A program made the translations under genes and the position numbers. A stretch of 64,000 bases of DNA from Marinobacter sp. HL-58 (GTDB lineage: Bacteria > Pseudomonadota > Gammaproteobacteria > Pseudomonadales > Oleiphilaceae). The stretch covers positions 1 to 64,000 of the forward strand of contig NZ_LIHP01000008.1 of NCBI RefSeq assembly GCF_001314605.1. The letters are read 5' to 3'. This document shows, in pieces, positions 1 to 64,000 of the stretch. Each line of letters begins with the position of its first letter. Position 1 is the first letter of the stretch. Below the pieces are notes generated by a model. The model did no database searches. It had not been told where the DNA came from and was given only the letters and a program-made list of their open reading frames with translations.

Positions 1-221
1 GATTGATAGGGCATGTCCCGCTTGTTGGCTTCGATTTTGATCCGATCAAGCAAGGTTTCCGGCAACCGGAGTGAGATCGTCTTGGTTGAGGGTTTCAGCT
101 TCGGGAACGATGCCGGCTTGGCCTGACTCCAATCCAGGTAATCTGTGGAATCGTGGGTTTCCCAGAACTCTCGCTCTTCTGCTTCAGTTTTAAATTCAGG
201 CATCTTTTTTAGCTTGCTCAT
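1..221 (-). CDS. CopG/BrnA-type antitoxin, 3' end beyond the window
   Basis: The reading frame starts at the ATG ending at 221 and is still open at base 1, so about 73 N-terminal codons are visible. It begins MSKLKKMPEFKTEAEEREF, followed by ETHDSTDYLDW and a segment with SLRLPETLLDRIK, which is the ribbon-helix-helix pattern of CopG-type antitoxins paired with BrnT toxins. It would bind and neutralise the toxin and repress the shared promoter. The start lies about 26 bases inside the end of the toxin gene, so translation is probably coupled, with the toxin first, as is usual for brnTA. The C-terminus is not visible, so the choice between BrnA proper and the CopG_antitoxin family is open. Confidence 0.8.
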   Translation of the reverse strand, partial: MSKLKKMPEFKTEAEEREFWETHDSTDYLDWSQAKPASFPKLKPSTKTISLRLPETLLDRIKIEANKRDMPYQ

Positions 222-507
222 AAACAGCCCTCTCTTTACGGTGCATGTCGCGAGCAAAAATCACTCTGATCAGCGTACCGTTCTGCCTTAGTGTGAACGT
301 AATGTGGAGCAGTCTCTCATCATCCGTTACACCAAGGGCGTGAAAACGGGCCTCAGTCTGGCTGTGCTTGGAGTCATCCAGCACCAGAAGTGGTTCGTTA
401 AAGAAAATTTCTTCCGCTTCGGACTGGTTTACGCCATGTTTCTCCGCGTTCTTGCGGGAGTTGCCTTCGTCCCAGTCAAAGCCAGTAACTTGTACCCAGT
501 TGATCAT
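196..507 (-). CDS. brnT: BrnT family type II toxin
   Basis: 103 residues, normal for BrnT, a small RelE-fold ribonuclease toxin that blocks translation by cutting RNA. The family hallmarks are visible: an N-terminal FDWDEGNSRKNAEKHGV block, a central LLHITFTLR strand and a C-terminal FARDMHRKERAVYE block, where the Arg and Glu residues typical of BrnT lie. The ATG at 507 is preceded by a strong promoter at 514-541. It overlaps the downstream antitoxin gene. Both lie antisense to the attC-like site at 547-629, so if this is an integron cassette the pair is carried in reverse orientation with its own promoter. The identity is read from sequence; activity is inferred. Confidence 0.88.
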   Translation of the reverse strand: MINWVQVTGFDWDEGNSRKNAEKHGVNQSEAEEIFFNEPLLVLDDSKHSQTEARFHALGVTDDERLLHITFTLRQNGTLIRVIFARDMHRKERAVYEQAKKDA

Positions 508-511
508 AAAA

Positions 512-541
512 GTATATTATCAGCATATACACTGGCGTCAA
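512..541 (-). promoter_or_regulatory. brnT promoter overlapping a palindromic operator
   Basis: Reading the minus strand, a TTGACG -35 box (541-536), a 16-base spacer and a TAATAT -10 box (519-514) lie just upstream of the brnT start. Over the -10 region sits an inverted repeat, GTATAT (512-517) and ATATAC (525-530), with a 7-base centre. Toxin-antitoxin operons of this class are autorepressed by the antitoxin, so the palindrome is the obvious binding site. The boxes and repeat are seen directly; the regulatory role is inferred. Confidence 0.65.
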
Positions 542-546
542 CAAGT

Positions 547-629
547 GCTAACTAATGCAGGCACGGCGACGCCCTTTACATTGCGCCTTCGGCTCCATTT
601 CAAGGGCGCGCATGCTGCAGGCGTTGAGC
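547..629 (+). other. attC-like recombination site (integron cassette boundary)
   Basis: The stretch folds with the architecture of an integron attC. The left end GCTAAC (547-552) pairs with GTTGAGC (623-629), which fits the GTTRRRY core, leaving one bulged G. A 3-by-3 unpaired spacer follows. TGCAG (556-560) then pairs with CTGCA (615-619), with an extra G (561) on the left arm as in canonical L'' boxes. Inside, GCCCTT (571-576) pairs with AAGGGC (602-607) around a variable loop. The left core departs from RYYYAAC at two positions. The neighbours are toxin-antitoxin genes or remnants, typical cassette cargo. No integrase gene is in the window. Confidence 0.55.
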
Positions 630-698
630 CTGTAGAAAAACCCCGAAATCCCCGCTCCGGTTTGATAGGATCAGGCAAACGGACAAGGAGTCGTTGGC

Positions 699-785
699 AT
701 GCCCCGCTTCAAGGACTACAACTAAAACTACGATCAGAATGCCATGGTCGTGATCAACTACCAGGAACAGCTTCAGCCCGGCAAG
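699..785 (+). pseudogene. IS1182-like transposase N-terminal remnant
   Basis: An AGGAG-type ribosome site (686-690) precedes ATG 699, which opens MPRFKDYN, then an in-frame TAA at 723, then NYDQNAMVVINYQEQLQPG in the same frame. This resembles the first 25 to 30 residues of IS1182-family transposases (a K/RYKxYxYxQ start followed by QLxPG). The similarity stops abruptly at about 785, where the frame continues into a HigA-like sequence. Only the 5' end of the element survives. The family assignment is from memory of the N-terminal pattern and is moderate. Confidence 0.45.
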
Positions 786-935
786 GCCGGTATCAATCCC
801 GAAATGGCTATCCGGCTCTCTATTTCTTTTGATACCTCGGCAGAAAGCTGGCTGAATCAGCAGTTCCAATATGAGCTCTGGCAGGCTGAACAGGATCGCA
901 AAGAGCTTAACGTGAAGAAGCTTGTTGCGGCCTGA
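786..935 (+). pseudogene. HigA-type antitoxin C-terminal remnant
   Basis: About 50 codons read AGINPEMAIRLSISF, then ESWLNQQFQYELWQAEQ, and stop at TGA 933-935. This matches the C-terminal half of HigA/XRE antitoxins, where INPEMAIRL, a short FGTS-like turn and SWLNxQxxYDLWxAE are typical. The N-terminal half, including the DNA-binding helix-turn-helix, is missing and replaced by the transposase remnant in the same frame, giving an ORF of 63 codons from ATG 744. No higB toxin is nearby. Bases 936-999 continue in frame with WLRNLLKRNPAQLV, which may be another decayed element but is too short to name. Confidence 0.55.
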
Positions 936-999
936 AGCAGCGACCACCTGGACACGGACTGGCTGCGTAACCTGCTAAAACGTAATCCAGCCCAGTTGG

Positions 1000-2307
1000 T
1001 TACAAGTCTGGTTTTCGGGTTTCCGTGGCTGGTATTGTCAGCATCAGCAGGAATCCCACCAGCAGGAAAGCGAGGATCGTGCTCATCCCCCAGCGCTGAC
1101 TGTCGGTTATTGCCGTGACCCAGCCCACCAGCAATGGGCCGGCGAAGGCTGTCGCCTTGCCGGAGAAGGCGAACAGGCCAAACATCTGCGTTTGCAGGTG
1201 TGGTGGGGCAACACGGGCCAGGTGGGAGCGGCTGGCGGACTGCAGCGGTCCCACGAATATACCCAGGATCATGCCCCACACCCAGAATGCCGTGGCTCCG
1301 TCCACCACCAGGATGGCCAGCGCGCTGCTTCCCAGTCCCACCAGTGACAGCAGAATGGTGTTACGCCCGCCCAGGGCATCGTCAATCCAGGCGAAAGCAA
1401 CCGCGCCCAGTCCCGCTGTTACATTCAGGGCAATGGCGAACTGCAGTACTTCCGTGGTGTTCATATCGAAGGTGCCGGCGGCGTATACACCACCGAACGT
1501 GAAGATAGTGGCGAGGCCATCGGTATAGAGCATGCGGGCGATCAGAAAACGCACGATTTCCCTGTACTGGCGTACATGGACAATGGACTCCTTCAGCTGA
1601 GTGAATCCGGCCCGGGTAGCAGCAGCCAGGTTAAGGCCGGTGGACGGCCGATCCGGAATAAAGAAGAACGCTGGCAGGGCAAACACCAGGTACCAGACAG
1701 CGACCAGAACAAAGGTGGCACGCACGTGCTCGGCCTCGTCCCGGTTCAGGTTGAAAGGATTGAAGTCAGTCTCGATAAAGCCGTACAGCGCTACCACCAG
1801 GCTCAGAACACCGCCGACATAACCGAGGCCCCAGGCCCAGCCAGACCATCGGCCGGTGCGCTCCTGGCTGGCCAGGTCCGGTAACATGGAATTGTAGAAA
1901 ATGAAGGCAAATTCGGCACCGAGCGTGCCAAGGCCCACCCACAGGGCCGCTTTCCAGAACTGATCCTGGTCCGGTGTTATGGTCCAGAGCATGGCGCAGG
2001 ATGCTACGCACAAAAGGGTGAAGCTGATAAACCAGGGTTTGCGGCGGCCCGACTGGTCCGCAATGGCCCCCAGGATGGGAGCCAGAATGGCAATAATGAC
2101 GCCGGAAACGCCTACAATGGTACCCCAGGCCTCGGTGCCGGCCACCTCATTCTGCATAACCGATGCACTGAAATACTGGGCAAAGACAAACGTCAGGATG
2201 ATGGTAAAGAACGCGCTGTTGGCCCAGTCATAAAATGCCCAGGACCATAGCGCCCGTTTGTTTTCAGGCGCACCCTGGGGTCGGGGGAGGGGCGTTTGTA
2301 GTGGCAT
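1000..2307 (-). CDS. MFS transporter, Atg22/UMF1-like family
   Basis: 435 residues, predicted inner-membrane carrier with about 12 transmembrane helices. The N-terminal WSWAFYDWANSAF motif in the first helix is diagnostic of the Atg22/UMF1 branch of the major facilitator superfamily, whose fungal founder is a vacuolar amino acid effluxer; bacterial substrates are mostly unknown. ADQSGRRKPW after helix 3 is the usual charged MFS loop. The start at 2307 has an AGGAG sequence about 11 bases upstream. It stands alone, divergent from the diguanylate cyclase at 2499. Substrate cannot be told from sequence. Confidence 0.85.
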   Translation of the reverse strand: MPLQTPLPRPQGAPENKRALWSWAFYDWANSAFFTIILTFVFAQYFSASVMQNEVAGTEAWGTIVGVSGVIIAILAPILGAIADQSGRRKPWFISFTLLCVASCAMLWTITPDQDQFWKAALWVGLGTLGAEFAFIFYNSMLPDLASQERTGRWSGWAWGLGYVGGVLSLVVALYGFIETDFNPFNLNRDEAEHVRATFVLVAVWYLVFALPAFFFIPDRPSTGLNLAAATRAGFTQLKESIVHVRQYREIVRFLIARMLYTDGLATIFTFGGVYAAGTFDMNTTEVLQFAIALNVTAGLGAVAFAWIDDALGGRNTILLSLVGLGSSALAILVVDGATAFWVWGMILGIFVGPLQSASRSHLARVAPPHLQTQMFGLFAFSGKATAFAGPLLVGWVTAITDSQRWGMSTILAFLLVGFLLMLTIPATETRKPDL

Positions 2308-2498
2308 GTGAAGCTGAACTCCTGTTCCTTGCGAGGCCGGTCCGTGCCGTGATTGTCGCCGTTATGTCCGCATTTGCCCAGCCCCGCGGGTTAAACCCCC
2401 TTCAGGTTGGCGGCCTGTTGGTGCAGGAAAACCTGCCGGATTGGGAATGAGCGCCTCGCTGCAGATGTTTGCTTGCTCTACACTCTCAGTAACTGAGG

Positions 2499-4049
2499 GT
2501 GGACATGGCCCTTCATTTCCTGGGTAACAGAGCATCTATGTCGCAAATTGACGATGACGGGCAGCAAAGCGGCTTCCCCGATCTGTTCCCGAAGCTGGCT
2601 TCGGGCGTGCCGGGGATATTGTTTATTTACCAGCGCAGTGCGGATGGCCTGCACCATCGCTACCCTTTTGTCAGTGACAGGGTCCGGACCCTGTTCGGGC
2701 TCGAGCCCGGGGATCTGAACCGTGATGGCCAGGTGGTATTCTCGGTGGTACATCCGGAGGATGTCGCCGGCGTTGCCGCCAGTATTGAGGAATCCGCCAG
2801 TAAACTCACACCCTGGCAGCACCAGGCAAGAATGCGTCTTGTCAGTGGTGACTATCACTGGTTCGAGTCTGATTCGATACCGGAACTACAGGCCGATGGC
2901 AGCGTGCTCTGGTATGGCCAGTTCAACGATATCCAGGCGTTCAAGGACCTGGAGTTTTCCCTGCGGGAGAGCGAGGCGGAGTTTTCCTTCCAGGCGGGTT
3001 TCCAGAAGCTGATCGCGCGCCTGTCTTCGGATTTTATCACCCGTGGTTTTGGCGACATCGATCAGAGCATTAATCAGGTACTGGAAGCGATTGGCCGGTT
3101 TTTCGGAGTGGACCGGGCCTATCTGTACAGTGTTCCCGAACAGCGTGCGGAAATGACCAATACCCACGAATGGTGCCGTGAGGGTGTGGAGTCACTCATT
3201 GACTCCCAGCAGCAGGTACCAATTGATACCTTCGCCTGGTGGCACCAGCAGATTGACCAGATGATTCTGGCGAATCGCCCGGTTTTTATCGAGGATGTGG
3301 CTGCGCTCCCGGAAGAGGCTGGTCCGGAGAAAGCCTTACTGACGGAGCAGGGGGTTTGTTCCATGTTCTGTGTGCCGGTGCGAACCAGGGGCATGGTGTC
3401 CGGTTTCTTCGGAGTGGATTCCCTGAGCCCCCGGGAATGGCGCACCGACCAGGCTGACCTGTTGATCATAGTATCCGGGTTGCTATCCGGTGCCCTGGAA
3501 CGGCACCGGCTTGAAGAAGAACTCCTGAACCAGTCCATAAGAGACCCGCTGACCGGGCTTCATAACCGTCGCTATCTCTACCCCCGCCTGGATGAAATGA
3601 TCGCCCTGTGGAGCCGTGAGCGGCAACCTTTCGCACTGGCTCTGTTTGACATCGATCATTTCAAGTTGGTTAACGACACCCTTGGCCATCTGGCCGGTGA
3701 CTACGTGCTGAGGGAGTTCACCGGTATATTGCTTGAACATACCCGGGCCACGGATGTGGTGGCCCGTTTCGGTGGCGAGGAGTTTGTGGTGGCTTTTTCG
3801 GCAACGGACGGTGAGGCTGCAGGGGCGCTGGTGAACCGGATCATTGCGAAAGTCAGAAGTTACGATTTTGTTTTTGAAGAGCAGTGTATCCCACTGACCG
3901 TCAGCGCGGGGGTTGCAGCCGTTGGCGATGATGGTTCCACGAATCCTGCCCCGGAATCGCTGCTAGGTGCGGCGGATCACAGGCTCTACATCGCCAAAAG
4001 CGCCGGCCGTGATTGTTTCGCTAATGCATCAGGGCCATCGCGGCTATAA
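2499..4049 (+). CDS. PAS-GAF-GGDEF diguanylate cyclase
   Basis: About 516 residues from GTG 2499; ATG 2505 (with GAGGGTGG just upstream) or ATG 2538 are possible starts. Domains in order: PAS fold at roughly 20-150 (YPFVSDRVRTLFGL, then VVHPEDVAG), GAF at about 165-330 (GRFFGVDRAYLY, CVPVRTRG, FFGVDSL), and GGDEF from about 345 to the end. The active-site loop is GGEEF near residue 424, and RATD five residues before it is the RxxD inhibitory site, so it should make c-di-GMP with product inhibition. There are no transmembrane segments, so sensing is probably cytoplasmic. A short inverted repeat, CTCAGT-A-ACTGAG (2485-2497), sits directly before the start. Confidence 0.9.
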   Translation: MDMALHFLGNRASMSQIDDDGQQSGFPDLFPKLASGVPGILFIYQRSADGLHHRYPFVSDRVRTLFGLEPGDLNRDGQVVFSVVHPEDVAGVAASIEESASKLTPWQHQARMRLVSGDYHWFESDSIPELQADGSVLWYGQFNDIQAFKDLEFSLRESEAEFSFQAGFQKLIARLSSDFITRGFGDIDQSINQVLEAIGRFFGVDRAYLYSVPEQRAEMTNTHEWCREGVESLIDSQQQVPIDTFAWWHQQIDQMILANRPVFIEDVAALPEEAGPEKALLTEQGVCSMFCVPVRTRGMVSGFFGVDSLSPREWRTDQADLLIIVSGLLSGALERHRLEEELLNQSIRDPLTGLHNRRYLYPRLDEMIALWSRERQPFALALFDIDHFKLVNDTLGHLAGDYVLREFTGILLEHTRATDVVARFGGEEFVVAFSATDGEAAGALVNRIIAKVRSYDFVFEEQCIPLTVSAGVAAVGDDGSTNPAPESLLGAADHRLYIAKSAGRDCFANASGPSRL

Positions 4050-4077
4050 CAAAACTTCATTTCCCTTCATATTTCAT

Positions 4078-4100
4078 TTTAGTATATGCTTAGAACTAAA
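4078..4100. promoter_or_regulatory. Inverted repeat upstream of the persulfide dioxygenase gene
   Basis: TTTAGT (4078-4083) and ACTAAA (4095-4100) form perfect 6-base arms around an AT-rich centre, 25 bases before the start at 4126. ArsR-family sulfide sensors of the BigR/SqrR group bind AT-rich palindromes in front of blh genes, so this is a plausible operator. No such regulator gene is in the window. The repeat is seen; the protein that binds it is inferred. Confidence 0.4.
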
Positions 4101-4125
4101 TGTGAATCACCGGGAGATGAGTACC

Positions 4126-4992
4126 ATGACTAATCCACTCGTCCAGCACTTTTTCGACGAACCCACCAATACCTTCAGTTATGTAATCAGTGATCCTGAC
4201 AGCAACGCCTGTGCCATCATCGATTCCGTGCTCGATTTCGACTATGCCGCGGGCAAGACGGATGTGCGGTCCGCCAATGAGATCATTGACTACATCCGGA
4301 ACAGGAACCTCAAGGTAGAGTGGATCATCGAGACCCATGTTCACGCCGATCACCTCTCCGCAGCGCCTTACCTGCACACGGAGCTTGGCGGTAAAACAGG
4401 CATCGGGGCCCATATCGTCGAGGTTCAGGAGATTTTCGGCAAAGCTTTCAACGCCGGTACCGAGTTTGCCCGGGATGGCAGCCAGTTTGATGCTTTGTTC
4501 AATGAGGGTGACACGTTCCGGATCGGTAACCTGGAAGGCCGTGTGTTGCACACGCCCGGTCACACCCCCGCATGCCTGACCTATGTTATCGGGGATGCGG
4601 CGTTCGTGGGGGATACCCTGTTCATGCCGGATTACGGCACAGCCCGTTGCGACTTCCCCGGCGGTGATGCGCGGACACTGTACCAGTCGATTCAGAAGGT
4701 CCTGGCATTGCCTCCCGAGACCCGCATTTTCCTTTGCCACGACTACAAGGCGCCGGACAGGGATGAATACCAGCACATGACCACGGTAGCGGAACAGCGC
4801 CGCCACAATATCCATGTGCATGAGGGTGTTTCCGAGGATGAATTTGTGAAAATGCGGACCGAGCGCGATGCGACACTGGATATGCCCCGGCTGATCCTGC
4901 CGTCGGTGCAGGTTAATATGCGGGCCGGGCATATGCCCCCTGCCGAGGATAACGGGCAGGTTTACCTGAAAGTCCCGGTTAACCTGTTCTGA
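4126..4992 (+). CDS. blh: Blh-like MBL-fold persulfide (sulfur) dioxygenase
   Basis: 288 residues from ATG 4126, chosen because GGGAG ends nine bases upstream; ATG 4117 is in frame but abuts it. The metal motif THVHADHLSAAPYL (about residue 69 onward) and HTPGHTPACLTYVIGD mark the ETHE1/Blh branch of the metallo-beta-lactamase superfamily, which oxidises glutathione persulfide to sulfite using a single iron. FVGDTLFMPDYGTARCDFPGG is the family's second metal-ligand region. The SulP carrier gene follows after 8 bases, so the two are probably co-transcribed for sulfide detoxification and export of oxidised sulfur anions. An inverted repeat precedes the gene. No rhodanese domain is fused. Confidence 0.85.
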   Translation: MTNPLVQHFFDEPTNTFSYVISDPDSNACAIIDSVLDFDYAAGKTDVRSANEIIDYIRNRNLKVEWIIETHVHADHLSAAPYLHTELGGKTGIGAHIVEVQEIFGKAFNAGTEFARDGSQFDALFNEGDTFRIGNLEGRVLHTPGHTPACLTYVIGDAAFVGDTLFMPDYGTARCDFPGGDARTLYQSIQKVLALPPETRIFLCHDYKAPDRDEYQHMTTVAEQRRHNIHVHEGVSEDEFVKMRTERDATLDMPRLILPSVQVNMRAGHMPPAEDNGQVYLKVPVNLF

Positions 4993-5000
4993 GATTCCCG

Positions 5001-6827
5001 ATGAATCTGAAACGCTATCTGCCCATCCTGCAATGGGCGCCAGAGTATGGCCGTGACCAGGCCACCAGTGACCTGGTGGCCGCGGTTATCGTGACGGTCA
5101 TGCTCATCCCCCAGTCACTGGCCTATGCACTGCTGGCAGGCCTGCCCGCCCACGTGGGTCTGTACGCCAGTATCCTGCCGCTGGCGATCTACGCCGTGTT
5201 CGGCACCAGCCGGACCCTGTCTGTGGGCCCGGTGGCGGTTACTTCCCTGATGACCGCGGCCGCGCTGGCGCCCCTGGCGGAATCCGGTACTCCGGAATAC
5301 ATTGCCGGTGCGGTTCTGCTGGCGGTGATGTCGGGCCTGATGCTGACACTGATGGGCGTTCTCAGGCTCGGCTTCCTGGCCAATTTTCTCAGCCATCCGG
5401 TTATTTCAGGTTTTATCACGGCTTCCGGTATTGTCATTGCAGCCAGCCAGCTCAAGCATATTTTCGGTATTCAGGCATCCGGCCATAATCTGTTGTCGAT
5501 TGGCCAGTCCCTGATAATGTCGGCAGCAGACATCAACCTGGCGACTCTGGCCGTCGGTGGCGGAGCGTTACTGTTTCTGGTACTTGCCCGAAAACGTCTG
5601 AAACCTGCGCTCATGGCCATGGGCCTGGTACCGAGAACGGCCGATATTCTCACCAAAACCGCACCCATTCTGGCGGTGCTGGTTACCACCCTGGTAGCCT
5701 GGCTGTTCCAGCTCGACTCCCAGGGTGTGCGCCTGGTGGGTGATGTTCCCCGTGGATTGCCCGATTTCACAATGCCCAGCCTGGACATGGGATTGTGGCA
5801 GCAACTGGCGGTCAGTGCCTTGCTGATCAGCGTGGTGGGTTTCGTGGAGTCGGTGTCTGTGGGCCAGACTCTGGCTGCCAAGCGGCGCCAGAGGATTGAT
5901 CCGGACCAGGAACTGATAGGCCTTGGTACCGCCAACCTCGGAGCCGGTTTTTCCGGTGGCATGCCGGTAACCGGTGGTTTTTCCCGCTCTGTGGTCAATT
6001 TCGATGCCGGCGCCGAGACCCCGGCAGCCGGGGCCTACGCCGCGATGGGCATTGCCCTTGCCACCCTGTTCCTGACACCGGCCATCGCCTACCTGCCCCA
6101 GGCCACCCTGGCGGCTACCATCATCGTGGCAGTCTCCACCCTGATCGACTTTCCGGCCCTCGGCCGTACATGGCGTTATTCCCGGACGGATTTCGGCGCC
6201 ATGCTCGCGACCATCGTACTGACACTGGTGCACAGCGTTGAAGCCGGCATTATCGCGGGTGTGGCCCTGTCCATCGGCCTGTTCCTGTACCGGACAAGCC
6301 GCCCCCACAGCGCAGTGATCGGCCGTGTGCCGGGTACCGAGCATTTCCGTAATGTGCTGCGGCATCAGGTTGAACTCTGCCCCAGGGTGACCTTCCTGCG
6401 GGTGGATGAAAGCCTGTATTTTGCCAACGCCCGCTTCCTGGAAGAAACCGTGATGGACCTGGTCACCCGGCAACCGGAACTGCAGGACCTGGTTCTGGTG
6501 TGCCCGGCGGTCAATCTGGTGGACGCGTCAGCCCTCGAAAGCCTGGAAGCGATCAATGAGCGGTTGACGGATGCAGGCGTCCGGCTGCATCTTTCGGACG
6601 TAAAAGGACCTGTAATGGACCGCCTCAGGGACACGGAGTTGCTGGCGGACCTTGGAGGTCAGGTTTTTCTGAGTGCCTACGAGGCCTGGCAGGTACTGAC
6701 CCGGCCCTGTACCAAGGTGACTCAACGTCCGGATTCGGAGCATTCACACCATGGGAATGACAGAGAACCTGCTCTCTGCCAGCCAGTTAATTATCACCGG
6801 CCTGATATTCCTGGCGATACTGGTTAA
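5001..6827 (+). CDS. SulP family inorganic anion transporter with STAS domain
   Basis: 608 residues. The membrane part (about 15-420) opens with the SulP signature around DLVAAVIVTVMLIPQSLAYA and includes SGGMPVTGGFSRS in the substrate-site helices. A cytoplasmic STAS domain follows at about 440-560 (LRVDESLYFANARFLEE, then VNLVDASALESLE). SulP proteins move sulfate, bicarbonate and related anions; beside Blh, export or uptake of sulfur oxyanions is likely. The last 26 codons overlap the next gene by 77 bases and have a low-complexity, non-family sequence (EHSHHGNDREPAL), suggesting that an original stop codon was lost. Confidence 0.9.
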   Translation: MNLKRYLPILQWAPEYGRDQATSDLVAAVIVTVMLIPQSLAYALLAGLPAHVGLYASILPLAIYAVFGTSRTLSVGPVAVTSLMTAAALAPLAESGTPEYIAGAVLLAVMSGLMLTLMGVLRLGFLANFLSHPVISGFITASGIVIAASQLKHIFGIQASGHNLLSIGQSLIMSAADINLATLAVGGGALLFLVLARKRLKPALMAMGLVPRTADILTKTAPILAVLVTTLVAWLFQLDSQGVRLVGDVPRGLPDFTMPSLDMGLWQQLAVSALLISVVGFVESVSVGQTLAAKRRQRIDPDQELIGLGTANLGAGFSGGMPVTGGFSRSVVNFDAGAETPAAGAYAAMGIALATLFLTPAIAYLPQATLAATIIVAVSTLIDFPALGRTWRYSRTDFGAMLATIVLTLVHSVEAGIIAGVALSIGLFLYRTSRPHSAVIGRVPGTEHFRNVLRHQVELCPRVTFLRVDESLYFANARFLEETVMDLVTRQPELQDLVLVCPAVNLVDASALESLEAINERLTDAGVRLHLSDVKGPVMDRLRDTELLADLGGQVFLSAYEAWQVLTRPCTKVTQRPDSEHSHHGNDREPALCQPVNYHRPDIPGDTG

Positions 6828-7410
6828 CGCTGCCCGGGGGATCAACTGGTCGGAATTTCGCCGTGACCAGGCCCTGCAACATACGTTTTTCGGGGCTGCG
6901 GTGGTTCTCGGTTTTGTCTGGCAACTGCGAGCCGGGATCTCTCCCGGCCTGTCCATCCACGTCTTCGGCATGACCCTGATTACCCTGATGATGGGCTGGC
7001 GATTGGCGGTGCTGTCGGGGTTGCTGGCATTGGTCATTACCGTCATTACCGGGCGGGAACCACTGATTGCTTTTGCCGCCAACGGCCTGGTTACGGTGAT
7101 GGTGCCGGCGCTGGTCAGCCACGGCATAATGCTATGGGAGCGAAAACGGAATTTCCGGAATTTCTTTGCCTATATCTTCTTTTGCGGGTTTTTTGGTGCT
7201 GGCATTTCCGTGGCGGTGGCAGGCGTGGTGATGTGCCTGATGCTGTGGTCCGCCGGGGTGTATAGCTTCGGTGAGCTGGTCCATGAGTATCTGCGGTATC
7301 TTCCGCTCTTCATGATCCCCGAAGGCTTTGTAAACGGCGCATTTGTTACCGGCCTGATGGTGTTTCATCCGGACCGGTTGTCGACCCTGGACCAGCGTCG
7401 TTACCGCTGA
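6751..7410 (+). CDS. COG3235-like membrane protein (ECF-permease-like)
   Basis: 219 residues with about six hydrophobic helices. It resembles the COG3235 group, which is often annotated as energy-coupling-factor transporter permease and is distantly related to CbiM-type S-components. SIHVFGMTLITLMMGWRLA and FIPEG-like FMIPEGFVNGAFVTG match the conserved helices. The start at 6751 lies inside the end of the SulP gene, and the stop overlaps the convergent GGDEF-EAL gene by about 10 bases. No ECF ATPase or T-component is adjacent, so a transport role and substrate are not established. Confidence 0.65.
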   Translation: MGMTENLLSASQLIITGLIFLAILVNAARGINWSEFRRDQALQHTFFGAAVVLGFVWQLRAGISPGLSIHVFGMTLITLMMGWRLAVLSGLLALVITVITGREPLIAFAANGLVTVMVPALVSHGIMLWERKRNFRNFFAYIFFCGFFGAGISVAVAGVVMCLMLWSAGVYSFGELVHEYLRYLPLFMIPEGFVNGAFVTGLMVFHPDRLSTLDQRRYR

Positions 7411-9170
7411 GCAGCCGAGATCAGCTGGTCCAGTTTTCCGCTGCTTCCTGCCTGGACGCGGTTCCGCCATTGGCTGGCCCACTCCAGAACCTCTTTCGCT
7501 GGCATGGGGCGCGCAATTCCGTAGCCCTGCGCGCAATCGCAGCCCATGTGCCGCAGAGACTGCGCCTGCTCCATGGTTTCCACGCCCTCCGCCAGAACCG
7601 GATACGAGAAGCGCTGGGCAAGGAAAATCACACTCTCGACAATCGCCCGGTCACTGGCGTCATCCAGCATGTTGCGGACAAAACTCTGGTCGATCTTGAT
7701 GCTGTCTACCGGCAATGATCGCAGGTAGGTAAGCGATGAGAAACCGGTGCCGAAATCATCAAGCGCCACCTGCAGGCCAAGGGTCCGGCAACGGGCCAGC
7801 ACATTGCTGGCACGCTTGGTATCTTCCAGGGCAGTCGACTCCAGGACCTCAAGGGTGATTTGCCCCGGGTGGACCTCAGGATGACTATGGAGGTAGCTTT
7901 CCAGGTAATCGGCAAAACTGCGGTCCATCAGATGCGCTGCGCTGATGTTGATGCTGACTGCCAGGTCTTCGCCCGCTGCCTTCCAGACATTCATCTGGTG
8001 AATGGCTTCCTTGAGCACCCACTGGCCAAGTGGAACTTCCAGATGGCTGTTCTCGACCAGAGGCAGGAACTGACCCGGAGAAACCAGGCCGTGTTCGGGA
8101 TGATTCCAGCGAATCAGCGTCTCGAAGCCCAGCAACTGGCAGTCGGTGAGGCGGATCTGGGGCTGGAAGAACAGCTCGAACTCTTCATTTTCCAGCGCGC
8201 GGGCAATGTCCATCAGCTGATTGCGACGGCGGCGGCGATGTTCATCGAGGCCGGGGTCGAAAAAGTGGTACTGGTTACGGCCCTTTTCTTTTGCGGAATA
8301 CATGGCCTGGTCAGCATGTCGGATCAGGCCTTCGGCATCTGCACTGTCGTCCGGATAGCGGGTAATGCCCAGGCTGGCAGTCAGTGTGACACTCTCGTCT
8401 CCCAGCTCCACCGGCTCGCCGACCGTTGCTAGAATGCGCTGATAGACCGCTTCATGGTTGTCGTCGCCCTGAAGCAGAAGGGCAAATTCGTCACCACCAA
8501 TCCGGGCTACCGTATCACCACTGCGCAGGGCCCGGGTCAGACGTTCCGAAAGCGTGCGCAGGGCCTGGTCACCCACAGGATGCCCGTAGCGGTCATTGAT
8601 GGACTTGAAGCCATCCAGGTCCAGGTAGCAGACAGACAGGGTCCGGCGTTGCCGGTCGGCATGAATGCGGGCGCTGCGCAGGCGATCTTCCAGAAGTTGC
8701 CGGTTCGGAAGCCCGGTCAGATCATCGTAGTTGGCGGCTCGGTCCAGCTCTTTGGCGTGGTTCTTGAGCGCGGTGATATCGGAAAAGGCCGCCACGTGGT
8801 AATACTGGCCGGGTTCCTCCAGATGCACGCGGCTGATGGAGAGCAGTTCAATGTACTCTTCACCGTTCTTGCGGCGATTCCAGATTTCACCGCGCCAGTG
8901 ATCGGTCTTCTCGATCGAGGTCCACATGGAACGGTAATAATCGCCGGAATGACGCCCGGAACTGAGAATCGCCGGATTCAGACCGAGGACTTCTTCCCTG
9001 CTGTAACCGGTAATTCTCGAAAACGCAGGGTTCACGTCCAGAATCCGGTTGGCCTGATCGGTAATCAGAATGGCTTCATGGCTGCGATGAAACAGGGTGG
9101 CAGCCACCAGGGCCAGACGGTCAGGGTCGATCTCGGAAGGTGGCTGTTCGGGTGTCGGGTGTCTGGGCAT
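7401..9170 (-). CDS. PAS-GGDEF-EAL c-di-GMP turnover protein
   Basis: 589 residues without transmembrane segments. PAS at about 25-135 (HEAILITDQANRILDVNPAFSRITGYS is split here by helices typical of PAS), GGDEF at about 150-310 with an intact RIGGDEF loop, and EAL at about 330-575. The EAL signature reads FETLIRW, so the catalytic Glu is kept although the motif is ETL; NISAAHL, DDFGTGFSSL and AEGVET complete the active site. Both activities look possible, with the PAS domain setting the balance. A LPNRQLLEDRL helix links PAS and GGDEF as usual. It converges on the COG3235 gene. Confidence 0.9.
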   Translation of the reverse strand: MPRHPTPEQPPSEIDPDRLALVAATLFHRSHEAILITDQANRILDVNPAFSRITGYSREEVLGLNPAILSSGRHSGDYYRSMWTSIEKTDHWRGEIWNRRKNGEEYIELLSISRVHLEEPGQYYHVAAFSDITALKNHAKELDRAANYDDLTGLPNRQLLEDRLRSARIHADRQRRTLSVCYLDLDGFKSINDRYGHPVGDQALRTLSERLTRALRSGDTVARIGGDEFALLLQGDDNHEAVYQRILATVGEPVELGDESVTLTASLGITRYPDDSADAEGLIRHADQAMYSAKEKGRNQYHFFDPGLDEHRRRRRNQLMDIARALENEEFELFFQPQIRLTDCQLLGFETLIRWNHPEHGLVSPGQFLPLVENSHLEVPLGQWVLKEAIHQMNVWKAAGEDLAVSINISAAHLMDRSFADYLESYLHSHPEVHPGQITLEVLESTALEDTKRASNVLARCRTLGLQVALDDFGTGFSSLTYLRSLPVDSIKIDQSFVRNMLDDASDRAIVESVIFLAQRFSYPVLAEGVETMEQAQSLRHMGCDCAQGYGIARPMPAKEVLEWASQWRNRVQAGSSGKLDQLISAAQR

Positions 9171-9425
9171 GAGAGTTGGTGTCTGCTATTCAGTCTGGTC
9201 AGTGAACGAACTCTCCTCCCTGTGAGACTTGGCGCAAGGGTAGCAGCTGAGCAGGTTTTCGGCGTCCGTAGTTGTCGCGACGCCCGGCGTGTTGCTCAGG
9301 GTTTTCCTCACCACATATCGTTTTCGATGAAGAAGGCATGCTACCGGAATGGCGCCATATAGCCATGGGCAATTGGTCGGTACAGATTGACGGATGTCAT
9401 TTTTTTGCCAGTTTGTGGCTGGGTT

Positions 9426-9959
9426 TCACTGGCGCCACCGGGAATGCTTCTGCAATTTTCGCTGCAGGGTCCGGCGATGCATGTTCAGAGCTCGTGCAGT
9501 GGCCGAGACGTTACCATCGTTGTCGTTCAGTATCCGCTGTATATGTTCCCACTCCATTTCTTCCACTGACGGCGGCTCATTGCGCAGATCGGGCGGCGCA
9601 TCCAGTGGTTCGAAACCCGCAAGCAGCTGATTGACCGTGACCGGTTTGCAGAGGTAGTTCACCGCACCCCGGCGCATGGCCTCAACCGCTGTGGCGATGC
9701 TGCCGTAACCCGTCAGCACCAGAACCTCCAGTTGCGGATTCAGGCTCAGGAGTTCCGGCAACAGCTGCAGGCCGCTTTCGCCAGCGAGGTTCAGGTCCAG
9801 AACGCAGCGATGGGCATCCTCCGCTGCCAGTGCTTCTCTGGCTTCCTGATGGCTTCGTGCAAGCCGGGACTCGATGCCCTGGCGACTGAGCGAGCGCTGG
9901 AGCACCTGAAGGAAGGCGTCGTCGTCATCAATAAGCAACCAGACCGGGCTTTCACTCAC
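9426..9959 (-). CDS. regA: RegA/PrrA/ActR-type response regulator
   Basis: 177 residues: a receiver domain with acidic pocket DDDD (11-14), phospho-acceptor D55 in CVLDLNL, T in VLTGYGS and K in LCKPV, then a short linker and a C-terminal Fis-type helix-turn-helix (HIQRILNDNDGN, ATARALNMHRRTLQRKL). This compact layout is that of RegA/PrrA, the global regulator of redox-responsive energy metabolism. The gene overlaps regB by 4 bases. Family members control respiration, nitrogen and carbon assimilation; co-location with gdhA fits a nitrogen/redox role. Targets here are unknown. Confidence 0.9.
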   Translation of the reverse strand: MSESPVWLLIDDDDAFLQVLQRSLSRQGIESRLARSHQEAREALAAEDAHRCVLDLNLAGESGLQLLPELLSLNPQLEVLVLTGYGSIATAVEAMRRGAVNYLCKPVTVNQLLAGFEPLDAPPDLRNEPPSVEEMEWEHIQRILNDNDGNVSATARALNMHRRTLQRKLQKHSRWRQ

Positions 9960-11227
9960 GCTTTGTCCTCCCGGGTAAGCTTGTCATCGGTTGTCGTCGG
10001 CAGATCAATAATCATGGTTGTGCCTTCGGAGCCAGCACGCGCTTTCAGAGTCCCCCCGAGCCGCTGGATGGTGGCATTGGACAGGAAAAGGCCAACCCCG
10101 AGGCCGTTTTCAGAACTCACCACCTGCTCGCCAAGGGAACCCTCCATCGCGGATCCAAAGCCATCGCCATGGTCCTCGATAATCAATTCCAGCCTCCCTT
10201 CGCTGTTCTCCCTGGCGCTGATCGCGACCCAGGAAGGACTGGCGGTAACGGCATTGGCAAGCAGGTTGAGAACGGCCTGATCCAGCGTGGCATCTACCGT
10301 TACCAGACACTGGGGAAACGGTTGCTGCCATTTTATCGCAGCACCGGGCCAGAGCAGAGTGGCAGACTCCCGCAGGCGCAGCAGCCAGTCCTCCGCCGGC
10401 AGGGTTTCAAACTGGGCGGTTTTCGCCTGCATGGCTGCTGCTGACAGCTGTTGCAGATGTGTGCTGCAGAGCCCGAGTTGCTGTTCCATCAAGGCAAGGT
10501 CATCGGAAAGCGGTGTGTTTTCGGGCAGGGCGGACTTCATCTCTTCCACCAGCAGAGTCATGGTGTTCAGCGGTGTGCCCAGGCGGTGGGCGACGGCAGC
10601 TGCGGACAGCCCCAGGGCGATGATCTGCTCATCCCGCAGGCGGGTTTCCCGAATCCGGGCCAGCTGGGACTGCTGCTGGCGCAGGCGACGGGCCAGTGCA
10701 CCGACAACGAGAAGAAGTATTACGGCGGTTGCCGCAAAGGTCACCCACATACCGACCAGATGCAGCTGGGCCAGGTTGGCGCTGTGATGTTCATGGGTGA
10801 CCGGGGTATGCCAGAGGACCAGCGAGGTATAGATTGCGATACCCGCGAGGGTAACGGCGATACTCTGACCCAGGGGCACCAGAATGATGGCCACGGCAAT
10901 AGGCAGCAATAGCAGAGAAACCAGGGGGTTGGTGTAACCGCCGGTCAGGTACAGCCAGAGGCCAATAAGCAGCAGATCGACGGTCAGAACCAGGCTGACT
11001 GTCGTGGTGGACCGGGGTGGCCGACGGGTGAACCAGAGCCACGACAGAACGGCGGCCGCGGCATAGATCAGGCAAACAATCAGGGCCTCCGCACGATGCG
11101 CAAGCGCCACCATGGTTTCGGCCACGGCAATGGTTGTCAGCTGAATGGCGACAAGCGTCAGCCGCATGCCCAGCAGATATCGGGCAGCCTGTTGAAAACC
11201 GGTCTGTGAGTGGGTTAGCCATTCCAT
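9956..11227 (-). CDS. regB: RegB/PrrB-type redox sensor histidine kinase
   Basis: 423 residues from ATG 11227; a TTG at 11329 with GGAG upstream would add 34 residues and overlap the previous gene. Six hydrophobic helices occupy about 20-175. GGYTNPL (96-102) matches the GGxxNPF quinone-binding heptad of RegB. The H-box AHRLGTPLNT gives phospho-acceptor H214, and C254 in LGLCSTHL sits where the redox-active Cys of RegB lies. A HATPase domain ends the protein (DHGDGFG, GLGVGLFLS). It should sense quinone redox state and phosphorylate the RegA partner. It lies downstream of gdhA and the PPDK-like gene on the same strand. Confidence 0.9.
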   Translation of the reverse strand: MEWLTHSQTGFQQAARYLLGMRLTLVAIQLTTIAVAETMVALAHRAEALIVCLIYAAAAVLSWLWFTRRPPRSTTTVSLVLTVDLLLIGLWLYLTGGYTNPLVSLLLLPIAVAIILVPLGQSIAVTLAGIAIYTSLVLWHTPVTHEHHSANLAQLHLVGMWVTFAATAVILLLVVGALARRLRQQQSQLARIRETRLRDEQIIALGLSAAAVAHRLGTPLNTMTLLVEEMKSALPENTPLSDDLALMEQQLGLCSTHLQQLSAAAMQAKTAQFETLPAEDWLLRLRESATLLWPGAAIKWQQPFPQCLVTVDATLDQAVLNLLANAVTASPSWVAISARENSEGRLELIIEDHGDGFGSAMEGSLGEQVVSSENGLGVGLFLSNATIQRLGGTLKARAGSEGTTMIIDLPTTTDDKLTREDKA

Positions 11228-11291
11228 GGACGGGATTCTAGCAGCAGACACCGGGTATCGGTGGGGAAATTGCGTGGCGGATTGCCCGGGG

Positions 11292-13868
11292 TCAATCGGC
11301 GAAGTAACAGACGAGTTGCTGGCGGACAATATCTCCGCGCAACTGCAGCGGCCTTCGGGTCAGGTCATGCAAACGGACGGCGGCTTCTGGCGAGGGACCG
11401 GGGCCGGCTGAAGCGGAGGTTTCACCCAGATGCTCCGGGAAGTACTGGCAATGACCGTTTTCAGGGAAAAGGGCGGCATAGGCAATGCCGGTTTCCACCA
11501 GGTCCTGGAAAAAGTGCGAGCCATAGGAGAGATCCGGCACCATCTGGCCCGCTGTTTCCGACACTTCAACCAGTGCGGCTATGCCGGCAATGTCTGAAAA
11601 ACGGACCGGCACGCCCAGTTCCGGGCTGCTGGTTCCCCAACGGCCGGGGCCGATCAGCAGGGTGGAGACGTTGGCGGACCGGACCTGCTCCCCCACCAGC
11701 CGGGCGACTTCAAAGCGCTGATTGATGTTGAGGTCTGCATATACGGCGGCATCGACTCGTATCACGCGCTGTATGGCCAGGTTGATATTGCCGCCCATGA
11801 AATGGCCTTCGGTACGGAACAGCAGTTTGTCTTCTGGCAGTGTGTCCGGGATGTTCACCGGCCCGGCATCGCCAACCGTGGCCAGGGGCCGGCACTGCAC
11901 CAGATTGAAGGAAGGCTCGCCCCGCTGGTCCAGGTGCAGGGTGAATTCCACATCCACCGGGTGTTGGTAGCCCGCCTCCAGCGTCTGCAGCATGCGTGAA
12001 AGCCTTGAGATAAAAGCCCCCTGTTGCACCAGCGGACGGAATGTCAGGCGCCAGACCGGGCCTTCAAGGCCGATCTGTTCGGCCCGGGAGGTTGCCGCCC
12101 GATCCACTTCCGCCAGTTGGGCCATGGGCAGGGCGGTGGTGTTTTCCAGTAGCTGGCTGAGGGGGCGGGTGTTCAGGCTTCCTTCCTGGAGGTCCAGCAC
12201 ATCCACCAGATGCTGGGAGAAGCGGTAGGATTCGTCCTGGTTCCGGAACGGCCGGCGCATGGGCTGATCCAGTGCCATGACGCAGGCGTGATCCCCTTCT
12301 ATACGATCCACCGCGCGGGTGCCCAGCCCCATCACCAGCCTGACCATGCCGGCGTCGGGGTTCATGGAGCTGTCCCAGGCAAACGTGTTGCGGGAGACGC
12401 CAACCCCTGCGGCATCGGGCAGGTAGTAGCGGCCGTGGAAGCGGCCATTGACCCGCTGGATCAGCAGGGCCATGGGTTCCTCCCACTGGTCCAGCCCCCG
12501 CTGTTGGCGGTAGCGCAGGGCATCTTCGCTCATGGATGAGGCGTAGACCTGGCGAATGGCATCCTCCAGTGCAGCCAGCCGTTGCTCTGGCGAGCCCTGG
12601 TTCACCAGGAACACACTGTCGTACTTTCCGGCGAAGGCATTGCCGAAACCGTCTTCCTGCAGGCTCGATGAACGCACCAGAATGGGATACTGGCCGTAAT
12701 GATCCAGCAGCCTCTCCAGCTCGCTCCGGATTTCGTCCGGGAAGCGGCCGGCGGTAATGCCTGCTCTCAGTGCCGGGGCTTCAGTCAGGTACCCGGCTTC
12801 TGATCGTTGGCGCATGATTGATGGCCACAGGCGGTTATGCACCAGGAAGGCGTAGTAAGCGTCAGTGCCCAGATAGCTGGAGTCGTGGGGTTCCAGTTGC
12901 TGTTGCCAGAGTTCCGGGTCTTCTGTCAGCAGAATGTTCCGGGCAATCAGCATGCCTGTGGCTTTACCACCGATATAGCCGCTGCCCACCAGTCGGCTGC
13001 GAATGCCAAGCAGATCTTCCAGCGACAGATAGCGCCTTGCCAGCTCCAGAATCCGGGGTTCCCGGCTGATCAGTACCTGCAGCACCTGTTCTTTCAGGTC
13101 ATTGATGCAGCTTTCATCGTTTTCGGACAGTGCCCGGCTGGCCTCCTGGAACAGCCTGTCCCAGTAATCCAGCAGTGGCTGGCGGTGCCGGTGTTCCAGC
13201 TCCAGGCTGGCCTGCAAGCGGGTAGCGTCGCTGCTGTCGGTGATGGGCTGGAAGCTGCCCGCCTGTTCCCGGTGGGGAAGGAACATGGTGGGGGATTGCC
13301 GGCGCCAGGCCTTGATCGGGTGAATCTGTACATTGTCGCCGTGGCGGTGGACATCGATCATGACCTGTGTGGTTTCGCGGATGCGATCCAGTGTCATGCG
13401 GGAATGTCTTTCAGGATGCAGGGCAAACCAGGCCACAGTGTCCAGCTCGAACAGGAGGGGGCACACCACCCGGAAGAAGTTGCCCACCATGGCGTCGGTG
13501 GCCCAGGCATTGAGCAGTTCGCTGAGGCTGTCGCACACGTAAAACGCGCCACGGCCATGCTGTTCGATCAGGTGCCAGACCCGGCTGGTGAAGCTCTCGA
13601 AGCCGCCGAGGGCGTCGATCTCGATGGTGCGCACCGAGGGGTGTTGATCAATGATCGGGGGGTGTTCACCAAAGCGCAGATAGATAATCTGGCGGCCGGA
13701 ATCGGAGGCGGCATCAATAAAGGGATGCACGAACCGGCTATAATCGTTCAGGTCCGACACCCGCCAGACCACGTTATCACCGATTCGCAGACCATCCAGA
13801 ACCTCGTCCAGCCCGGTCAGGCCGGTGGAAACCCGGTCATCGGGCTGGCGAGGGTCATTGCGGGTCAT
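11292..13868 (-). CDS. PEP/pyruvate-binding (PPDK N-terminal) protein with degenerate KaiC-like N-domain
   Basis: 858 residues. The first 250 look like a RecA/KaiC fold (VSTGLTGLDEVLDGL, then FYVCDSLSELLNAW as a Walker-B-like strand), but the P-loop position reads RIGDNVVWRVSD, with no GxxxxGKT. From about 280 comes an ATP-grasp of the PPDK/PEP-synthase N-terminal type: GYIGGKATGMLIAR, PILVRSSSLQEDGFGNAFAGKY, and VEFTLHLDQ with NLVQCRPL. The phosphohistidine swivel and PEP-binding barrel are absent, so it is not a complete PEP synthase. A C-terminal part with IGPGRWGTSSPELG follows. It begins 7 bases after gdhA. The reaction is unknown. Confidence 0.75.
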   Translation of the reverse strand: MTRNDPRQPDDRVSTGLTGLDEVLDGLRIGDNVVWRVSDLNDYSRFVHPFIDAASDSGRQIIYLRFGEHPPIIDQHPSVRTIEIDALGGFESFTSRVWHLIEQHGRGAFYVCDSLSELLNAWATDAMVGNFFRVVCPLLFELDTVAWFALHPERHSRMTLDRIRETTQVMIDVHRHGDNVQIHPIKAWRRQSPTMFLPHREQAGSFQPITDSSDATRLQASLELEHRHRQPLLDYWDRLFQEASRALSENDESCINDLKEQVLQVLISREPRILELARRYLSLEDLLGIRSRLVGSGYIGGKATGMLIARNILLTEDPELWQQQLEPHDSSYLGTDAYYAFLVHNRLWPSIMRQRSEAGYLTEAPALRAGITAGRFPDEIRSELERLLDHYGQYPILVRSSSLQEDGFGNAFAGKYDSVFLVNQGSPEQRLAALEDAIRQVYASSMSEDALRYRQQRGLDQWEEPMALLIQRVNGRFHGRYYLPDAAGVGVSRNTFAWDSSMNPDAGMVRLVMGLGTRAVDRIEGDHACVMALDQPMRRPFRNQDESYRFSQHLVDVLDLQEGSLNTRPLSQLLENTTALPMAQLAEVDRAATSRAEQIGLEGPVWRLTFRPLVQQGAFISRLSRMLQTLEAGYQHPVDVEFTLHLDQRGEPSFNLVQCRPLATVGDAGPVNIPDTLPEDKLLFRTEGHFMGGNINLAIQRVIRVDAAVYADLNINQRFEVARLVGEQVRSANVSTLLIGPGRWGTSSPELGVPVRFSDIAGIAALVEVSETAGQMVPDLSYGSHFFQDLVETGIAYAALFPENGHCQYFPEHLGETSASAGPGPSPEAAVRLHDLTRRPLQLRGDIVRQQLVCYFAD

Positions 13869-13875
13869 GGCAGGA

Positions 13876-15234
<1,359 letters not shown>

Positions 15235-15453
15235 TCACGGAATTCGCGTATTGAAGGCTGGTTGCATAACAGCCGACCAAAAAGGCCATAGATTGCACCA
15301 TAGCGGGGCGCTTATTGGCAAGCGTGGAAAGAATCAATCTATTTGAATTTTTGGAATACCCCGAAGGGGGTGCGGCATTGTGTCTCAAGCCAGGTTGAAA
15401 GCCGCCCGTTATAGTTGCGTCACTAACGGAACCGCTCCAAGGACCACCCGACG

Positions 15454-17481
15454 ATGTTGAGAAAAAACCATCTGGCTCGCTGTATCAGCCTTGTGATGGT
15501 CGGCACTGTGGCCGCCCCCCTCGCAAACGCCCAACCTGAACAGGAAAGCCCGTTGCTGATCCGGATTACCGAGGGTCAGTCCGCCGAGGCGGCGCGGCTT
15601 TCGGAAGCTGCCATTCAGACTGAGCCGGTACAGAGGCTGTCGGCCAGCCCCGCGGTTTCGCTTTCCCGGATGGGTGGCCGGGGCCTGGATCCGGTGATTC
15701 ATGGCCAGAATGAAGAACGAGTTGACGTGCTGATTGACGGCATGCGGGTGGAAGGTGCCTGTCCCAGCCGCATGGATCCACCCACCAGTCGCCTGAGTAC
15801 AGCGCTCGCGCCGGTACTGGAGGTGCGCACAAGCAACAAGACCCTGCGCTGGGGTCCGATTGCCGGTGGCCAGATTGGGGCCACCACGGCGAAACCGGAA
15901 TTTGCCGGCGACAACCGTACCGCAGGCCACCTCACTCTGGGTGGCTCCGACAACGGCGAAGGCAAGCTCGTGAACGGCAGTGTGGCGGTTGGCAGCAGGG
16001 ACACGTTTATACGCCTGGCCGGCGGTTACGACGAAGCGGACGACTACGAGGACGGTGATGGCAACGAAGTCCGCAGTTCCTACGAAAACGCTGAAGGCCG
16101 TGTGGATGCTGCCTGGACCGCCGACAACGGTTTCTACATCAAGGGTCTGGTCAGCCGACAGGAAGAGCGGGATGTGAAGTTCCCGGGTCGGGGTATGGAT
16201 GCGCCAGAAACCGACACCGATCTTTACCGCCTCGAGCTGGGTGCGCCGGTAGCCAACGGTGGCTGGAACCTGATGGCCTGGCAGGCGGATGTGGACCATG
16301 TCATGGATAACTTCAGTCTGCGTGAGTCGACGATGAAAATGCAGACCGACTCCGAGACCCTTACCCGGGGTGCCCGGCTGGTGCTGGATCAGACCATCAA
16401 CCACACCAGGGATATTGCGATCGGTGTGGATGTGGAAAGCAACGAGTGGGACGCCACCATGTACAACGGAACGAATCTTGCCAACGAGGCTTCCCTGATG
16501 TGGCCTGGTGTGGAGCGGGATCGGGTGGGTGTGTTTGTGGAAGCGTTTCACCAGATCCGGGTGAATACCCGCCTGGGTGCCGGCATTCGCTATGACCGGG
16601 TCGAGATGGATGCAACCCGGGCGGATCAGACCTTCCGTCCTATGCCCGGTGGCATGATGGCCTTTTCCCCGTCTGGTCTCTACGCCTCTGCCTATGGCGT
16701 TACAGACACTGAGGCCAATGACAACAACGTCAGCGGCTTCATGACGGGAGAATGGCGTTTTTCTCCGTCCCAGTCGCTTGAAGCGACCGCCAGCCATAGC
16801 GTGCGTTCACCCAGCGTGAATGAACGCTATGTCGCCCAGAAGACCATGAAAGGCACGTGGGTGGGCAATCCGGATCTGGACACAGAAAAACACCACAAAC
16901 TGGAAGTCAGCCTGCCCGGCCGGCAGGGTGACTGGACGTGGCGCCCTGCTGTATGGGTCGATCAGGTGGATGACTACGTCTATCGCTTTGAGACCCGCAA
17001 CCCGGATAACACCACGGACACCCGCTACACCAACATCGACGCCCGTCTCCTGGGCGTTGAGGGTGAACTGGGATGGAGTAACGGTACCTGGAGTAGCAGT
17101 AGCAAACTGGCATCGGTTCGGGGTGAAAACCGGGATGCCGACAAGGCCCTGCCACGGATTCCACCCATCCAGTTTATCCAGACCCTGAGCTGGCACCAAC
17201 GGGGCCACACCCTGAAAGCCCAGTGGCAGCTGGCACGCCGACAGGATCATGTTGACCTGGAGTCCGGGCTGGATCCAAGTACTTCGCCGGGCTATGGGGT
17301 ATTCAATCTGTCTGGTACCCATCCGCTGATGGCCAATCTGAGCCTGACCTGGGCAGTGGACAATCTGTTCGACAATACCTGGGCGTACCACGTAAGCAAG
17401 GACAACCTCTCTGACAGTGGCGTATTCAGGGTGAACGAACCCGGCCGTACCGTGCGCGCGGCACTCACGGCCCGGTGGTAA
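15454..17481 (+). CDS. TonB-dependent copper receptor, OprC/NosA type
   Basis: 675 residues with a signal peptide (cleavage after ANA, about residue 26), a plug domain and a 22-strand barrel ending in an aromatic residue (ARW). GACPSRMDPPTS in the plug provides the CxxxM copper ligands known from Pseudomonas OprC, which distinguishes it from siderophore receptors; RGLDPVIHGQNEERVDVLIDG precedes it. NLSGTHPL and VDNLFDNTWAYH are typical last-strand receptor motifs. The start follows an AAGGACC sequence. It is followed by a clear terminator, so it is probably monocistronic. Copper import is the family function; ligand residues are seen here, uptake is inferred. Confidence 0.9.
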   Translation: MLRKNHLARCISLVMVGTVAAPLANAQPEQESPLLIRITEGQSAEAARLSEAAIQTEPVQRLSASPAVSLSRMGGRGLDPVIHGQNEERVDVLIDGMRVEGACPSRMDPPTSRLSTALAPVLEVRTSNKTLRWGPIAGGQIGATTAKPEFAGDNRTAGHLTLGGSDNGEGKLVNGSVAVGSRDTFIRLAGGYDEADDYEDGDGNEVRSSYENAEGRVDAAWTADNGFYIKGLVSRQEERDVKFPGRGMDAPETDTDLYRLELGAPVANGGWNLMAWQADVDHVMDNFSLRESTMKMQTDSETLTRGARLVLDQTINHTRDIAIGVDVESNEWDATMYNGTNLANEASLMWPGVERDRVGVFVEAFHQIRVNTRLGAGIRYDRVEMDATRADQTFRPMPGGMMAFSPSGLYASAYGVTDTEANDNNVSGFMTGEWRFSPSQSLEATASHSVRSPSVNERYVAQKTMKGTWVGNPDLDTEKHHKLEVSLPGRQGDWTWRPAVWVDQVDDYVYRFETRNPDNTTDTRYTNIDARLLGVEGELGWSNGTWSSSSKLASVRGENRDADKALPRIPPIQFIQTLSWHQRGHTLKAQWQLARRQDHVDLESGLDPSTSPGYGVFNLSGTHPLMANLSLTWAVDNLFDNTWAYHVSKDNLSDSGVFRVNEPGRTVRAALTARW

Positions 17482-17531
17482 CGACCGATTATGGCGGTTG
17501 CCCGCCCCTCATAGCCGGCGGGTAACATTGC

Positions 17532-17572
17532 GCCCCGTGTGGAACCAACTCCGCCACCCGGGGCTTTTTTTT
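17532..17572 (+). terminator. Rho-independent terminator after the copper receptor
   Basis: GCCCC (17532-17536) pairs with GGGGC (17560-17564) and is followed by eight T residues (17565-17572). The GTGTGG/CCAC bases inside extend the stem imperfectly. It separates the receptor from the RND genes that start at 17658. Confidence 0.85.
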
Positions 17573-17657
17573 GTCCCGGCTCAATGTCAGACGTTTGCCT
17601 GCCTGCTAAACTCCGGTAATTCAAAAGAATAACCATATAACTTCCTGTGAGGTCGGC

Positions 17658-18707
17658 ATGGGTTCTCCCGGTTTCCTTGTGATCATCCTGTCGCTTGTGT
17701 TTCCTGCACTGGCAGCGGCGCAACCTGCCTTCGAGACGGTGGAGCGCCGGTCGTTCCATGAGACCATCCATCTGGATGGCGTCATTGAAGCGGTTCAGCA
17801 AAGCACGGTGTCTGCCCAGACCAGCGGCACTGTCCGGGATCTCCCCTTCGATGTGGACGACTCGGTTGCCGCTGGTGACCTGATTGTGCAACTGGAAGAC
17901 AGCGAGCAACGCTCCCGGCTGCGCCAGGCCCGGGCAGGACTGGAAGAGGCTGAAGCCTCACTTGCCGATGCGCAGCAACAATTCGGGCGGGTTGAATCGG
18001 TTTACGAACGCGGCCTGGTATCGCGCCAGGAGTTTGATCAGGCACGGAACAATCTGGCGGCAGCGCAAGCAAGGGTGGAACGGGCCAACGGAGCGGTTGC
18101 CGAGGCCGAGGAGCAGCTGTCCTACACCCGTGTGGTAGCGCCCTACGGCGGCATTCTTACCGACCGCCATGTTGAAGTGGGTGAATCGGTCAGCCCCGGC
18201 CAGCCCCTGCTCAGCGGGTTGTCCCTGGAACAGCTCCGGGTAGTGGTGGATCTGCCACAAAAGTACGCGGAGCTGGCCCGCACCGAGCGCCAGGCCCGGG
18301 TAACACTTGCGGATGGCCGGGTACTGGAAACCGGTGAGATGACCTTTTACCCCTACGCCAATCCCGAAACCCACACCTTCCGGCTGCGAATGCGGCTGAA
18401 CGAACCCAACGGTGCCCTTTTCCCCGGTATGCTGGTCAAAGTTGGTGTGCCGGTTGCCCGTCGCGAAGCCCTGTGGGTTCCGGCCAGCAGCCTGATTCAG
18501 CGCAGTGAGCTGAGGGCGGTTTTTGTGCTGGATGACCAGGACCGGCCCCGCCTCCGTCAGGTTCGTATCGGTGTGCAGGAGGATGGCCGGCTCGAGATTC
18601 TCTCCGGGCTGAGCGAAGGTGAGCGGGTGGTCACCAACCCCTCCGGGCTGGTAGGCAGTGATCGGCTGAATCTGAGCACCGATTCGGAAGCGGAGGCGAA
18701 TCCGTGA
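17658..18707 (+). CDS. RND efflux periplasmic adaptor (membrane fusion protein)
   Basis: 349 residues with a signal peptide ending near ALAAAQ. A split biotinyl-lipoyl domain (STVSAQTSGTVRDLPFDV and SYTRVVAPYGGILTDRHVE) flanks a coiled-coil hairpin at about 95-150 rich in Ala/Glu/Gln repeats, followed by beta-barrel strands and a C-terminal membrane-proximal domain with GEDGR-like VQEDGRLEILSGLSEGE. It would link the inner-membrane RND pump to an outer-membrane channel. It overlaps the permease gene by 4 bases (18704-18707), so they are translationally coupled. No outer-membrane factor is encoded alongside. Substrate unknown. Confidence 0.9.
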   Translation: MGSPGFLVIILSLVFPALAAAQPAFETVERRSFHETIHLDGVIEAVQQSTVSAQTSGTVRDLPFDVDDSVAAGDLIVQLEDSEQRSRLRQARAGLEEAEASLADAQQQFGRVESVYERGLVSRQEFDQARNNLAAAQARVERANGAVAEAEEQLSYTRVVAPYGGILTDRHVEVGESVSPGQPLLSGLSLEQLRVVVDLPQKYAELARTERQARVTLADGRVLETGEMTFYPYANPETHTFRLRMRLNEPNGALFPGMLVKVGVPVARREALWVPASSLIQRSELRAVFVLDDQDRPRLRQVRIGVQEDGRLEILSGLSEGERVVTNPSGLVGSDRLNLSTDSEAEANP

Positions 18708-21700
18708 GCCGGGATCTTCCGCCAGTAGGCCCGTCCGGGGCCATTGCCAGGGTTTTCCAGAACAACCATCTGACACCGTTACTCGCCATCCTGGCCATTA
18801 TCCTGGGTGTTCTGGCAGTGGTGGTTACCCCGAAGGAGGAAGAGCCCCAGATTGACGTCACCATGGCGGACATCATGGTGGCCTTTCCCGGCGCCAGTAC
18901 CCGCGAGGTGGAAAGCGCCATCGCCACCCCCGCAGAGCAGGTGATGAGCGAGATCGAGGGCGTGGAGCATGTCTACTCGGTGTCACGGCAGGGCCAGGCC
19001 GTCATCACCGTTCAGTTCGAAGTGGGGGTGCCCCGGCAGGAAGCGCTGGTGCGGTTGTATAACCAGGTCTACTCGAACCAGGACTGGCTGCCGGCCAATC
19101 TCGGTGCCAGCCAGCCGGTGATCAAACCCAAGGGCATCGATGACGTGCCGGTAATGACCCTGACCCTGTACGATCCGGTCAACGGCCACACTGGTGAGGA
19201 GCTTACCCGCCTGGCGCACATGCTGGAAGTGGCGCTCAAGCGCGTTCCCGGCACCCGGGATGTCTATACCACCGGCGGCATCGCCGATCGGGTCGATATC
19301 CGCTTTGATCCAGCCTTGCTGGCTGGTTTCAATCTCACCGTCGACGATATTCGCAACGCGCTGGCTGCAGCCAATGCCAGCAGCCAGGAAGCCCGGGTCA
19401 CGCGGGATAACGTATCCATTCCGGTGCAGGCCGGAACCCTGCTGGAATCGGTGGATGACGTCCGTCGCCTGGTGGTCGGGATGCATAACGGTTCCGCGGT
19501 GTACCTGGAAGACGTCGCTGACATCAGCCGGGGCGGTACCGTGGCGGACCAGAGCGTGATGACGGGGTTCGGGCCGGCCCATGAGGCGGGTAAAGGGGGG
19601 CAGGCAGGGGAAGTGTACCCGGCAGTGACCCTGGCCATCGCCAAGAAACCCGGTGAAAACGCCATCGACATCACCACCGCCATTGAGGAGCGGCTTGACC
19701 AGCTTCGCAATCGCGCCCTGCCAGCGGATGTGGAGGTGCTGGTCACCCGGGATTACGGCGTGACCGCGTCCCAGAAAGCCCGCAAACTCATCACCGACCT
19801 GATCTCCGCCACCCTGTGCGTAGTGTTGCTGGTGCTGGCGGCCATGGGCTGGCGACAGGCGCTTATCGTCGGTATTGCGGTGCTGATTACCCTGCTTTTG
19901 ACCCTGGTGTTTTCCTGGGCCTGGGGCTTCACCCTTAACCGGGTCTCCCTGTTCGCGCTGATTTTCTCCATCGGCATACTGGTGGATGACGGCATCGTGA
20001 TCACCGAGAACATCAACCGCCGGATCCGGAATTCCCGGCATGCGGTGAAAGACATCATTCCCGTTGCCGTCGATGAAGTGGGGACGCCCACCATCATGGC
20101 CAGCCTGACGATCATGGCGGCGCTGATCCCCATGGCGTTTGTCAGCGGCCTGATGGGGCCCTACATGAGTCCGATCCCGATCAACGCCTCGGCCGGCATG
20201 GTGCTGTCCCAGATCGTTGCCTTCGTGGTGGCGCCCTGGCTCGCCCTGCGGTTGCTGAAACACAAGAAAGGGGAAATGGCCGCCGAAGCGGACGAAGCCT
20301 CGAATTCCGCGGATGGGGTCAGCCCCCTGTCCCTGCGCATTTTCCGCAGTGTGCTGGGGCCTTTCCTGGGCGATCACCCCTGGCGGCGTCGATTGCTGGG
20401 GCTGGGCGTTGTGGGCCTGACGCTGGCTGCTGCCTCGTTGCCGGTCTTCCTGGCCGTTATCCTGAAAATGCTGCCGTTCGACAATAAATCCGAACTGCAG
20501 GTGGTGTTGGACATGCCCGAACGCACCCCCATGGAACAGACCCAGCGGGTGCTGATGGAAATGGGGGCCTACCTGGAAACCGTGGAGGAAGTGGCTAACT
20601 GGCAAACCTACGCGGGCACGGCCGCCCCCATAAACTTTAACGGCCTGGTGCGCCAGTATTACCTGCGCGGTGATCCTTACCACGGTGACATTCAGGTCAA
20701 CCTGAGCGACGAGGAAAACCGAGAGCGGCAATCCCACGATATAGCGCAGTCGTTACGGGCACCGCTGACCGACATTGGTGAACAATACGGCGCCAGCGTG
20801 AAGATCGTGGAGGTACCCCCGGGGCCACCGGTACAGTCTCCCCTGGTGGCCGAGATCTACGCGGTGGACGAAACCCGGCGCGCAGAACTGGCCCGCAAAT
20901 TGGCGGAGGACATGGCCGAAGTCGACGGGTTGGTGGATATCGACACAACCCTCGAAGCGCCAACCCGGCAATGGGAAGTGGTGGTGGACAGGGACCGTGC
21001 CGCGCGGCTGGGTGTGTCCCAGGCCCAGGTGGTGGATGCCCTGGGAACGGTCCTTGGCGGAAGCAGCGTCAGCTTCCTGCACGACGATCACGCCAAGTAC
21101 CCGGTACCCATCCGGGTAATTCTGGGCGAAGGAGATAAGGCACAGCCTTCGGTGTTGCTGTCCCTGAATGTGCGCAGCCGCGACGGTCATCTGGTGCCGT
21201 TGGCCAGTATTGCCGAGGTTCGAGAGGCGGACTGGATGGGGGCGATCTACCACAAGGACCTGTTACCGGTGACCTATGTGACCGCGGATATGGCCGGTGA
21301 CATCGACTCACCCCTGTATGGCATGTTCGATATGGTCGAGCGCCTGAACCAGCAGGAAGGGGCTCCGGAGCAGTATTTCATCGGCCAGCCTCCGTTGCCT
21401 GAAAAAGGCACTCTCAAATGGGACGGCGAGTGGCAGATTACCTATGAAACCTTCCGGGACATGGGCGCCGCCTACAGCGTGGGCGTGTTCATGATTTTTG
21501 TTCTGCTGGTGGCCCAGTTCCGCTCCTATATTCTGCCGCTGGTGATCATGGCGCCCATACCGCTGACGTTGATCGGTATCATGCCGGGCCATGCCCTGCT
21601 GGGGCGTGAGTTCACCGCCACCAGCATGATCGGCATGATTGCCCTGGCGGGCATTATCGTGCGTAACTCCATTTTGCTGGTGGTGTTTATCCGGCAACTG

Positions 21701-21934
21701 ATCGATGAAGGGGTAAAGCTGGAGGAGGCCGTGGTTCTGGCGGGCGCGGTGCGGATCAAGCCTATTGCATTGACGGCCATCTCCGCGATGGTGGGTGCTT
21801 ACTTTATTCTCGACGATCCGATTTTTAACGGCTTGGCAATCTCGCTGGTCTTTGGTCTGGCCATGTCCACCCTGCTGACTGTAGTTGTGGTGCCATTGCT
21901 GTATTACACCCTGGCGCGCTGCCGCTGGGTCTGA
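18704..21934 (+). CDS. RND efflux inner-membrane permease
   Basis: 1076 residues, standard RND size, with 12 helices in two halves and two large periplasmic loops. The proton-relay Asp pair is visible in helix 4 (SIGILVDDGIVITENI). The N-terminus ARVFQNNHLTPLLAILAIILG and AFPGASTREVESAIATPAE are typical of HAE-type pumps near the subgroup that moves diverse hydrophobic or metal-related substrates; there is no Met-rich periplasmic cluster clearly indicating Cu/Ag export. It is coupled to the adaptor upstream and ends one base before a convergent diguanylate cyclase gene. Proximity to a copper receptor is noted, but a terminator separates them. Confidence 0.92.
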   Translation: MSRDLPPVGPSGAIARVFQNNHLTPLLAILAIILGVLAVVVTPKEEEPQIDVTMADIMVAFPGASTREVESAIATPAEQVMSEIEGVEHVYSVSRQGQAVITVQFEVGVPRQEALVRLYNQVYSNQDWLPANLGASQPVIKPKGIDDVPVMTLTLYDPVNGHTGEELTRLAHMLEVALKRVPGTRDVYTTGGIADRVDIRFDPALLAGFNLTVDDIRNALAAANASSQEARVTRDNVSIPVQAGTLLESVDDVRRLVVGMHNGSAVYLEDVADISRGGTVADQSVMTGFGPAHEAGKGGQAGEVYPAVTLAIAKKPGENAIDITTAIEERLDQLRNRALPADVEVLVTRDYGVTASQKARKLITDLISATLCVVLLVLAAMGWRQALIVGIAVLITLLLTLVFSWAWGFTLNRVSLFALIFSIGILVDDGIVITENINRRIRNSRHAVKDIIPVAVDEVGTPTIMASLTIMAALIPMAFVSGLMGPYMSPIPINASAGMVLSQIVAFVVAPWLALRLLKHKKGEMAAEADEASNSADGVSPLSLRIFRSVLGPFLGDHPWRRRLLGLGVVGLTLAAASLPVFLAVILKMLPFDNKSELQVVLDMPERTPMEQTQRVLMEMGAYLETVEEVANWQTYAGTAAPINFNGLVRQYYLRGDPYHGDIQVNLSDEENRERQSHDIAQSLRAPLTDIGEQYGASVKIVEVPPGPPVQSPLVAEIYAVDETRRAELARKLAEDMAEVDGLVDIDTTLEAPTRQWEVVVDRDRAARLGVSQAQVVDALGTVLGGSSVSFLHDDHAKYPVPIRVILGEGDKAQPSVLLSLNVRSRDGHLVPLASIAEVREADWMGAIYHKDLLPVTYVTADMAGDIDSPLYGMFDMVERLNQQEGAPEQYFIGQPPLPEKGTLKWDGEWQITYETFRDMGAAYSVGVFMIFVLLVAQFRSYILPLVIMAPIPLTLIGIMPGHALLGREFTATSMIGMIALAGIIVRNSILLVVFIRQLIDEGVKLEEAVVLAGAVRIKPIALTAISAMVGAYFILDDPIFNGLAISLVFGLAMSTLLTVVVVPLLYYTLARCRWV

Positions 21935-22993
21935 TCAGGTTCGGGCCGTTACCATTGATGGAGACAGGGCAGGGACAATCTGGTTACGGCCGGCATCCTT
22001 GGCGGCATACAGGCGGGCGTCTGCCGCACGCACCAGTTCACGCAGCGTGTCACCGTCGGTTCCAAGTTCGGCAACCCCGCCACTGAGTGTCAGGCGGATC
22101 ACGTTGCCGTTGATGGTCAGGGGGGTGGATGCGACGGCGATACGGATCTTTTCGGCCACTTCCAGGGCCTGTTCGCTGTTGGTATTGCTGAGGAGAATAC
22201 CGAATTCCTCACCTCCCAGCCTTGCAGCCAGATCGGTCGCCCGCAGGCATTCCCTGAAAGTGCGGGCAATGTACTGAAGGGCCCGGTCGCCGGTTTCATG
22301 GCCATGGTCGTCGTTGACGTCCTTGAAGTGGTCGAGATCGAGAACCAGCACGGATATGGGCGAGTTGTATCGCCTTGCCCGGTGCTTTTCACGCTCGAAA
22401 ATATCAGTGAGTCGAGCCCGGTTGGCCAGCCCGGTAAGCGGATCGGTCTGGGCAATCTTCATAAGCTGGCGCTCGGATGTCTCACGGGTCACTTCATAAA
22501 CATGTGAGAAAACCAGAATACACAGGGAGATCACCGCGATATTGGTGATCGGCAGAGCCTGCATCATCTCCGGTTGATCCTGATGCCTGAACAGGAAGAT
22601 GACTGCGGCAATCCCCATATAGAATAGTGAAACGGCCAGCCCGAGCCGCCGCCCCATCAACAGGTGGGAAATAATCGGTATCAGCAGCACCCACGCATGC
22701 ACTGCCGATGTGGCCCGTGGCGTGGCCATGGCAAACATCATGGCGGTGAAAAATGGGAACAGGTAGGCGATGATCCAGCGTTCCAGGTGTCTCGTGTGAC
22801 GGATCGCCCGGTAAACGATGATGGCATAGACACCCATTGCGATTTCAACAATGGCAAGCGGGAAGCTGCCTTTCAGGAGATTCATGGATGAGAAGAGTAT
22901 GGCGCCAATGATCGTCAGAACCAGCAGAGCCTTGAGTACTGCCTTGCGGTAAGGGCGTGCCAGTTCTTTCAGGGGCTCTTTGTAGCTATCCAT
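21935..22993 (-). CDS. Membrane-anchored GGDEF diguanylate cyclase
   Basis: 352 residues. Five or six hydrophobic helices lie at about 20-175, forming an unnamed MASE-like sensor, followed by a linker and a GGDEF domain from about 185. The active loop is LGGEEF, and RATD five residues upstream is the inhibitory I-site, so c-di-GMP synthesis with feedback is expected. QTDPLTGLANRARL is the usual start of the catalytic domain. It sits between two RND clusters but on the opposite strand, with a 265-base gap on its 5' side (22994-23258) in which I see only promoter-like AT-rich sequence. Confidence 0.9.
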   Translation of the reverse strand: MDSYKEPLKELARPYRKAVLKALLVLTIIGAILFSSMNLLKGSFPLAIVEIAMGVYAIIVYRAIRHTRHLERWIIAYLFPFFTAMMFAMATPRATSAVHAWVLLIPIISHLLMGRRLGLAVSLFYMGIAAVIFLFRHQDQPEMMQALPITNIAVISLCILVFSHVYEVTRETSERQLMKIAQTDPLTGLANRARLTDIFEREKHRARRYNSPISVLVLDLDHFKDVNDDHGHETGDRALQYIARTFRECLRATDLAARLGGEEFGILLSNTNSEQALEVAEKIRIAVASTPLTINGNVIRLTLSGGVAELGTDGDTLRELVRAADARLYAAKDAGRNQIVPALSPSMVTART

Positions 22994-23258
22994 GCGCGAG
23001 ATCTTTAGCGGCGGGGAACGGGCTGCCCCGAACCCATAAATGTGTAGACAAGATAAGCATAATCTTAAAAATGTGAATTAGATCAGATTTCCGACAAAAA
23101 GTGCGCGGATTAAGACCAAAGTCGTAGCTATATGGCAGTGGTCGGGCATGCGCTATATTGACGCACCATGCTGGAACCGGATCCAAAACCCGATTCAGGC
23201 TGTATAGTATGAAGCCCTGTTTCATCCCTTTCGACACACCCCGATTGGCCAGAGAACC

Positions 23259-24500
23259 ATGTCTAAACGATTCATTCCCCTGTTGATACTTGCCATCGGT
23301 GTTGCCGGTTTCATCCTGCTCAAGGTTACCCGGCCGGAGCCGGAAACGGTCAGCGCCAGGGAGCGCAGCTGGCTGATCGAGGTGATGGCAGCGGCCCCGG
23401 CAACCCACACGCCGGTTTTGCCCCTGTATGGCGAGCTGGTAGCGCCGGAACAGACCACCATCACTGCCCCCCTGGCCGGGCGAATTGGAAGCCGGCCGGT
23501 GCGTGAAGGGCAGCGGGTCAAGGCGGGGGATCTGCTGGTGGCGCTGGACAACGCTGACGTTGCACCCCTGCTTGATCAGGCAGAGGCAGATGTCCAGGAC
23601 CTGAAGGCCCAACTGGCTTCTGAACAGGTACGGTATGCCAATGACCAGGAGGCACTGGAGGGCGAGAAAGACATCCTGGACAACGCCTTGCGACAGTACG
23701 AGCGAACGCAGTCGCTGGTTAACCGCGACCTGTCTTCACGGGAAGCGCTGGATGCCGCCTCGGATGCCCTGGCCCGCGCCCGCCTCACAGTCACCGCGCG
23801 GCAAAGGGCCGTGGATGAGCATCCATCCCGTGTGCAAAGCCTGGAGGCGAAGCTTGCCCGGGCCCGGGCAGCGCAGGCTTCGGCGCGCCGGGATGCGGAA
23901 CGAGCCACGGTAACGGCCCCCTTTGATGGCGTCGTGACCGACATCCAGGTGGCTGAGGGCGATCGCATATCACAGAATGCCCGGATGCTTTCGGTCTATC
24001 CGGACCGGGGGCTGGAACTCAGGGCCCGGGTGCCGGAGGTTTTCCGTCAGGAGTTGCTGGACGCCCTGGATTCCGGCGAGGAACTGCAGGCGGAAACCGC
24101 CGATGGCAGGCACCGTTTCACGCTTTCCGGGTTCTCCGGTACCAGTGATCCGTCGGGTACCGAGGCGATACTGACACTGAATGGTAATGCCGGGGGCCTG
24201 CGCCCGGGTGGATTATTGCCGGTAACGCTGGAACGGCCTGCCAGGAATAATGCCATTTCCATTCCCTACAGCGCGCTCTACGGAAGCGACAGTATCTACC
24301 GTATGACCGATGATTCCCGTATGCAGCGGGTCACGGTGGAACGCCTCGGGGAGGCCCGGGATTCGAATGGTGAACGCCGGGTACTGGTGTCGGCCGAGGA
24401 GCTGGAAGCCGGAGACCGGGTGATCACCACACATCTGCCCAACGCCATGACCGGGCTGAAAGTGGAGCTGGCGGATGCCGGGCCGGAGTCGGACGAATGA
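23259..24500 (+). CDS. RND efflux periplasmic adaptor, first gene of a five-gene export cluster
   Basis: 413 residues with an N-terminal membrane anchor or signal (FIPLLILAIGVAGFILLKV). The lipoyl halves are QTTITAPLAGRIGSRPVREG and RATVTAPFDGVVTDIQVAEGD, separated by a long Ala/Arg/Glu-rich coiled coil at about 105-215. Barrel and membrane-proximal domains follow. The stop overlaps the RND permease start by 4 bases (24497-24500). It opens a run of five genes with overlaps or gaps of at most 5 bases, so it is likely the first cistron of a single operon. Substrate unknown. Confidence 0.9.
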   Translation: MSKRFIPLLILAIGVAGFILLKVTRPEPETVSARERSWLIEVMAAAPATHTPVLPLYGELVAPEQTTITAPLAGRIGSRPVREGQRVKAGDLLVALDNADVAPLLDQAEADVQDLKAQLASEQVRYANDQEALEGEKDILDNALRQYERTQSLVNRDLSSREALDAASDALARARLTVTARQRAVDEHPSRVQSLEAKLARARAAQASARRDAERATVTAPFDGVVTDIQVAEGDRISQNARMLSVYPDRGLELRARVPEVFRQELLDALDSGEELQAETADGRHRFTLSGFSGTSDPSGTEAILTLNGNAGGLRPGGLLPVTLERPARNNAISIPYSALYGSDSIYRMTDDSRMQRVTVERLGEARDSNGERRVLVSAEELEAGDRVITTHLPNAMTGLKVELADAGPESDE

Positions 24501-27500
24501 GGCGTCGCCGTGGTGTCATTGGTTTCTTTGTTCACCACCGGGTGGCCGCCAACCTGGTGATGCTGGTCATGCTGCTCGGGGGAACCCTGGCGCTGACCCG
24601 GATGAACATCCAGTTCTTTCCCAACTTTGCCCTGGACATCGTCAGCGTTCGGGTGGTCTGGAGCGGTGCTTCCGCGGAGGATATCGAGCAGGGCATTACC
24701 AACCCGCTGGAGCAGCGCCTGCGCAGTGTCCAGGGGTTGAAGAAGATGACATCAACCTCTGCCCAGGGGGTCTCGTCCATCACCCTGGAGTTCACCGAGA
24801 ACACCAATCCCATCCAGGCCCTGGATGACGTGCGCCAGCAGGTGGATGAGTTTACCAACCTGCCAGCAGAAGCGGAGGAACCCGAGGTCACCCGGTTCGA
24901 GCGCTACGAACCCGTTGGCCGGTTGCTGGTCTACGGCGACATGGATCGCACGGAACTGCGCCAGCTGGCCTACCGGTTTGAGGATGAGCTGCTGGCAGGG
25001 GGCATTGACCGGGTTTCCATTCGCGGGTTGCCGGAGCAGCAGATCAGCATTGATGTGCCGGTGGAACGCCTGGAAGCGCTCGGTCTGTCGCTGGACCAGA
25101 TTGCCGACCGGGTCGGGGCGATATCCCGCGACCTGCCGGCCGGGATGATGGGGCAACAGGATGCCACCCGGGAATTGAGATCCGTGGAACAGCGCCGCAG
25201 CCCCCAGGCCTTCGAGACCATTCCGGTGCTCAGTGACGGGCGAACCCGCCTGGACCTGGGTGATATCGCCATCATCCGCCAGGAAGCACGGGAAAGTCAG
25301 GTTAACCTGACCCGGGATGGCCACCCCGCCGTGGAGCTTCAGCTGCAACGGGCGGAGGATGGCAACTCCCTGGAAGCGGCCGGCATTCTCGAAGACTGGC
25401 TGGCGGATACCCGGCCGGTACTGCCCCCGTCGGTTGAACTGGAAGTCTATGACGAAACCTGGCAACTGCTGGACGACCGCATTTCCCTGTTGATCAAGAA
25501 CGGCATGGGCGGCCTGGTCCTGGTGATTATCCTGCTTTACCTGTTCCTGCCGGGCCGGGTTGCCCTGTGGGTGGCCATTGGCATACCGACTGCTTTTCTT
25601 GCGGCGCTGGCCGTGCTCTGGGGCATCGGCGGTTCCATCAACATGATTTCCCTGTTCGCGCTGATCATGGCGCTGGGGGTGATTGTCGACGATGCCATTG
25701 TGGTGGGGGAGGACGCCGATGCCCATGCCCGCATGGGGGAGGAGTCCATCTATGCCTCGGAGGGCGCCGCCAAACGGATGGTGTGGCCGGTTCTGGCGTC
25801 GTCCCTGACCACGGTGGCAGCGTTCATGCCCCTGCTGGTGGTGGGTGGCGTGATCGGCAACATCCTGGGGGACATTCCCCTGGTGATGATCTGTGTGCTG
25901 ATTGCCTCTTTGCTGGAGTGTTTTATCGTGCTGCCGGCCCACCTGCGCCATGCCTTCACCCCCGGCAAACGCAAGTCGTCCGGTCCCGGCCCCGTGGAAC
26001 GCCTGCGCAAACGATTTGAAACCGGCTTTGACCGCTTCCGCGAAGGCCCCTTCCGGAGGGCCTCCCGTTATACCCTGCAGCATCGCGGCATGACCCTGGC
26101 GTCGGCCGTGGCGCTGGCTCTGGTGACAGTTGGGCTGCTGGTCGGTGGCCGGCTGGGGTTCAACTTCTTCCCAACGCCGGAGCCGTCAGTGCTCTATGCC
26201 AATGCCAGTTTCGTGGCCGGCACCAACCGGGAAACCGTGGACGACTTTGTTGCCGAAATGCAGCAGACACTGAACGAAACCGAGGAGGCGCTGGGGGGTG
26301 ACCTGATTCTGCACGCCGTTGCCAACCATGGCACCACCCAGGGTGCCGAGGGCACCACACGAACCGGGGACGAACTGGGCTCCATCATGGTGGAACTGGT
26401 ACCCTCGGACCGCCGCGACATCCGCAATCCGGAATTCATCACGTCCTGGCGGGATCGCCTGGACCGTCCCGCCGGCCTGGATAACCTGACCATCTCCGAG
26501 CGACAGTCCGGCCCGCCGGGCAAGGATGTGAACGTGCGGCTGACCGGTGAGAATGCCGTTGACCTGAAACGGGCGGCGGAGTCCCTCAACGAGTCGCTGC
26601 GTACCCTGCCGGGCGTACTGGATACCGAAGACGACATGCCCTGGGGGCGGGAGCAACTGATCTACCAGGTCAGCCCCTATGGAGAGGCCCTGGGGCTGAC
26701 CACCAGCGACCTTGGCAACCAGCTACGGGCGGCCTTTGACGGGCGGATTGCCCAGATCTACCAGGATGGCCGGGACGAAGTAGAAGTGCGCGTGCAGCTA
26801 CCCCGGGAGCAGCGGGAAAGCATGGCAACCCTGTCGCAGTTGACGGTGCGGGTGCCCGACGGGCGTTTTGTCCCCCTGGCCCAGGTCATGAACCTGGACC
26901 ATCGCCAGGGTTTCCAGGCGCTTCGGCATGCCGAGGGGGACCTGGCGGTTGAAGTAACGGCGTCCCTGAATACCCGCATCAGCACCGCCGACCAGATCAT
27001 TGCCAGCCTCGAGGAAGAGGTGCTGCCATCACTGGCCAGCCAGTACAACCTGCGATACAGCTTTGAAGGGCGTGCCGCGGACCAGCGGGAAACCATGGAC
27101 GACATGAAAACCGGCCTGGTTATCGGCCTGGGCCTGATGTATGTGGTGCTGGCCTGGGTGTTCGCGTCCTGGAGCATGCCGGTGATTGTCATGGCCATTA
27201 TTCCCTTTGCGCTGGTGGGGGCGCTGATCGGCCACTGGCTGATGGGGCTGCAACTGACCATTCTCTCGCTGTTCGGGCTGTTTGGTCTCTCCGGCATCGT
27301 GGTCAATAACGCCATCATCCTCGTCGCTTTCTATAACCAGCAGCGCAAGAAAGGCCTGGGGATTACCGATGCCCTGAACGAGGCGGCGGTTCAGCGGGTG
27401 CGGGCGGTGCTGCTCACCTCCCTGACCACCATCGGGGGCCTGCTTCCGCTGCTGTTCGAGACCTCGCTGCAGGCCCAGTTCCTGATTCCCATGGCCACGT

Positions 27501-27643
27501 CCATCGCGTTCGGCCTGGGGCTGTCGACATTGCTGGTGCTGGCGGTGATTCCGGCGTTGCTGTCGTACCTTGAGCAGTTCCGGGAATGGCGGGCCCGCCG
27601 CCGGGGTGAGGATCCCGAAGCCACTATTCCGCGGAGTGTGTAA
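24497..27643 (+). CDS. RND efflux permease
   Basis: 1048 residues with RND topology: VHHRVAANLVMLVMLLGG as helix 1, the helix-4 Asp pair in MALGVIVDDAIVVGEDADAH, then a charged loop with the usual position of a helper region, and a second half with FGLFGLSGIVVNNAIILV. It differs from drug pumps in helix 4, where GED replaces the usual VEN. Its stop TAA shares a base with the ABC ATPase ATG (27643). Coupling to an ABC module is unusual; the pump may hand on or share substrate with it. No outer-membrane channel is present. Confidence 0.92.
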   Translation: MRRRRGVIGFFVHHRVAANLVMLVMLLGGTLALTRMNIQFFPNFALDIVSVRVVWSGASAEDIEQGITNPLEQRLRSVQGLKKMTSTSAQGVSSITLEFTENTNPIQALDDVRQQVDEFTNLPAEAEEPEVTRFERYEPVGRLLVYGDMDRTELRQLAYRFEDELLAGGIDRVSIRGLPEQQISIDVPVERLEALGLSLDQIADRVGAISRDLPAGMMGQQDATRELRSVEQRRSPQAFETIPVLSDGRTRLDLGDIAIIRQEARESQVNLTRDGHPAVELQLQRAEDGNSLEAAGILEDWLADTRPVLPPSVELEVYDETWQLLDDRISLLIKNGMGGLVLVIILLYLFLPGRVALWVAIGIPTAFLAALAVLWGIGGSINMISLFALIMALGVIVDDAIVVGEDADAHARMGEESIYASEGAAKRMVWPVLASSLTTVAAFMPLLVVGGVIGNILGDIPLVMICVLIASLLECFIVLPAHLRHAFTPGKRKSSGPGPVERLRKRFETGFDRFREGPFRRASRYTLQHRGMTLASAVALALVTVGLLVGGRLGFNFFPTPEPSVLYANASFVAGTNRETVDDFVAEMQQTLNETEEALGGDLILHAVANHGTTQGAEGTTRTGDELGSIMVELVPSDRRDIRNPEFITSWRDRLDRPAGLDNLTISERQSGPPGKDVNVRLTGENAVDLKRAAESLNESLRTLPGVLDTEDDMPWGREQLIYQVSPYGEALGLTTSDLGNQLRAAFDGRIAQIYQDGRDEVEVRVQLPREQRESMATLSQLTVRVPDGRFVPLAQVMNLDHRQGFQALRHAEGDLAVEVTASLNTRISTADQIIASLEEEVLPSLASQYNLRYSFEGRAADQRETMDDMKTGLVIGLGLMYVVLAWVFASWSMPVIVMAIIPFALVGALIGHWLMGLQLTILSLFGLFGLSGIVVNNAIILVAFYNQQRKKGLGITDALNEAAVQRVRAVLLTSLTTIGGLLPLLFETSLQAQFLIPMATSIAFGLGLSTLLVLAVIPALLSYLEQFREWRARRRGEDPEATIPRSV

Positions 27644-28311
27644 TGCCCGGTTGCGTGCTGGCGATTGAAGGATTGGGTAAAAGCTTCATCAGCGGTGGTC
27701 AGAACGTGCCGGTGCTGGCCGGCTTGTCCCTTGCGGTCAATGAAGGCGAATCCCTGGCGGTAATGGGGCGGTCGGGCTCGGGCAAGAGCACGCTGCTGAA
27801 CTTGTTGTGCGGTCTGGAGACTCCGGATACGGGACGGATCACCATCGTGGGTGAGTCGTTCGACCACCATGGCAAGTCCGGTCCCGACGACCGCTGGGGG
27901 GAGCTGCGGCGGCGCTCCATCGGCGTGGTGTTCCAGGAAGCGAACCTGATGCCCGCCCTGTCATTGCTGGAGAATGTGCGGCTGCGGGCTTACCTGGCCG
28001 ACCAGCCTGCCGGTGGTGAGCGACAATGGCTGGAGCGTCTGGGCGTGGGGGCAGAGGCCGACCGCTATCCGGATCAGGTCTCCGGTGGCCAGGCCCAGCG
28101 TGCCGCCCTGGCCATGGTCTTCGCCATGGCACCGGCGCTGATACTGGCGGACGAGCCCACAGGCAGCCTCGACCGCCACACCGCCGATGAAGTGGCCGAT
28201 TGCCTGTTTGCCATGCAGCGGGACAATGGCTGCGCGCTGGTGCTGGCCACCCACGATGCCGAACTGGCGGGCCGCTGCGACCACCTGCTCGACCTGACGC
28301 AACCCGGATAG
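27643..28311 (+). CDS. LolD/MacB-type ABC transporter ATPase
   Basis: 222 residues, typical for the LolD/MacB/AttE class that works with FtsX-like permeases. Walker A is GRSGSGKST (about 42-50), the Q-loop GVVFQEANLMP, the signature VSGGQAQRAALA, Walker B LILADEPTGSLD and the switch His in LATHDAEL. It would drive mechanotransmission in the FtsX-like partner encoded 5 bases downstream rather than classic transport through the membrane. All nucleotide-binding motifs are intact. Confidence 0.93.
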   Translation: MPGCVLAIEGLGKSFISGGQNVPVLAGLSLAVNEGESLAVMGRSGSGKSTLLNLLCGLETPDTGRITIVGESFDHHGKSGPDDRWGELRRRSIGVVFQEANLMPALSLLENVRLRAYLADQPAGGERQWLERLGVGAEADRYPDQVSGGQAQRAALAMVFAMAPALILADEPTGSLDRHTADEVADCLFAMQRDNGCALVLATHDAELAGRCDHLLDLTQPG

Positions 28312-28316
28312 CCGTG

Positions 28317-30587
28317 ATGCTGGTCCGCGCGTTCATCAGCCACTATCGCCGGCACCCGTTCCAGCTTCTGGCGCTGGCCCTGATGATCACACTGGCCACC
28401 ATGCTCTGGACCGGCGTGACCGTGCTCACCGACCAGGCCCGCAACAGCCTGTTCCAGAGCGAGGAAGCTGTTGCCGCACGGGTTCAGGTGGTGCGCACCG
28501 ATGGCCAGCCGGTCACGGTGGATGACTTTGCCTGGCTGCGCATGGCCGGTGTCTGCGTTGCGCCCTGGCTGGAAGTCCAGCGGCCACCTCCCGAGGGGCG
28601 GGTGATCGGAATCGACCCCCTGGCCCTGGGCTGCTTCGGTGAGTCGGCCCCCGGTGGCGAAGCCGGTGACCTGGACGGCGAACCGTTTATGGATATCAGC
28701 GAAGCCGCGATGCTTTCGGCCAAAGGAGCCGACAGCCAGCTTTACCTGCTGGCAGGGACTGACGACGAAAGCTTGCCGGAAACCTACGCCCTGAAGGACT
28801 TTTCACTGTCGCCGCCGACCGGCGAGCTCGCGGACAGCTTCCTGCTGAACCTGGATGCCCTCAGCCTGCTGGTATTGCTGATTACCGGTCTGCTGGTGCG
28901 CAGTGTGCACCGGCTCGGGCTGGCCCAGCGCCGGGACAGCCTGGCGCTGTTGCACCGCTTCGGGGTGCCACGACGGCGGGTACGGCAGTTGCTGGTGCTG
29001 GAACTGATGGCGTTGACTGCCCTGTGCGTGCTGCCAGGCCTCTGGCTGGGGGCGCAACTGGCCGGGGTGCTGGGCGGTGGGTTTGGCCAGGCGCTGGACA
29101 ACCTGTTTGATGTGGCACTTTACGCCGGCTCTGATGAGTCACTCCCTTGGCGGGCAGCCGGAGTCATGGTGCTGCTGGTACTGGCGGTATGCCTGCTGGA
29201 CTGGGTGCTGCCACGTCGCTGGCAGAATGCCGCCAGCTCCGGACGCGGTCTCCGGGTGGCAGGCCTTGTTCTGCTCGCCGGGCTGACCGGCGTGGTGCTG
29301 GCCCCGGGGCTGGGATGGGTGTTTGCGGGAACTGCCCTGGTGTTCGCCGGAGCTGGCTGGCTGACGCCGGCCTTGCTGGCAATGATGGCCCAGAGGCTGT
29401 CCGGGAGCGCCAGTGATACCGGGGTTAGCCCATTGCTCGGCTGGCGGCGCCGGGAACTGGCGGTTATGTTCCGGCAACTGGCACTACCGGTGGTGGCCCT
29501 GCAGTTTGCCGTGGCCACCGTGCTGGCGGTTCAGGCGCTGGTGACAACCTTTGAGAATACCTTTGACGACTGGCTGGCCCAGCGCCTTGAAGCGGAATTC
29601 TATGTGGAAGTGCCCGTCGGAGCCGATGCAGAACTGGGGGCAGCGCAGTTGCGGGAGCTTGAAGGCATCGGGCCATGGCATCGGGTGACCCGGGGCGAAG
29701 CGAGTATCAGCCCTGCCGACAACGACGGAAAAGGTGCCGTTACGCCTGTGGACCTGTTCGCCCTGGGGCCTGTCGGCGAACTGGTCGCGGACTGGACGCT
29801 TCTGGAAAGCTCCGCCCGGCCGTGGCAGCAACTGGCGCAGGGTGGAGTGATGATCAACGAACAGCTGGCCCGTCGCCAAAACCTGGAGGTGGGCGACACG
29901 CTTGATGTAACCATTGCAGATACCGACATCCGTGTTCCGGTTGTGGCCGTTTACGCGGATTACGGCCGGCCCGCCGGTGAAGTGCTCATCCACCGGGCAC
30001 AGTTGCCGGAAGCATTCAGCGCCGGCTTCGAAAGCTTTTCCGTCAATCCAGGGGAGCGGACCATGGCAGAGATCAGCGACCGGCTGGCGGATGTGTGGGA
30101 TACCAGTAATCTGACTGTCCGGGACAATGCCAGCATTCGCGCCCTGGCGTCCCGGGTGTTCGGTCAGACCTTCCTGCTCACCCGCGCCATCAGCCTGCTG
30201 ACCCTGGTGCTGGCGGCCGTCGCACTGCTGATCATGGGCTGGGTCTTCTTCACCACCCGGGCGTGGTATTTCCAGCTCCTGGCGGTCTGGGGGCTGCCGG
30301 CAACGATGCTCCGGCGCCAGCTTCAACGGCTGGCGGTGACGCTGACCCTGTCGGTGACAGCCGCCGCACTGCCACTGGGTATCTGGCTGACCTGGGTGCT
30401 GGTCAGCCGCATCAATCCCCTGGCGTTTGGCTGGTCGCTGCCCATGGCGGTCTATCCCATGTTCTGGCTGGAGCTGGGGCTGGTGGCCGCTGGCATCGGC
30501 CTGGTCATCGCCCGGCTGATGCGCCGGCAACTGGAAGGGCCGACACCGCTGCCGCCTGCCAGCCGGATGACGGGAGCGGAACGATGA
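28317..30587 (+). CDS. FtsX-like ABC permease (AttF/AttG-like, fused size)
   Basis: 756 residues from ATG 28317 (GTG 28314 is the alternative). One helix near the N-terminus (LLALALMITLATML), a periplasmic domain, three helices around 190-330, further helices in the middle and three at the C-terminus around RAISLLTLVLAAVALLIMGW and the last 100 residues. This is the double-FtsX layout of about 780 residues found with AttH-like proteins. It should pair with the ATPase upstream and act on a periplasmic or membrane-borne substrate. Its stop overlaps the lipoprotein start by 4 bases. Confidence 0.85.
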   Translation: MLVRAFISHYRRHPFQLLALALMITLATMLWTGVTVLTDQARNSLFQSEEAVAARVQVVRTDGQPVTVDDFAWLRMAGVCVAPWLEVQRPPPEGRVIGIDPLALGCFGESAPGGEAGDLDGEPFMDISEAAMLSAKGADSQLYLLAGTDDESLPETYALKDFSLSPPTGELADSFLLNLDALSLLVLLITGLLVRSVHRLGLAQRRDSLALLHRFGVPRRRVRQLLVLELMALTALCVLPGLWLGAQLAGVLGGGFGQALDNLFDVALYAGSDESLPWRAAGVMVLLVLAVCLLDWVLPRRWQNAASSGRGLRVAGLVLLAGLTGVVLAPGLGWVFAGTALVFAGAGWLTPALLAMMAQRLSGSASDTGVSPLLGWRRRELAVMFRQLALPVVALQFAVATVLAVQALVTTFENTFDDWLAQRLEAEFYVEVPVGADAELGAAQLRELEGIGPWHRVTRGEASISPADNDGKGAVTPVDLFALGPVGELVADWTLLESSARPWQQLAQGGVMINEQLARRQNLEVGDTLDVTIADTDIRVPVVAVYADYGRPAGEVLIHRAQLPEAFSAGFESFSVNPGERTMAEISDRLADVWDTSNLTVRDNASIRALASRVFGQTFLLTRAISLLTLVLAAVALLIMGWVFFTTRAWYFQLLAVWGLPATMLRRQLQRLAVTLTLSVTAAALPLGIWLTWVLVSRINPLAFGWSLPMAVYPMFWLELGLVAAGIGLVIARLMRRQLEGPTPLPPASRMTGAER

Positions 30588-31681
30588 TCGCCCGTCGGCT
30601 TATGCCCTTGCTGTTGCTGGCCCTTGCGACCGGCTGTTCCGAGCCTGACTCCCAAGCCGGCTTTGCCGGCCTGGCCGAGCAGGCAGGCGAGGCGGATGAA
30701 TCCGGCTTTCTGCAACCGGAGCCCGGTGATGAGCTGGTTTTTCCGGATGACTGGGGGCCCCATCCGCAACACCGCATCGAATGGTGGTACCTCACCGCGA
30801 ATCTGGAAACCGCTGACGGCGAACCCCTGGGCCTGCAATGGACCCAGTTTCGCCAGGCTCTGAAACCCCGGTCTGCCGATGCACAGCCGCCTGACGCCGA
30901 AACCTGGCCCCTGGACGCGGCCTGGATGGCCCATGGGGCGGTGTCGTTTGCGGGTGACCACTGGTTTGAGGAGAAACTGGCCCGGGGCGATGTGGGCCAT
31001 GCCGGCGCTACCGCAGAACCGTTACAGGTGTGGCTGGACGACTGGCGCCTGGAAGCCGTGCAGGGCGAGGATCACTGGCGTCTGCAGGTCAACGGTGATG
31101 GCTGGAGCTATGACCTGCGCCTTGGCAATACCGGCCGCCCGGTCGCCCACGGCGACGAGGGTTTCAGCGCCAAGTCTGCCAGCGGCGAAGGGTCCATGTA
31201 TTTCAGCCTGGTGGACCTTGAGATTGATGGCACGGTGACGCTGGATGGCGAATCCATGGAGGTATCCGGCAGGGGCTGGTTCGACCGGGAGTGGAGCAGC
31301 CAGTTTCTGAAAGCCGGACAGCAGGGCTGGGACTGGTTTGCCCTGCATCTGGGAGGCGGCCAGAAACTGATGGCATTCCGATTGCGTGAGGACGACGGTG
31401 CCTTTGTCTCGGGCAGCTGGATAAGCGCTGAGGGCGAGGTGATATCTCTGGGTGTTGATAATCTGACAATCACTCCGGAGACCTGGCAGGAAACGGTAGA
31501 AGGAAGGGTGCCTGTCCGTTGGCGGCTGCAGATCCCGGAACGGCAGGTGGATGTGACGATTGCGGCACCAGAGGGCAACTACTGGAATACCGGGCTTTAC
31601 CCCTACTGGGAAAGCCCGGTGTCGGTTTCCGGTTCCCACGAAGGTGTGGGCTATATGGAGTTGACCGGCTACAGCGACTAG
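30584..31681 (+). CDS. AttH/CrtC-like lipocalin-fold lipoprotein
   Basis: 365 residues. The signal peptide ends in a lipobox LATGC (Cys18), so the protein is a lipoprotein. The body has the CrtC/AttH hallmarks: HRIEWWYLTANLET, GLQWTQFRQAL, AWMAHGAVSF, and SGRGWFDREWSSQFL, then GWDWFALHLGGGQKLMAFRLR. The family includes carotenoid 1,2-hydratase and AttH of the AttEFGH system; most members have no known reaction. ATG 30584 overlaps the permease stop. The gene ends 5 bases before the convergent Anbu protease gene. A role in handling a lipid-like ligand with the ABC/RND machinery is inferred. Confidence 0.85.
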   Translation: MIARRLMPLLLLALATGCSEPDSQAGFAGLAEQAGEADESGFLQPEPGDELVFPDDWGPHPQHRIEWWYLTANLETADGEPLGLQWTQFRQALKPRSADAQPPDAETWPLDAAWMAHGAVSFAGDHWFEEKLARGDVGHAGATAEPLQVWLDDWRLEAVQGEDHWRLQVNGDGWSYDLRLGNTGRPVAHGDEGFSAKSASGEGSMYFSLVDLEIDGTVTLDGESMEVSGRGWFDREWSSQFLKAGQQGWDWFALHLGGGQKLMAFRLREDDGAFVSGSWISAEGEVISLGVDNLTITPETWQETVEGRVPVRWRLQIPERQVDVTIAAPEGNYWNTGLYPYWESPVSVSGSHEGVGYMELTGYSD

Positions 31682-31686
31682 GCGGC

Positions 31687-32412
31687 TCAGCGAATCACTG
31701 GTGGCTGAAGGCCCTCGACCAGTTCCTGAATGCCCTGGTGCCATTGCTGACGGAGCTGATGGAAATAGTCGTTATGCTCGTCCACCCGGTCGATAAAGCA
31801 GGGCTTGAGTTGATCGTTACGGTAGATGGCCACATCCAGTGGCATGCCCACGGACAGGTTGCTTTTCATGGTGGAGTCGAAGGAGATCAGCGCGCACTGG
31901 TAGGCCCGCTCCAGGGAAGACCGATAGTTCACCACCCGGTCCAGAATCGGCTTGCCGTACTTGGATTCGCCAATCTGGAAATAGGGCGTTTCCTCGGTGG
32001 CTTCGATGAAATTGCCTTCCGGGTAGATATTGAACAGCCGTGCTTCTTCGCCCTGAATCTGGCCGCCAAGAATCAGTGAGCAGCTGAAATCCACATGATT
32101 GACCTTGCCCTCGGGATTGTCCCGGCGAATGACCTCGCGGATGGTCTTGCCCACGATTTCAGCGGTCTCGAACATGGAGGTGGTGGAAAACACGTTGGGC
32201 TCCTCGGTGCCGCCACGCTTTTCCAGCAGGCTGATCACACTCTGGCTGGTGGCAAGGTTGCCGGCAGACAATATCACCAGCTCCCGCTCCCCGGGCTTCT
32301 CAAAGACATGCATCTTGCGGAAGGTGGAGATCTGGTCAAAGCCCGCATTGGTGCGGGAGTCGGACGCGAATACCAGGCCATCGGCCAGTCGCATCGCCAC
32401 ACAATAGGTCAT
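31687..32412 (-). CDS. Anbu proteasome-type protease
   Basis: 241 residues of the Anbu (ancestral beta subunit) family, related to HslV and the 20S proteasome. After removal of Met the N-terminal Thr (MTYCVAMRLADG) would be the nucleophile; Asp17 in ASDSRTNAG and Lys32 in FRKMH complete the catalytic set, so it appears active. It is the last gene of a conserved four-gene operon with ATP-grasp, alpha-E and transglutaminase-like proteins, in which Anbu is thought to act on a modified peptide or ligated product. It is convergent with the lipoprotein gene. Cytoplasmic. Confidence 0.92.
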   Translation of the reverse strand: MTYCVAMRLADGLVFASDSRTNAGFDQISTFRKMHVFEKPGERELVILSAGNLATSQSVISLLEKRGGTEEPNVFSTTSMFETAEIVGKTIREVIRRDNPEGKVNHVDFSCSLILGGQIQGEEARLFNIYPEGNFIEATEETPYFQIGESKYGKPILDRVVNYRSSLERAYQCALISFDSTMKSNLSVGMPLDVAIYRNDQLKPCFIDRVDEHNDYFHQLRQQWHQGIQELVEGLQPPVIR

Positions 32413-32505
32413 GGGGGGCTACCCTCGGGTCGTCGGAATCCGCCCAGTGTAATCCTTTCTGCAAAGAAAGCATGGGTTGGAGTGTCGATTTTTGAAAGCT
32501 TTTTG

Positions 32506-33291
32506 TTACTGGTTTTCTCCTGCCATGGTGACCCATGCCCGGGTGTGCAGGCTCTCCATACCACCACCACTGCGGATGCCGCGCACGGGTGCGGCGTCGC
32601 GGTAATCCAGCCCCGTTGCCAGTTTGATGTGGCTCTCGGCCACGTTGAGCAGGTTGACCACATCGAAAGTATGCCAGTTGCGGCCCAACCAGGCTTCCGC
32701 CCAGGCGTGGGTGGCCAGGTGGTGTTCGCTGTGGGTGTGGATGTAGCCGCTGACGTAACGCACCGGAACGCCGATGTGGCGGCAGCAGGAAATGAAGATA
32801 TGGGTATGGTCCTGGCACACGCCGGCTTTCTGCCTGAAGGCTTCCGCTGCCGTATGGGTGACCGTGGTGACCCCGGGCATGAACTCGATATGTTCCAGAA
32901 TGCGGTTCATCATTCGTACCAGGCTGCGCTTGTTGGCCGAGAACTGGCTGGCAAAAGCCTTGATGGCCTTATCCGCTTCAGTCAGCGGGGTGTGGCGTAG
33001 GAACACCTCCGGCGGAAAAGGCGAGTCGTCTTTTGTCAGTGGCTTGCCGGTCAGGTCGACCACACCCTCCGCCCGCAGGGTGATCTCTGTGACAGTCTTT
33101 TCCATGGTCATGACGGTCACCAGATTGCCGAAACCGTCGGTCATCTGGCTGGTTTCGCCGGGCGTGCTCACTCGCCATTCCTGGATTTTCTGCTGTGGCG
33201 TATTGCGGGGTGTGAGGCGCAGGTACTGGATGCTGTTTTGCATCGGCGCGTCGTAAGTGTAGGTTGTGTCATGGCGGATATTCAGTTTCAT
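32506..33291 (-). CDS. Transglutaminase-like cysteine protease of the Anbu operon
   Basis: 261 residues from ATG 33291; an upstream in-frame GTG at 33300 is less likely because GGTGG lies about five bases before the ATG. The N-terminal Bact_transglu_N region is MKLNIRHDTTYTYDAPMQNS, and the catalytic core shows Cys in AGVCQDHTH, His in ATHAWAE and Asp in TFDVVN, all intact. Such proteins cleave or transfer on amide bonds. The gene sits between alpha-E and Anbu, 2 bases after the alpha-E stop, as in other Anbu operons. Confidence 0.9.
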   Translation of the reverse strand: MKLNIRHDTTYTYDAPMQNSIQYLRLTPRNTPQQKIQEWRVSTPGETSQMTDGFGNLVTVMTMEKTVTEITLRAEGVVDLTGKPLTKDDSPFPPEVFLRHTPLTEADKAIKAFASQFSANKRSLVRMMNRILEHIEFMPGVTTVTHTAAEAFRQKAGVCQDHTHIFISCCRHIGVPVRYVSGYIHTHSEHHLATHAWAEAWLGRNWHTFDVVNLLNVAESHIKLATGLDYRDAAPVRGIRSGGGMESLHTRAWVTMAGENQ

Positions 33292-33293
33292 TG

Positions 33294-34226
33294 TTACCAC
33301 CCCATGTAGTCTTTCTGGATCTGGCCGGAGATGCGCTCGATGCGCGCCAGGAAGTCGGTCAGATACTCATGCAGCCCGCGGTCTTCAATGTATTCCCGGT
33401 CGCCGAAGCGGATGTTGGCATACAGGCTGGTGGCCAGGCGCCGGGCACGGCGGGCTTCCCCGCTTTCGATCTGCTCCAGCAGGTCGGCGATTTCCTGCAG
33501 GCAGGCGTGAAGTGAACGGGGCACATCAGGCTTGAGAATCAACAGTTCGGCCACGTTCATCGGCTCGATATTGTGACCGTAGGTGTGCTGGTAGGCCTCG
33601 AAGGCTGCCAGGGAATGCAACAGGGCCGTCCACTCGAAGAAGGACTGGGTGGGGTGGCCTTCCAGGGACTTGGTGGCCATGCGATGGCGAATATCCAGTA
33701 CCCTTGCGGTGGTATCGGCCCGCTCAATGAAGGTGCCCAGTCGCAGGAAGTGGAATGCGTCATTACGCAGCAATGTGCCATAGGCGGCGCCTCTGAAAAC
33801 GTGAGAACGCTCCCGGGTCCAGTCGAACACGCGGCTGGCATTGGATTCGGTAACACCCTTGTGGCGCAGTTCCTTGAGCTCCATCCACGCCAGGTTGATG
33901 CTTTCCCATACATCCGCCGACAGGTTGCCCCGCACATGCAGGGCGTTGTCCCGGGCGCTGCGGATAACGCTGAATACGCTGGCGGGGTGGCGATCATCCA
34001 GCAGCAGGAAGTCGATCAGGTTCTGGGGCGTGATGTCCCCGTACAGTTCATCGAACACTTCCCGGGTGCCGGTAACCAGTAAAGGTACGGAAAGCTGTTC
34101 CTCTCGGTCTTCAGGCACGTCGATCAGTGCCATGGTCAGGCTGACATCCAACAGGCGGGCCTGGGTTTCGGCACGCTCCAGGTAACGGGCCATCCAGAAC
34201 AGACTTGATGCGGCGCGGCTCAGCAT
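33294..34226 (-). CDS. Alpha-E domain protein (DUF403) of the Anbu operon
   Basis: 310 residues, almost wholly helical, beginning MLSRAASSLFWMARYLERAE, the signature of the alpha-E (DUF403) family, with FDWTRERSHVFRG and FHFLRLGTFIERADTTARVLD as conserved helices. It always travels with the circularly permuted ATP-grasp gene, here overlapping by 7 bases, and is presumed to be a partner in peptide-bond formation. No active site of its own is recognised. Confidence 0.9.
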   Translation of the reverse strand: MLSRAASSLFWMARYLERAETQARLLDVSLTMALIDVPEDREEQLSVPLLVTGTREVFDELYGDITPQNLIDFLLLDDRHPASVFSVIRSARDNALHVRGNLSADVWESINLAWMELKELRHKGVTESNASRVFDWTRERSHVFRGAAYGTLLRNDAFHFLRLGTFIERADTTARVLDIRHRMATKSLEGHPTQSFFEWTALLHSLAAFEAYQHTYGHNIEPMNVAELLILKPDVPRSLHACLQEIADLLEQIESGEARRARRLATSLYANIRFGDREYIEDRGLHEYLTDFLARIERISGQIQKDYMGW

Positions 34227-35659
34227 TGGTCGTCCTCCAGTACCCAGGTGTCCTTGGTGCCACCGCCCTGGGAGGAATTCACCACCAGGGAGCCTTCTTT
34301 CAGGGCCACCCGGGTGAGGCCGCCGGGGACCATCTGCACCTTCTTGCCCGAGAGCACGAAGGGCCTCAGGTCCAGATGCCGGGGCGCAACGCCTTCTTCC
34401 ACAAAGGTGGGGCAGGTGGACAGGCTCAGGGTGGGCTGGGCAATGTAGTTATCCGGGCGCGCTTTCAGCAGCTTGCGGAAATGGCTGATTTCCTTCTTGG
34501 TAGCCTTGGGGCCGATCAGCATGCCGTAGCCACCGGCACCCTGGGTTTCCTTGACCACCAGATCCGGCAGGTTGTCGAGGATGTAGCTCAGGTCCTTGGG
34601 TTTGCGGCCCTGCCAGGTGGGTACGTTCTTGAGTATGGGCTCCTCGCCCAGGTAGAAGCGGATCATCTCCGGCACGAAGGGGTAGATGGCCTTGTCGTCG
34701 GCAACGCCGGTGCCCATGGCATTGGCCAGCACCACGTTGCCGGTGCGGTAGGCGGCATAGAGCCCCGGAACACCAAGCATGGAGTCGGGATTGCCCGCCA
34801 GTGGATCGAGGAAGTCGTCGTCGATCCGCCGGTAGATCACATCCACCTGCTGGGGACCAATGGTAGTCTTCATGTAGACCTTGTTGTTGCGAATGAACAG
34901 GTCCGCCCCCTCCACCAGTTCGATGCCCATCTGGCGCGCCAGGAAGGCGTGCTCGAAATAGGCACTGTTGAATCGGCCGGGGGTGAGTACCACCACCGTG
35001 GGGTTGGATCTCAGGGAGGCGGCGCGGAGGGTTTCTCCCAGCAGCGCCGGGTAATGCTCCACCGGGGCAACGGGCGCCTGGGCGAACAACTCGGGGAACA
35101 GGCGCATCATCATGCGGCGGTTCTCCAGCATGTAGGATACGCCGCTGGGGCAGCGGAGGTTGTCCTCCAGCACGTAGAAGTCGCCGTCGTTGTGGCGGAT
35201 CAGATCGATACCGGCAATGTGGGAATACAGGTTGCGAGGCAGTTTCAGGTTCTGCATGCCGGGCTGATACTGGGGGTTGGCAAACACCTGCTCGGCGCTG
35301 ATGACCCCCGCGCGGATGATGTCAAAGTCGTGGTAGATGTCGAACAGGAAGCGGTTCAGTGCCTGTACACGCTGTCGCAGGCCGGCCTGAAGCCGTTGCC
35401 AGTCGGAGGCAGAGATGACCCTTGGAATCAGGTCAAAAGGGATCAGGCGTTCTGCTCCCTGGTCCTCTCCATACACATTGAAGGTGATGCCCAGACGCTG
35501 GAAAAGCACGTCCGCTTCCCGGCGCTTTTCCGCAAGCAGGTCTTCGTCTGACTTGATCAGCCAGTCTTCCAGCATGCGGCAGCTGGGTCTTACCCGGTTA
35601 TTTTCGTCGAACAGTTCGTCGTAAATACCCTCGGGCGGGGTTTGAATCAGCATAACCAT
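34220..35659 (-). CDS. Circularly permuted ATP-grasp protein (type 2) of the Anbu operon
   Basis: 479 residues from ATG 35659, chosen because AGGAGAGG lies directly upstream; 20 more codons are open before it but look untranslated. Conserved blocks include RPSCRMLEDWL near the N-terminus, PFDLIPRVISASDW, YVLEDNLRCPSGVSYMLENR, and VVKETQGAGGYGMLIGP, which together define the DUF404/DUF407 circularly permuted ATP-grasp family. It probably ligates amino acids onto a small peptide or protein with ATP. It is the first gene of the operon with alpha-E, transglutaminase-like and Anbu genes. Confidence 0.9.
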   Translation of the reverse strand: MVMLIQTPPEGIYDELFDENNRVRPSCRMLEDWLIKSDEDLLAEKRREADVLFQRLGITFNVYGEDQGAERLIPFDLIPRVISASDWQRLQAGLRQRVQALNRFLFDIYHDFDIIRAGVISAEQVFANPQYQPGMQNLKLPRNLYSHIAGIDLIRHNDGDFYVLEDNLRCPSGVSYMLENRRMMMRLFPELFAQAPVAPVEHYPALLGETLRAASLRSNPTVVVLTPGRFNSAYFEHAFLARQMGIELVEGADLFIRNNKVYMKTTIGPQQVDVIYRRIDDDFLDPLAGNPDSMLGVPGLYAAYRTGNVVLANAMGTGVADDKAIYPFVPEMIRFYLGEEPILKNVPTWQGRKPKDLSYILDNLPDLVVKETQGAGGYGMLIGPKATKKEISHFRKLLKARPDNYIAQPTLSLSTCPTFVEEGVAPRHLDLRPFVLSGKKVQMVPGGLTRVALKEGSLVVNSSQGGGTKDTWVLEDDQC

Positions 35660-36019
35660 AAACCTCTCCTGAACACGCCCTCCACCGGATGTGGAAAGTC
35701 GATATCCAGCCGTTCCCATTTCAAAAGGAACAGCAAAAGGCAGGCCACCCTGGCAGCAAGCGTCGTATTTCTCGTCAGGGCTCAGGGCGGGTTATTTAAG
35801 AAAAGGCCAGCGCGGTGAAAGTGTCAATAAAAACCAGTGCCAGCCGCCAACTGCGTGCACCACAACAGAGCCGGCATATTCATGAAAGCTGCACGCCAAG
35901 CAAGGAGTGTTTTGTTTTGATGCAAAAATACGAAGGGTTATGGATTAGACAGAGCTCGAGCCCCTGAAAGTAAGACAGAAAAGGCCGGCCAGGCGAGGTT
36001 TGTGCATTTTTGCGGTGCG
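35660..36019. other. Non-coding stretch upstream of the Anbu operon
   Basis: I find no credible gene here. The part nearest the operon is its leader. On the minus strand TGGCAC followed by an AT-rich stretch (around 35829-35850) weakly resembles a sigma-54 -24 element, but the -12 part is poor. No terminator-quality hairpin is evident. Confidence 0.4.
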
Positions 36020-36445
36020 TTATTGGGGGTGTTGCACCGTTTTGGCTGATTGTTCTTGGAAATGTTCTTTCCACGCGGCGTACCGCAACAGGTCTGATTC
36101 CACCATTGCCAGGCAGGCAGCGACGACACCGGCGTCGTCCAGAAAGCCGATACCGATCAGTATGTCCGGGATGAGGTCCAGAGGGTTCAGAACGTAGATC
36201 AGCGCCCCGGCAATGGCAGCGATGCTTTTCCAGGGCACGTTGCGATAATTGCCCTGCCAGTAGTCCCGGAGCATGGAAAACATCAGGCGGATGTCAGTGC
36301 CGAAACGACGCAGTTTGCCGCTGTTCTTCACCTTTTCCTCAATGGCTTTCTGGCGGCCAAGCAGATTGCCCAGGTCGTCGCTTTGGACTTTGCTGGCTTC
36401 GTTGTTTAGCTGTTCGTTGGCCTTGCGGTCACTGAAAATTGCCAT
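36020..36445 (-). CDS. YkvA family protein (DUF1232)
   Basis: 141 residues. The conserved DUF1232 core is ALIYVLNPLDLIPDILIGIGFLDD (shown in parts: a hydrophobic helix, NPLDLIPD, then GFLDD), preceded by a positively charged helix LGRQKAIEEKVKN. These proteins have one or two membrane-associated helices; their function is unknown. A TCACC-free AGGTGAC sequence lies before ATG 36445. It is divergent from the kinase-like gene at 36552. Confidence 0.82.
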   Translation of the reverse strand: MAIFSDRKANEQLNNEASKVQSDDLGNLLGRQKAIEEKVKNSGKLRRFGTDIRLMFSMLRDYWQGNYRNVPWKSIAAIAGALIYVLNPLDLIPDILIGIGFLDDAGVVAACLAMVESDLLRYAAWKEHFQEQSAKTVQHPQ

Positions 36446-36551
36446 CGGCTGTCACCTTTACAGGATAACTTTCACACGCCATGATCCAACAAGCCCGGGT
36501 CAAAGCCAAGGGGTTTGCAGGGCGATTGGGGGACATGGTTATATTGTAATC

Positions 36552-37307
36552 ATGGCCGATTTCGTCAAGCACAATACCACGCCGTTTCCTGATGCCCTCC
36601 TGCGGGAAGCTGAAGGCCTTGCTTTGCTGGCGGATACCCTCGGGGATGCCGGCGTCACCGCAGTGCGGGTGCCCCAGGTGCGCTCGGTGTCGAAGCAGGC
36701 GCTGGTTATCCCCAGAATCAGCCCCGGCAGGGCCACTGAGGAATCCATGGCGCAGCTGGGAGATGGCTTGGCCCGGATGCATGCGGTGCGCCAGAAGCAC
36801 TACGGGCTTGAAACGGACAACCTGATTGGCCTGTCCCGGCAAACGAACGGGGTCAGCGATGATTGGGGTGACTTTTTCCTGCGGAAGCGCCTGGAGGTTC
36901 AGGTTGCCATGATCCGGGACCGGTCAGTGCGCGGGGAGTTTGAAGCCGTACTGGAGTGCCGGGGTGAGGCGCTCACAGACTTTCTGAACGAGCATTGCGC
37001 GTTCCCCAGCCTGCTTCACGGCGACCTCTGGTCCGGCAATGCGCTGTTCGATGAACAGGGTCCGTGGCTGATTGATCCGGCGGTGTATTACGGTGATCGG
37101 GAAGCGGATATCGCCATGACAGAGTTGTTCGGCGGGTTTTCACAGGCGTTCTACCAGGCCTATGACCGTGCTCTGCCGAGAACGCCGGCTTACGACACCA
37201 AGCGTGATATCTACAACCTCTACCACACCCTGAATCACTTCAACCTGTTCGGGGCTTCCTACCTCGGCGCATGCCGGCGAAATCTGGAAACCATAAGGCA
37301 GTTGTAA
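36552..37307 (+). CDS. Fructosamine-kinase-like phosphotransferase, short form
   Basis: 251 residues, about 35 fewer than typical fructosamine-3-kinases. The start MADFVKHN corresponds to the family's FVKxN strand bearing the ATP-site Lys, so the glycine-rich segment (GGGCIN) that normally precedes it is missing. The rest is intact: EAEGLALLAD, DNLIGLSRQ, DWGDFFLRKRLEVQV, LLHGDLWSGNALF with the catalytic Asp, and LIDPAVYYGDREADIAMT with the metal-binding Asp. It may deglycate proteins or act on another sugar amine. The upstream frame overlaps the opposite DUF1232 gene and does not look like the missing part. Confidence 0.75.
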   Translation: MADFVKHNTTPFPDALLREAEGLALLADTLGDAGVTAVRVPQVRSVSKQALVIPRISPGRATEESMAQLGDGLARMHAVRQKHYGLETDNLIGLSRQTNGVSDDWGDFFLRKRLEVQVAMIRDRSVRGEFEAVLECRGEALTDFLNEHCAFPSLLHGDLWSGNALFDEQGPWLIDPAVYYGDREADIAMTELFGGFSQAFYQAYDRALPRTPAYDTKRDIYNLYHTLNHFNLFGASYLGACRRNLETIRQL

Positions 37308-37308
37308 C

Positions 37309-37578
37309 CTACTGGCGTTTGTACTGGGTGGGGCAATAACCTCTGGAAACGCCAGGCGGGCGCAGTGCCCTGTGCTTGGTCCTGCGCCCGCTGACACGTT
37401 TGCGCCAGAGCCGGAAGCTGCCGGGTTTCAGCTCCCGCCGCATAAGCGTGATCACGTCCTTTTCCTGCAGCCCATACAAGCTCTCGATGGCTTCAAACGG
37501 CGTACGGTCTTCCCAGGCCATTTCGATGATCCGGGAAAGATCGGATTCACTGAAGCTCACCATCTGGCTTTGTCCCAC
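37309..37578 (-). CDS. TIGR03643 family protein (DUF2805)
   Basis: 89 residues. SESDLSRIIEMAWEDRTPF, then GLQEKDVITLMRRELKPGSF and RLWRKRV match this small family, which is consistently found next to DASH cryptochromes and may be a DNA-binding or photolyase accessory protein. The C-terminus is basic (SGRRTKHRALRPPG). It overlaps the DUF6231 gene by 22 bases and converges on the kinase-like gene. Function unknown. Confidence 0.85.
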   Translation of the reverse strand: MGQSQMVSFSESDLSRIIEMAWEDRTPFEAIESLYGLQEKDVITLMRRELKPGSFRLWRKRVSGRRTKHRALRPPGVSRGYCPTQYKRQ

Positions 37579-38036
37579 ATTTCCGGGTTGGCCCAGTTGT
37601 CGGGATTGTTCCAGGCGCGCTTGTGGTTATAGCTATCGATATTGTAGGTGTAAAGCGTGAGAGGATTGTCGCCATCCCCCAATTCCGCCTGGCGTCGAAA
37701 ACCCAGCCCGATAAAGTCGGTGAAAGCCCACTCGGGGTTGCCTGACACCACCACCGCTATCTGATGGGTGCCATAGTTGCGAAGCTGTCCCAGCAGCACC
37801 TCACCCTGTTCATGGCTCAGGTGTTCCAGTGTGTCAGTCACCAGCGCCAGATCCTGGGTCCGGGAGAGCGGGAAGGCTTCGTTCGGGCGGTTGCTGTCCA
37901 GCGTTGTCATTGCTGATTCGCCATGATGGTGACACCAGTGACGGCCCACCTGGCCGGCCGCTTCACCACAAACCACCAGGGTTTTCGGTTGGCAGGTATC
38001 GACGATCCGGGCCAGGGCCTGTCGGGTAGAGGTCAT
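37557..38036 (-). CDS. DUF6231 family protein
   Basis: 159 residues. It begins with a Rossmann-like strand (PKTLVVCGEAAGQVGRHW), continues with QDLALVTDTLEHLSHEQGEVLLGQL, which looks like the middle of a MetW-like methyltransferase fold, and ends FTDFIGLGFRR and YNIDSYNHKRAWNN. The glycine loop is incomplete, so methyl transfer is doubtful. It lies between the photolyase gene and TIGR03643 and is probably co-transcribed with them. Confidence 0.65.
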   Translation of the reverse strand: MTSTRQALARIVDTCQPKTLVVCGEAAGQVGRHWCHHHGESAMTTLDSNRPNEAFPLSRTQDLALVTDTLEHLSHEQGEVLLGQLRNYGTHQIAVVVSGNPEWAFTDFIGLGFRRQAELGDGDNPLTLYTYNIDSYNHKRAWNNPDNWANPEMWDKARW

Positions 38037-38072
38037 GATTCGGCATATCCGTTTGGGGTTAAAAGTGCAGTA

Positions 38073-39413
38073 TCACACCGGCCAGTCGGCCGCATCAACC
38101 AGATGCAGGCCCACCGGTTGGCTGGAGTGGCCCTGCCAGCGCCGCACGAACTCGCCGTCCGGATCGAACTGTCGCGCCTGCTTTTCCAGGTTGAAGTGTC
38201 GCGGCCCCTTGGGGTCGGCGCCGACGCCGGCCAGGTACTGCCAGTTGCCGTAGTTGCTGGCAACATCGTAGTCCACCAGTTGTTCTTCAAACCAGGCAGC
38301 GCCGTAGCGCCAGTCCAGTTCCAATTCATTAACCAGGCAACTGGCGACAATCTGGCGGCTGCGGTTGCTGATATAGCCGGTCTCCCGCAACTGATTCATG
38401 GCGGCATTCACAAGCGGGTACTCGGTGCTGCCGGCGCACCAGGCCTTGAAACGATGGGGGTAGAAGGAAACCGACCGTTTTTTCTGCCGCACGCCGTCCC
38501 GGCGAAACAGTTTTGAGCCATGCTTGTTGGCGTACCAGTAAAAGTACTCCCGCCACAACAACTCGAACCAGAGCCAGTAGGTGGACTCGTTTTTTACGTG
38601 CTGGCTTTCATACCGGGCAATGGTCTCGGCCACTTCACGGGCGGACAGGGACCCATTGGCCAGCCAGGGCGAGAGACGGGAGGAACCCTCGGGTTCATCC
38701 AGCTCGTTGCGGGTGTCAATATAGGTGTCGATGCTGTGATCAACGAACAGAAACTGGTTGAGTCGTTCCAGTCCTGCGGATTCGCCTCCGGTGAATCCCA
38801 CGGGATGACGGGGCTCCGCAATGGCCGGGCAGTCACCACGATTGTCTTCAGGAAAACCCGGGGCTGGCGGAAGGGCCGTCAGGGTGCGAATGCGCAGTTG
38901 TTCTGACCGGCTGTCGTCGGCTTTCTCAACCAGTTTGCGGAACTGGGAAAAGGTGTCGGGAAGTTCTGCCAGTTTCATCGGCAGCGAGCCTTCAGTAAAC
39001 AGGCTCAGGGTCTCGAATTGCTGGCATATCGTTTTCGGAAGCTTGTCCTTGATCGCCTGCCACTGGCCGGCTTCCCGGGTTCCGGGCAGGCGGGAACGAA
39101 TGACCCGTCCTATCTGATGGTCATGCACCAGTTCGGGGATAACATCTTCGGGCTCACCATAGGCAATATGCAGTCTCTGCCCGAGCGCTCTGAGGCTTCG
39201 TTCCAGAGTCATGAGGCTTTGCCACAGAAAACGCCAGCGATGCTCACCCATGGTCTTGCATTGGAAGGGGCCGGGCGCAAACCATTTTGGATTCACCACA
39301 TACACGCACAGCAGCATGTCTGACCGGGAGGCGGCCAGCAAAGCGGCATTGTCGTGGAGCCGGAGATCGCGGGTAAACCAGTAGAGGGTTTGCACAGTCT
39401 TGTTTCCTGTCAA
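38073..39413 (-). CDS. DASH-family cryptochrome/photolyase
   Basis: 446 residues: an N-terminal photolyase alpha/beta domain (LYWFTRDLRLHDNAALLAA) and a C-terminal FAD-binding domain with SRLSPWLANGSLSARE, WFELLWREYFYW, and NYGNWQYLAGVGADPKGPRHFN, the DASH-type FAD and DNA-binding signatures. DASH proteins repair cyclobutane dimers in single-stranded or looped DNA and bind FAD with an antenna cofactor. It is the first gene of a minus-strand run with DUF6231 and TIGR03643. An N-terminal extension is absent. Confidence 0.9.
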   Translation of the reverse strand: MTGNKTVQTLYWFTRDLRLHDNAALLAASRSDMLLCVYVVNPKWFAPGPFQCKTMGEHRWRFLWQSLMTLERSLRALGQRLHIAYGEPEDVIPELVHDHQIGRVIRSRLPGTREAGQWQAIKDKLPKTICQQFETLSLFTEGSLPMKLAELPDTFSQFRKLVEKADDSRSEQLRIRTLTALPPAPGFPEDNRGDCPAIAEPRHPVGFTGGESAGLERLNQFLFVDHSIDTYIDTRNELDEPEGSSRLSPWLANGSLSAREVAETIARYESQHVKNESTYWLWFELLWREYFYWYANKHGSKLFRRDGVRQKKRSVSFYPHRFKAWCAGSTEYPLVNAAMNQLRETGYISNRSRQIVASCLVNELELDWRYGAAWFEEQLVDYDVASNYGNWQYLAGVGADPKGPRHFNLEKQARQFDPDGEFVRRWQGHSSQPVGLHLVDAADWPV

Positions 39414-39474
39414 AAGTTAACGCTCTAGTTTCTTGATACGACCGTTAGTCAGAATAGTTTTCGCGAAGATCCGT

Positions 39475-39519
39475 GCCATTAAACGAAAGCACCGCTGATC
39501 GTGTCGACCAGCGGTGCTT
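39475..39519 (-). terminator. Rho-independent terminator after the SDR/NemA operon
   Basis: An 11-base perfect stem, AAGCACCGCTG (39487-39497) with CAGCGGTGCTT (39509-39519), encloses an 11-base loop. Read on the minus strand it is followed by TTCGTTTAAT, a moderate U-rich tail. It lies 27 bases beyond the SDR stop. Confidence 0.75.
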
Positions 39520-39546
39520 CGGTGGGTTCACGGCATCGTGAAAAGC

Positions 39547-40296
39547 TTACAGCTCCTGCGCTGTCGGACGCAGAATGATTTCGTTGATGTCGACGTCGGA
39601 CGGCTGTTCAATGGCATAGACAATGGCACGAGCCACGGCGTCTGAATCAATCGCCACCTTGTACAGTTCGTCCGCTGCCTGCTTGGCGTCCGGGTCCGTG
39701 ATGGTGTTGGTGAGCTCGGTAGCCACCGCCCCCGGGGAGATGTTGGTGCTGCGGATCTCATCACCGGCCTCCATACGTAAGCCCTCTGAAAGCGCTTTTA
39801 CGGCGTATTTGGTTGCGCAATACACCGCTGCGCCCGGGAACAGTTTGTGGCCAGCGACGGATGACAGGTTGATCACGTGACCGCTGTGCTGTTCGCGCAT
39901 GGTGGGCAGCACAGCCGCGATGCCGTACATGACGCCTTTGATATTGACGTCCACCATCTGGTCCCATTCGTCGACTTTCAGTGCATCCAGCGGTGCCAGA
40001 GGCATCAGGCCGGCGTTGTTGATCAGCACATCAATCCGGCCGAAGGTGTCTTTCGCCAGGGCTGCCAGGGCTTCTACCTGTTTGCGGTCGGTGACGTCCG
40101 TGGTCTTCCATACCACTTCGGCACCCCTGGATTTCAGGTCTTCCGTCAGGGCTTTCAGGCGGTCCTCGCGGCGGGCCGCCAGTACGAGCCGGGCGCCCCT
40201 GTCTGCCAGGCGGCGTGCGGTGGCCTCGCCGAGACCACTGCTGGCGCCGGTGATAATGACCACTTTCTGGTTGATTGCGTCGTCTGTGTTGCTCAT
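39547..40296 (-). CDS. SDR family oxidoreductase
   Basis: 249 residues from ATG 40296, which sits seven bases after AGGAG; ATG 40302 is in frame but too close. Cofactor motif [22 protein letters not shown], catalytic Ser in [10 protein letters not shown] and YCATKYAVK with the Tyr/Lys pair are intact. LAARREDRL after the second strand carries Arg residues typical of NADP preference. Downstream of nemA with a 32-base gap, it is probably in the NemR-controlled operon and may reduce reactive carbonyls. Exact substrate unknown. Confidence 0.87.
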
Positions 40297-40328
40297 AGAC
40301 ATACTCCTGATTGGTTCCATTTTTTGAA

Positions 40329-41456
40329 CTAGGCGCTGGTTTCAGGCTCAAGCTCTTTCAGCGTTGGGTAATCGGTGTAGCCACGTTCGTCGCCACCGTA
40401 AAAGGTGCTGTCGTCCCACTTGTTCAGTTCTGCATGCTGGCGGAAGCGCTCCGGCAGGTCCGGATTGGCGATGAACGGGCGACCGAAGGTCACCAGGTCA
40501 CAACGGCCGCGGCTGATGCGTTTGCGGGCTTCCTCTGCGGTGTAGGCGCCGTTGGCAATGTAGGTGCCTTTGAAACCGGCCTGAATGGCGTCGATAACCT
40601 CTTCCGGGCGGCCATCGGCGTGGTTGCCCTGGAAGGAATCCTCCACCACTTCGACGTAGGCGATGCCAAGGTCGTTGAGTTTCCTGGCGAATTCGCCAAA
40701 GGTTTCAACCGGATTCTCGTCGACCATGGCGTTGAAGCTTCCGGTCGGGCTGATGCGGACGCCAACCCGGTCCTTGCCCCAGACATCAATCACCGCTTCC
40801 ATCACCATCAGTGGCAGGCGCATGCGGTTTTCAAGGGAACCACCGAAGTCGTCGGTGCGGTGGTTGCTGCCGCTCTTGAGGAACTGGTCCAGCAGATAAC
40901 CGTTGGCAGCGTGGACTTCGACGCCGTCGAATCCGGCCTCTTTGGCATTCCGGGCGCCCCGGCGGAACTGCTCTACGATGTCTTCCATCTCGCTGGCCTC
41001 CAGAGCCCGCGGCTCCGGAATATCCACCATGCCAGAGTCAGCGCTGATGAAGGTTTTTGCTCCTTCCGGTTTGATGGCAGAGGGCGCTACGGGCTTCTGG
41101 CCATCGGGCTGAAGTTCGGTGTGGGAGATGCGGCCAACATGCCAGAGTTGCATATGGATGCGTCCACCGGCCATGTGTACCGCGCTTGTGATCTTGCGCC
41201 AGCCTTCAATCTGCTCCGGGGAATGAATGCCGGGGGTAAAGGCGTAGCCCTTACCCTGCGGCGATACCTGGGTGGCCTCACTGATGATCAGGCCAGCCCC
41301 GGCACGCTGCTGGTAATAGGTTACGTTCATATCATTGGGCACATCGCCGGGCTGTGCGGAGCGGGCACGGGTCAGTGGCGACATGAGTACCCGGTTGGGC
41401 AAGGTCAGTGGGCCGAGTTCGTAAGGTTGAAACAGTGCATCATCTGGGTTGTTCAT
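40329..41456 (-). CDS. nemA: Old-yellow-enzyme alkene reductase (NemA-like)
   Basis: 375 residues of the OYE family, an FMN TIM barrel that reduces activated C=C bonds, N-ethylmaleimide, nitroesters and quinones with NADPH. Seen are [27 protein letters not shown], the substrate His/Asn pair in [28 protein letters not shown], and [13 protein letters not shown] for FMN phosphate. It follows nemR on the same strand with an operator-like palindrome in the 68-base gap, matching the E. coli nemRA arrangement. Confidence 0.92.
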
Positions 41457-41489
41457 CAGTCATTTCCTCTGGAGTTAACAGGTTTTAAT

Positions 41490-41501
41490 TAGACCAGTCT
41501 A
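41490..41501. promoter_or_regulatory. NemR-box-like palindrome upstream of nemA
   Basis: TAGAC-CA-GTCTA lies in the 68-base gap between nemR and nemA, 33 bases before the nemA start. Its half-sites TAGAC/GTCTA are the same as in the palindrome before nemR (42124-42138), with spacing 2 instead of 5. Same-sequence sites at both genes of a regulator/target pair support an operator. Confidence 0.6.
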
Positions 41502-41524
41502 CTAATCACGAGTTTAAAAAAAAT

Positions 41525-42112
41525 TCAGTGGATGCCGAGGCACTGGGAGAAGAAAACCCGGACAAAACGTTCCATGGGTTCGGTGGACTTGAGTACCTTG
41601 GCGCGCAGAATGGCGCCTTCCCAGCCTGACAGCAGGAAGCTGGCCACATCAGAGGGCACAACCGTCCGGTCAATCTCACCGGCTTCCTGGCCCTGGGCGA
41701 TGCAACGCTCGAAACGCTTCTCCCAGCCGGAAAACACATTGTTGAGTCGCGTTCTGAAGGTTTCGTTCTGCCCGGACAGTTCCTGACCGAGATTGCCGAT
41801 CAGGCAACCGCTGGTGTATTCACAGCTGGTGATACTTTCGAAGCCGGTGTCGAAATAGGCATACAGCCGGTCGACACACGAGCGCGTGGGATCTGTGAGA
41901 ATCCGTTCGAGCTTGGCATCGTACTCTCTCGCGAAGCTATCAATCACGGCAAGGCCAAAATCGTTCTTGCTGCTAAAGTAATGGTAGAACGAGCCCTTGG
42001 GTACGCCTGCAGCGGTCAGAACCGCGTTGATGCCGGTGGCACCAAAGCCTTTCTGGCCGATGAGTTCGGCGCCGGTCTGAATGATATGGTCGCGTGTGTC
42101 TTTTGATGGCAT
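41525..42112 (-). CDS. nemR: TetR-family repressor, NemR-like
   Basis: 195 residues. The N-terminal helix-turn-helix is TGINAVLTAAGVPKGSFYHYF. In the ligand domain SGCLIGNLGQELS places a Cys at the position of the redox-sensing Cys106 of E. coli NemR, which reacts with quinones, aldehydes and bleach and releases DNA. It is divergent from adhC and upstream of nemA; palindromes flank it on both sides (41490-41501 and 42124-42138), so it probably represses itself, nemA-SDR and perhaps adhC. Confidence 0.85.
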   Translation of the reverse strand: MPSKDTRDHIIQTGAELIGQKGFGATGINAVLTAAGVPKGSFYHYFSSKNDFGLAVIDSFAREYDAKLERILTDPTRSCVDRLYAYFDTGFESITSCEYTSGCLIGNLGQELSGQNETFRTRLNNVFSGWEKRFERCIAQGQEAGEIDRTVVPSDVASFLLSGWEGAILRAKVLKSTEPMERFVRVFFSQCLGIH

Positions 42113-42123
42113 GGTTGTTATAT

Positions 42124-43317
<1,194 letters not shown>

Positions 43318-43364
43318 TGTGGCACATGGCCCTGTATCAGTGATCCAGGGCCCGGGAGAAGTTG

Positions 43365-43811
43365 ATGACTGCCGATAACCCTTTCCGATTCCGCTTCCGC
43401 GTCCGCTACAGCGAATGCGACGCCCAGAGTGTGGTGTTCAACGCCCGCTACGCCGACTATGTGGATATTGCCGTCAATGAGTACATCCGCGCCCTGTTCG
43501 GGGACTACCAGAACCTGCTGGATGAGGATCTTGACATCCAGGTGGTCAGCCTGACGATGAACTATCGCGCGCCGGCGCGTTTTGATGATGTGCTGGAAGC
43601 CAGAATAAAGGCAGGGCGGATTGGCAACACCTCGTTCACCGTGCACCTGGAGTTCTATCGTTATGGCGACGAGGCCCTGGTTGCCGAGGCGGACATTACC
43701 TATGTGCTGATTCAGCCGTCAAAGATGGCAAAAACGCCTGTTCCGAATACTATTCGGGAAAAACTGGAGGTGGGAGCACCCGGCGTGCTGATCAGCCACG
43801 CCGGGGAATAA
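43365..43811 (+). CDS. Hotdog-fold (4HBT) acyl-CoA thioesterase
   Basis: 148 residues from ATG 43365; GGGAG lies six bases upstream and the TTG just before it is less likely. RVRYSECDAQSVVFNARYADYVD is the 4HBT signature, here cited in two parts (RYSECDAQ and NARYADYVD); the Asp in this block is the usual catalytic residue. It probably hydrolyses an acyl-CoA or related thioester. It follows adhC after 47 bases on the same strand. Substrate unknown. Confidence 0.83.
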   Translation: MTADNPFRFRFRVRYSECDAQSVVFNARYADYVDIAVNEYIRALFGDYQNLLDEDLDIQVVSLTMNYRAPARFDDVLEARIKAGRIGNTSFTVHLEFYRYGDEALVAEADITYVLIQPSKMAKTPVPNTIREKLEVGAPGVLISHAGE

Positions 43812-43824
43812 CGGCTGGTTCGGT

Positions 43825-44508
43825 TCAGTCCTCCTGAAGGGCCTGTACCACGGCCTTGGCGGTGCCTTCGGAGGAGGCCGGGTTCTGGCCGGTGATCAGT
43901 TTGCCGTCCACCACGATATGGGGCCCCCAATCGTCCCCTTTCGTGTAGGTAGCCGTGTTTTCCTTGAGCATGTCTTCCAGCAGGAAGGGCACAATGCCGC
44001 TCAGACCTACGGCTTCTTCTTCACTGTTGCTGAAGCCGGTCACCTTGCGGCCACCTACGATATTCTGCCCCGGTTTCACTTCCACATTCTTGAATACGGC
44101 CGGTGCATGGCAGACGGCACCGATAACCTTGTCCTGCTCGTAGGCGGTCTTGATCAGCGAGATACTTTTCTCGTTGTTGACCAGATCCCAGAGCGGGCCG
44201 TGACCACCGGGGTAGAAAATGGCGTCGTACTCGGTCATATCCACGTCGCCCAGCTTCTTGGTGCTGGCCAGTGACTCCTTGGCGTGGGCGTCCTGCTGGA
44301 ACCGGCGGGTGGTTTCTGTCAGGGCGTCTTCGGCTTCGCTGTTCGGGTCTACCGGGGGCTGACCGCCTTTCGGGGAGGCGATGGTAATGTCGGCGCCGGC
44401 ATCCCGGAAAACATAATAGGGCGCAGTGAATTCTTCCAGCCAGAACCCGGTCTTGTGACCGGTGTCTCCCATCTGGTCGTGTGAAGTAAGAACCATCAGT
44501 ACTTTCAT
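43825..44508 (-). CDS. DJ-1/PfpI family protein (type 1 glutamine amidotransferase-like)
   Basis: 227 residues. The nucleophile Cys is in VIGAVCHAPAVF, the upstream Glu in FWLEEFTAPYY, and PGGHGPLWDL forms the oxyanion loop, as in class I DJ-1/Hsp31-like proteins related to glyoxalase III. Such enzymes act on methylglyoxal or protect proteins and DNA from glycation. It converges on the thioesterase gene. Placement beside NemA and AdhC suggests a common aldehyde/electrophile defence function. Confidence 0.88.
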   Translation of the reverse strand: MKVLMVLTSHDQMGDTGHKTGFWLEEFTAPYYVFRDAGADITIASPKGGQPPVDPNSEAEDALTETTRRFQQDAHAKESLASTKKLGDVDMTEYDAIFYPGGHGPLWDLVNNEKSISLIKTAYEQDKVIGAVCHAPAVFKNVEVKPGQNIVGGRKVTGFSNSEEEAVGLSGIVPFLLEDMLKENTATYTKGDDWGPHIVVDGKLITGQNPASSEGTAKAVVQALQED

Positions 44509-44658
44509 TGAGGCTGTCCTTCCTGGTTTTTAAATGAATGGGTGACCAACTGCTCTACAGGTAATCTGTTGTGACGGCCACGCGGTAAATCAACCACTTT
44601 ATGCGAATCATCTACGCCAACCCACTCACGGCAGATTTGTGGATTCTGCTTACTGTTT

Positions 44659-45492
44659 ATGAACTACACTTTCAGGGATCATGCCGCAAAGGCTGAACCC
44701 GGGTTCCGGTTCCAGGCCTCGATAATCATCTCATGGAAGGTTAGCCCCCCAGTGCGTCTTATTGTTGTCTGTTTCTCAGCGATACTGTTTCTGGCCTTTG
44801 CTGCCTCTGCAGAGGAGCGTCGCTCGGTCACTGTGGGTATTAACCATGCTCCACCATACAGGGTGACCACCGATGAAGGCCCTGCAGGTCTCTACGTGGA
44901 CATATTTGACGAGATAGCCCGGCGCATAAATTGGGATATTCGCTATGTGGAAGCTCCGTTTCGCCGGATATTGCTCATGATGGAGGAGGGCACGGTCGAC
45001 GTGATGCTTGGCCCCCTGAAAACCGAGGAGCGGGAGCGGGTCATGGCGTTTGTGGCGCCGGTGTTCCCGCCAGAGCGTAAACTGTTTTTCTACTACCGTG
45101 ACGAAAACCGGATCGAAGAATACGAGGACCTGTACGGCAAGACAATTGGTGTTCTGGAGGGTGCCAGTTACTTCGAGGAATTTGATGCTGACGACAAGCT
45201 CGACAAAGAGCCGATTGCGCGATATGAAAACCTGATGCGAATGCTGGAAAAGGATCGCGTTGACGTGGTGGTTGCACCGGAACTGGTGGGTAAACATACC
45301 GTGAACCAGTTGGGCTCAGAAGTATCCATTTCACCCTATCAGATTCCTGGCGAGCATTCCTACATTGCGATTTCAAGAACATCACCGATGTTTTCCCACC
45401 AGGACGAGATTAACCAGGCTTTTGAACAGATTCGTCAGGAAGGCACGTATGAAAAGCTGGTAAGGGGCTATCAGGATCACGCTGAACGATGA
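44659..45492 (+). CDS. Periplasmic solute-binding protein (SBP_bac_3 type)
   Basis: 277 residues with an unusually long N-terminus: about 30 polar residues precede the hydrophobic signal VRLIVVCFSAILFLAFAASA, so the true start may be GTG 44752. The mature part reads VTVGINHAPPYR, GLYVDIFDEIARRI, GTVDVMLGPLKTEER, LYGKTIGVLEGASY, typical of small amino-acid-like or signalling binding proteins (PF00497). Its stop overlaps the RNase J start by 4 bases. No permease or ATPase is nearby. Transport or sensing role not determined. Confidence 0.75.
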   Translation: MNYTFRDHAAKAEPGFRFQASIIISWKVSPPVRLIVVCFSAILFLAFAASAEERRSVTVGINHAPPYRVTTDEGPAGLYVDIFDEIARRINWDIRYVEAPFRRILLMMEEGTVDVMLGPLKTEERERVMAFVAPVFPPERKLFFYYRDENRIEEYEDLYGKTIGVLEGASYFEEFDADDKLDKEPIARYENLMRMLEKDRVDVVVAPELVGKHTVNQLGSEVSISPYQIPGEHSYIAISRTSPMFSHQDEINQAFEQIRQEGTYEKLVRGYQDHAER

Positions 45493-46871
45493 CACCGGAT
45501 GAGAATGACCTGTGGTTCCTCCCGCTGGGAGGCACCGGCGAAATCGGGATGAACCTGAATCTTTATGGCCATGACGGCCGCTGGCTGATGGTGGATTGCG
45601 GCGTTACCTTCCCCAGGCCCGGCAGGATCGCTGCCGACGGTACGGTACACCACCGGGGTGAGCCGCCGGTACAGATGGCCGATCCTGCCTTTATCGCCGA
45701 TCGTCGCGATCAGTTGGCAGGGCTGATCATCACCCACGCCCATGAAGATCACATTGGTGCCGTGCCCTACCTCTGGCCATTGCTGCAATGCCCGATCTAT
45801 ACCAGCCGTTTCACCGCCGAAATCCTGCGCAGAAAGCTCGCGGAATTCGATCTGCTGCATCGTGTCCCCATTCATGTTGTAAACGTGGGTGATCGCAGGG
45901 CGATCGGGTCCTTCGAGGTGGAATGGCTGGCCCTGACCCACTCCATTCCCGACCCCAATGCCCTGATGATCCGCACTTCGGCGGGGAATATCTTCCACAG
46001 CGGGGACTGGAAGCTGGATGACCACCCGCTGGTCGGCCACGGCTATTCCAGAAACACCTTTACCGATCTGGCAAAAGAGGGCGTGGATGCCATGGTGTGC
46101 GACTCCACCAATGCCACCGTGGAAGGCCACTCAACCTCGGAATCGGCGCTCTACAATGGCCTGCTGGAAGCCATCAAACCGGCAACCGGCCGGGTGGTTG
46201 TCACCTGCTTTGGCAGCAATATCGCCCGCCTGCATACCCTGGCCATGGTCGCCCGGGCAACCGGCCGCTATATGGGCCTGATTGGCCGTTCGCTCATCAA
46301 TATGAGCAATGCCGCCAAGGCGTCCGGGCTCTGGGATACCGCCGATTCGCTGATCAATGCCTCCCATTTTGGCTATCTGCCACGCGAGGAGATGCTGGCC
46401 GTGGCCACGGGCAGCCAGGGCGAACCACGCACTGCCTTGCGCAGACTCGCCGCCGGTAATCATCCGGATTTTGAACTGGAGGCCGGGGATCGGGTAATCT
46501 TCAGCGCCCGCGCCATTCCGGGCAATGAAGAGGCGATCGAGGCACTGATCGCCAGGCTGCGAGCCATGGGTGTGTCGGTGATTACTGCCGAGGATGCCAA
46601 TTTACCGATTCATGCTTCAGGTCATCCCGCTCAGGAAGAATTGGAGTTAATGTATCAGTGGGTAAGGCCTGCCATTGCCATTCCGGTCCATGGCGAGGCG
46701 ACACATATGGAAACTCACGCCGGGATTGCGAAGGCAAATGGAGTGCCCAGGGCCATGGTGGGCCGAAATGGTGACCTGTTCATGATCCGTCCGGTGCCGG
46801 GGATTCGTCGCCAGATTACGGAAACCGGGCGCCTGGGGTGGGAGAAACAGGCGCTTGTCAGAGTCGAGTAA
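45489..46871 (+). CDS. RNase J-type MBL/beta-CASP ribonuclease, short form
   Basis: 460 residues, about 90 fewer than Bacillus RNase J, lacking the C-terminal domain. It has the metal motif THAHEDHIGAVPYLW (metallo-beta-lactamase), SGDWKLDDHPLVG, CDSTNATVEGHS, the beta-CASP motifs VTCFGSNIARLHT and IGRSLINMSNAAK, and HASGHPAQEELELMYQW, which contains the final His ligand, then PVHGEATHMETH. It should be a 5'-exo/endoribonuclease. ATG 45489 overlaps the upstream binding-protein stop, and the next gene starts 4 bases after its own stop. RNase J is not the main decay enzyme of gammaproteobacteria. Confidence 0.88.
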   Translation: MTPDENDLWFLPLGGTGEIGMNLNLYGHDGRWLMVDCGVTFPRPGRIAADGTVHHRGEPPVQMADPAFIADRRDQLAGLIITHAHEDHIGAVPYLWPLLQCPIYTSRFTAEILRRKLAEFDLLHRVPIHVVNVGDRRAIGSFEVEWLALTHSIPDPNALMIRTSAGNIFHSGDWKLDDHPLVGHGYSRNTFTDLAKEGVDAMVCDSTNATVEGHSTSESALYNGLLEAIKPATGRVVVTCFGSNIARLHTLAMVARATGRYMGLIGRSLINMSNAAKASGLWDTADSLINASHFGYLPREEMLAVATGSQGEPRTALRRLAAGNHPDFELEAGDRVIFSARAIPGNEEAIEALIARLRAMGVSVITAEDANLPIHASGHPAQEELELMYQWVRPAIAIPVHGEATHMETHAGIAKANGVPRAMVGRNGDLFMIRPVPGIRRQITETGRLGWEKQALVRVE

Positions 46872-46875
46872 ACCG

Positions 46876-47676
46876 ATGTTGAAAGCTTTCTACAACGTTT
46901 GTGCATTGGTCGTGACCATGTTCGCGCTGGCTCCCGCAAGTGCCTCTCCGGAGCTCAACTGCAAGACGCTTACCGTGAGTGGCAACCCGGAATACCCGCC
47001 CTTGCTGTGGCGGGAATCAGCGGATGATGGCTATCTCATCGGCGCTTTACCGGCCCTTTTACGGGAAATCGTGGAACCCATGGGCCTGGAGGTTGTAGTC
47101 AGAGATCTCGGCTCCTGGGCCCGGGTTCAGCATGTGGCCAGCCTGGGAGAAATCGACATGGTAGCAGGTGCGTTTTATACCTCTGAACGCATTCGTTACA
47201 TGGATTACCTGCTTCCTCCGATCACTCATCTCCCAACGGTTGTCTGGGTACCCAGGGGTGGTGAATTTGTCTATCGCCACTGGCCGGATTTGCTGGAAAA
47301 ACGCGGCAGCACTCTGATCAACAACAGTTTCGGTCAGAATTTTGACCGTTATGCTGAGGAGAATCTGCGCATCGAAGGCGTACGAACCATTGAACAATCC
47401 TTCCAGATGGCACTGGCTGACCGCGTTAATTATGTTCTTTACGAATTATTGCAGGGGCAGGTGAAGCTGGAAAAGCTGGGTCTTGCCGATGATTTTGTGG
47501 CACTGGAGACGCCGATCAGCCGGGAGGGGTTGTTTTTCACCTTTGCCAAACAGTCGCCATGCAACACCGTTGAGTTGCGGGAACGTATTGCCGCGAGCCT
47601 GTCGAAACTGGTGGATGCCGGTCGGCCCGATCAGTTGACGCAGGAATTTACCCGTGTTTATACCGGGCAGGACTAG
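46876..47676 (+). CDS. Periplasmic solute-binding protein, PF00497-like
   Basis: 266 residues from ATG 46876, 4 bases after the RNase J stop; an in-frame TTG 46855 would overlap it. Signal peptide ending around PASASPEL. The mature part has SGNPEYPPLLWRES, LIGALPALLREIVEPMG, LGEIDMVAGAFYTSERI and FVALETPISREG, matching the SBP_bac_3 fold, as in the binding protein two genes upstream. There is no transporter nearby. It converges with the permease gene at 47648 and overlaps it by 29 bases. Confidence 0.72.
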   Translation: MLKAFYNVCALVVTMFALAPASASPELNCKTLTVSGNPEYPPLLWRESADDGYLIGALPALLREIVEPMGLEVVVRDLGSWARVQHVASLGEIDMVAGAFYTSERIRYMDYLLPPITHLPTVVWVPRGGEFVYRHWPDLLEKRGSTLINNSFGQNFDRYAEENLRIEGVRTIEQSFQMALADRVNYVLYELLQGQVKLEKLGLADDFVALETPISREGLFFTFAKQSPCNTVELRERIAASLSKLVDAGRPDQLTQEFTRVYTGQD

Positions 47677-48427
47677 TGTCCCGCCTGGCGGGCTTTCTGA
47701 ATACCAGTAATGCCAACAGGCAACTGCCCAGCACCGACACTACAACTGCCGGCCCGGCGGGTATGTCATGGCTGGCTGACAACCAGAGCCCCACACTGTG
47801 CCCCGCAAAGCATAAGGCCGAGGCCATCAGCTGGCTGTACCCTCTCAGGCAGCACAGCATCAGCGGTGCCGCGATCAGGGTTGCAAACACCACATAGACC
47901 CCCGCCAAATCCACAGTCAAGGTCACTGCCACGGCGAACAACGGAAGAAACAGTCTTGAACGGAACCGTTCGGAGCCGGTGTTGTGCCAAAGCAATACTG
48001 CCAGAGTGATGGCCGCCAGTGGCAACAGCGAGATGGTGGTAACCCAGAGCAGATCCCCGTTGAGGGTTTTCGCAAGCTGCTGGGCGCCGTGGGGGTCCTG
48101 GCTGACCACCAGTGTCGCCAGGCTGGCACCCAGCACGTAGAGCGTTCCGATCATTGCTTCCCGATAGTCGGGAACCAGTTTCAGAATCAAATGCACCATA
48201 GCCACCGCCAGCAGGGCGGACAAAAGCCCGCTGACCGGCATGCCGGCTATGGTGTGGTTGGGCATCAGGGACTGGCCGGCCAGGGAGCCCAGTGCCGCCC
48301 ACTGGGCAATGGCCAGGTCTGCAAACACCACGCCCCGTTCCAGAACCCGATGGCCCAGCGGCACCAGGCACAGGGCCATCAGCAGGCTGGCCATCAATGG
48401 GGTCAAAAGCCAGAGCCAGCTAGTCAT
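47648..48427 (-). CDS. Metal (zinc) ABC transporter permease, ZnuB/AztB-like
   Basis: 259 residues, eight or nine helices of the ABC-3 family. GVVFADLAIAQWAALGSLAG is the conserved coupling region near the N-terminus, and DLAGVYVVFATLIAAPLM the later one. Probably pumps Zn into the cytoplasm with the SBP upstream (overlap 8 bases). It is the last gene of the run; the ATP-binding subunit expected beside it is missing from the window. The C-terminus (RDTSPARYKHG) overlaps the convergent binding-protein gene. Confidence 0.85.
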   Translation of the reverse strand: MTSWLWLLTPLMASLLMALCLVPLGHRVLERGVVFADLAIAQWAALGSLAGQSLMPNHTIAGMPVSGLLSALLAVAMVHLILKLVPDYREAMIGTLYVLGASLATLVVSQDPHGAQQLAKTLNGDLLWVTTISLLPLAAITLAVLLWHNTGSERFRSRLFLPLFAVAVTLTVDLAGVYVVFATLIAAPLMLCCLRGYSQLMASALCFAGHSVGLWLSASHDIPAGPAVVVSVLGSCLLALLVFRKPARRDTSPARYKHG

Positions 48428-49355
48428 GATGGGCGGTCTCCGGCGCGTGCTCTTCCCTGTATTGCAGGAGCCGGTCAATGAGTTGGCTGACCAGTGCTGA
48501 AAGACTGTCGCTCCCGGCCTCACCTGTGACTGTGCCCGGCACGACTTCAACCGGCAGCCCGGTTTTTTTAGACAGCCATTGCGCGGGGCGCCGGTCCTGA
48601 TAGCTGGCGATCAGCACCAGTTCTGCACGTTCCAGGGCCGGGTCGGAAAGCACCTTGCTCAAGTGGGAGGCACTGGGCGGCAACCCCGGCTTCGGTTCCA
48701 GGTCGATAGCTGTCTCCACCCCGAGCCAGCGCAGCAGGTACCCGAAGGTGGCGTGTTGGACCGCTACCTGTGTACCTTCCAGTTTCTCTGCGGCATCCCG
48801 CCATTGTGCCTTTTCCAGGTTCCAGCGTACCTGCCATTGCCGCTGGCGCAGGCGGACCGCGTTCTCCTGGTCCGGCGCCAGTTCGATGATCCGGTCAGCC
48901 AGGGCATCGACGATGACAGGCACCCGGTCCGGGTCAAGATGAATATGGGGGTCGCCCTCCGGGTGCACATCCCCCATGCTGCGGTCCACATGATCTTGGG
49001 GCTGGTGCAGGGTTACCTGTTCCGCGGCAAAGAACAAACCGGGCTTGCCGGGCCGGATGACACTGTTGGAAGCGCGGCTGATCAGCGCCGGCAACCACCC
49101 CGCTTCCAGGGACGCGCCCGTGCATACCGCCAGATCCGCACGCCGCATGGCGGAGATCAGGCTCGGCCTGGCTTCGATGTAGTGGGGGTCCTGCCCGGCG
49201 GAGGTTGCGGTATGAACGTCTGCATCCGGAACCAGGGCCAGAACCAGGTCCGCCCATTCCGGTTCACAGGCAAAGACGTTGAGAGCAGCCTGGGCCGGCA
49301 CCATGGCTAACCCCAGCACCACGCCGGTAACGAGTCGTTTAAAAGCCATGGGCAC
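48420..49355 (-). CDS. Metal (zinc) ABC transporter substrate-binding protein, ZnuA/AztC-like
   Basis: 311 residues with a signal peptide (GVVLGLAMVPAQA). GTG 49355 is chosen because CGGAG lies six bases upstream; ATG 49349 is in frame. The fold is cluster A-I: FACEPEWADLVLALVP, TSAGQDPHYIEARPS (zinc His), CTGASLEAGWLP, HVDRSMGDVHPEGDPHIHLDP as a short His/Asp-rich loop, and QHATFGYLLRWLG, carrying the third His. It would capture periplasmic zinc, perhaps from the AztD-like chaperone encoded upstream, and deliver it to the permease. Confidence 0.88.
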   Translation of the reverse strand: MPMAFKRLVTGVVLGLAMVPAQAALNVFACEPEWADLVLALVPDADVHTATSAGQDPHYIEARPSLISAMRRADLAVCTGASLEAGWLPALISRASNSVIRPGKPGLFFAAEQVTLHQPQDHVDRSMGDVHPEGDPHIHLDPDRVPVIVDALADRIIELAPDQENAVRLRQRQWQVRWNLEKAQWRDAAEKLEGTQVAVQHATFGYLLRWLGVETAIDLEPKPGLPPSASHLSKVLSDPALERAELVLIASYQDRRPAQWLSKKTGLPVEVVPGTVTGEAGSDSLSALVSQLIDRLLQYREEHAPETAHHD

Positions 49356-50454
49356 CGTGCGCTCCGAAACTCATCACGTATTGCAGCATCACCGTGTTGT
49401 CGGCTTCCTCGAACCCATGTGCATCCTGGTGGGTGTACTGCAGCCGCACCGTTGAGAAGTGGGAGTGGGACCAGGCCAGCATCACATCCGTTTCTTTCAG
49501 CTCCTGATCGTGGAAGTGGTCGCCATGGGCTTCTTTGAGCTCCACCTGTCCGTAGCGGGCACCGGCTGACCATTGGGGGGCGAACTGGTAGACCGCTGAC
49601 GCATACCAGCCCTCGTGAACGTCATCCGAGGCTGCATGTTCGTTGAGGTCGTCGACGTACAGGTACTCACCACTGAGTGTGAGCTGCTGCTGGCGGTTAT
49701 TGCCGCCGGGCGCCCATTTCCAGACCAAATCGGTGATGTAGAGGTTTTCCCCGGTGTACTCGGCGCCATGGGCGTGTCCGCCGTGATCGTGGTCGTCATG
49801 CTCATGGTCATCATCACCGTGGTCTCCATGGATCTGGCGGTTATTCAGATACGAGAAGCCCGCCTGCCAACTCTGGGAACCGCCGATATCGCCCCCGAAC
49901 CGCGTATTGACGGTGTACACGCCAATATCTTCCTCCCCTTCGGACAGTCTGCCGCCGTCAAAGGCTTCGGCACCGATCTGCCAGAAGAATGGGGTGGGCA
50001 CCAGCAGGTTCAGTCGCAGCCCATCGTCGAAATAATGGCTGCCAAGCAGTGCCCGGTAAGCGGCGGGCCGCTCGACAAAATCGTCCTCGTGCAGGTGACG
50101 GCTGTTCAGATAGCCCACCTGGGACAGAAAGCGGCCGCCGCGAACGCTGAGGTTATAAGGCATGCCGGTGGTCTGCAGGAAAGCTTCCTCCAGCTCCAAC
50201 TCGGTTTCGCCGTCGTGGTCTTCCAGCACAGCGGTCAGCCGGCCCTCAAACAGGTCGTCGATGGGTGAGGACAGGGACAGCTCGGTATGGCCCAGCCCGA
50301 AGCCTTCGTCGCGGTGCGACAGGGCCGTATGGTTCTGTTTGTAATAGCCATCAAGAATCACGCTGACATCCGGGTTCAGTTCGTTGGCCTGGATTGCGGT
50401 GAACGGAAAGGTGGCCAGCGCGAGAGCGCCGGCACAAGTGTTTAACGGTTTCAT
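49339..50454 (-). CDS. Zinc-regulated outer-membrane beta-barrel protein with His-rich loop
   Basis: 371 residues with signal peptide (ATFPFTAIQANE) and a C-terminal Phe (HGAHGF), typical of outer-membrane barrels. Amphipathic strands such as VSVILDGYYKQNHTAL and FGLGHTELSLSS fit a porin-like protein. A loop at about 208-232 is almost only His, Asp and Gly and contains HGDHGDDDHEHDDHDHGG, a likely zinc-binding patch. It lies between the AztD-like and SBP genes, so it is probably an outer-membrane gateway for zinc, replacing a TonB receptor. No TonB box or plug is seen. Confidence 0.75.
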   Translation of the reverse strand: MKPLNTCAGALALATFPFTAIQANELNPDVSVILDGYYKQNHTALSHRDEGFGLGHTELSLSSPIDDLFEGRLTAVLEDHDGETELELEEAFLQTTGMPYNLSVRGGRFLSQVGYLNSRHLHEDDFVERPAAYRALLGSHYFDDGLRLNLLVPTPFFWQIGAEAFDGGRLSEGEEDIGVYTVNTRFGGDIGGSQSWQAGFSYLNNRQIHGDHGDDDHEHDDHDHGGHAHGAEYTGENLYITDLVWKWAPGGNNRQQQLTLSGEYLYVDDLNEHAASDDVHEGWYASAVYQFAPQWSAGARYGQVELKEAHGDHFHDQELKETDVMLAWSHSHFSTVRLQYTHQDAHGFEEADNTVMLQYVMSFGAHGAHGF

Positions 50455-50495
50455 ATAATCCTCTGACTGCGTGAAATGGTCTCGTGGATCGGGGT

Positions 50496-51818
50496 TTAGT
50501 GATCATGCTCGTCGTGGGAGTGGTCACTGTCGGGCAGTCCCAGCCATACAAGTCCGGACGCGGTGAAATCCAGGTCCATCGTGTGAATAACATCACCATC
50601 GTGGGTATCGATTTCAGTGATGGACTTGTTATTGGGGTTCATCACGAAGAGGCGATCCTCAGCCGCTGACGGAGCGATGGCCGGAGAGTCGTCTCCGTCT
50701 TCAAACGGATCGGCAACGTCAATGGTTGCGACCAGTGCCCATTCGTTCTCGGGCTGGAAAAGACGGAGCTTGCCGTCGTCACCCATGACATAAAACACCT
50801 CGCCGTGGGCATCGAAGCCCTGTGTGATGAGGCCTACGCCGTCATCAAGTACCAGTTCGCTGTAGTTGTCCGCAGCGGCTTCAGCATCGATCACGAAAAG
50901 TTGATCACCGGCAATGCCCACAAGCTCTTCAACATCGGGGTGGCCGGCCAGGGTTCCGATCCGGCTGTCATCCTCCAGTGATTCCGGATTGCCGAGCTTG
51001 GTGGCGGGGTAGCTGTCACCGTGCAGATCAATTGCCAGCACCCCGTCGCTGCAGCCGAAGGCCACGACATGGGAATTGGCGGCTGCGCCGTGGAGCCGGG
51101 AGCAGGTTTCGTTGTAGCGTTCCTCGAATTCGAAGGTGTCGTTGGCGAAACCGTAGCGCTCGATCTGGTCGGGCAGAGTGGTATCAGTGGCCGACGCATC
51201 GCGGTAGGTGACAAACAGTTTGCCATTGGCGAGCTTGGCAACCCCATGCATGTTGTTGTCGAGATCGAGGGAAGCTTCCGTGGTGCCTTCGCCGAGGGAT
51301 TCGTCGGTGAACAGCGTCACTTTCGAGCTGGCGGCATCCGAGCCATCGAAGAAAACGATGCCGCGCTCTTTCCCCAGCGAGTAGTGAGTAGGGCGGTTGT
51401 CGTTCAGCGACAGGCTGAGCATAGTGGGCGTTTCTGCATAGTCGTGCATGTGGTCGCCGTGGTCTTCGGTATACAGGCCACCATCAATGAAGGAAACCAG
51501 ATCGTCACCCCGCTGGATGGCGACGGCATAGCGACTGTCCGGGCTGCTGTTCAGCCTGGGTTCTTCCCCGGCCATGTCGAAGCTTGCCAGCGTTTCTCCT
51601 TCTTCAAGATCCAGAATCCGGATTGCGCCGGCACCGGTATCGAAAAGCGCCAGGCGACCGGCACTATCTATGTCTGTGTGGTCATGGGCATTGTCGTCAT
51701 CCGGGCTACTGCTGCCGCCACATCCCGCGATCACCAGGGCGGACAGCGCTATCGCCAAAGCAGACCGGTGAGCCGGAAACGCTTTATGACCAGTGGTTGG
51801 ATGGTTTCTAATTTTCAT
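50496..51818 (-). CDS. AztD-like zinc metallochaperone lipoprotein
   Basis: 440 residues. The signal peptide ends in lipobox VIAGC, followed by a Ser/Asp/His-rich linker (NAHDHTDIDS). The remainder shows repeated beta-propeller blades (LALFDTGAGAIRIL, RYAVAIQRGDDL, HGVAKLANGKLFV) and a His cluster DHGDHMHDY, matching AztD, a periplasmic chaperone that passes zinc to the ABC binding protein. The C-terminus is also His-rich (DSDHSHDEHDH). ATG 51818 has GGAG eight bases upstream and a Zur-box-like palindrome 22 bases upstream. First gene of a four-gene run. Confidence 0.82.
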   Translation of the reverse strand: MKIRNHPTTGHKAFPAHRSALAIALSALVIAGCGGSSSPDDDNAHDHTDIDSAGRLALFDTGAGAIRILDLEEGETLASFDMAGEEPRLNSSPDSRYAVAIQRGDDLVSFIDGGLYTEDHGDHMHDYAETPTMLSLSLNDNRPTHYSLGKERGIVFFDGSDAASSKVTLFTDESLGEGTTEASLDLDNNMHGVAKLANGKLFVTYRDASATDTTLPDQIERYGFANDTFEFEERYNETCSRLHGAAANSHVVAFGCSDGVLAIDLHGDSYPATKLGNPESLEDDSRIGTLAGHPDVEELVGIAGDQLFVIDAEAAADNYSELVLDDGVGLITQGFDAHGEVFYVMGDDGKLRLFQPENEWALVATIDVADPFEDGDDSPAIAPSAAEDRLFVMNPNNKSITEIDTHDGDVIHTMDLDFTASGLVWLGLPDSDHSHDEHDH

Positions 51819-51839
51819 TGTCTAAACTCCATTTATTTA

Positions 51840-51851
51840 ATGTTATAACGT
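51840..51851. promoter_or_regulatory. Zur-box-like palindrome before the AztD-like operon
   Basis: ATGTTATAACGT, with arms nearly identical to the perfect ATGTTATAACAT before the COG0523 GTPase gene (52568-52581). It matches the gammaproteobacterial Zur consensus centre and lies 22 bases upstream of the 51818 start. The zinc-related content of both operons supports Zur control. No zur gene is in the window. Confidence 0.75.
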
Positions 51852-51868
51852 AACGATTCTGGCAGAAA

Positions 51869-52501
51869 TCAGAGCCAGTCCAGTGCCAGAACCAACCTCG
51901 GCTGCTCGCCCGGTTCTGGTGACCTGTGCACAAGCCCCCGCCCCTCGTTACCTACCCAGGCCTCGCCTTTCAGCAGTCCGATAGCGCCGGTCGGCAGGCG
52001 CTCTGAGTCACTGGCTCCTACCGGCTGGTCCGGCAGGGGGCCAGAGCTTTTGGGGCGGATAACCTTTTCTTCCGGCAGCCATTCGGTACCAACCCCCTGG
52101 TAGGTGCAGAGCAGTCGCACCGGTACACGGTCAACGTGAAAGCGCGGGCACATGGTTCCCTGAAGAACATGCAGTCTAAGACCAACGGCGCCGGGTTCGA
52201 ACAGAACCCGAAACATGTCTACAAGTTCGTCTGCATCCGCCACCCAAGCGTCTGCTCCGTCCATTTTCAGGGCCCAGTTCGGAAGCGCCAATGCAACGCT
52301 ATCTCCCTCTGAGAGGCTGACAAACCGGTCCAGTTGCCCCGCGCAGCCCGTCAGCGCTGCGGCAAATTCTGAAACCCGGGGCTGTAAAACCCGGTTCCAC
52401 ACCGCCAGGTTGACCTCGTCCCGAAAGATTTCAGTCAGGCATTCAGCCCGGCTGCCCATAATGGAGATTGATTTTTCGAGTGCGGCTGGCCGAATGGTCA
52501 T
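51869..52501 (-). CDS. DUF1826 family protein
   Basis: 210 residues. CPRFHVDRVPVRLLCTYQGVGTEWLP is the family core (quoted in two parts: PRFHVDRVPVRLLC and TYQGVGTEWLP), with His and Asp spaced as in metal sites, followed by GAIGLLKGEAW and HRSPEPGEQPRLVLALDW. DUF1826 genes often sit in Zur regulons beside COG0523 GTPases, as here. It shares the 138-base divergent region with the GTPase gene and the Zur-box-like site there. Biochemical role unknown. Confidence 0.8.
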   Translation of the reverse strand: MTIRPAALEKSISIMGSRAECLTEIFRDEVNLAVWNRVLQPRVSEFAAALTGCAGQLDRFVSLSEGDSVALALPNWALKMDGADAWVADADELVDMFRVLFEPGAVGLRLHVLQGTMCPRFHVDRVPVRLLCTYQGVGTEWLPEEKVIRPKSSGPLPDQPVGASDSERLPTGAIGLLKGEAWVGNEGRGLVHRSPEPGEQPRLVLALDWL

Positions 52502-52567
52502 GTCCGTTTCCTGATCTGCCGGAGTGTGGGTGGAGAAAAATCAGCTCATCGATTTCGATATTAATGT

Positions 52568-52581
52568 TATGTTATAACATA
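52568..52581. promoter_or_regulatory. Zur-box-like palindrome in the divergent DUF1826/GTPase region
   Basis: TATGTTATAACATA is a 14-base perfect palindrome in an AT-rich stretch, 58 bases before the GTPase ATG and 66 bases before the DUF1826 start on the other strand. It matches the gammaproteobacterial Zur site centre and may control both divergent genes. Confidence 0.82.
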
Positions 52582-52639
52582 TTAAAAGTGAACCCCGAAT
52601 TTCCATTAACTGAAGACGAACCTTCAGGGAGAGACTTGA

Positions 52640-53842
52640 ATGAGCAAAGAAAACAAACGCTTACCGGTTACTGTGCTATCCGGTTTCCTGGGGGCAGGAA
52701 AAACGACGGTATTGAACCATATCCTGAACAACCGGGAAGGTCGCCGAGTGGCGGTGATTGTCAACGACATGAGCGAAGTGAATATCGATGCCGCCCAGGT
52801 TCAGAAAGAGGTTGAATTGAACCGTGCAGAAGAAAAGCTGGTGGAAATGAGCAATGGCTGCATCTGCTGCACCCTGCGAGAGGACCTGCTCCTTGAAGTT
52901 CGGCGCCTGGCCCAGGAAGGACGGTTCGATTTCCTGGTTATCGAATCCACCGGAATTTCTGAGCCGTTGCCGGTTGCGGAAACCTTTACCTTCTCAGATG
53001 AAGACGGCACAAGCCTCTCTGATGTGGCCAGCCTGGACACAATGGTAACCGTTGTGGACGCGATGAATTTCCTCACGGATTATGATGAGGCCCAGTCCCT
53101 GCAGGAAACCGGGGAAAGTCTTGGAGAAGAAGATGAAAGAAGTGTGTCTGACCTGCTTGTTGATCAGGTGGAGTTCAGTGATGTGATACTGGTCAGCAAG
53201 ACAGACCTTGCCAGCCGGGAGGATCTGGACCGTCTCAGGGGAGTGTTGCGAAGTCTCAACACAGAGGCGCAAATCCTTCCGATCCGCAACGGTGAAGTGC
53301 CTCTTGAGACAGTGCTTGGGACGGGCCTGTTCAACTTCGAAAAGGCCCAACAGGCTCCGGGATGGCTGAGAGAAATGCGGGGTGAACACATTCCCGAGAC
53401 CGAGGAGTATGGCATCAGCAGTTTCGTCTACCGCGCCCGTCGTCCTTTTCATCCTGCGAAGTTTTACGAGTTTTTGCACAACCCGCAAACCGGCGGCAAA
53501 CTGATTCGCTCCAAAGGCTACTTCTGGCTGGCGTCACGACCGGAATTCGCGGGCCATTGGAGCCAGGCAGGAGGGATTGCCCGGCACGGGTTTGCGGGCA
53601 TGTTCTGGAAAGCGGTTCCCGAGAAAAACTGGCCAACAGACCCTGACTATCGCAAGGCCATTATGGATAGCTGGGAGGAACCGTTTGGAGACATGCGCCA
53701 GGAGCTTGTGTTCATTGGTCAGGACCTTGACCAGCAAGCCATCACCCGTCAGCTCGATGCCTGCCTTCTGGATGAAGAGCAACTGCTGGCCGGGAAGGCG
53801 TTCTGGCAGTCTCTCAATGATCCCTTTCCGGCCTGGAACTAA
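52640..53842 (+). CDS. COG0523 (CobW-type) zinc metallochaperone GTPase
   Basis: 400 residues. Walker [10 protein letters not shown] (about 16-24), the metal motif CICC in [13 protein letters not shown] (about 72-77), [13 protein letters not shown], switch II, and [11 protein letters not shown] as the NKxD-like element. The C-terminal CobW_C domain includes [12 protein letters not shown] and [15 protein letters not shown]. It belongs to the zinc-starvation group (ZigA/YciC-like) that delivers Zn to essential enzymes. A Zur-box-like site lies upstream. It is divergent from DUF1826. Confidence 0.9.
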
Positions 53843-53887
53843 AGTTACACCTGGCAGCGAATAATGCCTGCGTCAGCGCGGCCAGTA

Positions 53888-54040
53888 TCAGGTACCACTT
53901 TGCCGCTGGCCATTGCCGGATGCTGAGTCATCCCTGGCGGCAGTCGTTCGGCCATCACGGCCGGTCTGCCGTTTTAAATCCAGCCAGGCCTGAAAGATGC
54001 TGGTGGCGTTGCCGGCCAATTGGGTTGCTGTTCTGTTCAT
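53888..54040 (-). CDS. Possible small protein of 50 residues
   Basis: ATG 54040 is preceded by an exceptionally good ribosome site, AGAGGAGAAGG, in a 418-base gap otherwise without a gene. The product (MNRTATQLAGNATSIFQAWL, then a basic, Gly/Ser-rich tail) has one amphipathic helix and no recognised family. The tail looks random. Either a real small protein or the leader of a lost gene. The rest of 53843-54261 shows nothing else that I can support. Confidence 0.35.
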   Translation of the reverse strand: MNRTATQLAGNATSIFQAWLDLKRQTGRDGRTTAARDDSASGNGQRQSGT

Positions 54041-54261
54041 CACACCTTCTCCTCTTTGCCTGTTGCAGGCTCCGGACGCGAGACGGAAAGTCACGGCGTT
54101 TTTTGTAGATTAGCAGGCCATGCCCCAAATGCAAACGATTACCATTACAATTTTGTTGTGTGGTCGATGGTTCCTATGGTCGTTCGCTACCTATCTGTAT
54201 AAACTCTGTGAAACCGGGCTTGCGTCTGATCGCGGCCCCCAATATCAGGAGGTAGCAGTAG

Positions 54262-54690
54262 ATGGCAATCTGGACCCGAAGCATTCCCACCCTTGAGCAA
54301 ATGGCGGAAGCCAGCAAGAACACGGCTGTCGCAACCATGGGTATCGAGTACGTGGAAATTGGAGACGACTACGTGATCGGCAGGATTCCGGTGGACGAGC
54401 GCACGGTACAGCCGTTTGGCATTCTCCATGGTGGCTCGTCGGTAGTGCTGGCGGAAACACTCGGCAGCATGGCCGCCAATTATTGCCTGCGTAAGGAAAG
54501 CCAGGTGGCGGTGGGGCTGGATATCAATGCCAACCACATTCGCTCTGTTACCAAAGGCTGGGTGTACGGGACGGCTCGCCCGGTTCACATCGGTGGCACA
54601 ACACAGGTCTGGGAGATACGGCTGGAGAACGAGGAAGGCAAGCTGACCTGTATCTCAAGGCTGACCATGGCCGTCATCGACCGGGGCTGA
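54262..54690 (+). CDS. PaaI/MenI-type hotdog thioesterase
   Basis: 142 residues. VQPFGILHGGSSVVLAETLGSMAA contains the catalytic Glu and HGG motif of the EntH/YdiI/MenI subfamily (cited in parts: FGILHGG, LAETLGSM). It hydrolyses acyl-CoA or 1,4-dihydroxy-2-naphthoyl-CoA-like thioesters in the cytoplasm. An AGGAGGT sequence is just upstream of ATG 54262. It converges on the HD-GYP gene with 36 bases of overlap. Confidence 0.87.
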   Translation: MAIWTRSIPTLEQMAEASKNTAVATMGIEYVEIGDDYVIGRIPVDERTVQPFGILHGGSSVVLAETLGSMAANYCLRKESQVAVGLDINANHIRSVTKGWVYGTARPVHIGGTTQVWEIRLENEEGKLTCISRLTMAVIDRG

Positions 54691-55992
54691 TACCTCCGGG
54701 GCCTTACGATTGAGTATGCCCTGCTCGATGAACTCCTTCATCACAATACCGTAGCTTTCATCCGGCACCTCCCGGGCAATCTTGTAAGGTTGCCCGGCGC
54801 TGTCCGGAATGTTTTTCAGAAGGTCCATTTCGCGGAACGTGGCCAGCGGATTCTTGTTGGCATCCCGCACCATCAGCACCCTGGGCCTGAGTTTGCTGGC
54901 ACTGTGGGTGTCCACCACAATACCCACCTCCCCGTTGGTCATTTCAACGATGGACCCGGGTGGATAGACACCAACCATGCGGATAAACTCCACCGCCAGC
55001 TCGGCATCGAACTGGGAGCCTTTGTTGCGGTGGATTATCTGCAACGCCTCCATCGAGGCCCGGCCTCTGTCGTAGACCCGTGAGCTGGTAATGGCGTCGT
55101 AGGTGTCCACCAGTCCCACTATCTTGGCAAACAACGGGATCTGATGCCCGGCCAGGCCCCGGGGGTAGCCCTTGCCGTCCATTCGCTCGTGGTGTGAATA
55201 AGCCACGTCCACCGCTGAATGGGCGAGCCTGGGAAGCGCCGCCAACACATCGCGTCCGAAAGTGGTGTGGTTTTTCATCACCGCGAACTCGTCGGGAGTG
55301 AGGGCACCGGGTTTGTTCAGGATCTCGTCGTCGATGCGCATCTTGCCGACATCATGAAGCAGGCCGCACAGGGCGACATTGCGAATTTCTCCCTCCAGTA
55401 GCCCCAGATGCTTGGCAAAGGCAGCCGACAGGATTGAGACATTGATGCAATGTTCGGCGGTGTACTCGTCCTTGTTCTTGATCTTGGTCAGCAGAAGCAG
55501 GGCGTTGTCATTTCGCAGTACGCTGTCAACGCAGTTATCCACTACCTGATGTATCTGGTTCATTTCCAGGGTGCGACCGAGCCGCAGGCTGGACATGATA
55601 TTCCTGGCAGTAGCTTTGGCATCGCTATAGCTCATCCGCGCCGCCGCCATTTCACGGCTGGTATCCACCTTGTTGATGTAGGTAACTTTGCGTTTCGGAA
55701 CGGATGATGCGTTCTGGAAGGTGCCAGCCGAACCCGGTCTACCGGTTGCTTTGGGTTTGCTGGCAGGTGATCGCGCGAAGGACTCCGGGGCAACATGCAC
55801 CCGGCCTTCGATAAATACGGTATCACATTGTTGCTGAACCGCGAGGACGTCGTCTTCGGTCTGGAGAACAAACCCCTGCAGGAGGAAGTCGGTTTCTTCC
55901 CAGGGCCGGTCCAGACGAACCACATGCATCCCGATTTGTAGCTGGGATACAGGGACTTCCGTTTCTATAATATCCTGACGGGCAGTTGGCAT
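54655..55992 (-). CDS. HD-GYP c-di-GMP phosphodiesterase with DUF3391 domain
   Basis: 445 residues. DUF3391 at about 1-130 (VSQLQIGMHVVRLDRPW, FVLQTEDDV), then HD-GYP at about 145-380 with LLHDVGKMRIDDEIL (HD), HHERMDGKGYPRGLAG (HHE and GYP), and KIVGLVDTYDAITS, all metal ligands intact. It should degrade c-di-GMP to pGpG/GMP. No transmembrane segments. It is the fourth c-di-GMP protein in the window and the only dedicated phosphodiesterase. Confidence 0.92.
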   Translation of the reverse strand: MPTARQDIIETEVPVSQLQIGMHVVRLDRPWEETDFLLQGFVLQTEDDVLAVQQQCDTVFIEGRVHVAPESFARSPASKPKATGRPGSAGTFQNASSVPKRKVTYINKVDTSREMAAARMSYSDAKATARNIMSSLRLGRTLEMNQIHQVVDNCVDSVLRNDNALLLLTKIKNKDEYTAEHCINVSILSAAFAKHLGLLEGEIRNVALCGLLHDVGKMRIDDEILNKPGALTPDEFAVMKNHTTFGRDVLAALPRLAHSAVDVAYSHHERMDGKGYPRGLAGHQIPLFAKIVGLVDTYDAITSSRVYDRGRASMEALQIIHRNKGSQFDAELAVEFIRMVGVYPPGSIVEMTNGEVGIVVDTHSASKLRPRVLMVRDANKNPLATFREMDLLKNIPDSAGQPYKIAREVPDESYGIVMKEFIEQGILNRKAPEVSAPVDDGHGQP

Positions 55993-56219
55993 ACTGCGTA
56001 CTCTTCAAACCGGAAAGTGCTAGCTGACCGGTTTCATCCCTGGTCAGACTTTGATCACCACGACTAAAGTATGAGTGAATACGGGTTCAATGTATCGCGT
56101 GCTTTTAAAAATTTTGTCAAATGCTGTAACCAGAAGTGGCGCGTTGATATTTTGAGCCTGACACGCAGTCAGGATTGTCCGGGACGAGCTTTGACTTCCA
56201 GCGTATCGGGAATGACGCC

Positions 56220-56900
56220 ATGAGGAATGCGAGAATCGGCGTACCATTGTGGTGGCTGGCCATGGCAGCTGCATTGACTCCGCTGGTCACCATTCATGTA
56301 ACTTTCGCGGTGTCGATACTGGAGGGTTATATCTCCTGGTGCGTGCCCTACTGGGACAGTTGCACCAGCATCAGCCGCACCGGCCGCTACGGCACCGCCT
56401 ACTTCATCTTCAAGGGCACCATGCTGCCCGCAGCGATTCTGGGCATTCTGTTCTGGTTTCTTAACAGCCGGTGGCTGCTGCAACTGGGCGCCAACAGCCG
56501 CGGGCGCCACTGGATTCCCTGGCTTGGCTTTGTCGCCTGTACATCGCTGGCTGCGTACACGCTGGCTCTGGGCCACGAGGGGGACGGCTTCAACCTGACC
56601 CGGCGTATCGGTGTGGTGCTCTACTTTTCGCTCACGTACATCGCGCAGTTGTTGATAAGCTCGGCACTGAGGGGGCATCCGCGCTGGCACAGAAGCGGCA
56701 AGCACCTGTTATGGCTGTGTGAGCTGGCGCTGGCTGTGGGCATATTGTCGGTCATCCTTACCGCTGTAGTACCAGATATTTACAGCCAGATGGATGATGC
56801 CTTCGAGTGGATACTGGCACTGCTGATCAACACGCACGCCATCTGGGTGGCGATACTGTGGAGACAGAGCGGGTTCCGGGCGCGTCTGTGGGCAGAGTAA
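56220..56900 (+). CDS. Hypothetical six-helix membrane protein (Frag1/DRAM-like)
   Basis: 226 residues from ATG 56220, which has GGGA eight bases upstream; a TTG 56175 would add 15 residues. Six hydrophobic segments are apparent; the first loop GYISWCVPYWDSCTSISRTGR followed by AYFIFKGTMLPAAIL resembles the Frag1/DRAM/Sfk1 family (a CxxxWDSCxSIS loop, then a polar FK in helix 2). Function unknown. It converges on the TauE gene after 8 bases. Confidence 0.6.
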   Translation: MRNARIGVPLWWLAMAAALTPLVTIHVTFAVSILEGYISWCVPYWDSCTSISRTGRYGTAYFIFKGTMLPAAILGILFWFLNSRWLLQLGANSRGRHWIPWLGFVACTSLAAYTLALGHEGDGFNLTRRIGVVLYFSLTYIAQLLISSALRGHPRWHRSGKHLLWLCELALAVGILSVILTAVVPDIYSQMDDAFEWILALLINTHAIWVAILWRQSGFRARLWAE

Positions 56901-56908
56901 GTGGCGGA

Positions 56909-57646
56909 CTACAGTGACATCAGTCCGCGCACAAGTGCAGCAACACCGGCGATGGCAGCGATGCCAAGGATGAACGGCCTGAGGCCTTCGAATGGCATAC
57001 GGTTGACCAGTTTTCCGGACAGCCAGAAACCGATCAGCACGCCCGGGAAGGTCACCGCAAACAACTTCAGTTCCCGTAGCCCAAGATAGCCCGATGCCAC
57101 CAGGGCAGCGATGCTGAAGAAACTTGCCACCAGAAAGAATGCCGACATATTGGCCCGCACCAGCGGCCCCTTCTGGTTCTGGTAGATCAACGCAATCGGC
57201 GGGCCGCCCACGGCGATGATGGTGCCCATATACGTGGAGGCAGCCCCCGCCAGAATGCTGTTGCGGGCATTCAGCGCCGGACGTAAACCGGCGACACTCA
57301 GCAATACGCCCGTCAGGATCAGGATGCCGAACACAAGCTCAAATCCTTTGGGCGAAATCAGCAGCAGCGTGATGCCTGCCAGGATCGTGCCCGCAACACC
57401 ACCGCCAATGGCAAAACGTACCTCGCGAATCTGCAATGCACCCCGGTTGCGCAGTAGCATGAAAACGGTCAGTACCACGGCATTGAGAACCAGGGGAGCA
57501 GGCACCAGAATCGGGCTGATCAGGAACAGCAAAGGCGCTGCAAGAACGCCGATGCCGTAACCAGCCATGCCCTGCAAACAGGCACCGGCCAATAGGGCCA
57601 GGTTGGCAAGAACGATCTGTAGCAGAGAAAGGTCCGTCACAAGCAA
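56909..57646 (-). CDS. TauE/SafE family sulfite/organosulfonate exporter-like protein
   Basis: 245 residues with eight helices. The two repeats GACLQGMAGYGIGVLAAPLLFL and AGAASTYMGTIIAVGGPPIALIYQ show the TauE/SafE hallmark of Gly/Pro-rich turns in each half. Family members export sulfite, sulfoacetate or related anions. A link with the Blh/SulP genes is possible but they lie 50 kb away. Divergent from YchJ; start region has AAAGGT. Confidence 0.85.
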   Translation of the reverse strand: MLVTDLSLLQIVLANLALLAGACLQGMAGYGIGVLAAPLLFLISPILVPAPLVLNAVVLTVFMLLRNRGALQIREVRFAIGGGVAGTILAGITLLLISPKGFELVFGILILTGVLLSVAGLRPALNARNSILAGAASTYMGTIIAVGGPPIALIYQNQKGPLVRANMSAFFLVASFFSIAALVASGYLGLRELKLFAVTFPGVLIGFWLSGKLVNRMPFEGLRPFILGIAAIAGVAALVRGLMSL

Positions 57647-57749
57647 GCTACCTTAACAGGTGGAAGACTGTTGATATCACAGCGGCCGGGCAACTAAAAC
57701 TGTTAAAATGAACCATTTACCCGGTTTCGGAACGCACAGGGAAAAGCGG

Positions 57750-58211
57750 ATGATCGCAGCGGAAACAACAGAACATTGCCCCTGTGGCAGCAGGGAATCC
57801 TACAGCATCTGCTGCCAGCCTTATCATCGGGGCAAACCGGCACCTACCCCGGAGGCATTAATGCGCTCCAGGTATACCGCGTTTGTCCTGAACCTGTCTG
57901 ATTACCTCAAGGCTACCTGGCATACCAGTACCCGGCCAGAAGCGCTCGATCTCTCGGAATCCCCCCGGTGGACATCGCTGCAGATACTGTCATCCGGGCA
58001 CCAGGTGGACGACGGCAGCGTGCACTTCCGGGCCATTTATCGTGTCGGAGAGGGCTGGGGGTTTCTGGAAGAGAAATCCACTTTTGCCAGGGAAGGCGGC
58101 CGCTGGTATTACGTCAGTGGGGATACCAGCGAAGGTGCCCTCAAGCCGGGCAGGAACGAACCCTGCCCGTGCGGGAGTGGCAAGAAATATAAAGCCTGTT
58201 GCCTGTCATGA
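57750..58211 (+). CDS. YchJ family protein with SEC-C motifs
   Basis: 153 residues from ATG 57750, preceded by AGGGAAAAG; an upstream in-frame ATG 57708 lacks such a site. An N-terminal SEC-C-like motif (HCPCGSRESYSICC), the YchJ core (MRSRYTAFVLNLSDYLKATW) and a C-terminal SEC-C motif (NEPCPCGSGKKYKACC) each hold Cys clusters that bind zinc. Its role is unknown, though SEC-C domains often join SecA or proteases. It converges on the rhodanese gene after 4 bases. Confidence 0.88.
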   Translation: MIAAETTEHCPCGSRESYSICCQPYHRGKPAPTPEALMRSRYTAFVLNLSDYLKATWHTSTRPEALDLSESPRWTSLQILSSGHQVDDGSVHFRAIYRVGEGWGFLEEKSTFAREGGRWYYVSGDTSEGALKPGRNEPCPCGSGKKYKACCLS

Positions 58212-58215
58212 CTTT

Positions 58216-58596
58216 TTACTCGAACGACGGCAGTTCCGGCTTTGCTACTGGCTTGCCTGCCTCCTGCCAGGCGTCGAAACCACCGGCAACAGACTGTACG
58301 TGCATATAACCCATTTCCTTGAGAGACTTTGCACTCAGGGCCGCCCGGCCCGAGTTCTTGCAGTAGCAGACAATGTTCATGTCACGGTTTTCAAATGCGG
58401 GATCATTGGTGAATTTGAACTCCAGCAGCCCCCGCGAAATATTGACCGCTCCCGGAATATGACCTGCCCGATACTCGTCGGCATCGCGCACATCCAGCAG
58501 TAAATCGGCTTTTTTGATGGCATCTTCCGCCTGATCCAGCGGGACTTCGTGGATATCCTTCTTGGCTTCGGCGACAAGATCGTGTGCAGTTTTCAT
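58216..58596 (-). CDS. Rhodanese-like sulfurtransferase
   Basis: 126 residues from ATG 58596, with AAGGAAG six bases upstream; the open frame extends further but looks untranslated. DLLLDVRDADEYRAGHIPGA is the N-terminal rhodanese motif and CYCKNSGRAALSA holds the active-site Cys with a KNSGR loop. GYMHVQSVAGGFDAWQEAG completes the fold. Single-domain, no signal. It could transfer sulfane sulfur to cyanide or thiols. Confidence 0.9.
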   Translation of the reverse strand: MKTAHDLVAEAKKDIHEVPLDQAEDAIKKADLLLDVRDADEYRAGHIPGAVNISRGLLEFKFTNDPAFENRDMNIVCYCKNSGRAALSAKSLKEMGYMHVQSVAGGFDAWQEAGKPVAKPELPSFE

Positions 58597-58749
58597 GATG
58601 ACTTCCTTAAAAGATGGACGTTTACGCACAGGGTAAGGCATTGGCGGGGCGACCGTCATCACTGGTGTGCCCAATTGACGCACCGGGCGCCAGGGAACTT
58701 CAGGGCATGCCATATTCGCCGGGTGGATCCGGGTAGTTTTGTGGCCCGG

Positions 58750-59103
58750 TCACACCTCGCAAGTGCTGCAAGCGTATTTCCGATCATAGCGCTTGTCAGC
58801 CCAGTTTTCATAAATACGTGCCGCAACCGGGTAGATGACAGGCCACAGCAGCGGTTTGAAGAAGAAGCCGAAACGGGTGTGGGACCAGGCGCGAACGTTG
58901 GCCGGCAGGCCCACTACCCAGTCGCCTTCACCGGTCAGCAGGTGAAGCCGGCGAAGCAAAGCCTCCCGATCGGGCAGCATACCCTTGCGGTTTCGCTGAG
59001 CATGGATATCGGCAAAGATCAGGTCACCCCGCTGCAGTTTTCTCAGGGTGCCGATTTCCCTCGAGCACAGGGGGCATTGGCCGTCATAGAACAGAGTGTC
59101 CAT
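58750..59103 (-). CDS. DCC-family thiol-disulfide oxidoreductase (DUF393)
   Basis: 117 residues from ATG 59103, GGAG seven bases upstream. LFYDGQCPLCSREI gives the DxxCxxC-like DCC motif, then LIFADIHAQRNR, GDWVVGLPANVRAW and the final helices. The family is named for a thioredoxin-like CxxC but few substrates are known. Its start overlaps the SixA-CHAD stop by 20 bases, so the pair may be co-translated. Confidence 0.85.
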   Translation of the reverse strand: MDTLFYDGQCPLCSREIGTLRKLQRGDLIFADIHAQRNRKGMLPDREALLRRLHLLTGEGDWVVGLPANVRAWSHTRFGFFFKPLLWPVIYPVAARIYENWADKRYDRKYACSTCEV

Positions 59104-60460
59104 CAAGATCTCCAAAAGTCAGTATCTCATCCCGTACGCTGGTTTTTTCGGCGCCGAGACTGGCAATCAGGTTGTTCAGGCCTGCCACGGATTCCAGCAT
59201 TCCCGGCTCTGTTGAAATGCTGTCGCGAAATGCCTGCAACATGTCGATCTGCACATGCAGGTCCTGAAAATCACCGAATCGTTGCTGGTATCGTTTGAGC
59301 TCCTTCAGCATGTCCCCGAAGGCAGGTTTGTCCAGCTCAGCCAGGTAACGTATACGCTTCAGAAGCTTTCTCAGGGTGTGCACTGCTTCATCCGGTGACT
59401 CGTGATTCAGCTGTCGCAACAGACTGTTGTACCGTTCTATACGCTTGTTAAGAGCGTTCCGGATGTCTCCGGTTGCCAGCTTCCGGGTTATTTTTTTGAA
59501 ATGGCGTGAGGTAATAAGGTTGGACCAGTGGTCCATATCCTTGTGGTATTTTCTACTGGTCAGGCGTCTGACCAATTTCAGGTGCTCTCTGTTTGCCAGG
59601 TTTTCGAAATAGCTGTGGGCGCCGGAACTGGCAAGGGCTTTGCCGTACTCTGGTTGCTGTAGCCAGTGCTCCAGGTCACCCAGAAAGACGTGCAGGTCAC
59701 GAAGGTGGCTGGTGGCGCGGGCGTGTCTTTTCAGCGTCTTTACCGCCTTTCGTACTTCAGCGTCAGCACTGATCTCGTTGACGGACTCGGTGATGGCGCG
59801 GCTGCGGCGAATCGCAATACGGTACTGGTGAAGAAACTCGTCGTCGTAGCCCCGAATAACTCCCGCCTCCAGATCACGCATTCGCTGATACTGGTGTTGC
59901 AGGGCCTCGGGAATATGCCGGGCCAGGGGAGAATCGGCCGCGGTCATGATCTTTTTTCGTTTGCGATTGAACTGTTTGTAGCTGATATCTTTCGGCGTAA
60001 GAAACTGTTCCAGCCGGCCCGTATTTTTCGCCAGTCTGTCCCAGCGTTTTATGGGTAAGGAAATGTGCATGAAGCCGCAGGTTGGAATATTTTCCGGAGG
60101 GTGTTTCAGCAGGAAGCCCGCCAGATCCTCCAGGGCCGGATTGTGCCCGATGAGCGTTATGCTGTCTTCTTCCCGGCCGCGTAGCCAGTCAAGCAGTACC
60201 TCGTGATTGAAGGTGTAAATGACAGGTGCAATATGCACATTCTCCCGGGAATCCTGCGGCATCAAACCTTCCAGGGTTTGGATAGCCCGGGTTGCATTGC
60301 TGCAATAGACGGCACCTTTAAGGGCACCTTCGGCCCTGACTGCCTTGCCCATGGGGCCCAGCTGGTTCAGTCCGCGGTTATTGAGGGGGCGCTCATGGTC
60401 CCGGAGGCTGTCATCGGACCAGCTGGATTTGGCATGGCGAATCAGATACAGGTGTTTCAT
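59084..60460 (-). CDS. SixA-type phosphohistidine phosphatase fused to CHAD domain
   Basis: 458 residues. The first 155 are a histidine phosphatase (LYLIRHAKSSW with nucleophile His, LNNRGLNQLGPMG, ITLIGHNPALEDLAGFLL with the second His). From about 175 a helical CHAD domain follows, with repeated basic and His-rich helices (FLHQYRIAIRRSRAI, LKRHARATSHLRDL, HTLRKLLKRIRYL) thought to bind polyphosphate. Direct fusion of the two is uncommon: CHAD is normally joined to CYTH. The phosphatase could act on a phosphohistidine or polyphosphate-bound target. Confidence 0.85.
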   Translation of the reverse strand: MKHLYLIRHAKSSWSDDSLRDHERPLNNRGLNQLGPMGKAVRAEGALKGAVYCSNATRAIQTLEGLMPQDSRENVHIAPVIYTFNHEVLLDWLRGREEDSITLIGHNPALEDLAGFLLKHPPENIPTCGFMHISLPIKRWDRLAKNTGRLEQFLTPKDISYKQFNRKRKKIMTAADSPLARHIPEALQHQYQRMRDLEAGVIRGYDDEFLHQYRIAIRRSRAITESVNEISADAEVRKAVKTLKRHARATSHLRDLHVFLGDLEHWLQQPEYGKALASSGAHSYFENLANREHLKLVRRLTSRKYHKDMDHWSNLITSRHFKKITRKLATGDIRNALNKRIERYNSLLRQLNHESPDEAVHTLRKLLKRIRYLAELDKPAFGDMLKELKRYQQRFGDFQDLHVQIDMLQAFRDSISTEPGMLESVAGLNNLIASLGAEKTSVRDEILTFGDLDGHSVL

Positions 60461-60723
60461 CTGCACCTCGGCAGCGGCTTTCGTGGCAACTCGTCTGATG
60501 GATTGGTCGTTGGATACTAGACCTTTAGTCTAACCCTGGTTCAAGTTCTCCGCAGCTTGGCCGACAACACTTCTAACAAATAAACCCAGTACATTAATGG
60601 CTTGTGGCGATCTCCGCGGGATTCGCCTCCATTCGTTTACATCGCCGATACAAACTGGAACACACCACAGCTTCAGGTTGTGGATAATCACGCGAAATAT
60701 TCAATTGTTCGGAGTAATCCTTT

Positions 60724-62400
60724 ATGACATTACTGAGCAGGCTACGCATACGCTCCCGCCTTTTGCTGGGTGTTCTCGTGCCAGTACTTGTTACGGCGGC
60801 CAGCCTTGCCTGGATTACTGTTGACGAGATCAAAACCGGCGGCGAAGCCGAGCTTGAGCGCCTGGAGGCCAGCCTGCTTGATTCGCGGAAGGAGGGGCTG
60901 AAGAACCTGGTAGACACGGCCCGCTCAATCATCATGGAAGCCAAGAATGATCCGGAACTGTCGGATGCAGAGGCTCGCGAGGAAGCCCGTGATCGGTTGC
61001 GTTCCATTTCCTTCGAAGGGGGCAACTATGTGTTTGCCTATGCCCGGGATCTGGAAAACCTGGCGTATGCGCCGGATCCCTCACGGGAAGGCCCTACAAC
61101 AAATCCGGACGTGCAGAAACTGGTGCGCTCCCTGTTCGATGCGGCTGAAGAAGACGGGTTTTTCGGATACGACTGGCCGAACCCCGAATCAGGCGAAGTG
61201 GAACCTAAAGTTTCCTACTCCACCATTATTTCCGATTGGGACTGGATGATCGGTACCGGAGTTTATGTCACTGATATCGATAGAGTGGTTGCCGCGGCCC
61301 GGGAAGATATTGAAGAAGAGATTGCAGAGACCCTCGGTTTTATCGTGTTGGTAACGGTGGTTGTGGTAATCATCGCGCTGCTGATTGGTATTTTTGTCGG
61401 CCGCACTGTTACTAATCCGCTGAACCAGGTGATTGCCCTGATGAAGGATATTGCAGAAGGTGAAGGCGACCTCCGCCACCGTCTGCCGGATGAAGGTAAC
61501 GATGAACTTGCGGAGCTGGGTAGTCGTTTCAATGCCTTCGTCACGAAGATCCAGGACACCATTCGGGAAGTGGGAGCCACTACCGATCAGGTTGCCTCTG
61601 CCGCAGAGGAACTCAGCCGGGTAGCCAATGAAACTCGCGCCTCCGTCCAGGAGCAGGGCTCCGAGACGGATCAGATTGCTTCGGCCATCAATGAAATGGC
61701 CGCGACTATCCAGCAGATTTCCGGCAATGCCAACGAGGTGGAAAGTGCCGCTTCCGATGCGGACAGGCTGGCGCGGGATGGCGGTGAGACCATAGCCAAT
61801 GCCCAGTCATCCGTTAATCAGCTGTCCGAGGAAATTGAAGCAAGCTCCACCCGCATCAGTAACCTGGCTGAGAAGACCGATGAGATTACCCAGGTTCTGG
61901 ATGTGATCCACGCGGTTACCGATCAGACCAATCTGCTGGCCCTGAATGCGGCTATTGAAGCGGCCCGTGCCGGTGAGCATGGCCGTGGCTTCTCGGTGGT
62001 TGCGGACGAGGTGCGTCAGCTGGCCAAGCGCAGCGCCGAATCCGCGGACCAGATCCGCAGCATGATTGATGGTTTCGTAACCGAGTCCCGTGCGGCGGTG
62101 GAGCGGATGGACGCCTCCCGCACCCGGTCCAGTGAGACTGTTGAAAGAATCAATCACGCCACCGACGCCCTGCGTACCATCGAGAAGTCTGTGGGCCATA
62201 TCCACGACCAGGTCACGCAGATTGCCACTGCGGCCGAGCAACAGAGCCAGGTGGCCGAAGAAATCAACCAGAACGTGGTGCGTATTGTCGATGCAGCGCA
62301 GCGCAGCGACACCGGTGTCACCCAGACCAATGAAGCAAGTCATGAGCTGGCACGGCTGGGTGAGAACCTGCGTGACCTGGTAGGCCAGTTCAAGGTATAG
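60724..62400 (+). CDS. Methyl-accepting chemotaxis protein with periplasmic Cache domain
   Basis: 558 residues: helix 1 (LLLGVLVPVLVTAASLAWI), a periplasmic sCache/Cache_2 domain at about 40-195 (RSISFEGGNYVFAYAR, YDWPNPESG, IGTGVYVTDIDRVV), helix 2 (GFIVLVTVVVVIIALLIGIFV), HAMP, and the MCP signalling domain whose hairpin tip is DQTNLLALNAAIEAARAGEH, flanked by methylation-type helices. There is no C-terminal CheR/CheB pentapeptide (ends VGQFKV). A small-acid ligand such as a carboxylate is common for this Cache type. The TRAP binding protein lies 102 bases downstream. Confidence 0.92.
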   Translation: MTLLSRLRIRSRLLLGVLVPVLVTAASLAWITVDEIKTGGEAELERLEASLLDSRKEGLKNLVDTARSIIMEAKNDPELSDAEAREEARDRLRSISFEGGNYVFAYARDLENLAYAPDPSREGPTTNPDVQKLVRSLFDAAEEDGFFGYDWPNPESGEVEPKVSYSTIISDWDWMIGTGVYVTDIDRVVAAAREDIEEEIAETLGFIVLVTVVVVIIALLIGIFVGRTVTNPLNQVIALMKDIAEGEGDLRHRLPDEGNDELAELGSRFNAFVTKIQDTIREVGATTDQVASAAEELSRVANETRASVQEQGSETDQIASAINEMAATIQQISGNANEVESAASDADRLARDGGETIANAQSSVNQLSEEIEASSTRISNLAEKTDEITQVLDVIHAVTDQTNLLALNAAIEAARAGEHGRGFSVVADEVRQLAKRSAESADQIRSMIDGFVTESRAAVERMDASRTRSSETVERINHATDALRTIEKSVGHIHDQVTQIATAAEQQSQVAEEINQNVVRIVDAAQRSDTGVTQTNEASHELARLGENLRDLVGQFKV

Positions 62401-62414
62401 GCGTCGTTTCTCTT

Positions 62415-62446
62415 CTGGCGGACTGAGATTGGCGTCAGCCCGCCAG
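62415..62446 (+). other. Hairpin between the chemoreceptor and the TRAP binding protein gene
   Basis: CTGGCGG (62415-62421) pairs with CCGCCAG (62440-62446); CTGA and TCAG inside extend the stem past a one-base mismatch on each side. There is no T-run after it, so it is not a standard intrinsic terminator. It may pause transcription or mark an mRNA end. Confidence 0.4.
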
Positions 62447-62502
62447 CAGGCTATGATGTGGATGATCTGATCGTTAACAAAAAAAACGGAAGCTGACCCA
62501 CC

Positions 62503-63573
62503 ATGATACTTCAAAAACTGTCCAGAATTGCGTTTGTCCTGGTGCTGGCCACCGCGAGTTCCTCGCTGGTAGCCCAGGAAACCTTCACCATCCGCCTGGC
62601 CGAAACCTGGGGCCCTAACTCCCCGATCCTGGGCGAAACGCCACGCAACATGGCTGCCATGGCCGAGAAAATGTCCGGTGGCCGGCTCAAATTCCGGATC
62701 GATTCCTCCAACAAACACAAGGCACCGTTTGGTATCTTTGATCTGGTGAAAGGCGGCCAGTACGACATGGGTCATACCGCCTCCTATTACTACAAAGGCT
62801 CAATCCCCAACGCCATGTATTTCACCACGGTGCCCTTTGGCATGATTGCGCAGGAGCAGTACGCCTGGTTCTATCACGGTGGTGGCATGGAGCTGATGGA
62901 AAAGGTCTATCGTCCCCACGGGCTGCTGTCGTTCCCCGGCGGCAACACCGGCAACCAGATGGGCGGTTGGTTCCGCGACGAAATCGAGAGCGTGGATGAC
63001 CTGGACGGGTTGAAAATGCGCACCCCAGGATTTGCCGGCGAAGTCATGTCCGAGCTCGGTGTAGCGGTTACCAACATCCCGCCGGGCGAACTCTACAGCG
63101 CGCTGGAGAAAGGCACTATTGACGCCCTGGAATGGGTGGGGCCGGCACTGGACTTCAACATGGGTTTCCACCAGATTGCCAAGTATTACTACTCGGGCTG
63201 GCAAGAGCCGGGCGCGGAGGTACAGTTCCTCATCAACAAGAAAACCTGGGATAAACTGCCCGCTGAGCTGCAGGAAATTCTGCGGGTTTCGATGCGCACT
63301 GCGGCCTACGACATGTATACCCAGAGCACCCACGAAAGTGGCGTAGCCTGGGACCGTATGAAGGAAGACTATCCGGACGTGACCCACAAGACGTTCCCGC
63401 CGGAGGTCATCGAAGCCCTGCGTGAGGCAACAAATAAGCTGCTGGCCGAGGAAGCCGAGAAGGACGAACTGGCACGGGAGATTATCAACTCCCAGCGGGA
63501 TTACCTGAAACAGGTACGCCAGTGGACAAACATTTCCGACAAGGCTTATCTGAACAGTATTTCCGGGGAATGA
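62503..63573 (+). CDS. TRAP transporter solute-binding protein, DctP family
   Basis: 356 residues with a signal peptide (FVLVLATASSSLVAQ). The DctP fold is seen in FTIRLAETWGPNSP, MAEKMSGGRLKFRIDSS, LKMRTPGFAGEVMSELGVAV with the carboxylate-binding Arg, GELYSALEKGTIDALEWVGP, and the long C-terminal helix. Related proteins bind carboxylates including 2-oxo acids. No DctQ/DctM membrane subunits follow up to 64000. With the chemoreceptor directly upstream, it may feed a sensor or a distant TRAP permease. Confidence 0.9.
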   Translation: MILQKLSRIAFVLVLATASSSLVAQETFTIRLAETWGPNSPILGETPRNMAAMAEKMSGGRLKFRIDSSNKHKAPFGIFDLVKGGQYDMGHTASYYYKGSIPNAMYFTTVPFGMIAQEQYAWFYHGGGMELMEKVYRPHGLLSFPGGNTGNQMGGWFRDEIESVDDLDGLKMRTPGFAGEVMSELGVAVTNIPPGELYSALEKGTIDALEWVGPALDFNMGFHQIAKYYYSGWQEPGAEVQFLINKKTWDKLPAELQEILRVSMRTAAYDMYTQSTHESGVAWDRMKEDYPDVTHKTFPPEVIEALREATNKLLAEEAEKDELAREIINSQRDYLKQVRQWTNISDKAYLNSISGE

Positions 63574-63630
63574 ACGAAACCTTCTCTCCCTGAAGAACGT
63601 CCTCAAGGCGTTCAATCGCAAAATCGCGAT

Positions 63631-63667
63631 GGGCTCACTGAATCTGGACATCCTGGACGGTGAGCCC
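63631..63667 (+). other. Hairpin after the TRAP binding protein gene
   Basis: GGGCTCAC (63631-63638) and GTGAGCCC (63660-63667) form an 8-base perfect stem with a 21-base loop. It is followed by C rather than T residues, so intrinsic termination is doubtful. The region 63574-63777 otherwise shows only a short open frame without start or family match. Confidence 0.4.
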
Positions 63668-63735
63668 CCCACCCGACGTCGTCCAATTCTGTGATTATCG
63701 TGCCCGGAGAGTGTTTAAGGGCACGGTTGTTCTAT

Positions 63736-63752
63736 AATACAGATACTGTATT
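63736..63752. promoter_or_regulatory. Inverted repeat and -10-like element before the right-edge gene
   Basis: AATACAG-ATA-CTGTATT (63736-63752) has perfect 7-base arms; TATAAT (63733-63738) overlaps its left arm as a -10 candidate, although no clear -35 is visible. The start at 63778 lies 25 bases downstream. The arms are oriented inside-out compared with a LexA box, so that assignment does not fit. Likely operator, protein unknown. Confidence 0.45.
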
Positions 63753-63777
63753 CCCTAGCGACAGGCGCCGTTACTGT

Positions 63778-64000
63778 ATGCAGATGCTGTGCAACGCCAA
63801 GGCCGGAAGCCTGGTCCTCCTTATCATTCTGAGCTTTTGTATCGCGCAGCCGGCTTCAGCTGCCGTTGACATCACAGAGGGTTGGGAATATCGCTGGGGT
63901 GATTCCCCTTTTTCTGCTGATGGTATTCCGGAGTGGACACAGGCTGATGCTCCCGGGCAATGGCAGGCCATCGGGTTTCCATCCAACCCACCTGGCAGGG
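63778..64000 (+). CDS. 7TMR-DISM-type sensor protein, N-terminal part
   Basis: The first 74 codons of a gene that continues beyond the window. A signal peptide (SLVLLIILSFCIAQPASA) is followed by VDITEGWEYRWGDSPF, then GIPEWTQADAPGQWQAIGFP and NPPGR. This is the start of the periplasmic 7TMR-DISM extracellular 2-like domain that heads many diguanylate and adenylate cyclases and histidine kinases. The effector domain is not visible. ATG 63784 is an alternative start. Confidence 0.65.
   Translation, partial: MQMLCNAKAGSLVLLIILSFCIAQPASAAVDITEGWEYRWGDSPFSADGIPEWTQADAPGQWQAIGFPSNPPGR

Follow-up and report, generated by a model that had tools for sequence, protein, structure and literature searches.

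A run of five closely packed genes in Marinobacter sp. HL-58, encoding an RND adaptor and permease followed by an ABC ATPase, an FtsX-type permease and an AttH-type lipocalin, raises the question of whether two kinds of transport machinery have been joined to handle one cargo or whether two independent modules share a promoter. The genes, called A to E here, lie in the window, the whole stretch of 64,000 nucleotides that was analysed, on contig C17 of a host genome of 4.24 Mb. The features discussed are as follows.

22994..23258, no strand, region upstream of A, between a divergent GGDEF gene and A
23259..24500, + strand, gene A, RND periplasmic adaptor (membrane fusion protein), 413 aa; TIGR01730 above cut-off, HlyD_3, Biotin_lipoyl_2
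24497..27643, + strand, gene B, AcrB/MdtB-like RND permease, 1048 aa; ACR_tran, 545 bits
27643..28311, + strand, gene C, ABC ATPase, 222 aa, closest to YbbA; ABC_tran
28317..30587, + strand, gene D, FtsX-type permease, 756 aa; FtsX domain in two stretches
30584..31681, + strand, gene E, AttH-type double lipocalin, 365 aa; PF07143 and PF17186; 2ICH, Z 39.9
30584..30676, + strand, signal sequence of E and conserved GFAGL motif, residues about 1-31, the motif just after the presumed modified Cys

A and B overlap by 4 bases (ATGA), B and C by 1 base (TAATG), C and D are separated by 5 bases, which is the largest gap within A-E, and D and E again overlap by 4 bases (ATGA). The start of D is taken as the ATG at 28317; the mechanical list of open reading frames extends this frame to a TTG at 28200, within C. 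All coordinates and all four junctions match those of the first-pass annotation, which had also proposed that the five proteins are made together. That proposal agrees with our reading of the locus, as the genes look co-transcribed from their spacing (gaps of at most 5 bases) and from their conserved order, with short spacings in 22 congener loci. Between 21800 and 32500, terminator-like sites are fewer than in shuffled sequence (6 against a shuffled mean of 8.2) and promoter-like sites are near the shuffled value (3 against 2.2). The sigma-70-like sites upstream of A are weak and about as frequent as chance would give, and the region 22994..23258 contains blocks of sequence conserved among congeners (judged by eye in an alignment of 7 loci), which are also present in two congeners where C directly follows the region. 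The 5' neighbours are the MASE6-GGDEF gene, which is divergent, and another adaptor-RND pair, and the 3' neighbour of E is a convergent proteasome-type protease gene.

Within Marinobacter the two halves of the operon are mostly found together. Of 36 congeners, 27 have E and 29 have A; 23 genomes carry both, 6 only A, 4 only E and 3 neither, one of these three being a 62% complete genome. A-B stands directly before C-D-E in 22 of the 27 E-bearing congeners, and since the halves are adjacent in 22 of the 23 congeners that carry both, the adjacency is old and kept in this genus. Spacings in the 22 joined loci are -4 bases for A-B (65 in two loci), -4 to 52 for B-C, -4 to 23 for C-D and -4 to 50 for D-E; short spacings across this many loci are more than chance. 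E loci were fetched from all 27 congeners and from two other members of the order, making 29 besides that of the window; among the 31 E-bearing genomes (own included), the one left unfetched, G054, is matched partially, where a contig begins. In 29/29 fetched loci E comes after C and D, with D in pieces in one of them (L041). In a FastTree phylogeny of the joined C-D-E alignments (29 rows, L041 left out), the unjoined loci of G006, G024 and G029 are basal in the genus and that of G003 falls within the joined group. Several nodes are weak (0.20 for the placement of L032, the G003 locus, and 0.72 for the basal group), and the tree, with gains and losses read by eye, reads as a putative single joining event followed by later loss of A-B.

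The halves are also separable. C-D-E is unjoined in five congeners (G003, G035, G006, G024 and G029): in G003 and G035 (loci L032 and L041) A-B is missing between C and the GGDEF gene, which are 240-241 bases apart, and in G029 the A-B pair is about 26 kb from C-D-E. The A-B pair is present in the six congeners that have A and lack E, and in locus L146 the protease gene that is usually next to E directly faces B; therefore, C-D-E is absent there as a block. Within the genus, A and E do not co-occur significantly (Fisher p 0.33). These observations, along with the fact that each half is complete and occurs alone, favour a reading in which A-B does the work of an ordinary efflux pump while C-D-E handles envelope lipids separately, the two being placed under one promoter and facing the same membrane stress with no cargo passed. 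The short B-C spacing and the near-constant adjacency in congeners with both halves argue against it. We regard this reading as quite plausible, and nearly as likely as a relay of cargo from C-D-E into the RND pump, which is the reading we tentatively prefer.

Beyond the genus, the C-D-E order recurs. At least 592 relatives of E exist in the named genomes, and the sample consists of the 80 that scored best, so that it is non-random; 74 of these best 80 loci, from gamma- and alphaproteobacteria, have C and D upstream of E in the same orientation. Three of the six exceptions lie at contig ends (L080, L097, L134), C was not found at two (L088, L092), and C-D is on the other strand in L119. Of the 73 loci among the best named in which the D/E junction was measured, 58 show an overlap of 4 or 11 bases; the two genes are 4562 bases apart in L075 and 856 bases apart in L077. 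An A-B orthologue accompanies 10 of the 12 Marinobacter loci among the best 80 (the contig of L067 starts inside B) and 0 of the 68 non-Marinobacter loci in this best-scoring sample, 6 of these 68 showing less than 1.5 kb upstream of C or lacking C. One of the 68, that of Albimonas pacifica (L083), has a distant adaptor-RND pair (25-30%) upstream of C, in the same orientation and with a short ORF between, perhaps as an independent pairing.

The class sample comprises 369 genomes (own included), of which 88 have E and 47 an A-like adaptor; no more than 4 or 5 candidates were scored in each genome, and draft assemblies can hide adjacency across contigs. With the genus set aside, both families are present in 23 of 368 genomes, above the expectation of independence (odds ratio 4.0, p 2.8e-5, uncorrected for phylogeny and genome size). 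A-B adjoins C-D-E in 0 of these 23 other class genomes; the families are on different contigs in 20 and on one contig, at least 64 kb apart, in 3. Loci were fetched from 13 of the 87 other E-bearing class genomes, with C in 13 and D in 11, and no RND gene was found in these 13 loci.

The first-pass annotation had claimed that the five genes form one system. The counts of 0/68 and 0/23, together with the separability of the halves within the genus, do not support this claim, and one conserved five-part machine was rejected, the order being confined to the genus. Conservation of the five-gene order holds within Marinobacter (22/27 E-bearing congeners) and does not extend beyond it. Judged by the refuting condition set in the first-pass annotation, an order kept in close strains alone, the claim stands for the genus and no further. 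The locus is a genus-level operon built of two modules, and the C-D-E type is known but functionally uncharacterised.

In the RND half, the adaptor and the permease adjoin, as in tripartite RND pumps. A scores 128.6 bits against TIGR01730 (cut-off 94.9, family search), and the closest solved relative of B is MdtB (9lyq). The proton relay of AcrB is formed by Asp407, Asp408, Lys940 and Arg971. Asp398-Asp399 and Arg969 of B are found in 23/23 aligned Marinobacter B proteins, and so is Asn937-Asn938, at the position that we tentatively equate with AcrB Lys940. There is no outer-membrane factor in the operon; not every RND pump needs one. The OEP domain is found in two host proteins elsewhere, one on contig C4 and the other on C17 about 75 kb off, and the two outer-membrane factor genes could complete the A-B pump.

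The relatives of C and D are found among the FtsX-type ABC systems. C has YbbA (9ge6_B, E 1.1e-49) as its best PDB match and scores 181 bits against NCBIfam YbbA, below the equivalog cut-off of 336. The model of D (AF2; pLDDT 88.3, pTM 0.84) has ten long helices, by our own count 14-52, 169-204, 219-264, 278-297, 309-327, 332-368, 389-423, 604-657, 662-704 and 714-740; its periplasmic domains, roughly 53-168 and 424-603, are placed after TM1 and TM7. It resembles YbbP with a VIA Z of 24.4 (rmsd 5.2, 570 residues), tied with BceB (Z 23.7), and a Foldseek search with the model ranked YbbP best (E 5.0e-18; BceB E 1.8e-11). The sequence profile of D put LolC first (E 1.9e-7), with LolF, BceB, MacB and FtsX also matched; YbbP is absent from these 19 matches (E <= 1). 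At a second host locus, a GDSL lipase gene and an ABC-ATPase-like ORF (by eye) point away from each other, and a double-FtsX permease is also encoded. This is a putative TesA/YbbAP-type arrangement; therefore, C-D-E is an additional system in this genome. The first-pass annotation had called C-D-E an AttEFGH-type ABC/lipocalin module, and this is borne out by tblastn against positions 132809-149831 of Agrobacterium fabrum C58 pAt, where C (43%), D (29% + 29%, as two pieces in overlapping frames) and E (43%) are matched in the same order. We take the matching C58 genes to be AttE-AttH; the record names only attM nearby.

The rank of LolC in the profile search brings in a Lol-like reading, in which C-D is a releaser and its cargo is the lipoprotein E itself. 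The signal peptide of E ends in a lipobox-like LATGC, as read from its sequence, and the pattern is also present in 25 of the 29 genome loci. However, 41 of the 72 named E proteins lack it, mostly in alphaproteobacteria, with a seemingly ordinary signal peptide (by eye) and with C-D-E still kept; moreover, LolC and LolE match the D model over half of it only, whereas YbbP and BceB match over its length. We consider the Lol-like reading very improbable. Because of these 41 proteins, the predicted membrane anchoring of E is not general. Near its start E also has the motif G[FYW]AG[LQ], which occurs in the first 70 residues of 63/76 named E proteins and further in in 0/76. It falls in the low-confidence tail of the E model, a position that suggests a docking peptide.

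What might E bind or do? Its model (pLDDT 90.6) matches the folds of NE1406 (2ICH, Z 39.9, 33% identity), kievitone hydratase (7A0Q, Z 29.2, 18%) and 25-phosphosteroid lyase (9G4C, Z 20.0, 13%), as well as decalin-type pericyclases (Z about 23), and the first two also align with E by sequence. These three named proteins share the fold of E, but their ligands differ or are unknown. Asp234, Trp249 and Trp251 are each found in 72/72 aligned E proteins from named loci; 74 rows were reduced to 72 for the residue counts by dropping L118 and L132, which have misread starts and were kept for hhalign. Asp234 and Trp249-x-Trp251 align with the catalytic Asp and Trp-x-Trp of the carotenoid hydratase CrtC in a local hhalign of 74 columns (prob 54, E 1.3e-4); the global hhalign failed (E 0.97). 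The catalytic Asp and Trp pair of CrtC are described in one report (PMC12402844), and the numbers Asp268, Trp283 and Trp285 are those of R. gelatinosus transferred by spacing. Two other CrtC residues, His239 and Tyr266, give inactive alanine mutants (PMC4717167). The equivalent of Tyr266 in E is Trp232 in 72/72. Position 205, which corresponds to His239 by spacing and lies outside the hhalign block, is Tyr in 37, Met in 24 and His in 2 of 72, and position 207, placed in the same way at CrtC Trp241, is mainly Tyr or Phe. Kievitone hydratase, for which hydration activity was measured (PMC5805349), has the same Trp-x-Asp-Arg-x-Trp and Trp-x-Trp pattern as E and, like E, has Trp at the Tyr266 position.

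These residues bear on a further reading, in which E is primarily an enzyme, a periplasmic prenyl/isoprenoid hydratase or lyase fed by C-D as TesA would be by YbbAP. It is favoured by the invariant Asp and Trp-x-Trp common to E, CrtC and kievitone hydratase, by the Trp that the latter also has for Tyr266, and by the place of kievitone hydratase as the second-best fold match of E; it is opposed by the loss of Tyr266 and, as far as spacing locates it, of His239 in all but 2 of 72. An activity for any AttH protein was not found in the accessible parts of the open-access literature. A mainly enzymatic E seems unlikely to us. Prenyl-hydration chemistry is possible because the Asp and Trp-x-Trp pattern of CrtC and kievitone hydratase is retained, and E might also do no more than bind a ligand. 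A hydrophobic ligand for E, as suggested in the first-pass annotation, fits the predicted fold and the retained hydratase-type residues.

A carotenoid 1,2-hydratase, with an operon that exports carotenoids, is suggested for E by little besides the Pfam name 'CrtC' of PF07143. The CrtC product encoded beside crtD in Roseobacter litoralis has no PF07143 match at E <= 0.001, and the phytoene-synthase family (SQS_PSY, PF00494) has no match in the host genome, the same search being positive in 7 of 14 control genomes. The name was rejected as a sign of carotenoid chemistry on these two grounds. A carotenoid cargo or role is unlikely here because no phytoene-synthase-family gene was found in the host genome, which also speaks against the carotenoids considered in the first-pass annotation, and we give carotenoid export by way of E next to no credence.

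The reading that we prefer, with somewhat less than even confidence, is that C-D-E is an AttEFGH-type Type VII extractor that loads a lipocalin and has been joined in Marinobacter to an RND exit by cargo relay. On this view C-D-E is complete in itself, an AttEFGH-like ABC transporter of Type VII (mechanotransmission) in which two copies of C would power D, a YbbP-like permease. D would lift hydrophobic molecules from the inner membrane and hand them to E, which would stand in the place of TesA, and A-B would then expel the cargo or product of E via an outer-membrane channel encoded elsewhere. The scheme transfers by analogy what has been proposed for YbbAP-TesA, where an ATP-driven permease is proposed to extract hydrophobic molecules for a periplasmic partner, an extraction which its authors regard as still to be confirmed (PMC12646458). 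In its favour are the nearness of C to YbbA, the likeness of the D model to YbbP with two periplasmic domains as described for YbbP, the D/E overlaps, the recurrent C-D-E order, the fold kin of E that act on hydrophobic substrates, the Asp and Trp residues that E shares with CrtC and kievitone hydratase, the adjacency in 22 of the 23 congeners with both halves, and the excess co-occurrence outside the genus. The separability of the halves, their non-significant co-occurrence in the genus, their lack of adjacency in the 23 other class genomes, the tie with BceB, the absence of YbbP from the profile matches of D, the failed global hhalign of E with CrtC, the many E proteins without a lipobox pattern, and the want of an outer-membrane channel in the operon count against it. 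We infer the extraction, the docking of E on D, the class of ligand and the hand-over to the RND pump, as well as a cargo common to both halves. The hand-over is the likeliest use of the joined pump and the weakest step of the scheme, genetic linkage being its one basis, and the separability of the halves therefore calls for caution here.

A bolder form of the same scheme is possible, in which AttEFGH modules would represent an undescribed Type VII branch with a lipocalin replacing TesA; a prenyl lipid would be fed to a hydratase-like E held by its GFAGLG tail, and in Marinobacter the product would be passed to a dedicated RND pump. This we hold to be rather doubtful.

How does this set compare with known systems? 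In AttEFGH of Agrobacterium pAt, genes for an ATPase, a permease and an AttH lipocalin follow one another as in C-D-E, but there is no RND pair, and the match to D in C58 is split in two overlapping frames. The name AttEFGH appears as well in annotations from Vibrio cholerae and Paracoccus, including a V. cholerae table that gives AttF/AttG as one protein (PMC4338557). No stated function for the AttEFGH-type C-D-E core was found in the accessible portions of the open-access literature. YbbAP-TesA of E. coli includes the nearest solved relative of C and the nearest full-length fold for the model of D, and is like C-D-E in having a single fused permease with two periplasmic domains and a periplasmic partner; that partner is an SGNH esterase, whereas the partner of C-D is the double lipocalin E, and C falls below the YbbA equivalog cut-off in a host with a separate TesA/YbbAP-type locus. 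LolCDE-LolA and MacAB-TolC share with C-D-E an FtsX-type permease, the ATPase family and the idea of a periplasmic partner. However, LolC/LolE is a permease pair whereas D is one fused permease, and no LolA was seen; unlike in MacAB-TolC, the gene for adaptor A goes with that of an RND permease, and both are lost together.

The first-pass annotation knew of no described system with this exact set, and this stands insofar as no report of an RND, ABC and AttH-lipocalin set was found in the open-access literature, as far as its accessible parts go. The general combination has a precedent: ABC, RND and lipoprotein work together in mycobacterial PDIM export, where DrrABC, the RND protein MmpL7 and the lipoprotein LppX export one lipid (PMC11539658). 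That system differs in having a Type V ABC transporter, an MmpL-type RND protein without adaptor and a different envelope, and it serves as an analogy only.

In summary, the C-D-E core is widespread, with an E-type protein in 88/369 sampled class genomes. The link to the YbbAP-TesA mechanism, combined with a hydratase-type pocket, leads to a testable idea of an ATP-driven extractor with a lipocalin receiver, and the lineages missing one half offer ready comparisons. In Marinobacter, the gene arrangement itself hints at export of the product from the cell. If the bolder form of the scheme is true, the operon would be a three-energy-step line for lipid detoxification or export, running from the inner membrane to the outside.

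The AttH-type lipocalin at the end of the A-E gene set (E, encoded behind RND adaptor A, RND permease B, ABC ATPase C and FtsX-type permease D) carries a tail motif, G[FYW]AG[LQ], directly behind its signal sequence (residues about 26-30) in 63 of 76 E-type proteins drawn from the best 80 of at least 592 named-genome relatives (L062-L141) and at 27 of 29 genome loci. The motif is common to lipoprotein and apparently soluble versions of E. In permease B, Asn-Asn occupies residues 937-938 in all 23 Marinobacter proteins, presumably where AcrB Lys940 would be placed. Unlike this putative Lys940 position, the Asp pair and the Arg are retained in Marinobacter B proteins.

Neighbours of A-E in the window:
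17658-21934, + strand, second adaptor-RND pair, just upstream
21935-22993, - strand, MASE6-GGDEF cyclase gene, just upstream
31687-35719, - strand, convergent gene group, proteasome-type protease (by Pfam) first

The second adaptor-RND pair lies just upstream of A-E, and therefore two RND pumps adjoin each other here; many congener loci have this same pair upstream. The GGDEF gene is divergent in Marinobacter, whereas in three loci of other genera (L105, L150 and L161) a GGDEF-domain match adjoins C on the same strand. The convergent group, whose genes after the protease we take to be transglutaminase, alpha-E and ATP-grasp-like, is syntenic in part of the genus.

In Albimonas pacifica (L083:1525-10990), a distant adaptor-RND pair lies upstream of C-D-E on the same strand with a short intervening ORF, possibly an independent pairing. 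Plasmid pAt of A. fabrum C58 matches the D-type permease in two overlapping frames (L162:5433-7969), at a place where the gene table has no entry; this split may explain why two names, AttF and AttG, exist. Finally, the crtC product adjoining crtD in Roseobacter litoralis (L163:10801-11673) gave no match to PF07143 ('CrtC') at E <= 0.001, and thus this Pfam family name may mislead annotation.
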